The position numbers were made by a program, and so were the translations under genes. From assembly GCA_949841045.1 (NCBI GenBank), contig CATKXS010000008.1, forward strand, positions 1-52,874: 52,874 nt of DNA, written 5' to 3'. This document shows positions 1 through 52,874 of the stretch, one piece after another. How positions within the stretch are numbered: the first letter of the stretch is position 1; each line of letters opens with the position of its first letter. The DNA comes from an uncultured Clostridia bacterium. GTDB taxonomy: Bacteria; Bacillota; Clostridia; Christensenellales; UBA1242. The notes beneath the pieces were generated by a model that was not told where the DNA came from, did no database searches, and saw only the letters and a program-made list of their open reading frames with translations.

Positions 1-260
<260 letters not shown>

Positions 261-375
261 CGGAAAACTTAGCAATGTTAATCAATTTGCATTCAAAAAA
301 ACAATAATATGTAGTCGTCAAGGTGCTATAAAGCAGTCAAAATTATCGTAAATACTATAAATAAAAATACTTTTC

Positions 376-404
376 TTGACATTTTGAATAGAAAGCGATA
401 TAAT
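376..404 (+). promoter_or_regulatory. promoter between 23S and 5S rRNA
   Basis: TTGACA (376-381), 17-bp spacer, TATAAT (399-404). The predicted start is near 411, about 65 nt before 5S. It implies that 5S can be transcribed independently of 16S-23S. Confidence 0.75.
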
Positions 405-477
405 AAAAATGTAATTTTACGATAAACATCCAAAATTTGTTTGGTAATTCCAAGCTGAGTGCTTGTAATTATACCAT

Positions 478-597
<120 letters not shown>

Positions 598-600
598 TAA

Positions 601-633
601 GAAGGTTGTCCGCAAGAGGGCAATCTTTTTTTT
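601..633 (+). terminator. terminator after 5S rRNA
   Basis: GAAGGTTGTC and GGGCAATCTT pair (with G-U pairs) around a short loop and are followed by T8. Confidence 0.8.
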
Positions 634-770
634 ATTTATAAACTCAACAGCAGTGATATCTAAACTAGCGTTTTGTATTGCGCTGGAGCACAACCTATCT
701 TCCCGGAACCGGTCATAACGCCACTTCGCAGACGTCGTCTGCTCTCAAGAACACTGCTGGAATATCAGAG

Positions 771-798
771 AACTCACTGCACGAAGTGAGTTTTTTGT
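771..798 (+). terminator. terminator after degenerate 5S tail copy
   Basis: AACTCACT (771-778) pairs with AGTGAGTT (785-792), followed by a T-rich tract. It sits at the same distance after the duplicated 5S tail as the true 5S terminator. Confidence 0.7.
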
Positions 799-936
799 TT
801 TATAATTAGTAAAAAGCAGTGTTCTGCTTGCATAACGCAAGCGTTTTCTGACGAAAACATCTTCCCGTACATGTTCGGAATGAAAAGGTCGTAAATCACT
901 TTATTGAAAAATAAAAACCGAATGGAATACGACCTT

Positions 937-965
937 GCGTAAGGCTGTTGCAAACTAAGCTTGCT
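937..965 (+). repeat. 29-bp direct repeat, copy 1
   Basis: It begins GCGTAAGGCTGTTGC and matches 1034-1062 with a single mismatch. Confidence 0.85.
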
Positions 966-1033
966 TGTACAACGTGTGGCTGAGAGAATGAAATACAATT
1001 TGATATTACAAGACGATTAATGATAGTCGCACA

Positions 1034-1062
1034 GCGTAAGGCTGTTGCAAACTAAGTTTGCT
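1034..1062 (+). repeat. 29-bp direct repeat, copy 2
   Basis: Second copy of 937-965 (one mismatch, C to T), just before a terminator hairpin. Confidence 0.85.
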
Positions 1063-1065
1063 CGC

Positions 1066-1092
1066 CAAGCGTAAGGCTTGTTTTTTGTTTTT
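1066..1092 (+). terminator. intrinsic terminator
   Basis: CAAGC, loop GTAAG, GCTTG, then TTTTTTGTTTTT. It insulates the rRNA region from the next promoter, seven bases further on. Confidence 0.75.
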
Positions 1093-1098
1093 AATATA

Positions 1099-1127
1099 TT
1101 GACAATATACTAAGTTTACGATATAAT
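1099..1127 (+). promoter_or_regulatory. promoter of the 1149 gene
   Basis: TTGACA (1099-1104), 17-bp spacer, TATAAT (1122-1127). The leader is predicted at about 15 nt and contains only the Shine-Dalgarno site AAAGGAGAG. Confidence 0.85.
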
Positions 1128-1148
1128 ATTTATATAAAGGAGAGAGCT

Positions 1149-1892
1149 ATGAGTTTTGCATCTCTAATCGAATCACAAACACACTTTAAATTAAAAGATA
1201 ACGAGGAATATCAGAAGAAATTAAGTTTCAGAAACACATATAAGGATTTATATGACGACCTATATCTTGATGTTGAAAGCACTTTAGATAATGAGTATGA
1301 TACTTATTATTCTGAGGAATTCATAGCGAACATACAATCAAATTTGCAAAGTTGTGCAAGGAGAATGGCGTGGATAGCAACTTCATTGAATGATAAAAAG
1401 GAAGAATTGAAAGTTATCAATAAAAAATTTTTTAAATCTAAAGCCGAAAAGCTTAGGATTGAAATTTTAAATAAAGATATTGATGCTTTGGAATTGGATT
1501 TGAAGCAAAGTGAAGTTAAAAGACAGTTATGTTTTTCTATCAAAGAAAAAAAAGAAAAATTCAATCAATTTATCAACGAAAATGATTATGACGATGAGAA
1601 GGTTGCTGAGTATTTGTCACAAACTGAAAGAGAGGCAGTAAAAGAAGTTATTCTTGATAATAGCAACAAAAGAGAAGCCGATAATGTAATGGCTTTTGCT
1701 ATTAAAAATGACGGTGTTATGTCAGATGCTTTGACTAAAGAAGTAAAGAATTCTGGGAAATATGCCAAATTAGCATATGAAATGATATACTCTCAAGTTC
1801 AGGATATGGTAATAGAAGAACAAAAAGACAAGATTGATATCGTTAAAAAATCCTTAAAAAATGAAAATGATTTTGAAAGAGAAAACGGATAA
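1149..1892 (+). CDS. unknown coiled-coil protein, family A member 1
   Basis: A 247-residue soluble, highly charged protein of unknown function. Residues about 50-140 are Lys/Glu-rich and predicted coiled coil. No signal peptide or membrane segment is visible. It is a paralogue of the gene at 2494: both carry INEND(Y/F)D..K near the middle, VKEV(I/L)L after it, and a C-terminal G..A..AY..IYSQ..DM-like stretch. The start is set by the strong SD AAAGGAGAG and by a consensus promoter only 15 nt upstream. A terminator follows, so the gene looks monocistronic. I recognise no named domain. Confidence 0.85.
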   Translation: MSFASLIESQTHFKLKDNEEYQKKLSFRNTYKDLYDDLYLDVESTLDNEYDTYYSEEFIANIQSNLQSCARRMAWIATSLNDKKEELKVINKKFFKSKAEKLRIEILNKDIDALELDLKQSEVKRQLCFSIKEKKEKFNQFINENDYDDEKVAEYLSQTEREAVKEVILDNSNKREADNVMAFAIKNDGVMSDALTKEVKNSGKYAKLAYEMIYSQVQDMVIEEQKDKIDIVKKSLKNENDFERENG

Positions 1893-1908
1893 ATAAAGTA
1901 TAATAAAG

Positions 1909-1944
1909 ATAACTTCTATTTTAAATAAAAGAAGTTATTTTTAT
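1909..1944 (+). terminator. terminator after the 1149 gene
   Basis: ATAACTTCT (1909-1917) pairs with AGAAGTTAT (930-938 of this kilobase, i.e. 1930-1938), then TTTTATT. A TATAAT at 1899-1904 just upstream could alternatively make this hairpin part of the next gene's leader. Confidence 0.7.
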
Positions 1945-1959
1945 TAAAGAGGAGTCAAA

Positions 1960-2349
1960 ATGGAAAGTCAGAAAAAATATGTTTGTAAAAATAAAATGGT
2001 CTTAAATTCAAATAATGATGGTATAGATAATAGCGAACATGTAGTGGATATAATTCAAGAGATTGAAATGCTTTATTCTAATATTAAAAATAATACCGAT
2101 ATTGGAATAGAACTTTATAAGTTTAAAAAACAATCGAGTAATGATGGCGATGATATACTTGACGCCATGCAAATTGCCTGCGAAAAAATCATAGAACTTG
2201 AGAAATCTGCCAGCGAAATATATTCAGATTTTAGTGCCATTGTAAAACAGATTGATAGAAAATATGAGAATAGTTTAAAAGAAATCTATCAAAATATGCA
2301 AAAAATTGAAGAAATTTCGCGAAAAACTATGGAAAGTTTATTAAATTAA
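1960..2349 (+). CDS. unknown small helical protein
   Basis: A 129-residue protein rich in Lys, Glu, Asn and Ile, with a likely helical coiled-coil C-terminal half (residues about 60-128) and no membrane segment or cysteine motif. The SD AAAGAGGAG precedes ATG at 1960. It sits between two family A paralogues but shows no clear similarity to them. Expression may come from read-through past the hairpin at 1909 or from the weak TATAAT at 1899. Function unknown. Confidence 0.75.
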   Translation: MESQKKYVCKNKMVLNSNNDGIDNSEHVVDIIQEIEMLYSNIKNNTDIGIELYKFKKQSSNDGDDILDAMQIACEKIIELEKSASEIYSDFSAIVKQIDRKYENSLKEIYQNMQKIEEISRKTMESLLN

Positions 2350-2437
2350 GCAAATTGTTTACATTTTTATATAATTGTTGAGCATTAAAAAAAGGAATCA
2401 ATGCAAATAAAAATTCAAACATTTTGCTTGAAACCTC

Positions 2438-2463
2438 TTGACAAAAGATTGGGGGGGGATAAT
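2438..2463 (+). promoter_or_regulatory. candidate switchable promoter with G8 tract
   Basis: TTGACA (2438-2443) and GATAAT (2458-2463) are only 14 bp apart, and the spacer contains most of a run of eight G (2451-2458). Adding two to four G would bring the spacer to 16-18 bp. This is a layout known from phase-variable promoters in other bacteria. Confidence 0.55.
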
Positions 2464-2493
2464 AGAAATATAAATTTAAAGGAGATAAGTGAT

Positions 2494-3282
2494 ATGGAAT
2501 TTAGAGAATTTATCAATAATAAGGTAGCAGAGAAAATACAAGGTGACGTTAGATACCAAAAGTTAAACGAGTTAGAAAATGAATATTGGCATTTATATAA
2601 TGACGCATATTATATAATACGAAATGGCGAAGAGGTTGTATTGTCAGAAAAAGATTTTGAAAATCGTGACAAAGATTATCTTGAGCAAAGGAAAGAGCAA
2701 CTTGAGGGTTGCGTAGACAAAAAAGATAGCTTGTCTGGCAAGTTAAACAGCTTAAGAATGAATAAGGAAGTTCTCAATAAATTAAGAATTGAACACAAAG
2801 GTTTAATTTTTAAAACGAAAAAGGAAAAAGAATTAGAAAAAGAAATTAAAGATATAGAGCAAGAAATTGAAGAAACTGTAAAAAAATATGAAAGGATTGA
2901 AAAAGTAATTTCAAATATAGAAGAAGAAGTGATAAGTGTTGACGCAAAACTCAAACTTGATGAACTTATAAAAGAAAATGATTTTGACTCTAAGAAAGCT
3001 GAAAAAGAGATGAAAAAAATTGAGTTTTCAAAGGTGAAAGAGGTCTTACTTCAATATAAAGATGAGCCATGTATTTCTGAGCAAATGGACAAAGCTTTGA
3101 AATCTAGCGGCGAAATGGACCAAAGTTTAAAGAAGTTTACTGGTAGACATGGAGATGAACCTGCAGGAAAGGCTTATGTTGCTATTTATAGCCAGGCCAA
3201 AGAGATGACAAAAGAAAACAATATAATATCTAACGAAAATATTGAACTAGAAGAAGATAACGCAGTTGAAAACGCACAATAA
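2494..3282 (+). CDS. unknown coiled-coil protein, family A member 2
   Basis: A 262-residue charged protein, paralogous to the 1149 gene. It shares IKENDFD.KK near residue 190, VKEVLL after it, and the C-terminal GKAYVAIYSQAKEM stretch. Residues about 70-185 form a long predicted coiled coil of Glu/Lys heptads. I choose ATG 2494 because AAAGGAG lies 9 nt upstream and MEFREFINN aligns with the paralogue's N-terminus. An in-frame ATG at 2401 (SD AAAGGA) would put the G8 tract inside the coding sequence instead. Either way the G8 tract could modulate expression. A terminator follows. Function unknown. Confidence 0.82.
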   Translation: MEFREFINNKVAEKIQGDVRYQKLNELENEYWHLYNDAYYIIRNGEEVVLSEKDFENRDKDYLEQRKEQLEGCVDKKDSLSGKLNSLRMNKEVLNKLRIEHKGLIFKTKKEKELEKEIKDIEQEIEETVKKYERIEKVISNIEEEVISVDAKLKLDELIKENDFDSKKAEKEMKKIEFSKVKEVLLQYKDEPCISEQMDKALKSSGEMDQSLKKFTGRHGDEPAGKAYVAIYSQAKEMTKENNIISNENIELEEDNAVENAQ

Positions 3283-3308
3283 ATTATAGAATACACAATT
3301 TTTTAAAA

Positions 3309-3340
3309 AAGATTGCTTTAATTTTAAGCAATCTTTTTTA
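3309..3340 (+). terminator. terminator after the 2494 gene
   Basis: AAGATTGCTT (3309-3318) and AAGCAATCTT (3326-3335) form a perfect 10-bp stem followed by T6. The next promoter starts immediately after. Confidence 0.85.
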
Positions 3341-3369
3341 TTGACAAATAAATAATTGCATGTTATAAT
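3341..3369 (+). promoter_or_regulatory. promoter of the 3394 gene
   Basis: TTGACA (3341-3346), 17-bp spacer, TATAAT (3364-3369). The predicted leader is about 18 nt and holds TAGGGAG as ribosome-binding site. Confidence 0.88.
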
Positions 3370-3393
3370 CAAAATGATAGTAGGGAGATAATT

Positions 3394-4012
3394 ATGAAAA
3401 AAAACCTTTTTTAAAATTATGAGAGATGACTTCGGCGGGCCTTTTGATAGGCCATATGAAACAGGCATTTCGTTTACTGATGAGTTTGTTGCTGAGGATT
3501 ATATTAGAACTTTTAAGGAAAAAGGTGAACGAGGATATTTTTCAATACGAAAAGAGACGATAGAATGTTATGATTCTTTAGAAGAACTTATAAAAGAAAA
3601 TCCGGAAATGGAAATAAAAAGATTGAAAGTAATTAAGGATAACCTTAAAAGAGAAATCGAACTTCCTTTTGAAATAAACTTTGAAGTAAATGATAGGATT
3701 GAAAGAGAAAGCAAATTAAGTCTTGAAGATATAAATAAAATTATTTATGATGTTGAATTTGACATTTCTCGTTTTGATAAAGAGAATCTTGAACTTTATA
3801 GAAAAGCTGAAAAGCCTATCACTTGTTATTTAGGCTGGAATTGGGAAAGAAAATGTGCAATTACTATAAATGACTATGAGACTTTAAAGAAGCTAAGTGA
3901 AAAAAGACAAAAGGAAATTGCCGGTATTGATTCTAAGATAAAGTCTGTAAAGAAAGAAATTAAATTGAAAGAAATTGAGAAAGAAATTAACGAAGAAGAA
4001 AGTGAAATGTAA
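3394..4012 (+). pseudogene. unknown protein, family B member 1, frameshifted in an A8 tract
   Basis: The promoter and SD (AGGGAG) point to ATG 3394, but that frame stops after six codons (MKKNLF). Removing one A from the run of eight A (3397-3404) gives MKKTFFKIMRDDFGG and joins the long frame that is open from 3419 to 4012 (205 residues in total). The corrected N-terminus matches the paralogue at 4132 (MKKAYEVIGKFADDDG). Both share Y(D/N)SLEE...KENP....I.RLK and LPFEI. As written the gene is off unless RNA polymerase or ribosome slippage restores the frame, or an inefficient start at ATG 3419 is used. It could be phase variation, a recent mutation or a sequencing error. Function unknown. Confidence 0.72.
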
Positions 4013-4023
4013 GTAAATAATAA

Positions 4024-4050
4024 AACTCGGATACTTTGTCCGGGTTTTTT
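4024..4050 (+). terminator. terminator after the 3394 gene
   Basis: AACTCGGA (4024-4031) pairs with TCCGGGTT (4039-4046), then T6. Confidence 0.82.
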
Positions 4051-4084
4051 AATAGGTGCACATTTTGTGCTTAAAGAAAAAGGA

Positions 4085-4113
4085 TTGACTTTGAGCATTG
4101 TAGGGTTTATAAT
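4085..4113 (+). promoter_or_regulatory. promoter of the 4132 gene
   Basis: TTGACT (4085-4090), 17-bp spacer, TATAAT (4108-4113). The start point is near 4120, giving a leader of only about 12 nt that is essentially the SD itself. Confidence 0.85.
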
Positions 4114-4131
4114 ATTTGTATGGAGAAAAGT

Positions 4132-4755
4132 ATGAAAAAAGCTTATGAAGTTATAGGAAAATTTGCTGATGATGACGGTGAAAGAGTAAAAACAGAGTTT
4201 GCGTTTGCGAGCGAAAGTCTTGCTAGAGAATATATGGAAAAATATATGGGCGAGAGCATGAGACAAATTTTTACTGTAGAACCTTCTACAAACGTCAAAG
4301 TCTATAACTCTTTGGAAGAAATGGAGAAAGAAAACCCACAACAAGGAATTGAAAGGCTTAAATGCCAGCTTGAAAATATGGACAAAAATGTCAATTTACC
4401 TTTTGAAATTGCAATATCTTATCATAATGAGAGAGGTGAATTAATAAGAGAAAATCTTAAGAAGATGATTTTTGACGACCTTAAAAATTTGATATTTACT
4501 GCTGATATGTTTTATGGTATAAGCGAAAATATAATGACTCAATCATTTTCTTTTGGTTCATTTGCAGGGCATAGAGGAAGTTTGTTTGATGGGATAATAA
4601 TAGATTTCTCTCGCCAACAACTTGACAGTGCGAAAAAGTTTTGCGCCGAATATCAGCATGAACGCGAGAAAATAATGAGAAAAATAAATCTTATTAGAGA
4701 AGGGAAAAATTCTCAAGAGGAAAGTGAAAACGACGACGAAATGGATATTTTCTAA
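4132..4755 (+). CDS. unknown protein, family B member 2
   Basis: A 207-residue soluble acidic protein, paralogous to the frameshifted 3394 gene: MKK start, F..ES.A.EYM near residue 30, YNSLEEMEKENP near 65 and NLPFEI near 90. The C-terminal third is a charged helical stretch that ends in a Glu/Asp-rich tail. I prefer ATG 4132 over the in-frame ATG 4120, because GGAG (4122-4125) is then properly spaced and 4120 coincides with the predicted transcription start. Monocistronic, with its own promoter and terminator. No known domain recognised. Confidence 0.82.
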   Translation: MKKAYEVIGKFADDDGERVKTEFAFASESLAREYMEKYMGESMRQIFTVEPSTNVKVYNSLEEMEKENPQQGIERLKCQLENMDKNVNLPFEIAISYHNERGELIRENLKKMIFDDLKNLIFTADMFYGISENIMTQSFSFGSFAGHRGSLFDGIIIDFSRQQLDSAKKFCAEYQHEREKIMRKINLIREGKNSQEESENDDEMDIF

Positions 4756-4756
4756 A

Positions 4757-4779
4757 AGAGCATAATTGCTCTTTTTTTA
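4757..4779 (+). terminator. terminator after the 4132 gene
   Basis: AGAGCA, loop TAAT, TGCTCT, then T7. The hairpin begins two bases after the stop codon. Confidence 0.85.
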
Positions 4780-4905
4780 TGTCAATAAAACAAAAAAATA
4801 AGAGAAGTAAATTCTCTATTTTGTGTGCAAAGGAAAAGAGAATAGTATATATAGACCAATTTGACAAATTATGACATAATACTTCAGAATAAGCAATATT
4901 CGCTA

Positions 4906-4934
4906 TTTACATGTAATAGTTATTTATGTATAAT
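4906..4934 (+). promoter_or_regulatory. promoter of the 4962 gene
   Basis: TTTACA (4906-4911), 17-bp spacer, TATAAT (4929-4934). Confidence 0.78.
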
Positions 4935-4961
4935 CTTTTTTGTAAAAAAATGAGGTAGGAA

Positions 4962-5204
4962 ATGAGAGAGAAAATAAAAGATTTTTTGAATAATTTTTTA
5001 AGTAAAGAAGGCAAACTTGAAGACATAAATGACGATTATTTTAGGACAAAAGTGAACGAAATGTTGGTTCAAAAAGGAGAGTTCTACACCACTCAAGATG
5101 CCAAAATAATAGGCAATTTTAATGAACAAGAACGAAAAGAATTTATGCAAAAAATGACAAGTTTTTACTTAAAAGCCAAAAATATTACAGAACAGGTCAT
5201 ATAA
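4962..5204 (+). CDS. unknown small protein, family C member 1
   Basis: An 80-residue protein, the first of three tandem paralogues (with 5379 and 5775). The shared pattern is a charged helix with F(R/V)..KV..(M/I)L, then DAKIIGNFNE followed by YLKAK near the C-terminus. Predicted all-helical, with no signal peptide and no cysteine motif. A GAGGTAGG ribosome-binding site precedes ATG 4962. It has its own promoter and a strong terminator. Function unknown; the size and helical repeat-like family suggest a small regulator or interaction module, but nothing in the sequence proves this. Confidence 0.78.
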   Translation: MREKIKDFLNNFLSKEGKLEDINDDYFRTKVNEMLVQKGEFYTTQDAKIIGNFNEQERKEFMQKMTSFYLKAKNITEQVI

Positions 5205-5232
5205 ATTCTTTTTTTAGCAATTTTTAAACAAA

Positions 5233-5270
5233 AAATTTAGTTAATATTTAACTAAATTTTATTTTTTTAC
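5233..5270 (+). terminator. terminator after the 4962 gene
   Basis: AAATTTAGTTAA (5233-5244) and TTAACTAAATTT (5248-5259) form a 12-bp stem with loop TAT, followed by TATTTTTTT. Confidence 0.82.
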
Positions 5271-5311
5271 AAAAAGCGACATGATTTGTTAAAAAATATA
5301 TCAAATAATTC

Positions 5312-5340
5312 TTTACAAAATTAATGTAATTTTGTATAAT
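5312..5340 (+). promoter_or_regulatory. promoter of the 5379 gene
   Basis: TTTACA (5312-5317), 17-bp spacer, TATAAT (5335-5340). Confidence 0.78.
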
Positions 5341-5378
5341 ATACTTGTAAATTAAATTGAGATAAAGGAGGCTATAAA

Positions 5379-5681
5379 ATGAAGAACAATATGCTTAAAG
5401 TTTTGGCAATGAGGGCTAAGAATAAAATGATGATGAGAGAAGATGGACAAGCTAGAATAACTGTAATTAATAGAGATGATGAAGCTTTCGTTGAAAAAGT
5501 TCGCATGATGCTTGAGAAAGAAGAGGTTAACAGTTGTCCTTTAAAATCATTAATGGACGCTAAGATGATTGGCTCTCTTAATGAAAGCGCTAAGGAAAAG
5601 TATTTGCTTGATATTACTGAAAAGTACTTAAAAGCTAAAGAGCAAATTGAAAGTGAAAAATTGAGAAGTATGGCTTTTTAA
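5379..5681 (+). CDS. unknown small protein, family C member 2
   Basis: A 100-residue paralogue of the 4962 and 5775 products. It shares AFVEKVRMMLEKE, then DAKMIGSLNE and KYLKAKE near the C-terminus. The first 25 residues are a basic Met/Lys-rich extension not found in the other two. The SD AAAGGAGG is optimal. There are no membrane segments. No convincing terminator separates it from the next gene, which nevertheless has its own promoter. Function unknown. Confidence 0.78.
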   Translation: MKNNMLKVLAMRAKNKMMMREDGQARITVINRDDEAFVEKVRMMLEKEEVNSCPLKSLMDAKMIGSLNESAKEKYLLDITEKYLKAKEQIESEKLRSMAF

Positions 5682-5724
5682 TTAAAATTTCGACATTACT
5701 TTTTAAAAAGGAATTTTATTCGCC

Positions 5725-5753
5725 TTGCATGACAGATTTATATTATTTATAAT
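5725..5753 (+). promoter_or_regulatory. promoter of the 5775 gene
   Basis: TTGCAT (5725-5730), 17-bp spacer, TATAAT (5748-5753). Confidence 0.72.
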
Positions 5754-5774
5754 TTGTTTATAAGGGGAAGGGAG

Positions 5775-6023
5775 ATGCGTTTCAAGGCTTTCAAGGACTT
5801 TTTTAAAAGTATGCGTGCGGGAAAAGATGATGAACTTGATTTTCGGGCAAAAGTGGAGAAAATTTTAGAAGAAGAAAAAGATTTTCGTTCGCTGTATGAT
5901 TGTGACATACTTGAAAAGCTTAATGAAAAAGAACTTGAAAGTTACATGTATAGCATTTTAAAAGATTATCTAAAAGTCAAGGCTGATTTATTAAATGAAA
6001 AGTCAATTAGAAAAATTGGTTAG
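5775..6023 (+). CDS. unknown small protein, family C member 3
   Basis: An 82-residue paralogue of the two preceding genes: DFRAKVEKILEEEKDF, then DILEKLNEKE and DYLKVKADL. ATG 5775 is preferred to an upstream in-frame TTG at 5754, because TTG overlaps the predicted start point and AGGGG lies at the right distance from 5775. The stop codon is immediately followed by the first palindrome of the 6025-6445 array, which may serve as the 3' end. Function unknown. Confidence 0.75.
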   Translation: MRFKAFKDFFKSMRAGKDDELDFRAKVEKILEEEKDFRSLYDCDILEKLNEKELESYMYSILKDYLKVKADLLNEKSIRKIG

Positions 6024-6024
6024 T

Positions 6025-6445
6025 GTGCATTATGCACTTCCTGTTTACTCCGTTGGTGCTAGTATAGGTATTGTACAGCCAAGATTTGTGCCTTAGGCAC
6101 TGTGCATTATGCACGTTTTGTTTACTTCGTTGGTGATTGTTTGGTTAATGAGTGGCTAAGCCACAGTGGCTTAGCCACTTTTTGTACACTGTGTTTGAGT
6201 TTTGTTTAGTTGCTTAAAAATCAATCTTAGGCAACTTTTATTACTGCGTTGAAGTATGACTTTTGGTTAATTTAGTTGAGGAGTGCAAGAGGCGCTCTTT
6301 TTTCGTGTGTGCATTATGCACTTTGTGCCTTAGGCACTATCTAATCACTTCGTGTGCATTATGCACTTTCTGTTTACTCCGTGTGGCTAAGCCACTTTTT
6401 GTTCACTGCGTTGGTGAGTGTTTGGTTAATGAGTGGCTAAGCCGC
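6025..6445. repeat. array of ten short palindromes with a recurring linker
   Basis: There is no gene in this stretch. It contains GTGCATTATGCAC (6025, 6102, 6309, 6354), GTGCCTTAGGCAC (6088, 6325), GTGGCTAAGCCAC (6152, 6383, degenerate at 6433) and GTGGCTTAGCCAC (6166). A linker resembling GTTTACTTCGTTGGTG recurs near 6043, 6119, 6369 and 6403, and TTTGGTTAATGAGTGGCTAA occurs twice (6140 and 6421). A related cluster is at 11527-11660. It resembles bacterial interspersed palindromic elements. Confidence 0.85.
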
Positions 6446-6449
6446 TTTG

Positions 6450-7073
6450 TTAAAATTGGAAATGAGTTTTGAGGTATTCGATAAACTCTTCTTGTTCGTC
6501 TCGTTCTGGGGTTATATCGGTATTTGGCTGTATTTCAACAACTTCTTTTCCTAAAGATTTTGCATGTTCTATTGTCTTTTTTGTGCCACCTGGTTTGCCA
6601 TCATAAAGAGCGATGATTAATGAAGAATTGTTTACCATATATTCATTTCGCTCTTGCATACATTCCTTGTTATAGGTATCATATAAGCAACGGACCTTAT
6701 CAGCTTTTTCAAGGATTTTTTTATATCTTGCACGAACATGACTGTTCCATTTTGCATCTTGGTCTTGACAAGGCAAAGCACACTCGAGAGTAATGTAAGG
6801 ATATTGTTCTTTAAGTTCTAAAACAAGTTCAGCGCATATCATATCAAAGCCAATGGCCATACCAGATATAAAATTGGTTTTCCCTTGTTTTATAGCTTCA
6901 ATGATTTTTCCCTGAGTCTCTTCTATCATTTTTTTGCATCGAGGGTCATTTTCATTTGCACGCCATGGCAACTTTTGAACTCTATGGCCTGTAAAGCATA
7001 CTGTATTTGAATTAAATTTTTCCATAATTACCTCACATTTTTCTTTTATAAGTTGTATTTTTGTTTTTTCCAT
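6450..7073 (-). CDS. SLOG-family (DUF1273/YpsA-like) nucleotide-binding protein
   Basis: A 207-residue protein with a Rossmann-like SLOG fold signature: CFTGHR near residue 25, F(I)SGMAIGFDM in the middle, and GKPGGTKKTIEHA plus a late hydrophobic strand. These resemble YpsA and DUF1273 proteins, thought to bind nucleotide-derived ligands; molecular function is unsettled. ATG 7073 is chosen because GGAGG lies 6 nt upstream. The in-frame ATG at 7085 is at the predicted transcription start. The gene is divergent from three HTH genes. SLOG proteins are sometimes linked to phage or stress response, which here is only inference. Confidence 0.8.
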   Translation of the reverse strand: MEKTKIQLIKEKCEVIMEKFNSNTVCFTGHRVQKLPWRANENDPRCKKMIEETQGKIIEAIKQGKTNFISGMAIGFDMICAELVLELKEQYPYITLECALPCQDQDAKWNSHVRARYKKILEKADKVRCLYDTYNKECMQERNEYMVNNSSLIIALYDGKPGGTKKTIEHAKSLGKEVVEIQPNTDITPERDEQEEFIEYLKTHFQF

Positions 7074-7094
7074 ACTAACCTCCAACTTAATTTC

Positions 7095-7122
7095 ATTATA
7101 TCATATTGCTGTTTAAAAACAA
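7095..7122 (-). promoter_or_regulatory. promoter of the SLOG-family gene
   Basis: On the minus strand, TTGTTT (7122-7117), 16-bp spacer, TATAAT (7100-7095). The leader is about 15 nt. Confidence 0.65.
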
Positions 7123-7194
7123 TAATATTTTATGTTTTTACATAATTATTTTAAAAAATGCTTATGTTAAAATATAACTACAAAAGGGGTTGTT

Positions 7195-7437
7195 ATGAAA
7201 ATATCAAAAGCTGTTACAATGAGAATAAACGAATTGTTGAATGAAAAGGATATGTCTTGGTATAAGCTTGAGCATATAACAGGATTATCAAAAGGAACTA
7301 TAGTAGGTATTCAATATTCTCGTTATAAAAGTTTAAACTTAACTACACTTGTTATTATAATCAGAGCGATTGGCGTGTCAATAGATAAATTCTTTACAAG
7401 TCCTTTGTTTAGTGATGAAAACTTAGAAGTCGATTAA
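7195..7437 (+). CDS. small XRE-type HTH regulator, copy 1
   Basis: An 80-residue single-domain DNA-binding protein of the Cro/CI type. Residues about 7-62 carry the five-helix pattern, with W.KLEHITGLSKGTI as helices 2-3. It is paralogous to the next gene (shared YKLE..TG and FF.SP.F). SD AAAGGGG. It forms a two-gene operon with 7454 (16-bp gap), divergent from the SLOG gene. Targets unknown. Confidence 0.85.
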   Translation: MKISKAVTMRINELLNEKDMSWYKLEHITGLSKGTIVGIQYSRYKSLNLTTLVIIIRAIGVSIDKFFTSPLFSDENLEVD

Positions 7438-7453
7438 ATAAAAGAGGGAGATA

Positions 7454-7696
7454 ATGACATTTAACCAAGCATTTGCTATCAGAGTGAGAGAAGTATTAAA
7501 AGCGAAAAATATGACGCAGTACAAGTTGGAGCAGGCTACTGGCATTTATCATAGTACTATGAATTCTATATTGAACAATAGAACAAGCGCTTCAAATGTA
7601 AAAACCATATCACTTATTATTAGGGAACTTGGTTTATCGCTCTCAGAGTTCTTTGATAGTCCGATTTTTGAATTTGGCAATCTCCATATTGATTAG
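7454..7696 (+). CDS. small XRE-type HTH regulator, copy 2
   Basis: An 80-residue HTH protein. MTQYKLEQATGIYHSTMNSIL forms the HTH core at residues about 20-40, and the tail SEFFDSPIFEFGNLHID mirrors the tail of copy 1. AGAGGGAG precedes the ATG. Tandem duplication followed by divergence is the simplest origin. The two could form heterodimers, or one could be a decoy; the sequence alone does not decide. Confidence 0.85.
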   Translation: MTFNQAFAIRVREVLKAKNMTQYKLEQATGIYHSTMNSILNNRTSASNVKTISLIIRELGLSLSEFFDSPIFEFGNLHID

Positions 7697-7725
7697 AGTC
7701 ATTCATTCAATGCTTGAAACACAGC

Positions 7726-7765
7726 CATTATATGTCATTTTAATTGCATTGTCAATCATATAATG
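7726..7765. promoter_or_regulatory. 9-bp inverted repeat, possible HTH operator
   Basis: CATTATATG (7726-7734) and CATATAATG (7757-7765) are exact inverted repeats in the gap before the third HTH gene. A role as operator is inference. Confidence 0.4.
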
Positions 7766-7871
7766 TCTTATTTTACGACAAAATATTTATTATTGGGTCA
7801 GATACTGCATGTAGCCGTATCATAGTATTAAGTTAAAATTATATTGTAAATAATATAAAGGGGCTTAAACT

Positions 7872-8189
7872 ATGAAAAAGAAAATTGATTATGATGAAAT
7901 CCTTGTCAGAATGGGTTATTTCATGAACAAGGCAAATCTTTCTGCTAGAGCCACTAGTTTAAAACTTGGCTATAGTGAGCAATTCATGAAAAGAATTTAC
8001 AACAAAGGTGTTGAATTAAAGATGACTACTTGGCTTGAATTTTTAGAACTTGTTGACATTACGCCTTTGGACTTTTTCTATTTAGGAACTTCTTATAGCA
8101 AGGAAGACAAGAATGTACTTGATTTGTTCAATTCGCTTTCTGCTGACAATAAACAAACTATCATAGATTTAATGAAGAAGTTGCGTTAA
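7872..8189 (+). CDS. HTH-domain protein
   Basis: A 105-residue protein whose N-terminal 70 residues resemble a divergent Cro/CI helix-turn-helix (LSARATSLKLGYSEQFMKRI at about 24-43, followed by TPLDFF). A C-terminal helical tail (LSADNKQTIIDLMKKL) is typical of XRE regulators. The SD is AAAGGGG. It follows two shorter HTH genes after a 175-bp gap with inverted repeats and is probably transcribed separately. Target unknown. Confidence 0.75.
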   Translation: MKKKIDYDEILVRMGYFMNKANLSARATSLKLGYSEQFMKRIYNKGVELKMTTWLEFLELVDITPLDFFYLGTSYSKEDKNVLDLFNSLSADNKQTIIDLMKKLR

Positions 8190-8311
8190 AAGATTTTGTA
8201 AATTGTCAAAAATTTTACCAAAGATAAAATCAGATTTTTGAAAAGAGGTCAATTTAAGAGAGTTCAAAAAGGCTGATGCTTTTTTGATGCCAAATTTATA
8301 TAGTAATTTAT

Positions 8312-8340
8312 TTGTGTTATTTTAGTATTTATAGTATAAT
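8312..8340 (+). promoter_or_regulatory. promoter of the HD-domain gene
   Basis: TTGTGT (8312-8317), 17-bp spacer, TATAAT (8335-8340). This leaves a leader of about 117 nt, unusually long for this window, with the palindrome GGTTAGTTAACC and other small inverted repeats. Confidence 0.55.
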
Positions 8341-8463
8341 CATTTGTAAGCGAGGTTAGTTAACCAGATGTTTAGCTAGAGGTTAAATAGCTTTATATAA
8401 CGATTAATTTGGGAATGATTTTTTAAATAGTCGTTGTTGTTTTATTTTTGTAAAGGGAGAAAG

Positions 8464-9051
8464 ATGATGAGTTCAAAAGATGAGTTTTTAGAAATTTTTT
8501 ATGACAACGTTGATAGAGAGGGCGCGGACAAGTTGCTTGAATGGCTTGAGAAGTCTGACTTTTTTGAGGCGCCAGCGTCTACAAGAAGGCACTCTAGTTA
8601 TAAAGGCGGGCTATGCCAGCACTCATTAAATGTTTATAAGAGATTTGTTAAACTTTTACAATGTGAATATGGTGACGAATGGACGAAGCGTGTTTCACCT
8701 GAGAGTGTAGCGATTATGGGGCTTCTTCATGACCTTTGTAAAGTGGACACTTATGTTGAAGATGTGAAGAATGTCAAGGTCGATGGGAAGTGGGAACAAA
8801 GACCTTATTATAGATATGAGGACAGTTTGCCTTATGGTCATGGAGAAAAGTCTGTATATATAATTTCTGCATTTATGAGACTCTCTAGAGAGGAGGCGCT
8901 TGCGATAAATTGGCACATGGGTGAGTATGATATTAGAGTCAAGAACGGAAGTTTTATGATGGCAGACGTTTACTATAAATATCCTATCTGCTTTTTGCTT
9001 CATTTGGCCGATTTGACAGCGACCTATCTTGATGAAAAGAGCGACAACTAA
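8464..9051 (+). CDS. HD-domain metal-dependent phosphohydrolase-like protein
   Basis: A 195-residue protein with the HD superfamily ligand pattern: His53 (CQHSLNV), His89-Asp90 (LLHDLCK), His126 (YGHGEKS), His151 (NWHMG) and Asp183 (HLADLTATYL). HD proteins cleave phosphoester bonds, often of nucleotides or RNA; the substrate here is unknown. ATG 8464 follows AGGGAGAA; the in-frame TTG at 8434 lacks an SD. The spacing and the late Asp suggest an intact active site. It stands alone with its own promoter. Confidence 0.85.
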   Translation: MMSSKDEFLEIFYDNVDREGADKLLEWLEKSDFFEAPASTRRHSSYKGGLCQHSLNVYKRFVKLLQCEYGDEWTKRVSPESVAIMGLLHDLCKVDTYVEDVKNVKVDGKWEQRPYYRYEDSLPYGHGEKSVYIISAFMRLSREEALAINWHMGEYDIRVKNGSFMMADVYYKYPICFLLHLADLTATYLDEKSDN

Positions 9052-9258
9052 GCAGGTTTTTTGCATATATATGTGTGCATAGAATTCTTGATTTGATAAA
9101 GGCTAGGGCAATAAATATAAGTTATAAATCCAAGCTCTTTCGTAATATATATATTGATATAATTGTATATAGAAAAATTAATTACACAACATATAGTTTA
9201 GAAAGAGGAATAATCAAAACAAACTTTGCAAGTTTATGCATTTTTTTTAAAATCACTA
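9052..9258. other. AT-rich gap without a supported gene
   Basis: I see no gene, hairpin or repeat worth naming. A 96-codon open frame over 9075-9365 lacks an SD and overlaps the next promoter and start. Confidence 0.5.
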
Positions 9259-9287
9259 TTGACATGAGGCTTGCAGATGAGTATAAT
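9259..9287 (+). promoter_or_regulatory. promoter of the 9320 gene
   Basis: TTGACA (9259-9264), 17-bp spacer, TATAAT (9282-9287), with AAAGGAGG shortly after. Confidence 0.88.
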
Positions 9288-9319
9288 AAAGTTAAGAAAA
9301 GAAAAGGAGGACTGCAATT

Positions 9320-11482
9320 ATGCCAGGAATTACCAATTCAAAAGCTCTTGATGTTACAAAATTAGCTATGAAACTTAAAGAGGATATGAACGTTATAGAA
9401 CAACAGAAACAAGCAATTGAAAATAAGTGGAAGGCCGCTCAATCTGAAATGCTTGTTAAAGATAAGCTCTTAACTAATATTACAAATCAATATGACGACC
9501 TTAATGGAGAATTTTCAGAACTCAATGACTATTTTTCTGTCATTGCTGCTGAAAATGACCAACTTACAAGTCTCATTGACGACTTTAACAAGAGATTTGA
9601 TGAGCTTGAGAAAGAGATAGGTGGATTAAGAAATATTGAAAACTTTAAAAATAATCTCGAGGGCGTAAGACTTCAAAGAAGAATAAATGAAGTTCACAAA
9701 AAGGAATTAGCTAGAAACAAGGCAGAACTTAATAAATATAAAGCTGAAGTTTTGGCTGATAAAAAGGCTTCTCAAGCTGAACTTAAAGCTGTTCAAGCTG
9801 AACTTGATAAAGCTAACAAAGAATACAAGCTTGCTAAAGAGGAATTTGCAACATATCTTAAAGATACAAAGGTTTATGCTTATGTATTTGAAGACATCAT
9901 TTTCCCTAAGTTCAAAAATGGCTTTGATGTTCTCAGTGACGAACATGCTGACAATGTAAACCAAATTAAGTTTAGCAATGCTGTTAAAGCAGCTAAGAAA
10001 ATTGACGAAAAATACAACAAGGCTCAAGTTAAATATGAAAAGTCTATTGCTAGAGGAAAAAGCGCAAAAGCTCCAGTCTTTGCTGACAATGCTTATTCAA
10101 AAATCATGAGTGATATTGTTGAAGAATTCAACCTCTATACTTCAAGACTTGCTAAGACTGAAGTTACTAAAGAAATTTTAGATAATTTCTTAAAGGAATA
10201 TCCTTCTTCTGCAACTTCTGAAGACATCTGCGAACAAATCGTAAGCGACAAGTCTAAATGGAATGCTAACTCTTTCGTTAAATCTCCTAAGGTTTATGTT
10301 CCAATGCTTGCTGCAGCTGCAGTAATTGTTGCTGGTATCGTTGGCGTTTCATATCTTGTTCCAGCTCTTGCAAATAAGACTTACGAAGCTGATACTGCAA
10401 ATCAAATAACTCAAATTTCAAGTACTCTTGCTGACGATAGTGTAAAAACTCACTATGACAATATCTTAACTGATAACAGCCATGCTGATACTGTTACAAC
10501 TATCTTTGGTGAAAATAAAACTCAATCATTTGGAATTGATAGAGATGTAAATTACTCTGACTTAGCAACTGGTTATGCAATCGTGGAAGAAGCTAGGAAC
10601 AACGCTGAAACAATTATCAACTATGACGCAAACGGAAGAATTGATTCAAGTTGTAAATATGCTGTAGCTGTATCTAACTATAACGCAGCTGTTCAAAGTA
10701 GCAACGTATCTGACGCTAAGTTATACGCTGACGAAATTCTTTCTTACAGTGATGAAATGCAAACATATTCAAGTTCTTCAACTCAAGGTCTTAGTACTAT
10801 GCTTGATGCAGCGGGTACTTCAATGGATGAAATTAGATATGTTCTCGACCTTCTTAATAACCCATCATTCTCAGTTGAATTTTCAAGTACTGATGTTGCA
10901 AGATTTGGAAACTTACTTAAGAATCCAGCAAAGGGTGGTAAAACTCTTGGAGTTATTTCAAATGTTTACAACAGAGAAACTGGTGACGTTACTATCCTTG
11001 CAGAATGCGAAGATAAAACTCATACAACTTACTACAACCTTGTTTCTTTCCAAATTAAAGAAGGACTTATCAATGTTACTCCTGAAACACTTATGAGCGG
11101 GCTTGAAAATGGTAGTGTTGTAGCTTCTAAAATTTCTTATGATAAAGAACTTCTCACTAGCGTTGAAGGACAGCACACTCAAATGAATGCTTCAAACGGC
11201 GAAACTGTAAGTGGACTTCCAACTGTTGCATATACTGCTTCTGCTAAATATGATGACAAGATTGGTGTAACAAAGATTACTGCAAGTGCACTTTTAGTAG
11301 TTAAAGATGAAGCTGGCAACGTAATTGGTACAAACACTGTTTCATTTACAAAGAGTTATCAAGGTAAAGTAACAGCAGCTGATAAAGAGAATGAAATTAA
11401 AGCTTCTCTTGCAAGAGAACTCAATAAAATTGTTGATGCTGAAGTATCTCTTAATGTCGAAGCTGACAATGAACTTGCTTAA
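9320..11482 (+). CDS. large coiled-coil protein with one central membrane segment, unknown
   Basis: A 720-residue protein. Residues about 15-190 are predicted long coiled coil (many Lys/Glu/Ala heptads). Residues 190-325 are mixed helical. Residues about 328-350 (PMLAAAAVIVAGIVGVSYLV) form a single transmembrane helix, and residues 351-720 look extracytoplasmic (Ser/Thr/Asn-rich, beta-prone). The charge pattern suggests N-in, C-out topology. No signal peptide. The perfect promoter and SD suggest high expression. It is monocistronic, with a terminator 12 bp after the stop. It may link a cytoplasmic scaffold to the envelope; this is inference and no family is recognised. Confidence 0.85.
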   Translation: MPGITNSKALDVTKLAMKLKEDMNVIEQQKQAIENKWKAAQSEMLVKDKLLTNITNQYDDLNGEFSELNDYFSVIAAENDQLTSLIDDFNKRFDELEKEIGGLRNIENFKNNLEGVRLQRRINEVHKKELARNKAELNKYKAEVLADKKASQAELKAVQAELDKANKEYKLAKEEFATYLKDTKVYAYVFEDIIFPKFKNGFDVLSDEHADNVNQIKFSNAVKAAKKIDEKYNKAQVKYEKSIARGKSAKAPVFADNAYSKIMSDIVEEFNLYTSRLAKTEVTKEILDNFLKEYPSSATSEDICEQIVSDKSKWNANSFVKSPKVYVPMLAAAAVIVAGIVGVSYLVPALANKTYEADTANQITQISSTLADDSVKTHYDNILTDNSHADTVTTIFGENKTQSFGIDRDVNYSDLATGYAIVEEARNNAETIINYDANGRIDSSCKYAVAVSNYNAAVQSSNVSDAKLYADEILSYSDEMQTYSSSSTQGLSTMLDAAGTSMDEIRYVLDLLNNPSFSVEFSSTDVARFGNLLKNPAKGGKTLGVISNVYNRETGDVTILAECEDKTHTTYYNLVSFQIKEGLINVTPETLMSGLENGSVVASKISYDKELLTSVEGQHTQMNASNGETVSGLPTVAYTASAKYDDKIGVTKITASALLVVKDEAGNVIGTNTVSFTKSYQGKVTAADKENEIKASLARELNKIVDAEVSLNVEADNELA

Positions 11483-11494
11483 CTTAAATTAAAA

Positions 11495-11524
11495 AAGGGG
11501 AATAAAATTATTCCTCTTTTTTTG
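11495..11524 (+). terminator. terminator after the 9320 gene
   Basis: GGGGAATAA (11497-11505) pairs with TTATTCCTC (11508-11516), then T8. Confidence 0.85.
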
Positions 11525-11526
11525 TG

Positions 11527-11720
11527 CGTGCCTTATGCACTTTGTGTTCACTTCGTTTGGGTGTATTATGCACTTTGTGCTCACTACGTTTAAGCAGGTC
11601 TTGTTATTGTGTGGCTAAGCCACTGTGCTTTAGGCACCATTTGTTAACTTCGTTGTTGCTGGTCGGGTAGTGGCTAAGTTATTGTCTAAGGCATTTATTA
11701 TCTACTGCGGTGGAATATAG
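11527..11720. repeat. second, more decayed palindrome cluster
   Basis: Near-palindromes GTGCCTTATGCAC, GTGTATTATGCAC, GTGGCTAAGCCAC and GTGCTTTAGGCAC recur with linkers resembling TTTGTGTTCACTTCGTTTG. This is the same composite unit as 6025-6445, with more mismatches. The rest of the gap to 11881 shows nothing further. Confidence 0.75.
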
Positions 11721-11881
11721 ATATTTCGTGGCAAAGTTTGGTTACTATGTTATTGCTGGGTGATATAAAAAATTATTGTCAAACGAATGTTAAAATTGGT
11801 TGCAATTTTGCATTGGCGGACATAGTAAAGAAAATTTATTTTCAATATAAACACAAAAGTAAAAAAAGTTTAATAAAAATG

Positions 11882-11910
11882 TTGACAAAGACCAAATAAT
11901 ATGATATTAT
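11882..11910 (+). promoter_or_regulatory. promoter of tRNA-Ala
   Basis: TTGACA (11882-11887), 17-bp spacer, TATTAT (11905-11910). The start is near 11917, about five bases before the tRNA. Confidence 0.85.
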
Positions 11911-11921
11911 TTAAGAGCATT

Positions 11922-11998
11922 GGGGGATTAGCTCAGCTGGCTAGAGCGCCTGCCTTGCAAGCAGGAGGTCATCGGTTCGATTCCGATATTCTCCACCA
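11922..11998 (+). tRNA. tRNA-Ala (anticodon UGC)
   Basis: A 77-nt cloverleaf: acceptor GGGGGAT pairs with ATTCTCC, the D-arm is TAGCTCAGCTGGCTAGAGC, the anticodon stem CCTGC/GCAGG closes a loop with TGC, and the T-arm is ATCGGTTCGATTCCGAT. CCA is encoded at the 3' end. It is transcribed from its own promoter and followed by a terminator. Copies of its 3' end lie downstream. Confidence 0.97.
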
Positions 11999-12009
11999 AA
12001 CGACATATG

Positions 12010-12032
12010 AGGACGCACTTGCGTCCTTTTTG
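12010..12032 (+). terminator. terminator after tRNA-Ala
   Basis: AGGACGCA (12010-12017) pairs with TGCGTCCT (12020-12027), then T5. Confidence 0.88.
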
Positions 12033-12137
12033 TATGCCTTGCGCTTGGTCATTTACGTCTATGTAAACTCCCGTCGTGCTCTGGCTTAAATGTACACAAT
12101 CTGCAACCCTTCGCTGTCATTTGACTATGTTCCCCAA

Positions 12138-12329
12138 TATTCGATTTAGGTTATTTACTCCACCAAACCAAATGCTGTAAGAACACCGAAGCAAACGTTC
12201 GGACAGCGATTAAATCGCTCCACCAAAAAAAACACCGCAAGGTGTTTTTTATTTACGAAATATATGTGAGGGAAACGATTGGTGGAAGGCTACAAGGTTT
12301 TACGTAGTAAGTTTTTGTGTTTTCCACCA
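12138..12329. repeat. copies of the tRNA-Ala 3' end, possible old attachment sites
   Basis: CTCCACCAAA of the tRNA end recurs at 12158-12167 (preceded by TTCGATT, as in the T-arm) and at 12218-12227. The inverted form TGGTGGAA is at 12280-12287, with TTCCACCA at 12322-12329. A hairpin plus T6 (AAACACC GCAA GGTGTTT, 12229-12250) lies between them. The remaining sequence to 12460 is AT-rich with no gene seen. Repeated integration at the tRNA 3' end would explain the copies, but no integrase is present in the window. Confidence 0.5.
12229..12250 (+). terminator. intrinsic terminator
   Basis: AAACACC, loop GCAA, GGTGTTT, with T6. No gene ends just upstream, so it may close tRNA read-through. Confidence 0.65.
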
Positions 12330-12461
12330 TAGGCCGTCTAAATCAAATTTTTTTGTTTAGACTTTTTATTTAAGCTAATTAAACTTTAGATTTATTGAGT
12401 GAATAATAAAATTGCTGGTTAAAATTATATTTATATAAACATAAATTTAAAAAACTTTTTA

Positions 12462-12496
12462 AATAAAAATGAACCTCATATTTAAGGTTCAATTTA
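12462..12496 (-). terminator. terminator of the 12539-12910 gene
   Basis: On the minus strand, TGAACCT pairs with AGGTTCA around an 8-nt loop and is followed by TTTTTATTT. Confidence 0.75.
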
Positions 12497-12538
12497 ATTT
12501 TATAAGTCGGCTTTTTGCCTAATAATCAAATAGGTTTA

Positions 12539-12910
12539 TTATGCTTTCTCGCATTCGTCTTCATTATCCTGTGAAGCTTTAATAAACTGGCATTGTGAAA
12601 CTTCCATTTTTATTCGATTTAATACTTCAGGAGATACATCCTTTCCTTGCTCAATAATGTCAAGTGCTTCTAAATTAATGAGGTCTTTTAACTCTAAAAT
12701 TTCTGCTTGCTTCTTTGCTAAGAATATTAATTCATCTAAAGAAGAAGCTCTAAATACCTTATTTATATGTATTGAATCATAGTTATTTTCGCTGACAAAG
12801 TTCGAAAAATCTATTGCAAAAGTTGGGTCGTTGTTTTTAATTTTTATAAGCCATTCCTCTATATTCCCAAAATTTTTTATAAGTTGAGATTTTATTAATT
12901 CACTATACAT
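12539..12910 (-). CDS. unknown small protein
   Basis: A 123-residue soluble acidic protein, predicted helical, ending in Asp/Glu-rich NEDECEKA. It contains a short repeat of LKDLINLEALDIIEQGK-type leucine spacing but no recognised domain. On the minus strand GGAGGCG lies just upstream of the ATG. It is flanked by tRNA-end copies on one side and a 42-bp tandem repeat on the other. Function unknown; accessory gene likely. Confidence 0.75.
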   Translation of the reverse strand: MYSELIKSQLIKNFGNIEEWLIKIKNNDPTFAIDFSNFVSENNYDSIHINKVFRASSLDELIFLAKKQAEILELKDLINLEALDIIEQGKDVSPEVLNRIKMEVSQCQFIKASQDNEDECEKA

Positions 12911-13031
12911 AAACGCCTCCTGTAATTTTAAGTTTTATTATGTACATTATTATAAAGTATTTTGTAAAGAATGTCAAGCGGTAGTTATATTTAATTTTGG
13001 AAGAACTTTAAAAACAAAATCCTTTATTTAG

Positions 13032-13153
13032 TACGCAAGAATAATGAGAGATTTATCGAACATTTTCTTTAGATACGCAAGAACAATGTGAGATTTATCG
13101 AACATTTTCTTTAGATACGCAAGAATAATGTGAGATTTATCGAACATTTTCTT
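13032..13153. repeat. 42-bp tandem repeat, about 2.9 copies
   Basis: Units start at 13032, 13074 and 13116 with TACGCAAGAA; the third is cut short. Differences are one or two bases per unit. Between adjacent units ACATTTTCTT and AAGAACAATGT can pair around TAGATACGC, so each junction can form a stem-loop. Exactly 42 bp is four helical turns, compatible with repeated protein binding. The rest of 12911-13406 is AT-rich; a TATAAT at 13262 has no good -35. Confidence 0.9.
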
Positions 13154-13406
13154 ATTTTCTATTTTATTAGTTATGATTTTTAGTATTTTTTAATTATTTA
13201 GGAGCAGATATTGCCAGGTTTATTATTTTTAAGTAAATATTTCGTTTTTCAACAAATGGTATATAATGGAAGCTTGAGTCGCAAGATGTAGTGGCTTTTT
13301 TTGAGAGTATTATTAAAGGCAAATAAAATTGTCTATTTTGCATATTATAATTGTAGTAATCTTATAAAACTATCTGTGAAAAATTCAAAAAAATTTTAAT
13401 AAGCTA

Positions 13407-13435
13407 TTGAAAAAACTTTTTATCTGTGCTATAAT
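13407..13435 (+). promoter_or_regulatory. promoter of the 13455 gene
   Basis: TTGAAA (13407-13412), 17-bp spacer, TATAAT (13430-13435). The leader is about 13 nt and contains GGAGG. Confidence 0.85.
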
Positions 13436-13454
13436 AGACGTACATGGAGGGATT

Positions 13455-14951
13455 ATGTCTAAACATTTAGTAAAAATTTTATCTATTTGTGCTTTAGTTG
13501 TAATGCTCGCAGCATCAATCGTTGGCGCTGCAATATGTGTTTCTGAAGCAATTGGTGTCACTCTCAGTATCTTTGAAAGTGGAATTGAAAGTGAATATTA
13601 TGAAGGGGGAAACAATCTTGCTATTTATATCGATGGTGTTAAGCAAGATTCAAACAAAGTTCAAGTTACAAAGTATACAGAAGTAACTGTTGAATTTAAA
13701 GATGAAGGCTATGATTTTGTAGGCTGGTATGAGGGTGAATATGACCTCGATAAAGATAAGCCAACAGGCAAGAGCGCAACTTATAAATTTGAAGTTAAGA
13801 AGAACATGAAGCTCACTGCTGTGAGAAATGCAAAATCTTACACTGTAACTTATCAAGGCAACATGGATGATGAATCTCCAATTGAGGGAATCGAGACTAC
13901 TCAAGTTTATCAATATAACGAACCTCTTGAAGTTTTGACTGCTACAGACCCTGAAAAGATTGGCTTTGACGGTTGGTGTGTTGCTGTTGATGGCGAAATT
14001 ATCAATGCAACTCCTGTTAAAAATGCAACTTTTGGCGACAAGAAAGAAGTTACTGTAATGCCAGCTTGGTCAAACCAAATGGTTCTTACACTTAAAGATA
14101 GAGAAACAGAGGAAACCATTGCGTCTACTAGACTTACTGCTTTTGCTCTTTCAAAATATGGGCTTCCTGGCGCTGACAATACTTTAGTTGCAAACTATAT
14201 TATGAAGGGTTATGAATTTGCAGGTTGGTCAAACGAGCAAGGTACTTTAGTTGAAAATGCTGGTGAATTTGTTGAAGAAGGTAAAACATTATATCTTGAA
14301 CAAACACTCGTTGAGTATACTATAAACATTTCTTCTAACTATGCTGATACTGCAACTATCACATATGATGCTGTAAACGGCTTTAAAGGTGAATTCCCAG
14401 TAAGACAATACTATCATGTTGCTGGTGTTAAGTATAACGATACAGTTTACACTTATGATGCTGAAGCTAATAATTTTGTTGGTCTTGGTGAAGCGCTCAT
14501 CGCTGGCGAAGACTTAACAGCTAACGTAACTGCAGTTTGGGAAAGCGATTACAGCACAGTAACATTTGTTATCGCTGGACTTGATGCAAATGCTGAATAT
14601 GCAATTTATGGCGACAAAGATGGAAGAAGAACAATGGTTGAAGAAAGAGTAATGGCTACTTTCACTGATGAAGAAGGTGCTGGTAACTACGACCTCTCTT
14701 ACAACGTTCTCAACTTCTTCGCAGGTTATGAAAACCTTAGAGATGAAAACGATAGACCTGTTTCAGCTATTCCAACAGATGTTCAAATTGTTGTAACTCA
14801 AGATGGTACAAACAAAGTTTACGATGAAGAACTTGGACTTGGTTCAGAAGGAAACGTTTCATTCGGTTACATTCTTGCTTATATGGAATATGTATGCAAT
14901 ATTGATATGAACACTGTAACAGAAGTTACTGTAAACTTCCTTTACGCATAA
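13455..14951 (+). CDS. secreted InlB B-repeat-like surface protein
   Basis: A 498-residue protein. Residues about 5-30 are a hydrophobic signal or anchor (ILSICALVVMLAASIVGAAI). The rest is beta-rich, with InlB B-repeat/Flg_new-like units recognisable from GY(D/E)F(V/A)GW motifs (YDFVGWYEG, FDGWCVAVDG, YEFAGWSNEQ), each followed by a strand ending in L..(A/E)W-like turns. No LPXTG and no C-terminal membrane helix, so it is either held by the N-terminal helix or released. The start at 13455 is fixed by GGAGG and by the promoter, which occupies the in-frame upstream codons. The 42-bp repeats lie 250 bp upstream. Confidence 0.85.
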   Translation: MSKHLVKILSICALVVMLAASIVGAAICVSEAIGVTLSIFESGIESEYYEGGNNLAIYIDGVKQDSNKVQVTKYTEVTVEFKDEGYDFVGWYEGEYDLDKDKPTGKSATYKFEVKKNMKLTAVRNAKSYTVTYQGNMDDESPIEGIETTQVYQYNEPLEVLTATDPEKIGFDGWCVAVDGEIINATPVKNATFGDKKEVTVMPAWSNQMVLTLKDRETEETIASTRLTAFALSKYGLPGADNTLVANYIMKGYEFAGWSNEQGTLVENAGEFVEEGKTLYLEQTLVEYTINISSNYADTATITYDAVNGFKGEFPVRQYYHVAGVKYNDTVYTYDAEANNFVGLGEALIAGEDLTANVTAVWESDYSTVTFVIAGLDANAEYAIYGDKDGRRTMVEERVMATFTDEEGAGNYDLSYNVLNFFAGYENLRDENDRPVSAIPTDVQIVVTQDGTNKVYDEELGLGSEGNVSFGYILAYMEYVCNIDMNTVTEVTVNFLYA

Positions 14952-14972
14952 GAGAAATTTAAAAATAAATAA

Positions 14973-15004
14973 AAATCCTATACCTTTTGGTGTGGGATTT
15001 TTTT
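14973..15004 (+). terminator. terminator after the 13455 gene
   Basis: AATCCTATACC pairs with GGTGTGGGATT around TTTT, followed by T7. Confidence 0.82.
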
Positions 15005-15113
15005 AGCGTTAAAAAATGGGAATTTGTTGAGGGTTTTATTAAGTTGTATGGAAACATTTTCAAGTTACAAAAAAAAGTAAATAAAGTGTTTTTATTAAAT
15101 CATTTTAAAATAT

Positions 15114-15142
15114 TTGGTTATTGCCGACAAATATGGTAGAAT
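15114..15142 (+). promoter_or_regulatory. promoter giving a leaderless engB mRNA
   Basis: TTGGTT (15114-15119), 17-bp spacer, TAGAAT (15137-15142). Seven bases after the -10 box is the A of the engB ATG, and no Shine-Dalgarno precedes it. Confidence 0.55.
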
Positions 15143-15148
15143 AAACTT

Positions 15149-15754
15149 ATGGAAATAAAAAGTGCAAAGTATTTAAAAAGTGTGGTGAATGTAAGCGAAA
15201 TTTTTGCAGATGGGCTTGCAGAGTTTGCTTTTGTTGGTCGAAGTAACGTTGGAAAGTCATCTTTGATTAATTTTTTAACAGGCACAAAGGGGCTTGCAAA
15301 AACCTCAGCCACGCCAGGAAAAACAAAAATGATAAATTACTTTTTGATAAATGACCTCTTTAGATTGGTTGACTTGCCTGGTTATGGTTTTGCCAAGACG
15401 GGCAAAAGTCATCAAGAACTTTGGGCTTCAATTATAGGTGATTATCTTGTGTCAAGCAAATCGCTTTTAAATGTCTTTGTTTTACTAGATATTAGACATC
15501 TTCCAAGTGAACTTGATAAAAAAATGATACAATTTCTTCTATATAATAATATACCATTTACAGTTATAGTGACAAAAACAGATAAACTGGCAAAGTCAAA
15601 GGTCAAGCCAGCGGTTAAGAAGATAGCAAATGAAATTAAACTTCGTGAAGAGACATTCTTTATAACCAGTTCAAACTCACGACAAGGTCGAGATGAACTT
15701 TTGGCGCTTATTAAAAATAAACTAGAAATGTATCTCCTTGATGGTAATCATTAA
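15149..15754 (+). CDS. engB: ribosome biogenesis GTPase EngB/YsxC
   Basis: A 201-residue TRAFAC-class GTPase of the EngB/YihA/YsxC family, needed for late assembly of the large ribosomal subunit. G1 is GRSNVGKS (30-37), a TPGKT G2 motif at about 55-59, G3 DLPGYG (75-80), G4 TKTD (142-145), and G5-like SS near 170. Length is typical. No ribosome-binding site is seen, and the predicted transcript begins at the ATG. rlmD follows after 37 bp, probably in the same operon. Confidence 0.95.
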   Translation: MEIKSAKYLKSVVNVSEIFADGLAEFAFVGRSNVGKSSLINFLTGTKGLAKTSATPGKTKMINYFLINDLFRLVDLPGYGFAKTGKSHQELWASIIGDYLVSSKSLLNVFVLLDIRHLPSELDKKMIQFLLYNNIPFTVIVTKTDKLAKSKVKPAVKKIANEIKLREETFFITSSNSRQGRDELLALIKNKLEMYLLDGNH

Positions 15755-15791
15755 AATTAAACATTTGAGATAGTTTTGCAAGAGGTAAGTA

Positions 15792-17066
15792 TTGAAAGGA
15801 AAACTTAAAAATAATATGTACGCCAAAGAGGAAGTCTTTCAGGGTGAAATTACAGGCGTTGGCTATGATGGGGAAGGCGTATTAAGACATGACGGCAAAG
15901 TCGTCTTTGTTCCATATGTGCTGAGAGGGGAAGAAATTAAATTCAAACTCACAAAATCGAACTCCACCTTTTCACGTGGGAAAGTGGTTGAGGTGATAAA
16001 AGAAAGTCCGCTTAGAACAAAACCGCCTTGCCCTTATTATGGCAGGTGCGGTGGGTGCAGTTATCAGCACACGAGTTATCAAAATGAACTTGGGATTAAG
16101 AAAGAACTCCTTGTTGGGCAACTGGCAAAACTTGGCTATAAGGGTGAAGTGAAAGTTGTTTCAAGTGAGACTGAATATGGTTACCGAAACAAAATACGTC
16201 TTTTTGTAGGCGAAAATGGGCTTTCTTTAATGGAAAGAGGCTCAAATAGGTTTTGCGATATTAACGCTTGTCTTTTAGTTGATGAAAAATTAAACAATGC
16301 TATTAAAATTGTCAATAACTTTATAATCAAACAAAGTTTGCAACAATATTATAGTGAGCTCGTGATTCGAGAAGAGAATGAAAATCTTCTTCTGAATTTC
16401 ATTCTTAAAAAAGTGCCAGAACATAATATTCATTATCAAGGACTCTATCTTTTGTTAGGCGCAGATTGTGGTATTTTTGAGACTTTTAAAGGGCAGAGTG
16501 ATTATAAGGTGGGGCTTACAAGTTTATTAAGCGAAGAGTTTGGGCTAAAATGCTCGTTCTCGCCAAACAGCTTTCACCAAGTAAACAAGTTTATTGGGAA
16601 TGAACTTTATAAATTTGTAGTAGACAATGTGAAAGGCAAAAGTGTTATAAATTGTTATAGTGGAGCGGGAGTGCTGAGTGGGATTCTTGCAAAGAAAGGT
16701 AAGTATGTAAAAGGTATTGAACTCGGCATTAATGAGCATAACGACGCAGAGAAACTAAAAGAAGAAAATGATTTATTTTTCCTTTCTAATTTTCAGGGCG
16801 ATTGCGCTCGCCTATTGCCTAGTTTATCAGATGGTGCTGAATGCGTTATTGTTGACCCGCCAAGAGCAGGCATGGCAAAAACTGTTTGTGAGGCCATTGA
16901 TAATGGTTTTTACAAACAACTCATATATATTTCATGCAATAGCGCAACACTTGTACGTGACCTTGGTTTAATCAAAAATTATAAATTGACTTCGGTGACA
17001 CTTTTTGATATGTTCGCAAGAACAGGCGAATATGAAACGGTAGCACTGCTTGAAAGAAAAAAATAG
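15792..17066 (+). CDS. rlmD: 23S rRNA (uracil-5-)-methyltransferase, RlmD/RumA family
   Basis: A 424-residue TrmA/RumA-family methyltransferase. It has an N-terminal TRAM domain (about 12-70) and candidate iron-sulphur ligands Cys80, Cys86, Cys89 (CPYYGRCGGC) and Cys160. The SAM site is INCYSGAGVLSG; the catalytic region is VDPPRAGM and ISCNSATLVRDL with nucleophile Cys382; the late Glu is in GEYETVALL. It transfers a methyl group to C5 of uridine in 23S rRNA; the exact target U cannot be told. The TTG start at 15792 follows AGAGG; ATG 15816 is an alternative. Confidence 0.9.
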   Translation: MKGKLKNNMYAKEEVFQGEITGVGYDGEGVLRHDGKVVFVPYVLRGEEIKFKLTKSNSTFSRGKVVEVIKESPLRTKPPCPYYGRCGGCSYQHTSYQNELGIKKELLVGQLAKLGYKGEVKVVSSETEYGYRNKIRLFVGENGLSLMERGSNRFCDINACLLVDEKLNNAIKIVNNFIIKQSLQQYYSELVIREENENLLLNFILKKVPEHNIHYQGLYLLLGADCGIFETFKGQSDYKVGLTSLLSEEFGLKCSFSPNSFHQVNKFIGNELYKFVVDNVKGKSVINCYSGAGVLSGILAKKGKYVKGIELGINEHNDAEKLKEENDLFFLSNFQGDCARLLPSLSDGAECVIVDPPRAGMAKTVCEAIDNGFYKQLIYISCNSATLVRDLGLIKNYKLTSVTLFDMFARTGEYETVALLERKK

Positions 17067-17126
17067 ATTTTGTGCTATAATTAGAAAATATTTAACAATA
17101 CAAAGTTGGTGAAAAAAGGAGCTAAT

Positions 17127-17930
17127 ATGAGCAAAATTATAATGCTTGGTACTGGGAATGGCGGAACAATTGATTTGTATAATACTTGTTTTGTTGTTCA
17201 AAATGAAAATGGCAATTTTCTAGTTGATACTGGTGGAAGTATTGAAATAATAAAAAGATTAAAACAAGTTGATATTGATTATAAATCAATTCGTCATATC
17301 TTTATTTCACACAGTCACACTGACCATGTTTTAGGTTTATTTTGGTATTTCAAAAAGATAAGTCGTGATGCAATGCATGGCGAGATTTCGGGGGGGGGTA
17401 TAACGATATATTGTAATGACATTGTGTTTGAAACAATAAAAGAAGTTGCAAAACATATTCTCCCAGAGAAACTTATGGATGCAATATATAAAGTTGTTGA
17501 TTTTAAAGTCTTAAATGATGGTGACAAATATCAAATCAACAGCACCCGCTATACATTTTTTGACATAAAAGCCAAAGGAACAAAGCAATATGGATTTGAA
17601 TGTATGCTAAATAATAAGAAATTGGCGTTCTTGGGAGATGAAACTTTAAACCCTGTTTTATATGAAAAAATTAGAAACTTTGATTATGTTATGCATGAAG
17701 CATTTTGTTTGGATTCAGAGGAAAAGATATTCCATGCATATGAGAAAAATCACTCTACAACAAAAAGCGTTAGTGAAGTGATGAATGGATTAAAAGTAAA
17801 AAATTTAATTCTCTATCATACAGAGGATTCTCACAAAGAACAGCGTAAGGAGTTATATACAAAGGAAGCACAGAAGTACTTTAAAGGCAAAGTGATTGTT
17901 CCAAATGATTTAGAAAGTATTGAAATTTAA
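17127..17930 (+). CDS. metallo-beta-lactamase-fold hydrolase, RNase Z-like, with internal G9 tract
   Basis: A 267-residue MBL-fold protein. The zinc motif HSHTDH is at 62-67, FLGDETLNP supplies the later Asp, and HEAF plus NHST downstream resemble the RNase Z/ElaC pattern, followed by LILYHTEDSH. Substrate uncertain: tRNA 3'-processing or another phosphodiester. ATG 17127 follows AAAGGAG. Codons for Ser88-Gly89-Gly90-Gly91 contain nine consecutive G (17390-17398), in frame here. A one-base change would truncate the protein soon after residue 91. Probably transcribed from a weak TATAAT at 17076. Confidence 0.85.
   Translation: MSKIIMLGTGNGGTIDLYNTCFVVQNENGNFLVDTGGSIEIIKRLKQVDIDYKSIRHIFISHSHTDHVLGLFWYFKKISRDAMHGEISGGGITIYCNDIVFETIKEVAKHILPEKLMDAIYKVVDFKVLNDGDKYQINSTRYTFFDIKAKGTKQYGFECMLNNKKLAFLGDETLNPVLYEKIRNFDYVMHEAFCLDSEEKIFHAYEKNHSTTKSVSEVMNGLKVKNLILYHTEDSHKEQRKELYTKEAQKYFKGKVIVPNDLESIEI
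17390..17398 (+). repeat. G9 mononucleotide tract inside a coding sequence
   Basis: Nine G in a row in an AT-rich coding region. Gly could be encoded by other codons, so the run is not forced by the protein. Confidence 0.9.
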
Positions 17931-17952
17931 AATATTGAAAATGCTTTAAATC

Positions 17953-17983
17953 AAGACGGGTCTTATAGTACCTGTCTTTTTTA
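17953..17983 (+). terminator. terminator after the MBL-fold gene
   Basis: AAGACGGGT pairs with ACCTGTCTT, followed by T6. Confidence 0.8.
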
Positions 17984-18050
17984 AATAGAGATTAATGCTA
18001 ATTTAGGGAGAAAGTGTCGAAAGATGATATAGGAGAGCTTTCAATTTAAA

Positions 18051-18079
18051 TTGACTTTTTAGTCAAAATTATATATAAT
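18051..18079 (+). promoter_or_regulatory. promoter giving a leaderless mnmG mRNA
   Basis: TTGACT (18051-18056), 17-bp spacer, TATAAT (18074-18079). The start falls at the mnmG ATG (18086); no SD lies between. Confidence 0.75.
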
Positions 18080-18085
18080 TGCCTT

Positions 18086-19960
18086 ATGGAAAAATTTGAT
18101 GCGATAGTTATTGGTGCAGGGCATGCTGGCTGTGAGGCTGGACTTGCTCTTGCGAGAATGGGACAAAAGACACTGCTTCTTACATTAAATCTTGACGCAG
18201 TGGCTTTTCTTGCATGCAATCCTTCTATTGGAGGAACTGCAAAAGGTCAACTTGTAAGTGAAATAGACGCGCTTGGCGGACAAATGGGGATTAATGCCGA
18301 CAAGACAATGCTACAACTTAGAATGCTCAATGGAGGCAAAGGTCCTGCCGTTCAAAGTTTAAGAGCGCAAACTGATAAAGTTGAATATCACAATGAAATG
18401 AAAAAGACGATTGAAAATTGTGATAATCTTTTTTTGCGTCAAGGTGAAGTCGTTGACATTATAAATCTCGACAATGGCGAGAAGAAAATTCTTACCGCGC
18501 TTGGACAAGAGTTTATTTGTCGTGCGGTTGTTTTTGCGACAGGTGTTTATCTTAAAAGTAGGATTATCATTGGTGATTACACAAAAGACAGTGGACCAAA
18601 TGGTTTTGCAAACGCACAGCTTTTGTCAGACAGTCTTTTAAGGCTAGGCATAAAACTTCTTCGTTTTAAGACCGGGACGCCGGCACGAATAAATGGCAGA
18701 AGCATTGATTATAGCGTTCTTGATAAACAGGTCGGTGATGAGAATATTCAAAACTTTTCTTTTATCACAAAAAAGCGTCTTAAAAATAGGGCGTACTGCT
18801 ATTTGACTTATACCAATGAAGAAACGCACAAAATTATTCGCGACAACCTTGACAAGGCTCCAGTTTTCTCTGGGCTTATCAAAGGTGTTGGACCGCGTTA
18901 TTGTCCTTCCATTGAAACAAAGATTGTAAGATTTGCAGACAAGGAAAGGCACCAACTTTTCTTAGAGCCAGAGGCGCTTTCAACTCAAGAGGTTTACATT
19001 CAAGGATTTTCGACCTCTATGCCTGTTGATGTTCAAGAGAAGATGATTAAGTCAATTAAGGGGCTAGAAAAGGCGGAAGTCATGAGAGATAGTTATGCCA
19101 TTGAGTATGACTGTATTGAACCAACGCAGCTTAATCCTACACTTGAACTTAAAGCCATAAAGGGAATGTTTTTTGCGGGGCAAATCAATGGAACTTCTGG
19201 TTATGAAGAGGCGGGCGCGCAAGGTATTGTTGCGGGCATAAATGCAGGGCTTTATCTTCAAAGCAAAGAGATGATTACGCTAAAGCGAAGTGATGGTTAT
19301 ATTGGCGTTCTTATTGATGACATTGTGACTAAAGGTACGAATGAACCTTATAGAATGATGACAAGTCGCGCAGAGTATAGACTTCTTTTAAGACAAGACA
19401 ATGCTGATTTAAGACTGACAGAGATAGGTAGAGCGGTTGGTCTTGTTGATGATAAAAGATGGAAGATATTTAATAAGAAGAGAGAAAACCTTTTGAAAAT
19501 TGAAAAACTTTTAGATAGGAAATTTAAGGCTGGCGAGATTGAAAAACTTTTTGAAGAAAACGGGGAAAGTCTTCCTCGCGAGAGCATGACTGTCAGAGAT
19601 ATGATGAAAAGAAGTAGACTAGACGCCTTTAAGATTGACAAAGAGCTTGGAGTATTTGAGGGCTTTGACTTTGAAATAATCAATGAAATCAATATTATGG
19701 TCAAATATGAGGGCTACTTAAAACAACAAGAGGAAGATATTGAAAAGTTCAGAAAAAACGAGATGATTAAGATTGACGAAGACTTTGACTATAAATCAGC
19801 TCAAGGGCTCCGTCTTGAAGCCATTGAAAAACTTGATGAAATAAGACCTTTAAGCATTGGCCAGGCTTCAAGAATCTCTGGTGTTTCGCCTTCTGATATT
19901 GCCGTGCTAAGCGTACTTGTAAAAAAACATCATGATTTGAAGATGAAAAACTTAAAGTAG
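18086..19960 (+). CDS. mnmG: tRNA uridine 5-carboxymethylaminomethyl modification enzyme MnmG (GidA)
   Basis: A 624-residue protein of typical MnmG length. The N-terminal FAD-binding GAGHAG is at 10-15, then CNPSIGGTAKG, GGKGPAVQ and the conserved C-terminal helical domain (YEGYLKQQ...LSIGQASRISGVSP). With MnmE it installs the 5-carboxymethylaminomethyl group on wobble U34 of certain tRNAs. rsmG follows after 12 bp; mnmG-rsmG adjacency is common near replication origins. The predicted mRNA is leaderless. Confidence 0.97.
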   Translation: MEKFDAIVIGAGHAGCEAGLALARMGQKTLLLTLNLDAVAFLACNPSIGGTAKGQLVSEIDALGGQMGINADKTMLQLRMLNGGKGPAVQSLRAQTDKVEYHNEMKKTIENCDNLFLRQGEVVDIINLDNGEKKILTALGQEFICRAVVFATGVYLKSRIIIGDYTKDSGPNGFANAQLLSDSLLRLGIKLLRFKTGTPARINGRSIDYSVLDKQVGDENIQNFSFITKKRLKNRAYCYLTYTNEETHKIIRDNLDKAPVFSGLIKGVGPRYCPSIETKIVRFADKERHQLFLEPEALSTQEVYIQGFSTSMPVDVQEKMIKSIKGLEKAEVMRDSYAIEYDCIEPTQLNPTLELKAIKGMFFAGQINGTSGYEEAGAQGIVAGINAGLYLQSKEMITLKRSDGYIGVLIDDIVTKGTNEPYRMMTSRAEYRLLLRQDNADLRLTEIGRAVGLVDDKRWKIFNKKRENLLKIEKLLDRKFKAGEIEKLFEENGESLPRESMTVRDMMKRSRLDAFKIDKELGVFEGFDFEIINEINIMVKYEGYLKQQEEDIEKFRKNEMIKIDEDFDYKSAQGLRLEAIEKLDEIRPLSIGQASRISGVSPSDIAVLSVLVKKHHDLKMKNLK

Positions 19961-19972
19961 AATGAGGGGAAA

Positions 19973-20674
19973 ATGAAAGAGCTAATAGAAGAATTGTTTA
20001 AAAAGTATGGATTTGAACTGTCAGAAAGGCAGATAGAACAATTTGATAAATATATGAAATTTTTGCTTGAAGAAAACGCTAAGTTCAACTTGACAGCAAT
20101 TGAAGAACCTGAAGAAATAGTTATCAAACACTTTATTGACAGCATTCTTGGCATTGATAAAATTGAAAAGGGAGCTTCACTTGTTGACGTTGGAAGTGGA
20201 GCGGGCTTTCCAGGTGTGCCAATTAAGATTATGCGAGAAGATATAGAGCTTACCCTTATAGACAGTCTTTCAAAGAGGGTTAACTTTTTAAAAGAACTTT
20301 CTTTGCTTTTAGGGCTTGAAAACGTGAAGTGTAAACATGTGCGCGCAGAGGACTTTGCAATGAAAGAGGGCAGAGAAAAGTTTGATGTTGCCACAGCCCG
20401 TGCGGTGGCGGCCCTTCCAACACTGGCAGAATATCTTCTTCCGCTGGTGAAAGTGGGTGGAAAGGTCATAATGTTCAAAGGTCTTAAATCGAAAGAGGAA
20501 CTTGCTCAAGGTGACAAGGCAATTAGGACTTTAGGCGGAAAACTTGAAAGCGTGCTGTCATTTAAACTTGATGATTTTGGCGAGAGAAATGTGATAGTGC
20601 TTAAAAAGGTGTCAAAGACTGATGCAAAATACCCACGCGGGAAGAATCAACCAAAATTAAAACCAATATTATGA
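19973..20674 (+). CDS. rsmG: 16S rRNA (guanine-527-N7)-methyltransferase RsmG (GidB)
   Basis: A 233-residue class I SAM methyltransferase. Motif I is VDVGSGAGFPG, followed by LIDSLSKRVNFL and ATARAVAALPTL. It methylates N7 of G527 in 16S rRNA. The SD is GAGGGG, 12 bp after mnmG, so the two are co-transcribed. The stop codon (TGA, 20672-20674) lies inside the left arm of the inverted-repeat element that follows. Confidence 0.96.
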   Translation: MKELIEELFKKYGFELSERQIEQFDKYMKFLLEENAKFNLTAIEEPEEIVIKHFIDSILGIDKIEKGASLVDVGSGAGFPGVPIKIMREDIELTLIDSLSKRVNFLKELSLLLGLENVKCKHVRAEDFAMKEGREKFDVATARAVAALPTLAEYLLPLVKVGGKVIMFKGLKSKEELAQGDKAIRTLGGKLESVLSFKLDDFGERNVIVLKKVSKTDAKYPRGKNQPKLKPIL

Positions 20675-20857
20675 TTCTGTCAATAAAATACGCAAGCGGC
20701 TAAACCGCTTTATTAAATTTACTTAACTGAATAAAAGGGCATAATGCCCCTGAAAACAACCCAAAACAAGTCATGTAGGTGGAATTATCCACCTTTTTGT
20801 TTAAAATACCTCGCGGATAATTTGCCCTTGCCTTGCTTGTTTATTGGCAGAATCATA
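20670..20857. repeat. 188-bp structured inverted-repeat element
   Basis: Left arm TATGATTCTGTCAATAAA (20670-20687) and right arm TTTATTGGCAGAATCATA (20840-20857) match 17 of 18 bases as inverted repeats. Imperfect pairing continues inward. Inside are three perfect hairpins: AAGCGG/CCGCTT (20694-20710), GGGCATAATGCCC (20737-20749) and AGGTGGAATTATCCACCT plus T5 (20777-20799). It could be a MITE-like insertion supplying the rsmG terminator, or a structured RNA closed by a long basal stem. No flanking target duplication is obvious. Confidence 0.75.
20777..20799 (+). terminator. terminator of mnmG-rsmG
   Basis: AGGTGGA, loop ATTA, TCCACCT, followed by TTTTTG. It lies inside the inverted-repeat element. 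Confidence 0.8.
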
Positions 20858-20919
20858 CTAACTTAAATTAGAATTAAAAGCGAAAATAAAATAAAGAATA
20901 AAGTAGGATAATTTAGCCA

Positions 20920-20933
20920 CACTAATTTTAGTG
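20920..20933. promoter_or_regulatory. palindrome overlapping the ribosome-binding region
   Basis: CACTAATTTTAGTG is a perfect 14-bp palindrome ending just before GAGGTG of the 20943 gene. It could be an operator or an mRNA hairpin limiting translation. Confidence 0.45.
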
Positions 20934-20942
20934 AGGTGTAAT

Positions 20943-21617
20943 ATGTTAAAATTTTTATCATTACTTTTTGTTGTTCCAGCACTTATGTGTAGTCACGTAT
21001 CAGCACAAAGCGAAAACTTTGATGGCGCGAAGAAAGTGGAGGTTTTTAAAGACGGCGAGACTATTGAAATGAGCCAAGAAGAATTAAATATTCTTTCTGA
21101 TATTTTTGTTGAGACTTTTGAGGGCTCAAAGTCTCTTCCTGCACTTGGTGTTGCTCTTGACGAAGAAACAAAAGAAAGCGTTAAAAGCGGAGTTTGGATT
21201 AAATTCTCTTTTGATAAAACACGCGTTGAAAATGATATGCCATTTGATGAGCTTTTGATTAAAATCCATAAGGAAAATAATTGCCTAAATGTAATTCGTG
21301 GCAATGACGGCAAGTTTGACGGAAGATGTTACTTTGTTGAGCTTAATCATTCGCTAGAAAAGATTTATAATTATATTATAGAGACTTCAGATAAAGAAGT
21401 TCAATCAGATGAAACTAAAACAGCGTCTTTGGAAGAAAGTACATCTGAAAACGAAGAATTATTGACAATGCAGGACGAGTCTCAGCCAGTTGAGGATACT
21501 TTGGTTATGCCATCGCAAAATGATAAAGAAAAGAAAAATGGCGTTATAGAACTTGAAGTGACGAACTTAACATCAGACCAAAGTGAAGAGGAAGAAAAAA
21601 TAGACGCATTAATTTAA
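20943..21617 (+). CDS. secreted protein of unknown function
   Basis: A 224-residue protein with a signal peptide (LKFLSLLFVVPALM, likely cleaved after SHVSA, residue 21). The mature part has a folded region of about 130 residues with two Cys (NNCLNVI and GRCYFV) that could form a disulphide, then an acidic Ser/Thr/Glu-rich tail typical of disordered surface linkers. Cys16 does not fit a lipobox. GAGGTG precedes ATG 20943; the upstream in-frame GTG at 20931 overlaps that SD. Family not recognised. Confidence 0.78.
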   Translation: MLKFLSLLFVVPALMCSHVSAQSENFDGAKKVEVFKDGETIEMSQEELNILSDIFVETFEGSKSLPALGVALDEETKESVKSGVWIKFSFDKTRVENDMPFDELLIKIHKENNCLNVIRGNDGKFDGRCYFVELNHSLEKIYNYIIETSDKEVQSDETKTASLEESTSENEELLTMQDESQPVEDTLVMPSQNDKEKKNGVIELEVTNLTSDQSEEEEKIDALI

Positions 21618-21655
21618 ATAAAAACATATAAAAATAAAAATTTTGCTTTTAATTG

Positions 21656-21684
21656 TTGTTAAAAATAATTTTTTATGTTACAAT
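21656..21684 (+). promoter_or_regulatory. promoter of the SecB-like operon
   Basis: TTGTTA (21656-21661), 17-bp spacer, TACAAT (21679-21684). Confidence 0.6.
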
Positions 21685-21710
21685 TTTATAGTAAATGAAA
21701 GGAGACAATT

Positions 21711-22106
21711 ATGGCAAACGTTATTAGAAACATGAATTACAAACCAATTCTTGAAAAAGTGGAGTATGTTAGACTCAATGAACCTCAACCAAACGCAACT
21801 ATCAATATGCGTGTTTGGGACGAACTTGAAGTTGAAAGACTTAGAAGTGATGCTGTACGAGTAAAAGTCACAAGAAATGTAAAACCTGAACCAGACTGCA
21901 TTTTTTCAATTGAAGTTGCAATGAGCCTTGAAGTGCTTATTAACACAAGTGAATATGAAGCTCTTGAAGATGCTGATGCATATTTCAAGAATAGTGCTGT
22001 TGCAAGAGTGCTTGCAAGCAATATCGCAGTTGTTCTTGCAGATTTATCACTGCATTCTCAGATAGGTCCTATGATTACAGCACCAGTATGCCAATTTCCA
22101 CAATAA
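21711..22106 (+). CDS. SecB-like chaperone (tentative)
   Basis: A 131-residue protein with beta-strand-rich residues 20-90 and a C-terminal helix followed by SQIGPMITAPVCQFP. This order, and the AVA..L...I...L..L.....GP.I..P pattern, resemble divergent SecB-like proteins of Bacillota, which hold unfolded secretory proteins. The match is by pattern only and has not been searched. The SD AAAGGAG is good. It is co-transcribed with the membrane protein at 22119 (12-bp gap). Confidence 0.6.
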   Translation: MANVIRNMNYKPILEKVEYVRLNEPQPNATINMRVWDELEVERLRSDAVRVKVTRNVKPEPDCIFSIEVAMSLEVLINTSEYEALEDADAYFKNSAVARVLASNIAVVLADLSLHSQIGPMITAPVCQFPQ

Positions 22107-22118
22107 AAGAAGGTTAAT

Positions 22119-22520
22119 ATGTTAATTGCAATATTAGTTTTTACTTTTGCTTTATTTGCTTTTGTTGCAGTGTCATTTTTCTTGACATTTAAGACATACG
22201 AATTCGAGGTGGAAGGAAACAAACTTAAAATTCAAAATGTTGCGGCTCATTTGAAACTTTTTATCAATGACGCCCTTGTTGAAGACCATTATATGCCTCA
22301 GCTTATCAAAGGCGAGGAATATAAACTGAAGTTAGGCGAAAAGGAACTTGTTTTGAGGTGTAAGAGCTCAAATCTTGGTTACAAGATGAGGGTTGAACTC
22401 CTAGAAAACGGCGAAATTATTGCCGACAATGGTGTGAAATTAAGAGCCAAAAAAAGTAAAAACAAAAATGTAAAAAAAGAAGAGCCTTCTTCAAATGACG
22501 AAGGCAAAATTATTTATTAA
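22119..22520 (+). CDS. small membrane-anchored protein, unknown
   Basis: A 133-residue protein with an N-terminal transmembrane helix (residues 2-24, LIAILVFTFALFAFVAVSFFL). It is followed by a beta-rich domain of about 80 residues (pattern of alternating strands such as YKLKLGEKELVLRC) and a Lys/Glu tail. Orientation is uncertain. It is encoded 12 bp after the SecB-like gene and followed by a terminator, so the two form an operon. Function unknown. Confidence 0.75.
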   Translation: MLIAILVFTFALFAFVAVSFFLTFKTYEFEVEGNKLKIQNVAAHLKLFINDALVEDHYMPQLIKGEEYKLKLGEKELVLRCKSSNLGYKMRVELLENGEIIADNGVKLRAKKSKNKNVKKEEPSSNDEGKIIY

Positions 22521-22547
22521 AACAACGCTATTGGCGTTGTTTTTTCT
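22521..22547 (+). terminator. terminator after the 22119 gene
   Basis: AACAACGC pairs with GCGTTGTT, followed by T6. Confidence 0.83.
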
Positions 22548-22602
22548 TAAGTTGGAGTTTTTTTTAACTGTAATTTTTTTATATTTCAAGAAAATATTTA
22601 TA

Positions 22603-22631
22603 TTGACAAAATTCTACCTAAATGCTATACT
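22603..22631 (+). promoter_or_regulatory. promoter of the 22652-24043 operon
   Basis: TTGACA (22603-22608), 17-bp spacer, TATACT (22626-22631). Leader about 14 nt. Confidence 0.82.
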
Positions 22632-22651
22632 TTTAAAAAGAAGAGGTGTCT

Positions 22652-24016
22652 ATGGAATATATAAGTGCAAAGGCGCTCCTTTCGCTCAAAGAAGATGTTG
22701 AAGTTAAAGGAGATAAAGTTGCAAAATTGAAAGCTCAAATTCGCGAGCTGTGTGGTCAAATTGCAAATTTTGATAGAAAAAAATATAGATTCGAAGCACG
22801 AGCTGCAGGCAGAAAATATGAAAATAAGTATGAGCTTATGTTACGTTGCCGCAACGTTACATTAGAAATGCAAAGGGAAGAAACAAACCTTAAAAGCAGT
22901 ATTCAAAGACTTTTTGAGAACATTTCAAACGTCACTGTAAAATCAAACGGTGACGCATTTGTGCTTGTGGAAAGCATGAAAGAACTTGATAAATATGCAC
23001 AAGGCGAGTCAGACCGCGCCGCAATACTTGGAAATGCACTTTCTGCGAATATTCTTACTGACGACTTTTATAAAAAACTCGATGACTTCATTTCAACAAA
23101 ATCCGAATACCTCTACGGATACCTCTGTAATTATGAAAAAGCGTCTTCACCTGAGTTTGATTCTTTTAAGAAGCCAAGTCTTAATAAATTGTTTACAAGT
23201 TCAATGAAAATGTTTGGCAATGATAAGAATAGTGGATATGTGTACAAAAAGATATTAAGTGATAGCGGATATAGAGATAAATTCTTTATGTTTGAAGGTC
23301 AGAACGTAAAGCAGATATTAAAAGAAAAACTTCCAAAAGAACACAAGGTATATTTGAAAGAAAAATACAATCAATACCGCATTGACATTCATGCTAAGAG
23401 AAAGATAAAAAGCCATGTTTTAAACGGTGCTGGAGTTGTCATTGATAAAGCTGTTTTAGTTTTAACTTCTCCTCTTACACTTCTTAGCAAAGGTCTTAAA
23501 AAGCTTAGTTTTGTTTGCGATTATAAAAGCACTTACAAAGAAGATAGAAGTTCTTTTAAAGATAGCTTAGAAGAGCTTCTAGACAAATACCATCTTGGCA
23601 AAAAGGGAATTAAATCTGTCTCAGCAAGTCTTGATAGAGAAGATAACTATTATTATCTAGATATTGCAGTAGTCAAAAGATATAAATCTCAAAAGGCAAA
23701 GATTAGATTCTATTATAACCTACAAGAAGGTGAATATAGAATGATTGAAGAACTTCTCGGCGACCGCAAAGAATTTAATTTTGAGAAAAAACAAGAAAGT
23801 AATGAAGACTTTAGAATTATGAGATATATAGATGAAGTTGCAATTCGCGAAAAGGCTAGCACACCTGAAGTCAACGTTAACTACAAAAAGACAAAGGTTA
23901 ATTCTAAAGCAAAATCAACTAGATATATTAAAGAGTTCGTTGAAGAAGATGACGGTTTTAATGATGAACTTTCTGAAGAGGAGCTCAAGCAATATAGTGA
24001 ATTTTTAAATAAATAA
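22652..24016 (+). CDS. unknown large helical protein with central hydrophobic segment
   Basis: A 454-residue protein. Residues 5-110 are Lys/Glu-rich helices (coiled-coil-like). A hydrophobic stretch at about 262-290 (GAGVVIDKAVLVLTSPLTLLSKGL) could touch or enter the membrane. A mixed alpha/beta domain occupies about 310-380, and the C-terminus is acidic. ATG 22652 follows AAGAGG; the in-frame GTG at 22646 lies inside that SD. The next gene (24043) has the same order of parts, so the two may be distant relatives working together. No family recognised. Confidence 0.75.
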   Translation: MEYISAKALLSLKEDVEVKGDKVAKLKAQIRELCGQIANFDRKKYRFEARAAGRKYENKYELMLRCRNVTLEMQREETNLKSSIQRLFENISNVTVKSNGDAFVLVESMKELDKYAQGESDRAAILGNALSANILTDDFYKKLDDFISTKSEYLYGYLCNYEKASSPEFDSFKKPSLNKLFTSSMKMFGNDKNSGYVYKKILSDSGYRDKFFMFEGQNVKQILKEKLPKEHKVYLKEKYNQYRIDIHAKRKIKSHVLNGAGVVIDKAVLVLTSPLTLLSKGLKKLSFVCDYKSTYKEDRSSFKDSLEELLDKYHLGKKGIKSVSASLDREDNYYYLDIAVVKRYKSQKAKIRFYYNLQEGEYRMIEELLGDRKEFNFEKKQESNEDFRIMRYIDEVAIREKASTPEVNVNYKKTKVNSKAKSTRYIKEFVEEDDGFNDELSEEELKQYSEFLNK

Positions 24017-24042
24017 AGTTTACATTAATGAAAGGAGAGGAA

Positions 24043-25494
24043 ATGAACTACAAACTTGAAAATGCGCTTTCAAATTTCAATGAGTTTTTAGATTTAAAAA
24101 AGAAATATGAAATTGCTGAAAATGATAAAGAACTTAAAGACGAATCTCCTTTTGTTAGAAGAAAGGCTGAGGAGAGGTTAAAAGAACTCAAAGACGATTT
24201 AGAGTTTTCAAAATCGAATGTCTTAGGAACGCTCGTCAATGTAAGATTTGAAAACGAAAATGATTTTGAGAGAATGAAAAATTGTATAAATTATTTAGTT
24301 GATAATAAAGCAATCAAGAGTTTTAAATCGGAGATTTTTGACTGTTTGTTTGATAACTATATGCTTATCAAAGATAATGACAAGGACGGGTCAAAAATCT
24401 TTGACTATATGGTGGAATTATCTTCGTTAGACAATGGCTTTCTAGGCTCTGAGTCAGCAAAAGAAATTTTAATCGAAGTGCTTAGAGAAGAGGCTAGAAG
24501 CGGACAGAAAAATATAATTGCCGAAAGTTATATGAATGATTATTTTGTTATTCGCCGTGCCTTTGACCAGGACGACAAAAAAGGGATGGGGCTTTTAAAA
24601 ACGGTACTTAAAGATAAAGGCATTTCAAAAGAACGCAAAGCGCAAGTTAAGTCACATTACTTTGAATACATTATTGAAAACCAAGTTGGACTTGGTAGAC
24701 GTCTAGGCGCTATTGCTCTTTCTTCTCCACTTTTATTGCCAGCTCTTGGAATTACAGCGGCAACTTTTCTCACAGGTGAAATTTTAAGATTGGCAGGAAA
24801 AGCCATTGAAAAGGGAGCGTCTTGGGTAGGCACACCATTTGATTTACTGGCAGATAAGATACTTGAAAAGGGCGAGGATAACCAGTACTTAGAAACTTTA
24901 GGTTTACTAGTTGACACTCCAAGTTATCTTGTCAACTTTGCTGGCATGACGGCAGGCGGAATTTTAAAGAAAGTTGCTGATGGTTTAGAAATTGGCGGAC
25001 TAATTTTAGCTTCTCCATTATATAAGGGTGTAAACGGGATATTCAAACTTGCTAAAGTAAGCAAGACCGAACGCTTAAAGGATTTGAAGAAAGAAGCAAT
25101 AAGTAATATTCATAATCAGTTTAAAGATGAAAATCCTAATATAAAAAATCTCTTTATTATGGACGAATCTTACAATGGCAATAAGCTTATTGTTGAAGGA
25201 TACTATGTGGTTAACGATAGAAAAGAAATAAAGAGAGAGGCCTTTATAAATGAGTATGAACTCAAGGATAATGTTTTAGATGCCATTCAAATAGACGCTG
25301 TTGCAGAAGAGGGGAATTTAAATAAATCTTTTGCATTTGCTAAGGCAGTAGTTCAAGCGACAAAAGAAAAGCCACTACATAGCGAAGTAAAACTAAAAGA
25401 GGATTACTTTCCAACAGAAGTAGATTATATTCTGCCCGATGATGAATTTGATGAAGATGGATACGATGAATATGATGAAAGCACTCTAATCTAG
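24043..25494 (+). CDS. unknown protein with Gly/Ala/Leu-rich amphitropic region
   Basis: A 483-residue protein: a charged helical N-terminal region (1-220), then a hydrophobic Gly/Ala/Leu-rich stretch (about 221-330: RLGAIALSSPLLLPALG, TAATFLTGEIL and similar) that may insert in membranes. A mixed alpha/beta domain (340-440) and an Asp/Glu-rich tail follow. ATG 24043 is preferred to ATG 24028, because AAAGGAGAGG between them is the SD. It lies 26 bp after the 22652 gene in one operon. The stop codon overlaps the terminator hairpin. Function unknown. Confidence 0.75.
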   Translation: MNYKLENALSNFNEFLDLKKKYEIAENDKELKDESPFVRRKAEERLKELKDDLEFSKSNVLGTLVNVRFENENDFERMKNCINYLVDNKAIKSFKSEIFDCLFDNYMLIKDNDKDGSKIFDYMVELSSLDNGFLGSESAKEILIEVLREEARSGQKNIIAESYMNDYFVIRRAFDQDDKKGMGLLKTVLKDKGISKERKAQVKSHYFEYIIENQVGLGRRLGAIALSSPLLLPALGITAATFLTGEILRLAGKAIEKGASWVGTPFDLLADKILEKGEDNQYLETLGLLVDTPSYLVNFAGMTAGGILKKVADGLEIGGLILASPLYKGVNGIFKLAKVSKTERLKDLKKEAISNIHNQFKDENPNIKNLFIMDESYNGNKLIVEGYYVVNDRKEIKREAFINEYELKDNVLDAIQIDAVAEEGNLNKSFAFAKAVVQATKEKPLHSEVKLKEDYFPTEVDYILPDDEFDEDGYDEYDESTLI

Positions 25495-25506
25495 AGCGCT
25501 TTTTCT
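25478..25506 (+). terminator. terminator of the 22652-24043 operon
   Basis: AGCACTCTA (25480-25488) pairs with TAGAGCGCT (25492-25500), then TTTTCTTT. The TAG of the stem is the stop codon. Confidence 0.75.
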
Positions 25507-25557
25507 TTAAAAAATTACATTATACGTCAAGTTATAAAAATAAAAATAAAATAACAA

Positions 25558-25586
25558 TTGACAAATGTTAAAATTTTATCTATAAT
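25558..25586 (+). promoter_or_regulatory. promoter of rpmH-rnpA-yidD-yidC
   Basis: TTGACA (25558-25563), 17-bp spacer, TATAAT (25581-25586). SD AAAAGGAGG follows. Confidence 0.9.
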
Positions 25587-25616
25587 TAATTAGGTTACAC
25601 TTAAAAAGGAGGAGTT

Positions 25617-25751
25617 ATGAAGAGAACTTATCAGCCAAAGAAAAGACAGAGAAGTAAAGTTCACGGTTTTAGAGAAAGAATGAGAACCACAAGTGGAAGA
25701 AAAGTTTTAAAAAGAAGAAGAAATCGTGGAAGAAAAAAATTGTCTGCTTAA
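25617..25751 (+). CDS. rpmH: 50S ribosomal protein L34
   Basis: A 44-residue, very basic protein: [18 protein letters not shown] at the N-terminus, then [24 protein letters not shown] at the C-terminus. This is the complete L34 pattern at the usual length. It binds 23S rRNA in the large subunit. The ATG follows AAAGGAGG. Its last 26 bases overlap the rnpA frame, so translation of the two is probably coupled. Confidence 0.98.
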
Positions 25752-26088
25752 AGAAAAAAATGACCATAGACTAAAAAAAAATAGTCAGTTTAATTTTATC
25801 TATCGTAAGGGCGAGCGCACGTCAACTAAACACTTTTCGCTTTATACTGTAAAAAGCAAATATAATAATTCCAAGATTGGATTCACTGTTTCTAAGAAAG
25901 TTGGAAAGGCGTGGGCAAGAAACAAACTTAAAAGAAGAATGAGAGAAATTGTTAGACGTGAAAAACTTTTGGCAGGCGGACATAATTACATTTTGCAAGC
26001 CAAAATCGGCGCGGCAGAACTTGATTTCAATGAAATAAAAAGACAGATAATGACAGTTTTTTCAAAAGGTAAAAGGGTTGAAGGTTAG
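25726..26088 (+). CDS. rnpA: ribonuclease P protein component
   Basis: A 120-residue basic protein. [15 protein letters not shown] near residue 15 and the RNR-type motif [17 protein letters not shown] at 63-79 are the RnpA signatures. It binds the RNase P RNA and helps remove tRNA 5' leaders. The predicted start is GTG 25726 inside rpmH; a shorter start within the first 15 codons cannot be excluded, since conserved sequence begins near residue 14. Downstream yidD overlaps its stop. Confidence 0.94.
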
Positions 26089-26356
26089 TAAAATATTTTT
26101 TAGCTCGTTTACCTTTATTTTAAAACTGCCTATTTATTTCTATAAAGGTCTTATTTCTCCATTTCTTAATCACTCTTGCAGATTTTATCCAACCTGTTCA
26201 AATTATTTTATTGACGCAATCGGACAGTTTGGCTTAAAAGGATTTGTGATTGGCACAAAGAGAATTTTAAGGTGCCGTCCATCTAAAGATAAAAATAACA
26301 ATGGTTATGACCCAATTCCCATAAATATTAAAGGAGATGCAAAATGGCTATTTTAA
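26078..26356 (+). CDS. yidD: membrane protein insertion efficiency factor YidD
   Basis: A 92-residue YidD/DUF37 protein. It has PIYFYKGLISPFLN near the N-terminus and the conserved core CRFYPTCSNYFIDAI, then GTKRILRCRP. It aids YidC-dependent insertion of inner-membrane proteins. The TTG start at 26078 lies inside rnpA and the stop lies inside yidC, so the three genes are translationally linked. Confidence 0.94.
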   Translation: MKVSKIFFSSFTFILKLPIYFYKGLISPFLNHSCRFYPTCSNYFIDAIGQFGLKGFVIGTKRILRCRPSKDKNNNGYDPIPINIKGDAKWLF

Positions 26357-27762
26357 GTAGCATACTATCTGTTACCGAGCCACATGGTTTTTGGATAACA
26401 ATAATTAAAGCCTTTGAAGGCGTAACAAAAAATTATGTTCTTGCAATCATCTTCTTGACTGTGGTGATAAAGCTCATCACAGGGCTTATTGTGGATACTT
26501 TTTCTAAGTATAATTCTCAAAACATGAGCGTTCTTCAAGCGAAGGCAGCGCCAGCTATTGAAAAGATTAAAGAAAAGTACGCCTCACAGCCACAAGTGAT
26601 GCAACAAAAACAAAATGAAGTTTATAGAAAATATTATGGCAAGAGCTATTACGCTGGGTGCTTCATGACTATGATTGTCATGGTGCTCAACCTTGTAATA
26701 TTCTTCACCTTGTTCTCAGGACTTAATACAATGTCCGCTTACAAGATTGCTCAAAACTATGACAACCTCAAATATACATACACAAACAGCTTGAATGTCG
26801 TTGACAGTTTTTTAAACAACGGCCAAGAATCACAAGAGGACAAGCTCGCTTACCTTCGCGATTATGAGAATATAAGTTTTGTATTGGGAGAAGACGGTGA
26901 GGGCAACAAAACAATCTCACTGGTCTACAAGGATAAAAACTCTGAAGACATCGAAAAAATACTCGCAACTGAAATTTACAAAGTTGACTTTAGTTCAACT
27001 ATTGAAGTCCCACCAACTGAAGAGGGCGGTGAGGCAACAACCAAAAAGATTACAAACAATGAAAACATAATCAAGCTCATAGAAGAGTATTTCCCAGTTT
27101 ATGCCGAAGGCGAAGAGGAGGGCTCAAAAGAGATTATTATCGACTATGAGAGGGTGCCAAACGGCGAGGGCGAAGAAGAAGTTAAACCTATCTATCTTTC
27201 AACCGTTTTAAACAAACTTCTTACTAAAGAAGTGGTCAAAGTTTATGACATGAATAAGGAAAGCTTTTTGTGGATTAAGAACATTTGGATTGCCGATTCA
27301 CCACTCAATAAATCAATCGTAAGTTTTAATTCGCTTAAGAGCCAAGTTGGAAAGAATAAATTTGAAGATAAAGAAGAAGTTATCTATAACGCATTCATGC
27401 CAGAACTTAAGGCAGAGCGAAATCAAACAAATGGTTACTTCATATTGTCAATCTTATGTATTGCAGTATCTTTCCTTACAATGTTTCTTACTAAGTTCTA
27501 TAACAAACGTAAAAATCAAAAGAAAGGCTTGCCAACAACGCCTCAAGCGCAGGGCAAGTGGGCTCAAATTGTCGTTCCTATAATCATGGGCGTATTTGCG
27601 CTGTTCTATAACAGTGTGTTCGCAATCTATATGCTTACAAGCCAAATCGTATCTTGTGTACTTCTTTATCCTCAGCTTATGTTTGTTGACTATTTAATTG
27701 ACAAGAAAAGAGATAAGAAAGATAAAGACACACCAGAGGTCGAATATTCAAGAAAGTTTTAA
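26344..27762 (+). CDS. yidC: membrane protein insertase YidC/OxaI with enlarged loop
   Basis: A 472-residue YidC/Oxa1/Alb3 insertase. Membrane segments are near 30-52 (YVLAIIFLTVVIKLITGLI), 105-130 (MTMIVMVLNLVIFFTLFSG), 367-387 and 410-450. The usual Arg in the hydrophilic groove is Lys here (TVVIKL). The loop at about 135-350 is far larger than in typical Gram-positive YidC and very acidic (stretches of Glu/Gly). No lipobox is visible at the N-terminus. SD AAAGGAG, 13 bp overlap with yidD. The role is insertion and folding of membrane proteins. Confidence 0.92.
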   Translation: MAILSSILSVTEPHGFWITIIKAFEGVTKNYVLAIIFLTVVIKLITGLIVDTFSKYNSQNMSVLQAKAAPAIEKIKEKYASQPQVMQQKQNEVYRKYYGKSYYAGCFMTMIVMVLNLVIFFTLFSGLNTMSAYKIAQNYDNLKYTYTNSLNVVDSFLNNGQESQEDKLAYLRDYENISFVLGEDGEGNKTISLVYKDKNSEDIEKILATEIYKVDFSSTIEVPPTEEGGEATTKKITNNENIIKLIEEYFPVYAEGEEEGSKEIIIDYERVPNGEGEEEVKPIYLSTVLNKLLTKEVVKVYDMNKESFLWIKNIWIADSPLNKSIVSFNSLKSQVGKNKFEDKEEVIYNAFMPELKAERNQTNGYFILSILCIAVSFLTMFLTKFYNKRKNQKKGLPTTPQAQGKWAQIVVPIIMGVFALFYNSVFAIYMLTSQIVSCVLLYPQLMFVDYLIDKKRDKKDKDTPEVEYSRKF

Positions 27763-27782
27763 TCATTACTACTAAAGAATGT

Positions 27783-27812
27783 TTGACAGAGATAAATAGA
27801 TTTTGTTAAAAT
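27783..27812 (+). promoter_or_regulatory. promoter of jag
   Basis: TTGACA (27783-27788), 18-bp spacer, TAAAAT (27807-27812). Confidence 0.65.
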
Positions 27813-27860
27813 AGAAGAGAATAATATCGGGCAAAAATAGTCCCGAAATGGAGGGAGAAA

Positions 27861-28643
27861 ATGTTATCAGCAGAAGGAACAGGAAGAAATATTGAACAAG
27901 CCATTGAAAATGCTCTTTTTGAACTTAAGGCAACAAGAGAAGATGTGGATATTAAGATTTTAAGCGAGGGCGGACTCTTTAAAAAAGCTAAGGTTGTTGT
28001 AACAATCTCAGATGACGCTAGGGCTAAATATGAAAAGAAAGCTAGCGCTAAAGCAAAGGAAGAAAAAGAAGAGAAAAAAGAAATTAAAGAAGCGGTAAAG
28101 ACTGAGAAGAAAGAAGAAAAAGCCGCCGCAAAAGAAGCTAAAAAAGAAGAAAAGGAAGCTGTAAAAGAAGAGGCTGAATCTTCTAAAGAAGAAAGAGTTG
28201 ACGTTGAAATGGAAGCAATTGAATTCTTAGAGGGCCTTTTCAAAGCGGCAGGAAAGGAAGTTGAAATCAAAACCAGCGAAGATGATAAGTATATCACTTA
28301 CTCAGTTGAGGGCGACGACCTTGGCGATATGATAGGTCATCATGGCGATTGCTACTATGCAATCAATAGACTTTTGTCTGCCGTTACTGGCAAACATGAA
28401 AAAAGACTTCTTCTTGACATTGGTGGCTATCGCCAAAAGAGAGAGGAAACATTATCGGCACTCGCAAAAAGAACTGCTGACAAAGTTGCAAAGTCTGGCA
28501 GATACTCAAGACTTGACCCAATGAACCCTAGTGATAGACGTATCATTCATGCAGCTCTAGCTGATGATGACCGCGTTGTTACTCTCAGTAAAGGTGAAGA
28601 CCCAAAACGTTATGTTATGATTTTCCCAAAAGACGAGAACTAA
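27861..28643 (+). CDS. jag: RNA-binding protein Jag/KhpB (Jag-N, KH, R3H)
   Basis: A 260-residue protein. The Jag-N domain is at residues 1-50 (EGTGRNIEQAIENAL...GGLFKKAKV). A Lys/Glu/Ala-rich linker occupies about 52-115, a KH domain about 120-190 (with GDMIGHHGDCYYAINRLL at the GxxG position), and an R3H domain about 195-258 (RLDPMNPSDRRIIH). KhpB-type proteins bind RNA and affect cell division and envelope synthesis. GGAGGGAG precedes the ATG. It sits in the usual place after yidC but has its own promoter. Confidence 0.94.
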   Translation: MLSAEGTGRNIEQAIENALFELKATREDVDIKILSEGGLFKKAKVVVTISDDARAKYEKKASAKAKEEKEEKKEIKEAVKTEKKEEKAAAKEAKKEEKEAVKEEAESSKEERVDVEMEAIEFLEGLFKAAGKEVEIKTSEDDKYITYSVEGDDLGDMIGHHGDCYYAINRLLSAVTGKHEKRLLLDIGGYRQKREETLSALAKRTADKVAKSGRYSRLDPMNPSDRRIIHAALADDDRVVTLSKGEDPKRYVMIFPKDEN

Positions 28644-28699
28644 GGCGAGTCTGCTACTTAAACTTGTTAATCGGCGATAAATCGCAAAACTATTAAATT

Positions 28700-28733
28700 A
28701 AAAAAAAGATGAGAATTTATCTCATCTTTTTTA
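28700..28733. terminator. bidirectional terminator between jag and the 28731 gene
   Basis: AAAAAGATGAGA (28703-28714) and TCTCATCTTTTT (28720-28731) form a 12-bp stem with A- and T-runs on both sides, so it serves both converging genes. Confidence 0.88.
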
Positions 28734-29252
28734 GTTTAAACCTATGTCTAACTCAATAAGCTCAGCCTCAAATTGTTTATTTTCTTTTTCTAGTTTGTTT
28801 AAATATCTAATATCCCTTAAAGGTAACTTTGTGTTTTTCATAAGTAGTTTAAAAAAATCAACACCACTTTTGGAGAAATTTAGAACAATGCTGAATGTAA
28901 AGGCTCTTGATTTTTCGCTATGTAATGGATTCATAAAGATTTTAAAGGCTTTTTTATAATCATGCTCAATCTCAATGGATTTCATCATTTTAAGAGCTTC
29001 GTCAACTTCAAAACCATTTAAAGAGCCCTCGCTTCTAAGATGCACACACTTTATCCATAAGCTGGTCTTTTGTGGATAAATGTATTTTAGACCTTCATTT
29101 ACTCTCTCAATAATCTTATCAAGAATTTCATCTTCACTGTCATTTTCGTCCTCGAAATTTTCTTCGGCAGGTTGTTTGTTTAGCCAGCGTTGAAGCGCCT
29201 TGTTTTGTTTTAATTCATTTTCTTCTTTTAGCGTACGTTTCTCAGCTTTCAT
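28731..29252 (-). CDS. unknown charged protein beside dnaA
   Basis: A 173-residue soluble, charged protein with an acidic segment near 30-45 (EENFEDENDSEDE) and helical remainder. No known domain. AAGGAG lies upstream of the ATG on the minus strand, with a good promoter behind it. It sits immediately downstream of dnaA in the same orientation but is separated by terminators. Two DnaA-box-like sequences fall inside it. Remote similarity to a replication factor such as a DnaD-like C-terminal domain is conceivable (hydrophobic spacing only) but is not shown. Confidence 0.72.
   Translation of the reverse strand: MKAEKRTLKEENELKQNKALQRWLNKQPAEENFEDENDSEDEILDKIIERVNEGLKYIYPQKTSLWIKCVHLRSEGSLNGFEVDEALKMMKSIEIEHDYKKAFKIFMNPLHSEKSRAFTFSIVLNFSKSGVDFFKLLMKNTKLPLRDIRYLNKLEKENKQFEAELIELDIGLN
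29051..29079. promoter_or_regulatory. inverted pair of DnaA-box-like 9-mers
   Basis: TTATCCATA (29051-29059, one mismatch to TTATCCACA) and TGTGGATAA (29071-29079, exact reverse complement of the box). They lie 11 bp apart inside the 28731 gene. Confidence 0.45.
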
Positions 29253-29282
29253 AAAAGCTCTCCTTAAGTATCTCTTACTTTA

Positions 29283-29310
29283 AGTATAACAGAGGGGAGG
29301 CAAAAGTCAA
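29283..29310 (-). promoter_or_regulatory. promoter of the 28731 gene
   Basis: On the minus strand, TTGACT (29310-29305), 16-bp spacer, TATACT (29288-29283). Confidence 0.72.
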
Positions 29311-29505
29311 CAAAAAAATCAGAATATTAGAAAAAAGTTTTGAATATTTGATAGCCCAAGTATAAGTTAATGATATTATAAAACGCGCAATAAATTTTGT
29401 GTCGTATTTCGTGCCTAAAAAGCTTAAGGCTCTAATGAACGAAAAAATGTATTTTCAAGAACGATTGCGCCAAAATATAATGATTTTATGTGATTGTCAG
29501 CTTTC

Positions 29506-29526
29506 AAAAAAAGAGCCTTAGGCTTT
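29506..29526 (-). terminator. second terminator downstream of dnaA
   Basis: On the minus strand, AGCC TAA GGCT followed by T7. It would stop dnaA read-through before the 28731 promoter. Confidence 0.65.
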
Positions 29527-29596
29527 ATTAAAAAGTTAAATTTGTTTGAAAGCATGAACAGGCAAAGTGCAAAAAACTTATATAAATGTTGACTAA

Positions 29597-29620
29597 AATA
29601 AAAAAAGAGCATAATGCTCT
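29597..29620 (-). terminator. terminator of dnaA
   Basis: AGAGCATAATGCTCT (29606-29620) with a T-rich run on the minus strand. The TAG stop codon of dnaA overlaps the stem. Confidence 0.82.
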
Positions 29621-30971
29621 ATTTTTCTGATAACATCTTTTTGATTTCACTTACAAAGCTTTGCATTTTGTGTGAGGTTTTGAGTTCGCTAGAAATTTTG
29701 TCGCGTGAGTGCATGATGGTTGTGTGGTCACGTCCGCCAAAGATTTTGCCAATTGATACAAGAGGAATTTCCAAAATTTCATTTATGAGATATATGGCAA
29801 TCATTCTTGGTTCAACAACTTCCTTACTTTTCTTTTTGCCTATAATATCTTGGCGAGTGATGTCAAAGTATTTACAAACTGCGTCAATAATGTCGTCCGC
29901 AACAATACCTTCATTTTTTTCTTCTTCAAGTTGACCATTGAAAGCCTCATAAGCCTCTTCCATAGTGGCTGAAGGCTTACTTGAAAGGTCGGCAAGGAAA
30001 TGCACTTTTGCCAGCATTCCTTCAAGTTCACGAACATTCGAGTTCACACGCTCGGCTATATAATCAATTACGTCATCATCTATTGAATATTTTTCTATCT
30101 GACATTTCTTTCTTAAGATTGCAATTCTTGTTTCAAGTTCAGGGTGTTGGATGTCTTGAATAAGACCGCTTGTGAAACGACTGCGAAGTCTTTCGGCTAA
30201 GGTCTCAATTTCCTTAGGTGGTCGGTCAGATGTGATAATAATCTGTTTTGAATTTTGATAAAGCTCATTAAAAGTGTGGAAGAATTCTTCTTGGGTTGAT
30301 GTTTTCTTTGATATAAATTGAATATCATCAACCATAAGCACGTCTAGATTGCGATATTTTGTTCTAAATTCAAGCACAGCTTTGTTTTTTGCTGGTGAAC
30401 CAAGAGACTCGATATAGTCGTTTGCGAACTGTTCGCAAGTTACATATAAAACATTAAGGGTTGGAAAGTATTCCTTATAATAGTTGCCAATTGCATGAAG
30501 AAGGTGAGTTTTGCCAAGTCCAGAGCCACCATAGATAAAGAGGGGATTGAATTTGACGCCAGAGTGCTCAGCAACAGCGCGACAAGCAGTGTAAACAAAC
30601 TTATTTGAGTCGCCTACGACAAAGTTATCAAAGGTATATTTTGGATTGAAAGGATTTTTTGAAACAACCACTTCTTTTTCAGAATTCTTATCACCATGAA
30701 GACTTATATATTCAATTTCTTCAGAAGGGTCAAGAATTTCTATCAATAAATCAGCACCAAAAATATCAGTTACAGCAGAAGACAATTTGTCAAAATAGTT
30801 GCGAGATAACTGATTTTTTGCTGAAGTTGTATTTGCGGCAAGAATTAATGTCTTGTTGTCAACAAAATCGACTACCTTCAATGGCTTAAACCACATAACA
30901 AACGAAACGTTTGAAACGATAAGTTCAAGTTTATCAAGTACGGCTTTCCAAAGCGTTGTTAAATCTTTCAT
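29619..30971 (-). CDS. dnaA: chromosomal replication initiator protein DnaA
   Basis: A 450-residue full-length DnaA. Domain I is at residues 1-80 (LWKAVLDKL...WFKPLKVV), with a short domain II. The AAA+ domain III has Walker A GGSGLGKT (148-155) and Walker B VLMVDDIQ (211-218). Domain IV carries the signature GGRDHTTIMH (about 412-421), which contacts the DnaA box. It opens oriC. AAAAGGA precedes the ATG. Unusually, dnaN is not downstream, and recF is divergent rather than in the same operon. Confidence 0.98.
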   Translation of the reverse strand: MKDLTTLWKAVLDKLELIVSNVSFVMWFKPLKVVDFVDNKTLILAANTTSAKNQLSRNYFDKLSSAVTDIFGADLLIEILDPSEEIEYISLHGDKNSEKEVVVSKNPFNPKYTFDNFVVGDSNKFVYTACRAVAEHSGVKFNPLFIYGGSGLGKTHLLHAIGNYYKEYFPTLNVLYVTCEQFANDYIESLGSPAKNKAVLEFRTKYRNLDVLMVDDIQFISKKTSTQEEFFHTFNELYQNSKQIIITSDRPPKEIETLAERLRSRFTSGLIQDIQHPELETRIAILRKKCQIEKYSIDDDVIDYIAERVNSNVRELEGMLAKVHFLADLSSKPSATMEEAYEAFNGQLEEEKNEGIVADDIIDAVCKYFDITRQDIIGKKKSKEVVEPRMIAIYLINEILEIPLVSIGKIFGGRDHTTIMHSRDKISSELKTSHKMQSFVSEIKKMLSEK

Positions 30972-31005
30972 AATTTTTCCTTTTGATTTTGCAATATTAT
31001 TTTCT

Positions 31006-31025
31006 ATAAAAAGAGCCTAAGGCTC
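31006..31025 (-). terminator. terminator-like hairpin in the dnaA leader
   Basis: GAGCC TAA GGCTC-type stem (31013-31025) followed on the minus strand by TTTTTATA, between the predicted dnaA start point (about 31030) and the dnaA ATG. It may attenuate transcription or stabilise the 5' end. Confidence 0.5.
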
Positions 31026-31036
31026 AGCATGTTTTA

Positions 31037-31065
31037 AGTATAACCAACTCGCCCCAAAAAGTCAA
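31037..31065 (-). promoter_or_regulatory. promoter of dnaA
   Basis: On the minus strand, TTGACT (31065-31060), 17-bp spacer, TATACT (31042-31037). Leader of about 58 nt. No DnaA box overlaps it. Confidence 0.82.
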
Positions 31066-31107
31066 GTAAGAGTGACTTTAATTTTGCTATAATATTTTTA
31101 AAAAAGA

Positions 31108-31136
31108 TTGTAAAATGATATTAAATTTGCTAAAAT
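31108..31136 (+). promoter_or_regulatory. promoter giving a leaderless recF mRNA
   Basis: TTGTAA (31108-31113), 17-bp spacer, TAAAAT (31131-31136). The start point falls on the recF ATG (31143); no SD is present. Confidence 0.55.
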
Positions 31137-31142
31137 ATATCT

Positions 31143-32213
31143 ATGCAGTTAAAAAGCCTAACGCTGAAAGATTTTCGTACTTACAAAAACTCAAAGTTTG
31201 AATTTTCACCACAGGTAAATGTCATTGTCGGAAAAAATGCAATCGGCAAGACGAATATACTTGAGGCTATCTTTTTTATGGTCATTGGCAAGAGTTTTCG
31301 TACTTCAAAAGAAAACGAAGTTATTCGTTGGCAGGAGAGCGGTGCTTATATTTGTGGGGAATTTGCCAGAAAATATCGAGATGTCAAAGTTGAGGCTTTT
31401 TTTAATAGCGAGCATAAAAAATCAATCAAACTTGATGGCATTGGTATAAAACGAATGGGTGAACTCTTGGGGAGCGTCAATGCAGTTTTCTTTTCGCCAG
31501 ATGAACTGAGGCTTGTTAAAAATAGCCCTGAAGAGCGAAGAAGATTTATGAATATTATTTTAAGCCAGACCAACAAGAGATACTTCTATCTTCTTGGACG
31601 ATATGATAAAGTGCTTGCAAATCGAAACAAACTTTTAAAGACAAGTCGAGACATCAAGGTCCTTAGCGAAACAATTGATATTTGGAACAGGGCTCTTGTC
31701 GACCTTGCAGAAAAGATTTATTTGGAGAGAAGAAAGTTGATTGAAGAACTTTCGCCATACGCTGAAAAAGCTCAAGATTATTTGTCGGGTGGCAAGGAAA
31801 AGGTAAAACTTGTCTATAAGAGTTCTTTTGACGGGGACGATTATGGCGAGAAGATGCTGAAAGGACTTGAGAAAAATATTGAGAAAGATTTTAAACTTGG
31901 CTATACAACTCTTGGTGTTCATAGAGATGAAATTGACTTTTATCTCAATGGGGTTGAAGTTAAAAGCTACGGCTCGCAAGGACAACAAAGGACTGTCGCA
32001 CTTGCGCTCAAGCTCGCCGAACTGGAGATAATTAAAACCCGAGTTGGAGAAGAGCCGCTGCTTCTACTTGATGACGTATTTAGCGAACTTGATGCGTCAA
32101 GACGACATAAACTTATAAAGTTTACTTCTAAAGCTCAAACTATAATCACTTGCACCGAATTTGATGAAGTGGACATTCCTTGTAATATTATAAAACTTCA
32201 AAAAGATAATTAA
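31143..32213 (+). CDS. recF: DNA replication and repair protein RecF
   Basis: A 356-residue SMC-like ATPase. It opens with L.DFRTY typical of RecF. Walker A is GKNAIGKT (30-37), the signature motif is SYGSQGQQRTVALALKLAE, and Walker B is LLLLDDVFSELD near the C-terminus. It loads RecA at gaps together with RecO and RecR. It normally sits after dnaN; here it is divergent from dnaA with only 171 bp between. The predicted mRNA is leaderless. A terminator follows 10 bp after the stop. Confidence 0.96.
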   Translation: MQLKSLTLKDFRTYKNSKFEFSPQVNVIVGKNAIGKTNILEAIFFMVIGKSFRTSKENEVIRWQESGAYICGEFARKYRDVKVEAFFNSEHKKSIKLDGIGIKRMGELLGSVNAVFFSPDELRLVKNSPEERRRFMNIILSQTNKRYFYLLGRYDKVLANRNKLLKTSRDIKVLSETIDIWNRALVDLAEKIYLERRKLIEELSPYAEKAQDYLSGGKEKVKLVYKSSFDGDDYGEKMLKGLEKNIEKDFKLGYTTLGVHRDEIDFYLNGVEVKSYGSQGQQRTVALALKLAELEIIKTRVGEEPLLLLDDVFSELDASRRHKLIKFTSKAQTIITCTEFDEVDIPCNIIKLQKDN

Positions 32214-32221
32214 TTTAAAAT

Positions 32222-32250
32222 AAAAGACACCTAAGTGGTGTCTTTTTTTA
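32222..32250. terminator. bidirectional terminator after recF
   Basis: AAAAGACACC pairs with GGTGTCTTTT around TAAGT, with T7 on the plus strand and TTTTATTTT on the minus strand. It also serves the converging lipoprotein gene. Confidence 0.85.
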
Positions 32251-32338
32251 ATAAAGCGTTAATGAATAAATTCTTGTTAACTTTAAACAACTTTTAAATT
32301 TGTAGTGCCTATTATATAGGCATGAAAATGGCGATTTT

Positions 32339-33550
32339 TCAATCTGAATATGTGCAATTATTAAATGTCGTTGTTAGGTCAAGGTTCTCTGGTATCAAAA
32401 GGGCAGAGGTTTGAGGCGTGCCAAAGTGTACGTTTTTGAAATAGATGTTTCCACCTGTGCACTCTGTAAAATCAACAATGTTTGATTTTCTCTCGTCGCC
32501 AACGACATTTATTTTTAAGTTGTAAAATTTTAAGTTTTCCACTTTACCTTTTATAATAATTGGTACAATGTCATAGCCGTTAATCATACTTCCATTTTCG
32601 CCAACTATAGTAACATTCTTGACATTCTCAAGTATTATTGGAGATGAGGTGTTATGTGAGCCGGTGAGGAGTATGCTATCATAACCATTTTCGATTGCAT
32701 TTTTAAGTTCTGTCAATTTCCTTGCTGTTATCCTAGTTTTTGTGGTGATTGAAATCTCCTCGCTAAAGCCTTTACACGTAATTTCAATTTTTTCTTGTCC
32801 AGCTTCTATAGGAGACATGTCAAAATAAAAATCTGTTGTCTTTTCGCGTTTTCCGCTTGCATATAAAAGTTCAATTTCCATTCCTGCAGGGTCAAAGGTC
32901 TCATTTATAAAATATTCAGTCTTTTGAGGAAGGGAGGTGATTTCAATAGAATTTACATAATCAGGTTTGATTATTAATGAAATTTCATAAGGAGCTTTCA
33001 TAAGTGGGCTAGAGATTATTACTTTTGCGCCTTCTGTTGCAAATTCAGGAGCATCGACAGTATAGCTATCAGGCGTCATCGTAACGCTTTTCCCGCTTTG
33101 ATAATATCCGGTGATAGGGAAGTCTATAGCTTCAATTTTTTCGCCGTCAAAGTAGTCTACTTTAAGTTCTAGAAAGTTAATTTCAAGATATACGATTTTC
33201 CCGTCTGTGACCTTAACGACTACGCTTGCTTCAATGTCGCTATCGGGTACTTTTGCAGTGATTACAGCTTCGCCATAGCTTTTCGCACTTATTCGGCCAG
33301 AACTGTTTACACTGACAATCTTTTTGTTTGAACTAGACCATTCAAGATAAGGATTGGCGTTCGCTGGTTCTAATGTATAACTCAAACTTTGCTCTTGACC
33401 GAGAAAAGCTTCTATCTCACTCTGAGCAAAAGTTATGCTCGTAGGATTAGGTTTTTGCTCTCCACAGGCAACAAAAATCAATGAAGAAAAAATGATAAAA
33501 ATTGAGATAATAAACACATAAAGTGCTTTTTTTTGCCATTTTTTTGCCAT
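32339..33550 (-). CDS. lipoprotein with bacterial Ig-like domains and beta-helix-like C-terminus
   Basis: A 403-residue lipoprotein. A basic N-terminus and a hydrophobic helix lead to a lipobox FVAC with Cys29. Residues about 35-115 fit a BIG2 Ig-like domain (ITFAQSEIEAFLGQEQSLSY, VSVNSSGRISAKSYGEAVITA). Residues about 200-270 look like a second Ig-like module (TEYFINETFDPAGMEIEL). The C-terminal 120 residues show parallel beta-helix spacing (NVKNVTIVGENGSMINGY). It is exposed on the cell surface, with ligand unknown. Runs of A7 and A8 occur in codons 2-8. It lies 60 bp after trpS. Confidence 0.85.
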   Translation of the reverse strand: MAKKWQKKALYVFIISIFIIFSSLIFVACGEQKPNPTSITFAQSEIEAFLGQEQSLSYTLEPANANPYLEWSSSNKKIVSVNSSGRISAKSYGEAVITAKVPDSDIEASVVVKVTDGKIVYLEINFLELKVDYFDGEKIEAIDFPITGYYQSGKSVTMTPDSYTVDAPEFATEGAKVIISSPLMKAPYEISLIIKPDYVNSIEITSLPQKTEYFINETFDPAGMEIELLYASGKREKTTDFYFDMSPIEAGQEKIEITCKGFSEEISITTKTRITARKLTELKNAIENGYDSILLTGSHNTSSPIILENVKNVTIVGENGSMINGYDIVPIIIKGKVENLKFYNLKINVVGDERKSNIVDFTECTGGNIYFKNVHFGTPQTSALLIPENLDLTTTFNNCTYSD

Positions 33551-33610
33551 TTTTTACTCCTTTTGCATAAATTTTCTTTATTTTTTATAGTTTGTGCCAA
33601 ATTTTAATAA

Positions 33611-34675
33611 TTACTTACGAAACAAATTTCTATAGTTTATTCCCATAGCTTCTTTCATTTTTTCAAGCCTAGCACGCGCTTCTCTTGACGCTTCGGCAGA
33701 GCGAGTAAATAGCATTTCATAAATTTCGTCTATGTGCTTTAAGCATTCATTTCTTCTTTCTCGAATAGGAGTAAGAAGTTCTTCAACTATTTTAATGAGG
33801 AAGGTTTTCACCTTGACATCGCCAAGTCCGCCTCTTCTATAATGAGCTTTAAGTTCATCAAGATTTTTGTAATCAGGAAGGTACTTCGCAAAATGTTCAT
33901 CTTTGCAGAATGCATCAAGATATGCAAATACAACGTTGCCTTCAATTTTGCCTGGGTCGGTTACGCGAATGTGGTCTGGGTCGGTGTATGCAGACATGAT
34001 TTTTTCGCGAACAGTTTTTTCGTCATCGCAAAGATAAATAGCATTTCCTGCAGATTTTGACATTTTGAGTTTGCCGTCAATTCCTGGCAGGCGTCTGCAA
34101 AGTTTGTTTTCTGAGATGAATTCTTTTGGAAGGGCAAATACTTCCTCTTTTGGTGAGTATGTGTAATTAAATGAGTTTACTATCTCTCTTGCTTGTTCAA
34201 TCATAGGGAGTTGGTCATCGCCGACAGGAACAAGGGTTGTACCAAAAGCGAGAATATCTGAAGCTTGTGAGATAGGATAATTGATAAAGCCTATTGGAAT
34301 ACTCTTTTCAAAGCCTCTTACTTTAAGTTCTTCCTTAATGGTAGGGTTGCGTTGAAGGCGGGCAAGCGTGACAAGATTCATAAAGTATGAAGTGAACTCA
34401 TGAAGCTCTGGGACCATTGATTGAATAAAAATCGACACTTTTTCTGGGTCAATTCCAACAGAAATATAGTCAATTGCGACCTGAATAATGTTGTTTTTGA
34501 CTTTGTCAACTCGGTCAGCATTGTCAGTGAGTGCTTGGGTATCTGCAATCATGATATAGAATTTGTCATAGTCCATGCTGTTTTGTAATTTGACACGTGC
34601 TTCAAGCGAGCCGACATAATGGCCTAAATGAAGATTGCCGGTAGGACGGTCGCCAGTAAGAATAATGTTTTTCAT
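33611..34675 (-). CDS. trpS: tryptophanyl-tRNA synthetase
   Basis: A 354-residue class I aminoacyl-tRNA synthetase. The HIGH motif is GNLHLGH (13-19) and the KMSKS motif is at 204-208; GDDQLPMIEQ and the preceding P(I/V)GDDQ region are the Trp-specific pattern. It charges tRNA-Trp. The promoter lies close upstream, and the leader is only about 16 nt, so no T-box riboswitch can be present. Confidence 0.97.
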   Translation of the reverse strand: MKNIILTGDRPTGNLHLGHYVGSLEARVKLQNSMDYDKFYIMIADTQALTDNADRVDKVKNNIIQVAIDYISVGIDPEKVSIFIQSMVPELHEFTSYFMNLVTLARLQRNPTIKEELKVRGFEKSIPIGFINYPISQASDILAFGTTLVPVGDDQLPMIEQAREIVNSFNYTYSPKEEVFALPKEFISENKLCRRLPGIDGKLKMSKSAGNAIYLCDDEKTVREKIMSAYTDPDHIRVTDPGKIEGNVVFAYLDAFCKDEHFAKYLPDYKNLDELKAHYRRGGLGDVKVKTFLIKIVEELLTPIRERRNECLKHIDEIYEMLFTRSAEASREARARLEKMKEAMGINYRNLFRK

Positions 34676-34697
34676 AAATTTTAACCTCGTAAAAATA

Positions 34698-34726
34698 ATT
34701 GTAGTTTAATTAAAAATAAAAGTCAA
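34698..34726 (-). promoter_or_regulatory. promoter of trpS
   Basis: On the minus strand, TTGACT (34726-34721), 17-bp spacer, TACAAT (34703-34698). Confidence 0.75.
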
Positions 34727-34826
34727 GCGTTTATAACTCTTGAAAGAGGAGGGTGGTAGTTACAGTAATATTCTGTTTTAACTTGGCGAGGAATGGTGAA
34801 ATTAAATGTAAATTGTATAAAATCGT

Positions 34827-34855
34827 TTGCCTTATATAAAATAAATTATTATAAT
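34827..34855 (+). promoter_or_regulatory. promoter of the giant surface-protein gene
   Basis: TTGCCT (34827-34832), 17-bp spacer, TATAAT (34850-34855). The leader is about 92 nt with a GCGG/CCGC inverted repeat (34893 and 34931) before AAGGAGG. Confidence 0.6.
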
Positions 34856-34953
34856 AAAAATATATTGCTTACTTATGTTTATCAAAATTTAAGCGGTGCA
34901 TGATTTAGCGTATTTAATTTGCCATATTTGCCGCGAGTATCAAGGAGGCTTTT

Positions 34954-37900
34954 ATGTTAAAAAAGTTGCGTTATAGTTTTATCCTTGCAGTGCTATTCAT
35001 ATTAGTGGGAGGACTTTTCTGTCTATTCCCAACTTTTTCATTTATGAAAACGAGTGCGCTTGGAGAGAATTCTGAAAGCGAAGGAAAAGTCGGAAAAGTG
35101 ACGAGTGGGATTTGGGTGTCAGCTCAAGATGCAACTTTGTCAACTCAAGATACATACTACGGCCATGAAAATGTTTTTGTGATTGAGTCGGCAGAAAACC
35201 TTGCATATATTTCACATGAAGTCAATGCAGGAAATAGCGAAATTGCAAATGGTGTGTTTTTGCTTAGCTCAAACCTTGACCTTTCAGGTGCTTTTTGGGT
35301 ACCAATCGGAACATATGACAATCCTTTCAGAGGAATTTTCTATGGCGCTGGACATACAATATCAAACATTTCAGTTGATGATATTTCAGTCGAAGTTAGC
35401 ACAAAAGTCAACGATTGCTATGAAGGTTTGTTTGGAAGAGTAGATGGCGCGACTATTTGCGACGTTGTTCTATCTGGTTACTATCACTCTCATACAACAA
35501 GCGAGAAAGTTACATATAAAGGCACCTTTGCAGGAAGTATTGCAAACAGCACAATTATCAACTGCTATGACGAGACTCACTCAAGTGACGAGGCTGGCGA
35601 GGAAGTAGCTTCAATTGGCAACTCATTAAATAGCAGAGTGTACGTTGGTGGAAGTCATACGGGCGCTGAAGCAAATTATACCTCACAAGACGCTATTGCG
35701 GGCACTTTGACAGGCGCTCCTATTAGCGGTTATGTTGGCTTCTATAAATCAGGAAGCGGTGAATTCTATAAACAAAATAAAGTTTGGACTGAAAATGCTG
35801 ACGAGGGAAAAGTTGGTGTAGTTTACACAACAGACCTCCAGCCAGCTCCAAAAACAAATTCAAACAAATATTTGAGTTATAATCCACTTCTCAGAAAAGA
35901 CGCTGTTGGAAGTGAAAACGTATATGTTTTACGTAATGGTTATAAGCCAAATATAGAAGAATTTGACGAAACAGATTTTACAAATGGTCTTATTAAAGAA
36001 ATAAGTTACGATGAAAATGCAATAGTTGAAACAACCCTAGATTATCTCTACGGCACTAGAAAGCCAACTCTTGAATTTGAATATGACCAAACTTTTGATA
36101 ATTTCTTTAATTTGGCAAGTAGTGATGGCCAAAGAGGAAATATGAGTTACCTTGATAGACTTGGCTACACATTTGACGGAATTTATAGTGACAAAGATTT
36201 TACTACAAAAGTTTATCCATTAAGCGAGCATGAAGAAAGCGAGTCTGTGACAGACAGAGAGAAAAAAGAATCTGATTTTGAACTTTCATATCCAGCTGAG
36301 AACGAGACTTATTACTTTAAGTGGATTTGGAATAATTCGAGTGAAAACACTAGAAATTTCAGAGTAAAATTCGCATATGCTTCAGATGAAGGCGGACTTA
36401 TTGCAAACAACTTCTCTTATAGCACAGTACTTGAAAATCAACCAACAGGACTTAGAGAAGAGACCTTTGAAAACTTAAATGAGTTTACATCAGATAGTTA
36501 TACCTTCGGCGTAACCTTAAAGGTTGGATACCGTATATCTGCAATTTCTACTCAAACTGGCGAAGTGACTGTGGCTGATAACAGGGCAAATAAGACAAGC
36601 GGAGCGTATGTAAACTTCACATTATATACCGGCGAAGACACAGGTTACAACGTTAATTCTAGAAATAATGATAATTACAATTACGTTAGCATAACTGGCA
36701 AATGGTTAAATGAAGAAAATTATAGTATGAACAAAGAGATTGCAAAATCTTACGAGTTCACACTTGACAATGTAGTTGGTGCGGGCGGTGAAGTTGTACT
36801 TGTAATTGAAAGAGATTATATTGACGTTGACGTCTCTGCAAACTATGTTGCAGAAGGTGACAAAGCTGAAATTTTCTATACAACATCAATCTTGGCTAAT
36901 GGCGATGTTTCAGGACTTGTTCATCTTGATTATGTAAGCACTATTGACGGTGAAACAAAAACAATCGGTTATGGCGAAACAACTGAAAACATGAACGGCT
37001 CTTCAAACCCAGTTTTATATGTAAGGCGAGGTGAGAATGTTAGCTTTAGAATTAGGGTAATTTCTGAGTCAAGATACCTTGTAAGTGAAGTTTACAATTT
37101 CACTTTCCCTCAAGTTGTTGAAATCAAAGCAAAATCTGAGGCGGGTGGAATAAACAAGGATAACGACTATTACAAAATTTGGGATATTGATTTCACTCAA
37201 GTAATTACTTATGGAAGTAAATATAACGTAAATATCGGAAGTGCACAAACAAGAGTTGGCGTCAACCTCTTACTTGAAGGTGCTGATGTTCCAACAAAGA
37301 TTACTGGAATTGATGGAATTGGTGTTAGATTAAATAGCGGCGAAATGCTTCAAAACGTTTCAAATGAAGTTGTTAATCTTGGACAAAACGACCAAATAGC
37401 CGTAACAAAAAATGGTAGATGGCAGGCAGTGAGAGTTGAAGTTGTTTTAAACAGAGACGGTTCAACTGAAACAAGAACTCTTACCTCGGTTGACAAATAT
37501 TTAGAAAACTATTATATCACATCTTGGGGAACAGAAGAGGGTATTGATAAAGTCTTTAAAGAGGCTTACACAACTGACGGAAATGCCGTTTATACTGTCA
37601 ATGTTTACTTTGTAGAAAGGGTATATGACGTTAAAGTTGAATACTATATGCTAGATAGTAACAACAACGCTGAGGCGAGACAAATTCCTGCTGACATGTT
37701 CAATTCAAGATTTACTTCTCTTAGTGCAAGTGGACTATCCTCATTAAAACAAGGTGAAACAGTAGAACTTTCATTCTACTTAAAAGCAATCGCTATGGGC
37801 GCAATATACTATGACCATAACGAAATCGTACAAGACGGTGGCGAAAAAGATAGAACAGGGCATGTAAATAGCGCAATTAGCGAGTCTGTTAGTTCAACAA

Positions 37901-40900
37901 ATGCTGGCGAATATACATTCACTTTGACAAATGGTGGTTATGACAGTACAGTAAAATTCTATTTCAAATATAAATCAGTTAATTTTTCAATTGACAAAAT
38001 TAAAGTTAAAGGCGAAGACGGACTTATTAGTAACGACCTTTATACTTTAAATACAACTCTTACTTATTTATTTACAAATGAAGAGGCAAGAGCTCTTACT
38101 TTAAGTGGCTCGCTCACTTCAATTTCAATCCACTCACAATATTATCTTCTTGGTTGGTATTTAAAGAATGGCGAAATTGAATATTTTGATACATCTTCAT
38201 TTGACGGAATTCTCACAAATTCAGATTTCGTAAATGCTATTGCACTCTCGGGCTCGGGAGAAGGAGCAAGTTATTCTTATAATGAAGTTGCTTCACTTGT
38301 AGGCCGCAGAACAGTTACTGTTGACTATGTTGCGGGCGAAGCTGGTGAAGGCAAGCTTTATGAAAACACAAACATTAGCTTAAACGATGAGGACAAAGTT
38401 CTCGCAGAATGCAATGACAACAAAGTAAATTCAATCAAAGCAACAGGAAATGGCAGTATCGTATATGATGAAGAGCTCACTCTTAGCCTTTACGCATTCT
38501 TCAATCTTGGTTATGAATTTGCAAAATATTCACCAAACTTTGGTGCTATGGTTGGCGAAGTCACAACTGGCAGTTATAAATATGTAATAAGCGGTGACGA
38601 GTGGGATATACTCTTTAAAGCAAATGGTAATATTATAGCTGACGCTGAAAAGCAAACTTGGAACACATTTACAACTACTTCAGCAGATGATGAATACATA
38701 AGAACTGCAAATGTAACTCTTACAGCAAACTGGTCAAAAATTTCATATATAGTTGAATTTGATGGAGAAAATCAAGCAACACTTTCAATCGGTGATTCAA
38801 TTTATTATGAGACTGAACAGGAAAAGAAAGACGGAAGAGCATACTACACAATTTCTGGAAATAATGGTGAACCATATTCAAATGAATATCTTGGTTCAAG
38901 CGGACTGGGTTATATAGTAATCGGCTATAGAATTTCTCAAAAAGAGGGCGGCTTCTATAAAGAGGGCGCTGGCGAAGAAAACATTGTAAAACTTACTCCA
39001 GATATTTTCTTGCAATTCATTAAAGACGAATATAGATTTAAACTCAATAGTGGTGAAGAGCCAATCGCGATTACCACAGAAAGAGAGGCGGCTAAATATT
39101 TCGTTTATCTTGACAATATCTACCCAGAAGAACTTGATGAGGGCTACTTCAAATATATCTGGGACGAAAGTACAAATAATGGTTATGGTCAGGAGGATAT
39201 TGACGGTCAAATCACCCTCAATGTTACATTCGGCTCGGTGCCAGAAAATATAACTAAAGCTCTTGAGAGTGGCACTCTTACCATTGAGAGAAAAGGTTAT
39301 GAATTTGACGGCTGGGCTGTTTCAGACGGCGGCAGACAAATTTCAGTATTTGACACCACAGCAAACTATTCATTCCTTACGGAACTTCACCTTACTCCTA
39401 TTTGGAGACTTAAAGGAACATCTGCTTCTGAATATATCACAAAGGCAGACATTAAATTTGCTGATGATGTGGTAATGCAAGCTGATGGAACATATCATTT
39501 TTGGTTACTAAACTCTTTTGATATTATTGAAGGCTTTTTATCTGGTGACAATGTTGGCGAAAACAACAGTGCATCTGATAGAGAACTCATTCTCTCAAAT
39601 GGTGACAAAGTAACAAGTTATGGCTTTATTTTAAATAGGTCAACAAATTTTAATAGCCAAGACAAATTTAATATTTCTAACTTACTTAGCAGTGGAACAT
39701 ACTATCTCAGTTTTAGAATTACCGTTGAAGATTCACTTTCACGTATTAATTCTTCTGGAGTTATAGTGCCAACCACATACACAACTCAAAGTCGCGAACT
39801 TATCTTTGTAATGGAGAAAAATGAACTTTATCTATTTAATGATAATTTTGCAACTATATATAATGGTACAGAAGAATTTGTTGCTTCGCCAAATAATGAG
39901 TACGGTCAATTTGTTTATAGATATGACTGGAATGGCGCTGACAGGGCAGACCTTGACGTAGAGACGCTAGTAGCAGAGGGTGAAACAAACGAATACTTTA
40001 ATAACTTCAAGGTTGCTGATGAAAATGGCGACTTTAACGCTACAACTGGAAAGACAAAAACTATCAAGATGAAATTAAACCTTGACAAGTTTGGCTCAAA
40101 TCTTTATGAAAACTTACTTTTAAATATTACCAAAGAGGGAAATGATTATTATCTTTCTCTAGATAGTCGTTTAAAAATTGAGAAAGCAATCTTTGCAATC
40201 TCATTCCCTAAAGGCTCTGGATATTTACTAGAAAATGAAGATACTATTGTATTTTCTAATAATAGGACATATCAATTTAACGTAGGGCAGGTGACATTCA
40301 CATACACCTTTGACAAAATCGTTCTGCCAAAAGAAAAGGAAGCTGGCGTTTATGCTGGTCAAGAAGATTATGCCTTAGATAGCTCGAACTTCAGAATAGA
40401 TGGACTTGTAATCGAAGGACATGAAAGTGACTACGATAACAATTTTGAGTGGGTTATTGCAAAGGGCAGTGAAACAGCAAACACATTCTCCCTTCTTGAC
40501 ACATCTTCAGCCCAAATTCAATCTTATGTTGCAAAATATTTGCGTGCTGAAAATGGACAATTACTTGAGCTTGAAGACAATTACAAAGGCGTCTCAGAGA
40601 ACATTTATCTCTCTGGAGTTGTTGTGAATGGCGAGACAATGGAAATTAGCGGACTCAGTCAAGGCTCTTTCCTTGTTGACAATGATGTCATAATGACATA
40701 TTCAGGTAATGGAACAAAAGAATTTAAGGTTTATATAAATAAAGCTCTTCTTAGCGGAGATAACACCTTGTCATTTACTCTTTCTCTTGAAATGACTAGT
40801 GCAAGAGAGCAGGCTCTTAAACTTCTCACTGTCGCAAGAGAAGAGATGTCAATGGAGCTTATTGAGGCAAGCTTCAATGACGGCTACAAAGAGAGTTACA

Positions 40901-43900
40901 GCTATGAAATTACTCCAAACGCAGGTGACGGCAACAGAGTAAATCACATTATCCTTTCAGACGTTGTAAAAGTTTATGTAAATTACAATGGCGGAACTAA
41001 AGAAAACGAAAGCATATATGTTTCAGCTGGTGGCGGAAATGCAACAATCATAAACTCACCAAGCAGTTCAAAATATCTTTCTTTTGACCAATATGCAAGA
41101 GTTCAAGGAAGCAACCTTGCTCTTACAAGAGGAACAGGAAGCTGGGACGTAAGAGCAGTTAATGTTGGCAACAGCGAAACACTGACAGCTCGTTGGTCAT
41201 TCAATTCCTTTGATTTAGCACTCGTAAGTAATCAAATAGACCTTTTTGCAAACGAAAAAGGAATAAATCTTGAAAGAAACAAAGTGATAAATCTTGAGTA
41301 TCCTGAAGAGGGTATTACAAACAAAATTATCACGTTGAATAGTAAGGACGGACAATATAGCTTCAGTTATTCTTTAGCTGATGACATGTTCTTGATTGCT
41401 GGCGAGAAAGGTTATGCTCTTCCTAGCGTGAGCGGAACCTACACAGTTACAGTCAGCCTTACCTACTCAGACAACGCTGGCGTACCTCAAACTATTACAA
41501 AAAATACCGATGAATTTGAACTTGTTATTTCAATTAACACAATTGATTTAGAATATAACGGCGATGCTCTTGTATTCAACAACTCAGTTCAAGAGGGCAT
41601 TGCATTAGATTTAGTATTGAATGGTATAGATAATGGAGAGGCAATTCTTCGTTATATTGAAAAAGTAGACAATGCTGGCTCTGATTTACATTTCTATTTG
41701 AAGAGTTTGGTTGATAGCGAAAACAAGGCAAGCGAGCTCCGAAATGCAGACACGTATACTCTTACTTTTGCAATCGACAGCGATTTGACTGAAATGTATC
41801 AGTTCGCTGGTGGAACAACAGAAACAACAATCAATCTTAATATTGCTCAGTTTACAATCGTGCTTTCTAAGTATCAAGAGCAGTTAAACCTTTCAAAATA
41901 TGTTGGCGCTGATGACCCAAATCCAATTCTTGGAAATATCACAATTGGTGAAAACAATAATGACCAAGTTCTCATGATATTTACAAGACAAGCGGGCGAG
42001 AGCGTTGGACGTTATCAACTTTCATACTCAGACCTTTCAAGTGCAGAAGACAAGATTAACTATACAGTTGACTCGCGAGGCTTCAACGCTTTGTACAATG
42101 TAATCTCACTTGACCCAGACATTGATAAGTCAGAATATGAACTTATCATTGCAATTGACAGACCTCTTGAGATTGTTTATTCAAAAGAGGGAATTGTGTT
42201 TGACACAAGCTATAATTTTGAATTACAAAAATGGATTATAAGCTATCAGGGCGCAAGCTCAACAATTTCGCTTAGCTACAAAACCGATGAAGGGGAAACA
42301 GCAGTAGGCGGAGCAGAGTGCAGACAAGACCTTAACGATTTAGCTTTGAAAGCTCTTAATGCTATAAACGTTGGCTCATATACAGGAAGCGATATTGTAG
42401 TAGAAGGCGGTGAAGGCAGATTTAAGTCATATACCGTTAGAGGAAATTTCAATATTATCCCTCGAACTATAGAAGTCGAAAACATTGAAAAAATATTCGA
42501 TGGAAATGATACTTTATATCCAGAAAATGTAACCTTTGCTAACCTTGCAAATGGTGACGAACTTACTTTAAGCGGAAGATTTATTCAAAGCACAGTAGGA
42601 CAAAACATTCAAATAGCCGATGTTGTTTTAGGCGGAAAAGACGCTGAAAACTATACATTTGGCTCTTACACTGGAAAGATTACACCAAGACAAGTTACAG
42701 ATGTTAAGTTTAAACTTAATAATACAAACTTTACTTATGGTGGAATCGCTCAAAATAGCTCAATTTCAGACATACTTGCTTTAGGTGGCGGTTATGTTCT
42801 TGAAATTACCTTCAAACTTGATGACAATACTTCTAAAACAATTATTCTTACTGAAAATTCAAGCGGTGAGGAAGCAAACTTTGCAAGAATTGACTCATTC
42901 AGGCTTGCAAGCGATGATGTTTCAAATGCTGGCTACTTAAAAGCCGGAAACAATAGGACGATAAGCTTTATTATAAGTTCTTCAAACTTTACTAATCTTG
43001 AAGCAGGCTATGATATAATAGCAAATGTTGACAAACTCGAAATCGACCTTTCAAGCATAGATATTATAAAAAGTTATGATGAAAATGCTCTTCTTCCAAG
43101 CGACCTTGTAACGAACATAGACGCCTTTGTATTTAATGGTGATAAAGTAGTTATTGATTTAACGAACAGCTCATATGAAAATGCAGAAGTAGGCTATGAT
43201 AAACCAGTTACAATCGTGCTTGCTGGGGACGATAGCGCAAACTATAGAGTTAAAGACAATGTAAAAGGTGGAATTACTGCCTTTACAATCAAACTTAAAG
43301 TTAATCTTGAAGAGATTGCAGACCTTGTTTCTAATGGTGCTTTCGTAGACGATGGAGTAGGTCTCCCAACAACAAACTATGACTTATATTCACTCGGCTA
43401 TCCTTCAAGAGATACAAATGAAGCTCTTATCGAGAGTCTTATGGCTTCAAATAGAATACCAACAAGACGCGGGTATACTCTTGAAGGCTGGACTTATTTG
43501 AATGGCAGTGATTATGTAATGATTACCTCATCAAATATCGTTGAACTATTAAAGAGTGTTGCCGAAGACGAAACAAACGCGGATAAAGAAATCAATATTT
43601 ATCCTCGCTGGCAAATTAACAAATACCTTGTTGATATTTCACAAGAAAACATTGCAAGTGTTAAACTGACAGCAACAAAAGGAAATTTAATACGTGCAAA
43701 CGAAACAAACGAAGAATACTTTACAGGCAGCGAGGTTAAGTTTGAAAGTGGCTACACTTATTATGTAGAATACTATTCAGACCTTAAAGTAGAATTTACT
43801 TGCAATAATGGTCTTAAAATTAGGTCATTCAACCTTATCAGCGGTGAAACAGTCAGCCGTGACCTTACAAACACAGGAGAAAAGAGTGGAGTTGTAACTC

Positions 43901-46900
43901 TTGGTGGTATTTCATCAGCGGTAGAACTTAGCGCGGTGACAGCTGAACTTTCAGTTACATTCCAAATCGACTATAACAAACCTGACAATTGTCAGAGGGT
44001 TGATAAGGAAGACTTATCGCTGGTAGTTGACTATTTCAGTCTTGAAAATAACAATGCTCAAAACTTACCAAAACTTCTTGTTACAAAAGGCACATTTAGA
44101 CTTACTGGTTATAGCTATGAATTTGACGGCGAAGAAATCGCTGTTAATCAAAAGACATTAAAAGAAATTGTAGATATGCTTTATCCAAATCTTGATAAAG
44201 ACGAAACAATCGTACTTAAAGCAAATTGGATAGGTGAAGACTACACAATTAAATTTGACCCTAATGGTGGAACACTTGAGGGTGAAACAACTGAAATTAC
44301 ATTGAAATTTGCTGATAAAATTCAAGGCATGCCTTCAGCTAGCCTTCCAGGAAGAATTCTCTCTTGGACAGATTCAAACGGAAATGTAATAAATGACGGC
44401 GACCAATTCTTATATGTTGGAAGCGAAAGAGAGGAAGGCGGCTTTGAGGCTACATTCACTGCTCTTTGGACAAATGCAACCTTTGATTTGACTATTACAT
44501 TTGGAGAAAAACTCACAGTAAATGTAAACGGTCAAAACATTGAAAGCGGAAAAGTTTACCAGGTTACTTATAGTGAAACAAACCTGCAAATTATAGTTAC
44601 TGCAGACGCAGGTTATACATTCGTTTATGATGCGTCTCAGCTTAATGGAGATATTGAAGACAATGGTTACTTCATTGTTTCAAATCTCATTGCAGACGGA
44701 CAGCTCAGCTTTACAAACGAACCGGCTGAAAACGAACTCAAACTTTTCAGTTCGGCAGTTAAGAGCATCACTGTTCAAATTGCTGGCAAGGATAGCTATA
44801 AAATTGAAGGGGAAGATTTAAGAAACGCGTCTGTAAAAGCATTTACAGGCGAGAGAGTAACTCTCATCTATGAAGCTGAAGAAGGATATGCATTTGATAT
44901 TAAGAAAGTTGTTCCAAGCATTGCAAAAGATTTCATTTTGCCTGAACTTACAGAAAATGCAAGAACAATTACAATTGTATGGGCAGAATTTACATCTGGT
45001 TCACTTCTCACTGTTGACGGTGTTCCAGCAGACAACGTGGTTACAACAGGCGACTTAAGTGATGTATTCTTACTCTTGTCATTGAATGGAAGAAATATCA
45101 ACCTAAGCGGTGATACATTCACTATTAAGACAGGTGAAACGCTCAATGTTAGCGGTGTGCTTGTATATGGCTACAAAGATGCTTCAATTAATACTGGAAG
45201 TGTAAACTTTGTAGTTGAAGGCAGTGAAAACTGCATATATTCAGATAATTATTATCGTTATTCAGTAGCTCTTGAGGGCTTTAAGAATGACTTCAATATT
45301 ACCTTTACTCTTACTTCTCAAGCATTCAATTTTGAACTTAAAGTTGAAGATGGCCAAGAAGAACTTGGACAGATTTTAAGTTCTCAAAACCAAACAGTAA
45401 ACTTTGGTGCCGACCTTGCTCTTTCAGCAGAGCCAAACATGGCAAACTATGAATTTGCAGGCTGGAGACTTGGTGAGACAATTATATCTCGCGATTCTAC
45501 AACAAATTACAGAATTTCAAGTGCAATCAGAGACGCACTTGTAAGTGCTGGCGAAAATGGAATTATCACAATCTATGCTACTTTCTCTAGAAAGGCAAGA
45601 GAAATTTCATTCTCGGCGACTGGAAAAGGAAGCCTCACAGTTGTTCAAGACGATAAAGTTCTTGAAGTTGAAGAGAATGCACAAGGCATATTCTATCTTG
45701 GTGAGGATTTAACTATAAATGTTAGCCCAGTTATCGGTTATGAACTTGACTATGTTTTAATTGACGGACAGAGAATAAATCTTGATGATTATGACTTTGA
45801 TGGAAAAGTGCTCATTCTTCCTCTTGACCTCGATTCTCCATTTGAAAGGGCAGTGTTTGTATTTAAAGCAAGCGCTATTGAAATCATTGTTCAAGCAGGT
45901 ACAGTAATAGGTTATATCCAAAATCTTGGCACTGATGTTGGTGGCAGAATATTAATGACCGACAGCGAGGGCAATAGACTTGAGGACGACCAATACTACC
46001 AAAATGAAGGGCAACTTCTTATCGGTGCAAATTATAGAATTCACTCTTTCACAGGAGAGACAATTTACTTCTTCATAGAGGCAAAACCAGGCTTCTCTCC
46101 AATGCTTTCATTAAGTCAAGGCATGATAAGAAATGAAATCGAGACTGCAAACGGCAGAATTTATGAAGTTAAAGGAGCGTCAAACGGCTCAATAATAAAG
46201 GTGCTTTTCACAGCGATTGAAAATCAGATAAATATCAGATTTGCGACTGTAGGTGAGCCAGAAAAGGCAGTTCACGGTGGTATTATAGCAGTAAACGTTT
46301 CAAACCTTATCACCGCATCGCCAACAAGAGGTGACAACTTAAAAGTCAACTTGATTACTGGCGCAGACCTTTCACTTGATATTAACTCACTGGTAAGTCA
46401 TACTCTTCTTACTGATAATCAAGGCAAACTTAGGTATGAAATCATCTACTCTGATGGCAGAACATTTGACAGTGTTGAAGTTAGTGATGTTACAGATTGC
46501 GATAGAAGAACTACAGGTTTTAATAATCATGCAACTCTTTCTATTGAAAACATTACAATTGGTGCAACTATAGTTATATATGTAGAACCAAAAGAATACA
46601 CATTGAGATTTGTCGTTGATGAGCAAACAGAAGTCATCATGAGTCAAAAAATTCATTATGGCGACCCACTCGACTTATCACAACTTTCATCGACAGAAAG
46701 AGATAGCCTCTTCCCATCAAAGAGAGAGTTTACATTCAATGGCTACTTTACAAAGCGCTCATCTTTTGGAACACAATATATTGATAAGTACAAAGAGGTA
46801 CTTCTTGACTGGCAAGAAACTGGTTATACAAACAATGGTTCATACTATGAAAAGAATGACAACTATGATGAACTGACCGATACCTTCACCCTCTATGCAG

Positions 46901-48603
46901 GTTGGACATACAATCGTGCTTCAGTTCGCGTTGAACTTCTTCCTTCTCATCTTTTGGAAGAAAACAGATACAATATCTACTCTTTCATAACAAATTTATC
47001 TAGCGTAAACGCTTGGGTAGACCAAAATGAAATGTGGTATGGAGAAATTGCGATAGGCTCAAGCCTTAACTTCCGTGCACCAGAGATAAGCGGATATACC
47101 TTTGCTGGATTCACACTTTCATTAGACGGAGGGGATTTCACAAGTCGTGGAAATTCATTCAGCCTAACAAATATAGATATGGGTAACTATGTTGTGCGTG
47201 CAGTCTATAATCCAAACTTCTATATAACTATTCAAAACATAAACAATGCTGACGCAAATGGTGGAATAAGTTATATAAGACAAGATGGCGGAATTTTAAG
47301 TGGTTCTTATGACTTCCAAAAATTTGTTACTCTTGTAGCAGTGCCAAACGAGGGCTATAAATTCCTTTACTGGCTTGACCCAGTCAGTGGCCGACAAATA
47401 GTTGGAGAAAAGGGATTAAACGGAGAATATGTTTACACTTACGATACTCTTCTTGACACTCCTCTCAACCTTGTTGCAGTGTTTGAAGGCAAACTGATTG
47501 CAGTCAATTTAAGACTTGATGACGTAAGTTCAAGTCATAACCTTCTAGGTGTTACCATTGATGGCAAGGCAGTAAATGTTAACGGAATTATTTATGCAAA
47601 TGTAGGCTCAGAGATTAGAATCGTTGTTAAAAAGGTTAGAGGTTATGGCTTTGGACAAAGTTTGTTCTCAAGCTATGTTGATGCAGACGGAAATTATGTA
47701 TTTACTTATACTTTTAAAGTTGAAGACCTAAGCGAAGATGGAGATAATTACAAACTCACTCTTCCTCTTCCTGTAACAAAAGAAGATATGTTATTCACTT
47801 TCGAACTTGATATTGCGAGCCCTGTTGATAAACAAGAGGTATATAAAGTTGGAAATATGGATTTCATTGACACTTATGGAAGACTTACAAGCTTGACAAG
47901 TGGTGACTATAGAAATGTTAAATATGGTGACACAGTGACACTTAGAGTGACGGCAAGAGAAAACTATAGATATGATAGAACAATTCTTATAGTTGATGGC
48001 GTTATGTATGACATTTCAGAATACATGATTGAAGGACAGCTTCAAATCAACAAAGCACTTATGGATAAATATTTTGATTACAGCATTAAAATCAGAGTAA
48101 GCTTCACAAGGCTCTATTGGACAGATGAAGATGGCAGAGCAAGCGAATTTGTTGGAAAGGGAACAAAGGAAGAACCTTACCTTATTCGAAACGCAAGAGA
48201 CTTTGCGCTCATGGCTTATCTAGTAAATAGTGGCGCAGAGAATGAAGATGGACTTAAATATTCAGAGGCAACTTACAAAGTTACAAACGATATAAACTTT
48301 GCAGGAAGATACTGGATACCAGTTGGAACAAAAGATAATCCATTCAATGGTAAGATTGATTTAGGCAAGTTTGAATTTGAAAATATTTCTCATTATAAAT
48401 ATTATTCAGACCCAAAAACTTCGTACAGCGGATTATTCTGGCATATAGGCAAAAAAGCCTCTATAACAGTAAACAAGAAGACTTTCACTACAATCATTCT
48501 TATTATCGTATTCTCGATTATTGGTGTGATACTAATTGTTTTACTAATTCTACTTCTTTACAAGAGAAGAAAGAGAAAACTCGAAAAGTACTCAAATCAA
48601 TAA
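34954..48603 (+). CDS. giant surface protein with InlB, YDG and MBG-like repeats
   Basis: A 4549-residue exported protein. Residues 8-32 form a signal peptide or membrane segment. Residues about 69-142 hold a module with NLAYISHEVNAG and FWVPIGTYDNPFRG; a matching module recurs at about 4403-4480 (DFALMAYLVNSG, YWIPVGTKDNPFNG). Between them lie many beta-rich repeats of InlB B-repeat/Flg_new type (for example GYTLEGW at about 2835, IKFDPNGG at about 3098, YEFAGW at about 3503). A YDG and MBG-like region occupies about 2500-2780 (IEKIFDGND, GGKDAENYTF, NFTYGG). Residues 4510-4535 form a membrane helix followed by KRRKRK. There is no LPXTG. It probably spans the cell wall as an adhesin or scaffold. 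AAGGAGG fixes the start; a terminator follows. Confidence 0.92.
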   Translation: MLKKLRYSFILAVLFILVGGLFCLFPTFSFMKTSALGENSESEGKVGKVTSGIWVSAQDATLSTQDTYYGHENVFVIESAENLAYISHEVNAGNSEIANGVFLLSSNLDLSGAFWVPIGTYDNPFRGIFYGAGHTISNISVDDISVEVSTKVNDCYEGLFGRVDGATICDVVLSGYYHSHTTSEKVTYKGTFAGSIANSTIINCYDETHSSDEAGEEVASIGNSLNSRVYVGGSHTGAEANYTSQDAIAGTLTGAPISGYVGFYKSGSGEFYKQNKVWTENADEGKVGVVYTTDLQPAPKTNSNKYLSYNPLLRKDAVGSENVYVLRNGYKPNIEEFDETDFTNGLIKEISYDENAIVETTLDYLYGTRKPTLEFEYDQTFDNFFNLASSDGQRGNMSYLDRLGYTFDGIYSDKDFTTKVYPLSEHEESESVTDREKKESDFELSYPAENETYYFKWIWNNSSENTRNFRVKFAYASDEGGLIANNFSYSTVLENQPTGLREETFENLNEFTSDSYTFGVTLKVGYRISAISTQTGEVTVADNRANKTSGAYVNFTLYTGEDTGYNVNSRNNDNYNYVSITGKWLNEENYSMNKEIAKSYEFTLDNVVGAGGEVVLVIERDYIDVDVSANYVAEGDKAEIFYTTSILANGDVSGLVHLDYVSTIDGETKTIGYGETTENMNGSSNPVLYVRRGENVSFRIRVISESRYLVSEVYNFTFPQVVEIKAKSEAGGINKDNDYYKIWDIDFTQVITYGSKYNVNIGSAQTRVGVNLLLEGADVPTKITGIDGIGVRLNSGEMLQNVSNEVVNLGQNDQIAVTKNGRWQAVRVEVVLNRDGSTETRTLTSVDKYLENYYITSWGTEEGIDKVFKEAYTTDGNAVYTVNVYFVERVYDVKVEYYMLDSNNNAEARQIPADMFNSRFTSLSASGLSSLKQGETVELSFYLKAIAMGAIYYDHNEIVQDGGEKDRTGHVNSAISESVSSTNAGEYTFTLTNGGYDSTVKFYFKYKSVNFSIDKIKVKGEDGLISNDLYTLNTTLTYLFTNEEARALTLSGSLTSISIHSQYYLLGWYLKNGEIEYFDTSSFDGILTNSDFVNAIALSGSGEGASYSYNEVASLVGRRTVTVDYVAGEAGEGKLYENTNISLNDEDKVLAECNDNKVNSIKATGNGSIVYDEELTLSLYAFFNLGYEFAKYSPNFGAMVGEVTTGSYKYVISGDEWDILFKANGNIIADAEKQTWNTFTTTSADDEYIRTANVTLTANWSKISYIVEFDGENQATLSIGDSIYYETEQEKKDGRAYYTISGNNGEPYSNEYLGSSGLGYIVIGYRISQKEGGFYKEGAGEENIVKLTPDIFLQFIKDEYRFKLNSGEEPIAITTEREAAKYFVYLDNIYPEELDEGYFKYIWDESTNNGYGQEDIDGQITLNVTFGSVPENITKALESGTLTIERKGYEFDGWAVSDGGRQISVFDTTANYSFLTELHLTPIWRLKGTSASEYITKADIKFADDVVMQADGTYHFWLLNSFDIIEGFLSGDNVGENNSASDRELILSNGDKVTSYGFILNRSTNFNSQDKFNISNLLSSGTYYLSFRITVEDSLSRINSSGVIVPTTYTTQSRELIFVMEKNELYLFNDNFATIYNGTEEFVASPNNEYGQFVYRYDWNGADRADLDVETLVAEGETNEYFNNFKVADENGDFNATTGKTKTIKMKLNLDKFGSNLYENLLLNITKEGNDYYLSLDSRLKIEKAIFAISFPKGSGYLLENEDTIVFSNNRTYQFNVGQVTFTYTFDKIVLPKEKEAGVYAGQEDYALDSSNFRIDGLVIEGHESDYDNNFEWVIAKGSETANTFSLLDTSSAQIQSYVAKYLRAENGQLLELEDNYKGVSENIYLSGVVVNGETMEISGLSQGSFLVDNDVIMTYSGNGTKEFKVYINKALLSGDNTLSFTLSLEMTSAREQALKLLTVAREEMSMELIEASFNDGYKESYSYEITPNAGDGNRVNHIILSDVVKVYVNYNGGTKENESIYVSAGGGNATIINSPSSSKYLSFDQYARVQGSNLALTRGTGSWDVRAVNVGNSETLTARWSFNSFDLALVSNQIDLFANEKGINLERNKVINLEYPEEGITNKIITLNSKDGQYSFSYSLADDMFLIAGEKGYALPSVSGTYTVTVSLTYSDNAGVPQTITKNTDEFELVISINTIDLEYNGDALVFNNSVQEGIALDLVLNGIDNGEAILRYIEKVDNAGSDLHFYLKSLVDSENKASELRNADTYTLTFAIDSDLTEMYQFAGGTTETTINLNIAQFTIVLSKYQEQLNLSKYVGADDPNPILGNITIGENNNDQVLMIFTRQAGESVGRYQLSYSDLSSAEDKINYTVDSRGFNALYNVISLDPDIDKSEYELIIAIDRPLEIVYSKEGIVFDTSYNFELQKWIISYQGASSTISLSYKTDEGETAVGGAECRQDLNDLALKALNAINVGSYTGSDIVVEGGEGRFKSYTVRGNFNIIPRTIEVENIEKIFDGNDTLYPENVTFANLANGDELTLSGRFIQSTVGQNIQIADVVLGGKDAENYTFGSYTGKITPRQVTDVKFKLNNTNFTYGGIAQNSSISDILALGGGYVLEITFKLDDNTSKTIILTENSSGEEANFARIDSFRLASDDVSNAGYLKAGNNRTISFIISSSNFTNLEAGYDIIANVDKLEIDLSSIDIIKSYDENALLPSDLVTNIDAFVFNGDKVVIDLTNSSYENAEVGYDKPVTIVLAGDDSANYRVKDNVKGGITAFTIKLKVNLEEIADLVSNGAFVDDGVGLPTTNYDLYSLGYPSRDTNEALIESLMASNRIPTRRGYTLEGWTYLNGSDYVMITSSNIVELLKSVAEDETNADKEINIYPRWQINKYLVDISQENIASVKLTATKGNLIRANETNEEYFTGSEVKFESGYTYYVEYYSDLKVEFTCNNGLKIRSFNLISGETVSRDLTNTGEKSGVVTLGGISSAVELSAVTAELSVTFQIDYNKPDNCQRVDKEDLSLVVDYFSLENNNAQNLPKLLVTKGTFRLTGYSYEFDGEEIAVNQKTLKEIVDMLYPNLDKDETIVLKANWIGEDYTIKFDPNGGTLEGETTEITLKFADKIQGMPSASLPGRILSWTDSNGNVINDGDQFLYVGSEREEGGFEATFTALWTNATFDLTITFGEKLTVNVNGQNIESGKVYQVTYSETNLQIIVTADAGYTFVYDASQLNGDIEDNGYFIVSNLIADGQLSFTNEPAENELKLFSSAVKSITVQIAGKDSYKIEGEDLRNASVKAFTGERVTLIYEAEEGYAFDIKKVVPSIAKDFILPELTENARTITIVWAEFTSGSLLTVDGVPADNVVTTGDLSDVFLLLSLNGRNINLSGDTFTIKTGETLNVSGVLVYGYKDASINTGSVNFVVEGSENCIYSDNYYRYSVALEGFKNDFNITFTLTSQAFNFELKVEDGQEELGQILSSQNQTVNFGADLALSAEPNMANYEFAGWRLGETIISRDSTTNYRISSAIRDALVSAGENGIITIYATFSRKAREISFSATGKGSLTVVQDDKVLEVEENAQGIFYLGEDLTINVSPVIGYELDYVLIDGQRINLDDYDFDGKVLILPLDLDSPFERAVFVFKASAIEIIVQAGTVIGYIQNLGTDVGGRILMTDSEGNRLEDDQYYQNEGQLLIGANYRIHSFTGETIYFFIEAKPGFSPMLSLSQGMIRNEIETANGRIYEVKGASNGSIIKVLFTAIENQINIRFATVGEPEKAVHGGIIAVNVSNLITASPTRGDNLKVNLITGADLSLDINSLVSHTLLTDNQGKLRYEIIYSDGRTFDSVEVSDVTDCDRRTTGFNNHATLSIENITIGATIVIYVEPKEYTLRFVVDEQTEVIMSQKIHYGDPLDLSQLSSTERDSLFPSKREFTFNGYFTKRSSFGTQYIDKYKEVLLDWQETGYTNNGSYYEKNDNYDELTDTFTLYAGWTYNRASVRVELLPSHLLEENRYNIYSFITNLSSVNAWVDQNEMWYGEIAIGSSLNFRAPEISGYTFAGFTLSLDGGDFTSRGNSFSLTNIDMGNYVVRAVYNPNFYITIQNINNADANGGISYIRQDGGILSGSYDFQKFVTLVAVPNEGYKFLYWLDPVSGRQIVGEKGLNGEYVYTYDTLLDTPLNLVAVFEGKLIAVNLRLDDVSSSHNLLGVTIDGKAVNVNGIIYANVGSEIRIVVKKVRGYGFGQSLFSSYVDADGNYVFTYTFKVEDLSEDGDNYKLTLPLPVTKEDMLFTFELDIASPVDKQEVYKVGNMDFIDTYGRLTSLTSGDYRNVKYGDTVTLRVTARENYRYDRTILIVDGVMYDISEYMIEGQLQINKALMDKYFDYSIKIRVSFTRLYWTDEDGRASEFVGKGTKEEPYLIRNARDFALMAYLVNSGAENEDGLKYSEATYKVTNDINFAGRYWIPVGTKDNPFNGKIDLGKFEFENISHYKYYSDPKTSYSGLFWHIGKKASITVNKKTFTTIILIIVFSIIGVILIVLLILLLYKRRKRKLEKYSNQ

Positions 48604-48631
48604 AACGCTTAAAAATTTTGACTAGACAAAG

Positions 48632-48668
48632 AAAAATTCCTAATCGAAATGATTAGGAATTTTTTATT
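48632..48668. terminator. bidirectional terminator after the giant gene
   Basis: AAATTCCTAATC (48634-48645) and GATTAGGAATTT (48651-48662) with loop GAAAT and T-runs on both strands. Confidence 0.88.
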
Positions 48669-48691
48669 TCTAAATTGACGAATTTTTAGTT

Positions 48692-49423
48692 TTATTTGTC
48701 TGCCAACTTTTCTAGTTTTTTCATTTTTCTCTTTTCCACTCTTCTATCATGTCCAGCAATCATTCTTTCACCTACTTTGCAAACTGATACGATAGGGTAG
48801 ACGATGAAAATTATGTCAAATGAAGCAACAATGTCAAGAACAAAATGTTGACGAATGAAAACTGTGGATAGTACAATCATAACGGCAATTATAAAAGAAA
48901 GAATCTGAAAGATTTTATTCATCTTTTTATTGCAACCTTTTCCGTTTGCAGTCATTACGCCAAGTATGATTGCAAATGCCATAAAGCAGTGTTGAGATGG
49001 GAAACAGTTGATTGGATTTGTCGAGCCCCATGTCCAAACTACAAACTTATCAGTGAAAGTCACTGGCGTAAAGTCTGGTTTTGTGAAAACAGTTTGAGCA
49101 AAGAAATATATAACTCCAGAAATCGCAAAGGCAATGCAAATTGTAATGAAGAGATTGTAAAATGCACGTCTGTTTGTATATGCTAAGTAAAAGAATGCGA
49201 TTATGCCGAGAGGGAAGGTTAAGAAATAGAAATAAACAAACCAAGAGATTAAAGGAATCTGGCTGTCTAAGGAAATCTCTGGATAATTTGAAGCACCTCT
49301 AATCGTCCAACCTTGGCTATAAAGAAATTGATTTCCAAAATAAGAAATAGCTAGTACGCCAATAAAAATTATAAAGGGGATAATCGCGTAACTAATTTTT
49401 GAAAAGAAATTTTTAAATTTCAT
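48692..49423 (-). CDS. PAP2-superfamily membrane phosphatase
   Basis: A 243-residue polytopic protein with about six transmembrane segments. PAP2 motifs are CFPSQH (140-145) and STVFIRQHFVLD (186-197), giving His145, Arg191, His193 and Asp197. The first PAP2 motif (K......RP) is not clear, as in Aur1-like members. Such enzymes remove phosphate from, or transfer, lipid head groups; here that could be undecaprenyl pyrophosphate or phosphatidic acid. The C-terminal tail is strongly basic. AGAGG precedes the ATG on the minus strand. Confidence 0.85.
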   Translation of the reverse strand: MKFKNFFSKISYAIIPFIIFIGVLAISYFGNQFLYSQGWTIRGASNYPEISLDSQIPLISWFVYFYFLTFPLGIIAFFYLAYTNRRAFYNLFITICIAFAISGVIYFFAQTVFTKPDFTPVTFTDKFVVWTWGSTNPINCFPSQHCFMAFAIILGVMTANGKGCNKKMNKIFQILSFIIAVMIVLSTVFIRQHFVLDIVASFDIIFIVYPIVSVCKVGERMIAGHDRRVEKRKMKKLEKLADK

Positions 49424-49502
49424 ATGTACCTCTTAAAAAGAACCATGCTTGTCCTTTTTCTATATGTATTTTATTTTTAAGTCGAAAATGACTGGGCAGA
49501 TT

Positions 49503-50450
49503 CTAATCTTCCTTTTCAAATTCGACAGCATCTAAGTCAAACTTATTTTCTAAATCAGGAACAAAGTTTTTGATTTTAGAGTGAAAGGACTTATTGAACT
49601 CTTTGTACTCTTCATTGATATTTGAATTTTCTTCATCAGAAAGTGTGGAAGTTTTAAAAGTTTTCTCAAAAAACTTTGGTGCAATTTCTTTAGCGATTGC
49701 CTTGTTAAGCTTCTTGTCGTTTGCTTTTTCTTCTTTGCTTACAACTTCGCTCTGCGTTCCAACAAAAGTAAGTCCATTTTTTAATGCAATTTGTTTAACG
49801 CAGGCTTTAAGTGCAGTTCTAGGCTTTGCTATGTACTTTATATTATTGAAATCTTTGTTTTTTAAGATTTCAACAACTTGCATATTTTGTTTTTTGTGTT
49901 TTTCAATTTCAAATTCAATGTAATTCTTTGAATAAAAATATTTGCCTATAGCAGAATTATCTTTAAGTAAATTATAAGGTTGATACCTTGCATCAAGCTC
50001 AAGTGGGTGCATACCATATGATGCGCTGTAAAACATGTCATCAACAAAGTAATTTCTGGACACTCTTGTCACATTTTTAATAATAGGATTAAGCTCTTTT
50101 GCACTCGTATTTTGTAAATGGTGGCGAAGCTCGTGAAGGATTGTATCAAAATAGTGAAAAACAAAATAATAATTTTTAGTTCTAACTGCTTCTGAATAAC
50201 TTCGCGTATAAGCACTGTTTATTTCAATCAGCATATTTTCACCGCTGTAATAAGCGAAACAGTTGTCTTTAAATTCTGCTGTCACAAAATCGGCAGGAGT
50301 AACGCCATGTTCTCTGCAAAAAGCATCAATAAAAATTCTTGTAAACCTTGTAAGTTTTCTCTTTGTATCCACAATATTAAAAAAGTTTTCGTCAACTAAA
50401 GACAAAAGTTCTTTTGTTGATAAAGGATTGTTGTAACTGAAAATATTCAT
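49503..50450 (-). CDS. putative HExxH metalloprotease-like protein
   Basis: A 315-residue protein without a signal peptide. HELRH (106-110) in ILHELRHHLQ fits the zincin HExxH motif, and Glu151 (HPLELDARYQ) is a candidate third zinc ligand, as in gluzincins. Residues 75-160 thus look like the catalytic core; the C-terminal 130 residues are Lys/Glu-rich and helical. Substrate unknown; cytoplasmic. CAAGGAG precedes the ATG. Its promoter is back-to-back with that of the phosphoribosyltransferase gene. Confidence 0.7.
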   Translation of the reverse strand: MNIFSYNNPLSTKELLSLVDENFFNIVDTKRKLTRFTRIFIDAFCREHGVTPADFVTAEFKDNCFAYYSGENMLIEINSAYTRSYSEAVRTKNYYFVFHYFDTILHELRHHLQNTSAKELNPIIKNVTRVSRNYFVDDMFYSASYGMHPLELDARYQPYNLLKDNSAIGKYFYSKNYIEFEIEKHKKQNMQVVEILKNKDFNNIKYIAKPRTALKACVKQIALKNGLTFVGTQSEVVSKEEKANDKKLNKAIAKEIAPKFFEKTFKTSTLSDEENSNINEEYKEFNKSFHSKIKNFVPDLENKFDLDAVEFEKED

Positions 50451-50471
50451 AATTTCTCCTTGTGTTTTATA

Positions 50472-50500
50472 ATATTAACATATTTATCAGCTAAATACAA
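50472..50500 (-). promoter_or_regulatory. promoter of the HExxH gene
   Basis: On the minus strand, TTGTAT (50500-50495), 17-bp spacer, TAATAT (50477-50472). Leader about 15 nt. Confidence 0.6.
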
Positions 50501-50520
50501 CCCATTTGTATAAAATAAGT

Positions 50521-50549
50521 TTGACTTGCCTCCAAATTTTTGTTATTCT
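50521..50549 (+). promoter_or_regulatory. promoter of the phosphoribosyltransferase gene
   Basis: TTGACT (50521-50526), 17-bp spacer, TATTCT (50544-50549), then GAGG at 50556-50559. A TATAAT at 50560-50565 abuts the ATG and is probably not the one used. Confidence 0.6.
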
Positions 50550-50566
50550 TTTGTTGAGGTATAATT

Positions 50567-51139
50567 ATGGAATATTTTACACTAAATGTGCTTGGATTGA
50601 CAAGAGAACTCCCAATTTTAGAGACGCCAAAAGGCATTAAAATTGCAGGCTTCAACCCAGTTGGAGATATGAAACTTTTAGAAAGCGCGGGTAAAGATTT
50701 GGCTCGCCAAATAAAAGAGAGTGGGGTGGGCTGTGAAATTATTCTCACCACTGAACTTAAAGGTTTACCTATTGCTCAAGAGGTTGCGAGAGAACTTGGT
50801 GTTGATTATGTAGCGCTTAGAAAAGAGCTAAAATGCTATATGGCCAACGCAAGACAAACGGCGGGGGAAAGTATAACTTCTGGAAAGACCAATTACTTCA
50901 TTTCCGAGATTGATGAAAACAAATTGGTGGGGAAAAAGGTTGCTTTTGTAGATGACGTGTTTTCAACCGGCTCAACCTTTAAATCAATGCTTTCTTATGC
51001 AGAGAAAGCGGGTTTTACTTTAACTTGTAGTGCAACAATATTAAAAGAAGACTCAAAAGATAACATTGGAAAAATAAAGAGTGGTTTTATCTATAACGGT
51101 GTTCCAAACTACTTTAGTGGATATTTGCCATTGCAATAA
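50567..51139 (+). CDS. purine-type phosphoribosyltransferase (Apt/Xpt-like)
   Basis: A 190-residue type I phosphoribosyltransferase. The PRPP-binding loop VAFVDDVFSTGST is at 125-137, TTELKGLPIAQEVAREL matches the Apt/Xpt region, and ALRKELKCY follows. It makes a nucleotide from a base and PRPP; adenine or xanthine are the likely bases. The N-terminus (MEYFTLNVLGLTRELPI) matches a subgroup of Bacillota annotated as adenine phosphoribosyltransferase, from memory rather than a search. Two terminators follow. Confidence 0.87.
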   Translation: MEYFTLNVLGLTRELPILETPKGIKIAGFNPVGDMKLLESAGKDLARQIKESGVGCEIILTTELKGLPIAQEVARELGVDYVALRKELKCYMANARQTAGESITSGKTNYFISEIDENKLVGKKVAFVDDVFSTGSTFKSMLSYAEKAGFTLTCSATILKEDSKDNIGKIKSGFIYNGVPNYFSGYLPLQ

Positions 51140-51141
51140 AG

Positions 51142-51165
51142 AAACAGCATTATGCTGTTTTTTTG
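51142..51165 (+). terminator. terminator after the phosphoribosyltransferase gene
   Basis: AAACAGCAT, T, ATGCTGTTT, then T4 (T7 in all). Confidence 0.86.
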
Positions 51166-51205
51166 TGGTAAAAAATTTCACAATGCTTAATTCATAGAAA
51201 TAAAT

Positions 51206-51228
51206 AAGGGCATAATGCCCTTTTTTTA
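51206..51228 (+). terminator. second terminator in the same gap
   Basis: AAGGGCAT, A, ATGCCCTT, then T5. It backs up the first one, 40 bp on. The gap between this and the next promoter holds a 17-bp palindrome (ACTTTTTC A GAAAAAGT, 51337-51353). Confidence 0.82.
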
Positions 51229-51366
51229 ATAAATTTGTTTTTATTTTTCGACAAAATATGATAAAATATTACAAAATACTAACAATATTATATAGTGAAG
51301 TTAATTTGATGTGCTTTTCTCCTATAAAAAACTTTTTCAGAAAAAGTATAACATATGGTAAAAAAC

Positions 51367-51396
51367 TTGACTTTTTTCGGAGGGGGGGGGTAAAAT
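51367..51396 (+). promoter_or_regulatory. candidate phase-variable promoter with G9 tract
   Basis: TTGACT (51367-51372) and TAAAAT (51391-51396) are 18 bp apart, and half of the spacer is a run of nine G (51382-51390). Changes in run length alter the spacing directly. Confidence 0.65.
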
Positions 51397-51430
51397 TAAA
51401 TTAGGAAATAAAGAATTTTAGGAGGTTATA

Positions 51431-52874
51431 ATGAAAAGAAGTTCTAATATAAAATTTTTAGTTTTTATATTTGTCTTTGCGTTATTTTCTGGTCTATTCT
51501 TAATTTCTTTATCGTTTTCAGATAAACACTTTTCAAATAACAGCTCAAAAGAAGATGAAGTAGCTGATGCAATCGGATATATAACTACATATCCTGTGTA
51601 TTTTAGAGGCGAAGACCGCAATACGGTTTATACTTTTGGTGGAGGTCAAGCGACAACTCATGTTTCTGATAAATTCAGTGATGTCGGAAGCGGTGATTGG
51701 TCTTCAGGAGCAAAGGAAGTATACTGGTGGGCTAGTCCATATATATGGGGCAAGCCTAATTCTGGTTATTTTATTTATTCTATATATTCGGTAGGCAATT
51801 TATCTGATTCTAGTTCTTACAATATTTCGTCATGGAGTAGAGTTTTTGACGCTTCTAACTTAAGAACTGATGGTTCAGGTTCTCGCTCTTCTTCTACAGT
51901 AGGTGCTTCTACTGCTAAATATGCAGTGGTCTTTTGTCCAAAACAATATTTAGTCAGGTTTAACAGCAATGGCGGCTCAGGATATATGGGTGATCAATTT
52001 ATGTATAATGGTAGTTCATATCAATTAACAGAAAATAAATTTATTAGGAAAGGTCATACATTTATAGGCTGGGCAACTTCAGCATCTGGAAGTGTAGCAT
52101 ACAAAGATAAAGCATCTGTTTCTAACCTTATGATTGGTGATTTGCCAGGAGCTTGGGTGTTTTATAACCTATATGCTCAATGGTCTGTTAATTCTTACGA
52201 TGTCAATTTTGATTATCAATCAGCATCAACTGTTCCGTCTGGGGCGCTGGGGAAAATTAGGCAGGAATATGGCAAGAGTATGCCGAATTTTCAAGGGGTC
52301 CCAACTAAGACAGGTTATAGATTTGGTGGATTTTTTACCGAAAAGAATGGAGGAGGTACACAATATTACGACACCAATGGATATAATATTAAAAATTGGA
52401 GTGAAGATTCAAATACAACTCTTTATGCTTATTGGATACCAAGAACCTATTCTGTAACACTTAATAATATGGGAGCCACAACTTCTGGTACTGTTTCAAC
52501 TACTGCAACTTATGGCTTGGGTATGCCAAAAATTGAAGTGCCAACAAGGATAGGCTATACATTTGGCGGTTACTTTACAGGAATGAACGGAACAGGAACG
52601 CAATACTACTATTCAAACGGAACAAGCGCTCGCACATGGTATAGAACGACTGGAGCAACTCTTTACGCTAAATGGACAGCTAAAAAGTACACTGTAAAAT
52701 ACAACGTAATAGAAGGCAGTGGAAGTATGGAAAACCAGAATTTCACTTTTAACGAAGCTCAAAATTTATACCCTAATGCTTTCAGTAGACAGGGATATAA
52801 GTTTGCGGGTTGGAAGGTAGATTTAGCTTCTGCTTGTATATACTTAGATGACCATGAAGTAAATGGGAGTAATG
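51431..52874 (+). CDS. InlB B-repeat surface protein, 3' end beyond the window
   Basis: Open from ATG 51431 to the window end without a stop (481 codons). GGAGG (51421-51425) precedes the ATG. Residues about 8-28 form a signal peptide (FLVFIFVFALFSGLFLISL). Residues 45-170 are a unique Ser/Tyr-rich domain. Then come at least four InlB B-repeat/Flg_new units starting near 176, 254, 338 and 418. Each opens with a strand such as YLVRFNSNGG and contains (T/R)GY.F.G(F/W/Y) and LYA.W (for example GYRFGGFFTEKNG, GYTFGGYFTGMNG). It resembles the giant protein in its repeats but not in its N-terminal module. Surface adhesin-like; promoter switching likely. Confidence 0.9.
   Translation, partial: MKRSSNIKFLVFIFVFALFSGLFLISLSFSDKHFSNNSSKEDEVADAIGYITTYPVYFRGEDRNTVYTFGGGQATTHVSDKFSDVGSGDWSSGAKEVYWWASPYIWGKPNSGYFIYSIYSVGNLSDSSSYNISSWSRVFDASNLRTDGSGSRSSSTVGASTAKYAVVFCPKQYLVRFNSNGGSGYMGDQFMYNGSSYQLTENKFIRKGHTFIGWATSASGSVAYKDKASVSNLMIGDLPGAWVFYNLYAQWSVNSYDVNFDYQSASTVPSGALGKIRQEYGKSMPNFQGVPTKTGYRFGGFFTEKNGGGTQYYDTNGYNIKNWSEDSNTTLYAYWIPRTYSVTLNNMGATTSGTVSTTATYGLGMPKIEVPTRIGYTFGGYFTGMNGTGTQYYYSNGTSARTWYRTTGATLYAKWTAKKYTVKYNVIEGSGSMENQNFTFNEAQNLYPNAFSRQGYKFAGWKVDLASACIYLDDHEVNGSN

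Follow-up and report, generated by a model that had tools for sequence, protein, structure and literature searches.

Repeat slippage as a source of phase variation has been described mainly in mucosal pathogens, and in the phasomes of Campylobacter and Neisseria the tracts lie mostly inside reading frames. In Neisseria porA, expression is high with a run of 11 G, 2.2-fold lower with 10 G and 13-fold lower with 9 G (PMC3639595), and ON/OFF switching of pili by replication slippage is reported for two pilus clusters in one strain of Bifidobacterium breve (PMC9187656).

Here we compare these systems with a block of tandem paralogues in the window, that is, the whole 52,874-nucleotide stretch of clostridial DNA analysed. 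Judging from sequence comparison, we consider it likely that the block is a duplication hotspot most of whose genes carry private promoters and that it takes part in a porA-like slippage-phasome of gut Clostridia.

Anatomy and setting of the paralogue block

The block holds three families of diverged tandem paralogues, seven genes in all (identity 30–35%), every one on the forward strand as are the other features given below, and every within-family pair scores above 200 of 200 shuffles. Family A comprises A1 (1149..1892), whose 247-aa product is a soluble acidic protein by composition, and A2 (2494..3282; 262 aa), its paralogue at 30% identity (alignment score 204, against 97 for the best of 200 shuffled sequences). 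Family B comprises B1 (3394..4012) and B2 (4132..4755; 207 aa; model mean pLDDT 86.8), which align with a score of 150 (best of 200 shuffles 70). Family C consists of a helical core copy with orthologues throughout the order, C2 (5379..5681; 100 aa), and two diverged copies, C1 (4962..5204; 80 aa) and C3 (5775..6023; 82 aa), the last of which is shared with G010, G038 and G043; the scores are 81 for C1/C2 (best shuffle 44), 89 for C1/C3 (53) and 92 for C2/C3 (50). The seven genes and three families of the initial annotation are thus upheld, but an eighth gene, X (1960..2349; 129 aa), is interposed between A1 and A2, and an additional tandem pair just beyond the block had been omitted, namely XRE1 (7195..7437) and XRE2 (7454..7696), presumably small HTH-like regulators to judge from their sequence (score 158; best shuffle 51). 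Matches to the X profile, in other species, occur in 22 of 58 named loci, directly before the HD gene described below in 17 of those 22, and one locus (L049) carries a homologue 47% identical to X. The start assigned to B1 also has to be moved: the frame begun at 3394 stops at 3412–3414, right behind a run of eight A (3397–3404), and the conserved 197-aa frame is open over 3419–4012.

A sigma-70 promoter with a 17-bp spacer that matches the consensus at 11–12 of 12 positions precedes five of the seven paralogues, in line with the private promoters that had been claimed for most genes. Those of A1 (1099..1127) and B1 (3341..3369) read TTGACA-17-TATAAT (12/12), that of B2 (4085..4113) reads TTGACT-17-TATAAT and those of C1 (4906..4934) and C2 (5312..5340) read TTTACA-17-TATAAT (11/12 each). 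Such promoters (at least 11/12) are found at 5 of the 8 block genes and at 13 of 126 genes elsewhere in the genome (Fisher P = 0.001), and 2 of 2,400 shuffled upstream regions reached the same match. A2 and C3 have no standard promoter; the best candidate for C3, which lies 86 nt upstream, has a 16-bp spacer and a 10/12 match, and A2 is preceded by TTGACA-14-GATAAT (2438..2463), with a G8 run (2451–2458) in the spacer that overlaps the first −10 base. The terminators proposed for most genes are borne out in part: folding gave a hairpin with a U-run behind A1, A2, B1, B2 and C1, but no convincing hairpin behind X or C2. The terminator consensus scan alone recovered, within the block, only the one behind B2, and several in a palindrome array beyond C3.

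As had been noted from the sequence, no known domain was recognised: none of the eight genes has an accepted match in Pfam, PHROGs, NCBIfam or PADLOC, and neither the family B and C members against Pfam nor the B and C profiles against PDB sequences gave one. Candidates rejected in these searches were prophage genes (best PHROG E-value among the eight block genes, 0.0089), known anti-phage defence (best PADLOC match, C1 to a Cas2b model with E = 0.00098 and 17.5 bits over residues 20–67, which is absent from C2 and C3 and was not accepted) and type II toxin–antitoxin systems (sole match, A2 to RelB/ParD with 14.5 bits, the cut-off being 60).

The block lies in a variable interval, 1.0–9.1 kb long across 16 genomes, between an rRNA operon and a conserved gene that forms its right border (8464..9051), which we take from its sequence to encode an HD-domain-like hydrolase and which is 57–86% identical in 56 of the 58 named loci and 44% identical in the remaining two. 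Local expansion, as previously suggested, is well supported: in the 16 genomes, 19 of 74 interval genes have a local paralogue, compared with 0 of 98 and 0 of 110 genes in the controls, and local paralogy is seen in 5 of the 16 intervals compared. Given that the paralogues are neighbours, local duplication seems likelier than an integron cassette array. Taken jointly with the slippage-phasome account, the block is probably a lineage-specific tandem-duplication hotspot located between the rRNA operon and the HD-hydrolase gene. Tracts of at least 7 are present in only 3 of the 16 intervals, and one of these three lies outside a promoter.

The initial annotation had further regarded all three families as accessory, which is not supported, and as a single system, which is conjectural. 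In the genus, 97 of 112 genomes contain the core C gene (E ≤ 0.1), as do 224 of 396 genomes of the order (E ≤ 0.01), and its chromosomal surroundings are often conserved, 11 of 17 loci having an rpsU-like gene or a helicase gene next to it. As C2 is thus conserved on the chromosome, family C is more than accessory. The other two families, A and B, have a patchy distribution among relatives, with B recurring as arrays in G047, G056 and G074, and the relatives hold A, B and C in varying combinations and places. The analysis of the block thereby sets the conserved C2 apart from lineage-specific duplicates.

G and C runs in promoter spacers

The most valuable part of the initial annotation was its remark on homopolymers at two control points. 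The A8 run of B1 by itself means little, since A runs of at least 8 are not rare here (six in the window, which holds three such G runs), but the G8 run of A2 belongs to an order-wide architecture. In the genome from which the window comes, 29 G or C runs of at least 8 (condensed from 55 overlapping hits) include 17 in promoter spacers and 7 within long ORFs, and the window contains a second tract promoter, TTGACT-18-TAAAAT with G9 (51367..51396), which precedes a 481-aa exported-like ORF. In a sample of one genome per species, assemblies only, and with match counts that include overlapping readings of one site, the genus gave 356 raw matches for G tracts in spacers, spread over 63 of 112 genomes (3 with the reversed pattern as control), and 310 for C tracts (66 of 112; control 5). 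Either pattern occurs in 82 of the 112 genomes and neither in 30, several of the smallest near-complete ones among them (for example, G016, G053 and G063). The remainder of the order, which we take to be Christensenellales-like, a placement with which the names of related records agree, gave 525 matches in 108 of 371 genomes (control 5). Among genomes of other orders of the class, 18 of 216 shared 21 matches (control 8), and among genomes of other classes of the phylum, 32 of 208 shared 36 (control 25). A few good-looking sites in the class outside the order are located in G587, G632 and G699.

Among 71 tract promoters sampled in the genus, 36 carry G runs and 35 carry C runs, the tract length is 8–9 in 63 (overall range 7–10) and the runs lie at varying distances from the hexamers. 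The spacer measures 16 bp or less in 57 of the 71 (typically 15–16 bp) and 17 bp in 10; of the tract-free promoter-like sites, 132 of 196 have 17-bp spacing, and in another family (f20) 33 of 43 tract promoters have spacers of 18–19 bp and 3 of 17 bp. A single promoter sequence is used over and over in some genomes (G032, G075 and G095), at least 24 distinct tract-promoter sites are present in G032 among the matches listed, and at one locus (L221, in G029) each of two neighbouring paralogues has a tract promoter. Equal flanks with unequal tract lengths were found at L206 (G8) and L183 (G9) and at L247 (G9) and L244 (G10); two tract lengths occur in 2 of 142 distinct flank pairs, few flanks being comparable, and no such pair was seen for A2. 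Those genomes that bear names are MAGs, a kind of assembly in which the length of a homopolymer may be in error. Exported-like proteins are encoded downstream of 39 of 63 tract promoters, some of these genes being mutual orthologues, versus 36 of 126 comparison genes, and of 23 of 30 in a hand-picked sample from f15 and f20. Beyond the genus, the tract design recurs in a number of families of the order, and over the whole set the downstream genes are exported or lipoprotein-like more often than not.

A2 is one weak member of this large set. Its promoter fails the strict search pattern, as its −10 begins with G, and because the spacer is 3 bp short of the 17-bp optimum and the −10 reads GATAAT, A2 is predicted to be low or off in this assembly. 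Its product is not exported-like, being without a hydrophobic segment, unlike that of the 39 of 63 tract-promoter genes above, and we think that A2 is a cytoplasmic-looking paralogue that was drawn into a surface phasome.

Proposed explanation and its alternatives

We propose that the conserved small helical gene C2 and the lineage-restricted families A and B were duplicated and then diverged, and that most copies acquired a strong promoter and a terminator of their own, an observed anatomy with which each copy would be transcribed on its own. In the A2 spacer, slipped-strand mispairing may add or remove Gs. The distance between −35 and −10 would then move towards or away from the optimal 17 bp, transcription would rise or fall with it, and the change in expression would be heritable and reversible, as in Neisseria porA. 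Across the order, we read the tract promoters as putative porA-like slipped-strand phase variation, and we think that the set may serve these gut Clostridia as a surface-diversification phasome. It seems fairly likely that the lipoprotein and surface repertoire of the order is partly controlled by slippable G/C runs in spacers that miss the optimal length by 1–2 bp (too short in one genus, too long in another family), such that single-base slippage sets expression, and that this device has captured tandem paralogue arrays. The departure of the spacers from 17 bp would be an indirect sign that expression depends on tract length.

If the runs were instead fixed promoter elements (a binding site, or stiff DNA that sets promoter strength) of constant length during growth, the narrow length range of 8–9 in 63 of 71 promoters and the repeated use of one promoter sequence in G032, G075 and G095 would fit. 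However, G and C runs serve equally (36 versus 35) and at differing distances from the hexamers, spacers fall short of the optimal 17 bp in one family and exceed it in another, copies with equal flanks differ by one base, as do the matched strings of G014, G075 and G099 (the match itself being compared), and 7 of the 29 own-genome tracts lie within long ORFs; we therefore regard a fixed element as quite improbable. It is unlikely, too, that the block consists of ordinary small orphan genes retained by drift after duplication, with a non-adaptive G run and promoters. Neither a domain nor a function was found, families A and B are patchy and the upstream frame of B1 is interrupted, as drift would have it, yet strong promoters are retained in five of the seven paralogues, 5 of 16 intervals show local paralogy and B arrays recur in three relatives. 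The position beside the rRNA operon, the variable content and the G+C content of the interval (0.303, below the 0.352 of the rest of the window) might also suggest that the families were brought in by a prophage or mobile element with the operon as its target, an origin that we hold to be very improbable given the best PHROG E-value of 0.0089 for the eight genes, the lack of relatives of B2 and C2 among IMG/VR viral contigs (a search that covered these two genes), the fact that no integrase- or transposase-like ORF was recognised by eye in the interval, and the conserved chromosomal nature of C2.

The hallmark of such phase variation is seen here in commensals of the animal gut, a large group of which most members are uncultured, at up to about twenty promoters per genome of ~1 Mb, and it is rare in the genomes searched beyond the order. 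If the slippage-phasome account is true, mixed tract lengths at defined promoters are to be expected in existing metagenome reads, and the tracts would make the surfaces that these bacteria present to host and phage heterogeneous.

Comparison with known phase-variation systems

As in porA of N. meningitidis, a poly-G run is located in a sigma-70 spacer (9–11 G in porA, mostly 8–9 here; PMC3639595), and the product is exported, or exported-like in 39 of the 63 cases here. However, porA represents one promoter in a Gram-negative pathogen, whereas the gut Clostridia have many such promoters per genome, use both G and C runs and include A2, which is not exported, and their switching is predicted from sequence. 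The simple-sequence-repeat (SSR) phasomes of Campylobacter and Neisseria (PMC6321876 and PMC5953494) likewise combine a small genome with a large number of genes that are linked to homopolymers and probably switchable, but 17 of the 29 own-genome tracts here lie in promoter spacers. With B. breve (PMC9187656), the organisms share the nature of a Gram-positive gut commensal with slippage-based switching (here predicted), and they differ from it in that promoter spacers, many genes and many genera are concerned.

Paralogues and private promoters of the block

Sequence comparison confirmed that the block (1149..6023), within the interval between the rRNA operon and the HD-hydrolase gene, holds the seven paralogues in three families that the initial annotation had described (that is, A1, 1149..1892; A2, 2494..3282; B1, 3394..4012; B2, 4132..4755; C1, 4962..5204; C2, 5379..5681; C3, 5775..6023), together with an eighth gene that it had overlooked (X, 1960–2349). 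None of the eight proteins has a hydrophobic segment. The private promoters and terminators proposed for most genes stand for part of the block: five genes have a strong promoter (11–12/12, spacer of exactly 17 bp) 18–38 nt 5′ of the start codon and the rest of the eight do not, and U-run hairpins lie 3′ of A1, A2, B1, B2 and C1, B2's being the sole one of these listed by a consensus terminator scan. Promoters of this quality precede 5/8 block genes versus 13/126 other genes of the same genome, many of which must be operon-internal, and 2/2400 shuffled upstream sequences. In B1, the frame begun at 3394 stops at 3412–3414, after an A8 run (such A runs are not rare in the window), and the conserved frame reads through from 3419; the homologue in genome G038 (locus L026, 204 aa) has an intact, longer N terminus.

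The families differ in breadth. A profile of the three C copies matches 97/112 genomes of the genus (E ≤ 0.1), and a 19-sequence core profile finds matches in 224/396 genomes and 64/142 genera of the order Christensenellales (E ≤ 0.01), so that the description of the block as accessory is not supported for family C. Among 20 loci taken from other genera, ORF calls place a C gene in 17; it adjoins an rpsU-like or UvrD/PcrA-like helicase gene in 11 of the 17 and both in 4, in the gene run prmA, rsmE, mtaB, hint, rpsU, C, helicase, ligA (C apart, presumed gene names). C2 (5379) is the core copy of the family and, given this wide occurrence and recurrent neighbourhood, an old gene. C2 adjoins the rRNA operon in the window and in genomes G010 and G043; G038 has the same gene order on a contig that ends short of any rRNA gene, and C3-like copies accompany C2 in all three of these other genomes. 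Structure prediction makes C2 helical, at a modest mean pLDDT of 73.2. Family B is narrow (8/112 genus genomes, this one counted, for the seed profile at E ≤ 0.1), with arrays of B-like genes found by iterated search in G047, G056 and G074; its predicted model is good (mean pLDDT 86.8), and comparison with solved folds gave no convincing match. Family A is rarer still (3/112, this genome counted, E ≤ 0.1), and a second tandem A pair occurs in G038.

A recurrent duplication hotspot between the rRNA operon and the HD gene

The window is one contig (C8, 52,874 bases) of a 95%-complete, 1.16-Mb assembly in 34 contigs, and it opens within the 3′-terminal part of a 23S rRNA gene, with the 5S rRNA gene next. 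Positions 748–800 are 72% identical to 581–633, which comprises the 5S 3′ terminus plus terminator, and are probably the remnant of a duplicated 5S gene. The HD gene (8464–9051), taken as the right border, also occurs in named records (uncultured Clostridia or Firmicutes, ‘Christensenella sp.’ and one Candidatus Caccopulliclostridium), some with ‘Lapin’, ‘Water_deer_Cecum’ or ‘Horse_feces’ in their titles. Right of the block, the short palindromes GTGCATTATGCAC, GTGCCTTAGGCAC and GTGGCTAAGCCAC form an array with related spacers (6020–6443), and the same variable interval holds a presumably SLOG/DUF1273-like minus-strand gene (6450–7085), whose match to ShosA is weak (E 9e-05, 19.9 bits).

In 16 sequences with rRNA and the HD gene on one contig (15 loci and the window), the two are 1,005 to 9,128 bp apart. 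By BLAST, whose count leaves the C trio outside, 19 of the 74 ORFs of at least 80 aa in these intervals have a local paralogue, spread over 5/16 intervals, versus 0/98 ORFs downstream of the HD gene in the same sequences and 0/110 in six segments of this genome that were picked by hand; the block is therefore one case of a recurrent local duplication hotspot. Across 58 named loci with the HD gene, X-like genes lie upstream of it in 22 (directly adjoining in 17), B-like genes in 4 and C-like genes in 3. Promoters with a G or C run in the −35/−10 spacer (that is, tract promoters) are rare in the hotspot, occurring in 2/16 intervals; the run of a third falls outside a promoter. The first gene past the rRNA operon of G010 has a C8 promoter (L048/L085) and each member of a neighbouring paralogue pair in G029 has a private C9 promoter (L221), so tandem copies, private promoters and putatively slippable spacers co-occur at other places in the genus.

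Order-wide occurrence of tract promoters with spacing off the optimum

The best promoter of A2 is TTGACA-14-GATAAT, with G8 at 2451–2458, and A2 expression is presumably low in this assembly. Genome-wide, 55 overlapping matches of GGGGGGGG condense to 29 tracts of length 8–10, of which 17 lie between hexamers with a joint score of at least 10/12, 7 inside long ORFs and 1 in intergenic sequence; two resemble, by eye, frame-interrupted relatives of the L161 gene (L157, L169), and two are promoter-like with one hexamer apparently lost (L174, L176:2019), as if promoter modules were copied and then decayed. Sixteen of the 17 spacers are below the 17-bp optimum (14 bp, 2; 15 bp, 9; 16 bp, 5) and one is 18 bp. 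The window has a second such promoter at 51367–51396 (TTGACT-18-TAAAAT, G9 run), ahead of a 481-aa exported-like ORF related to a 577-aa ORF of contig C28 (L176) that likewise has a G9 promoter.

A G9 run at 17390–17398, within a presumably metallo-hydrolase-like frame (17127–17930), is a possible translational slippage site. Tracts of 9–10 at L157 (C5:63446), L161 (C7:1532) and L169 (C13:1146) lie, judged by eye, in similar surroundings close to where a signal-peptide-like stretch ends, and possibly mark frame-switching exported proteins. The 4,549-aa ORF at 34954–48603, which by eye carries a signal-like stretch at the N terminus and a hydrophobic one at the C terminus, is likely a giant surface protein.

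With the pattern TTGAC-N(1-11)-G7-N(0-6)-TANNNT, counted as raw matches (some sites twice, as two readings), the genus gave 356 matches in 63/112 genomes versus 3 for the reversed control; the C version gave 310 in 66/112 versus 5. Either pattern occurs in 82/112 genomes; the 30 with neither include several of the smallest near-complete ones. The A2 promoter falls outside these matches because its −10 begins with G. Beyond the genus all counts are for the G pattern, which gave 525 matches in 108/371 other genomes of the order against a control of 5; families f32, f20, f15, f1 and f3 supplied most of them. In the class outside the order, 21 matches in 18/216 genomes against a control of 8 amount to a small excess, with a few good-looking sites, and in the phylum outside the class 36 matches in 32/208 genomes (control 25) are near background. 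Related genes of different species are preceded by tract promoters of G and C form (a family of 8). Among the matches listed, one near-identical G-run promoter recurs many times per genome in G032, G075, G095 and G008, as if copied as a module ahead of different genes.

Spacing, products and comparison with porA

If the runs were neutral, spacing would not be expected to avoid the optimum on opposite sides, as a tunable spacer predicts. In a genus sequence sample, 55 of 71 distinct tract promoters have spacers of 15–16 bp and 10 of 17 bp, versus 17 bp in 132/196 promoter-like sites without a tract in that sample (16 bp or less, 57/71 versus 35/196; p about 7e-21). In family f20, 43 of 54 sites taken from the matches listed have a good −10, and of these 33 have 18–19 bp and 3 have 17 bp; a hand-picked f15/f20 sample has 18–19 bp in 29/37 and 17 bp in 2/37, compared with 17 bp in 25/39 tract-free sites of order loci. 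An ORF lies within 200 nt of 63/71 genus tract promoters, and by a hydrophobicity rule 39 of these 63 genes (some mutually orthologous) are exported-like versus 36/126 baseline genes; in the hand-picked f15/f20 sample 23/30 are, many with a lipobox-like LAAC by eye. Identical flanks with two tract lengths occur twice among 142 flank pairs (8/9 and 9/10). We suggest that tract promoters undergo slippage, switch the expression of their genes and diversify the cell surface.

The open-licence PMC literature on Christensenellales/Christensenella, Clostridia, Firmicutes, gut commensals and MAGs, judged partly by title, held no account of this promoter trait for these bacteria; in the sections of PMC2831843 consulted, the tracts discussed belong to coding genes. 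The comparison system is porA of Neisseria meningitidis, with a poly-G in its promoter spacer, for which the excerpted part of PMC3639595 gives high expression at 11G, 2.2-fold lower at 10G and 13-fold lower at 9G.
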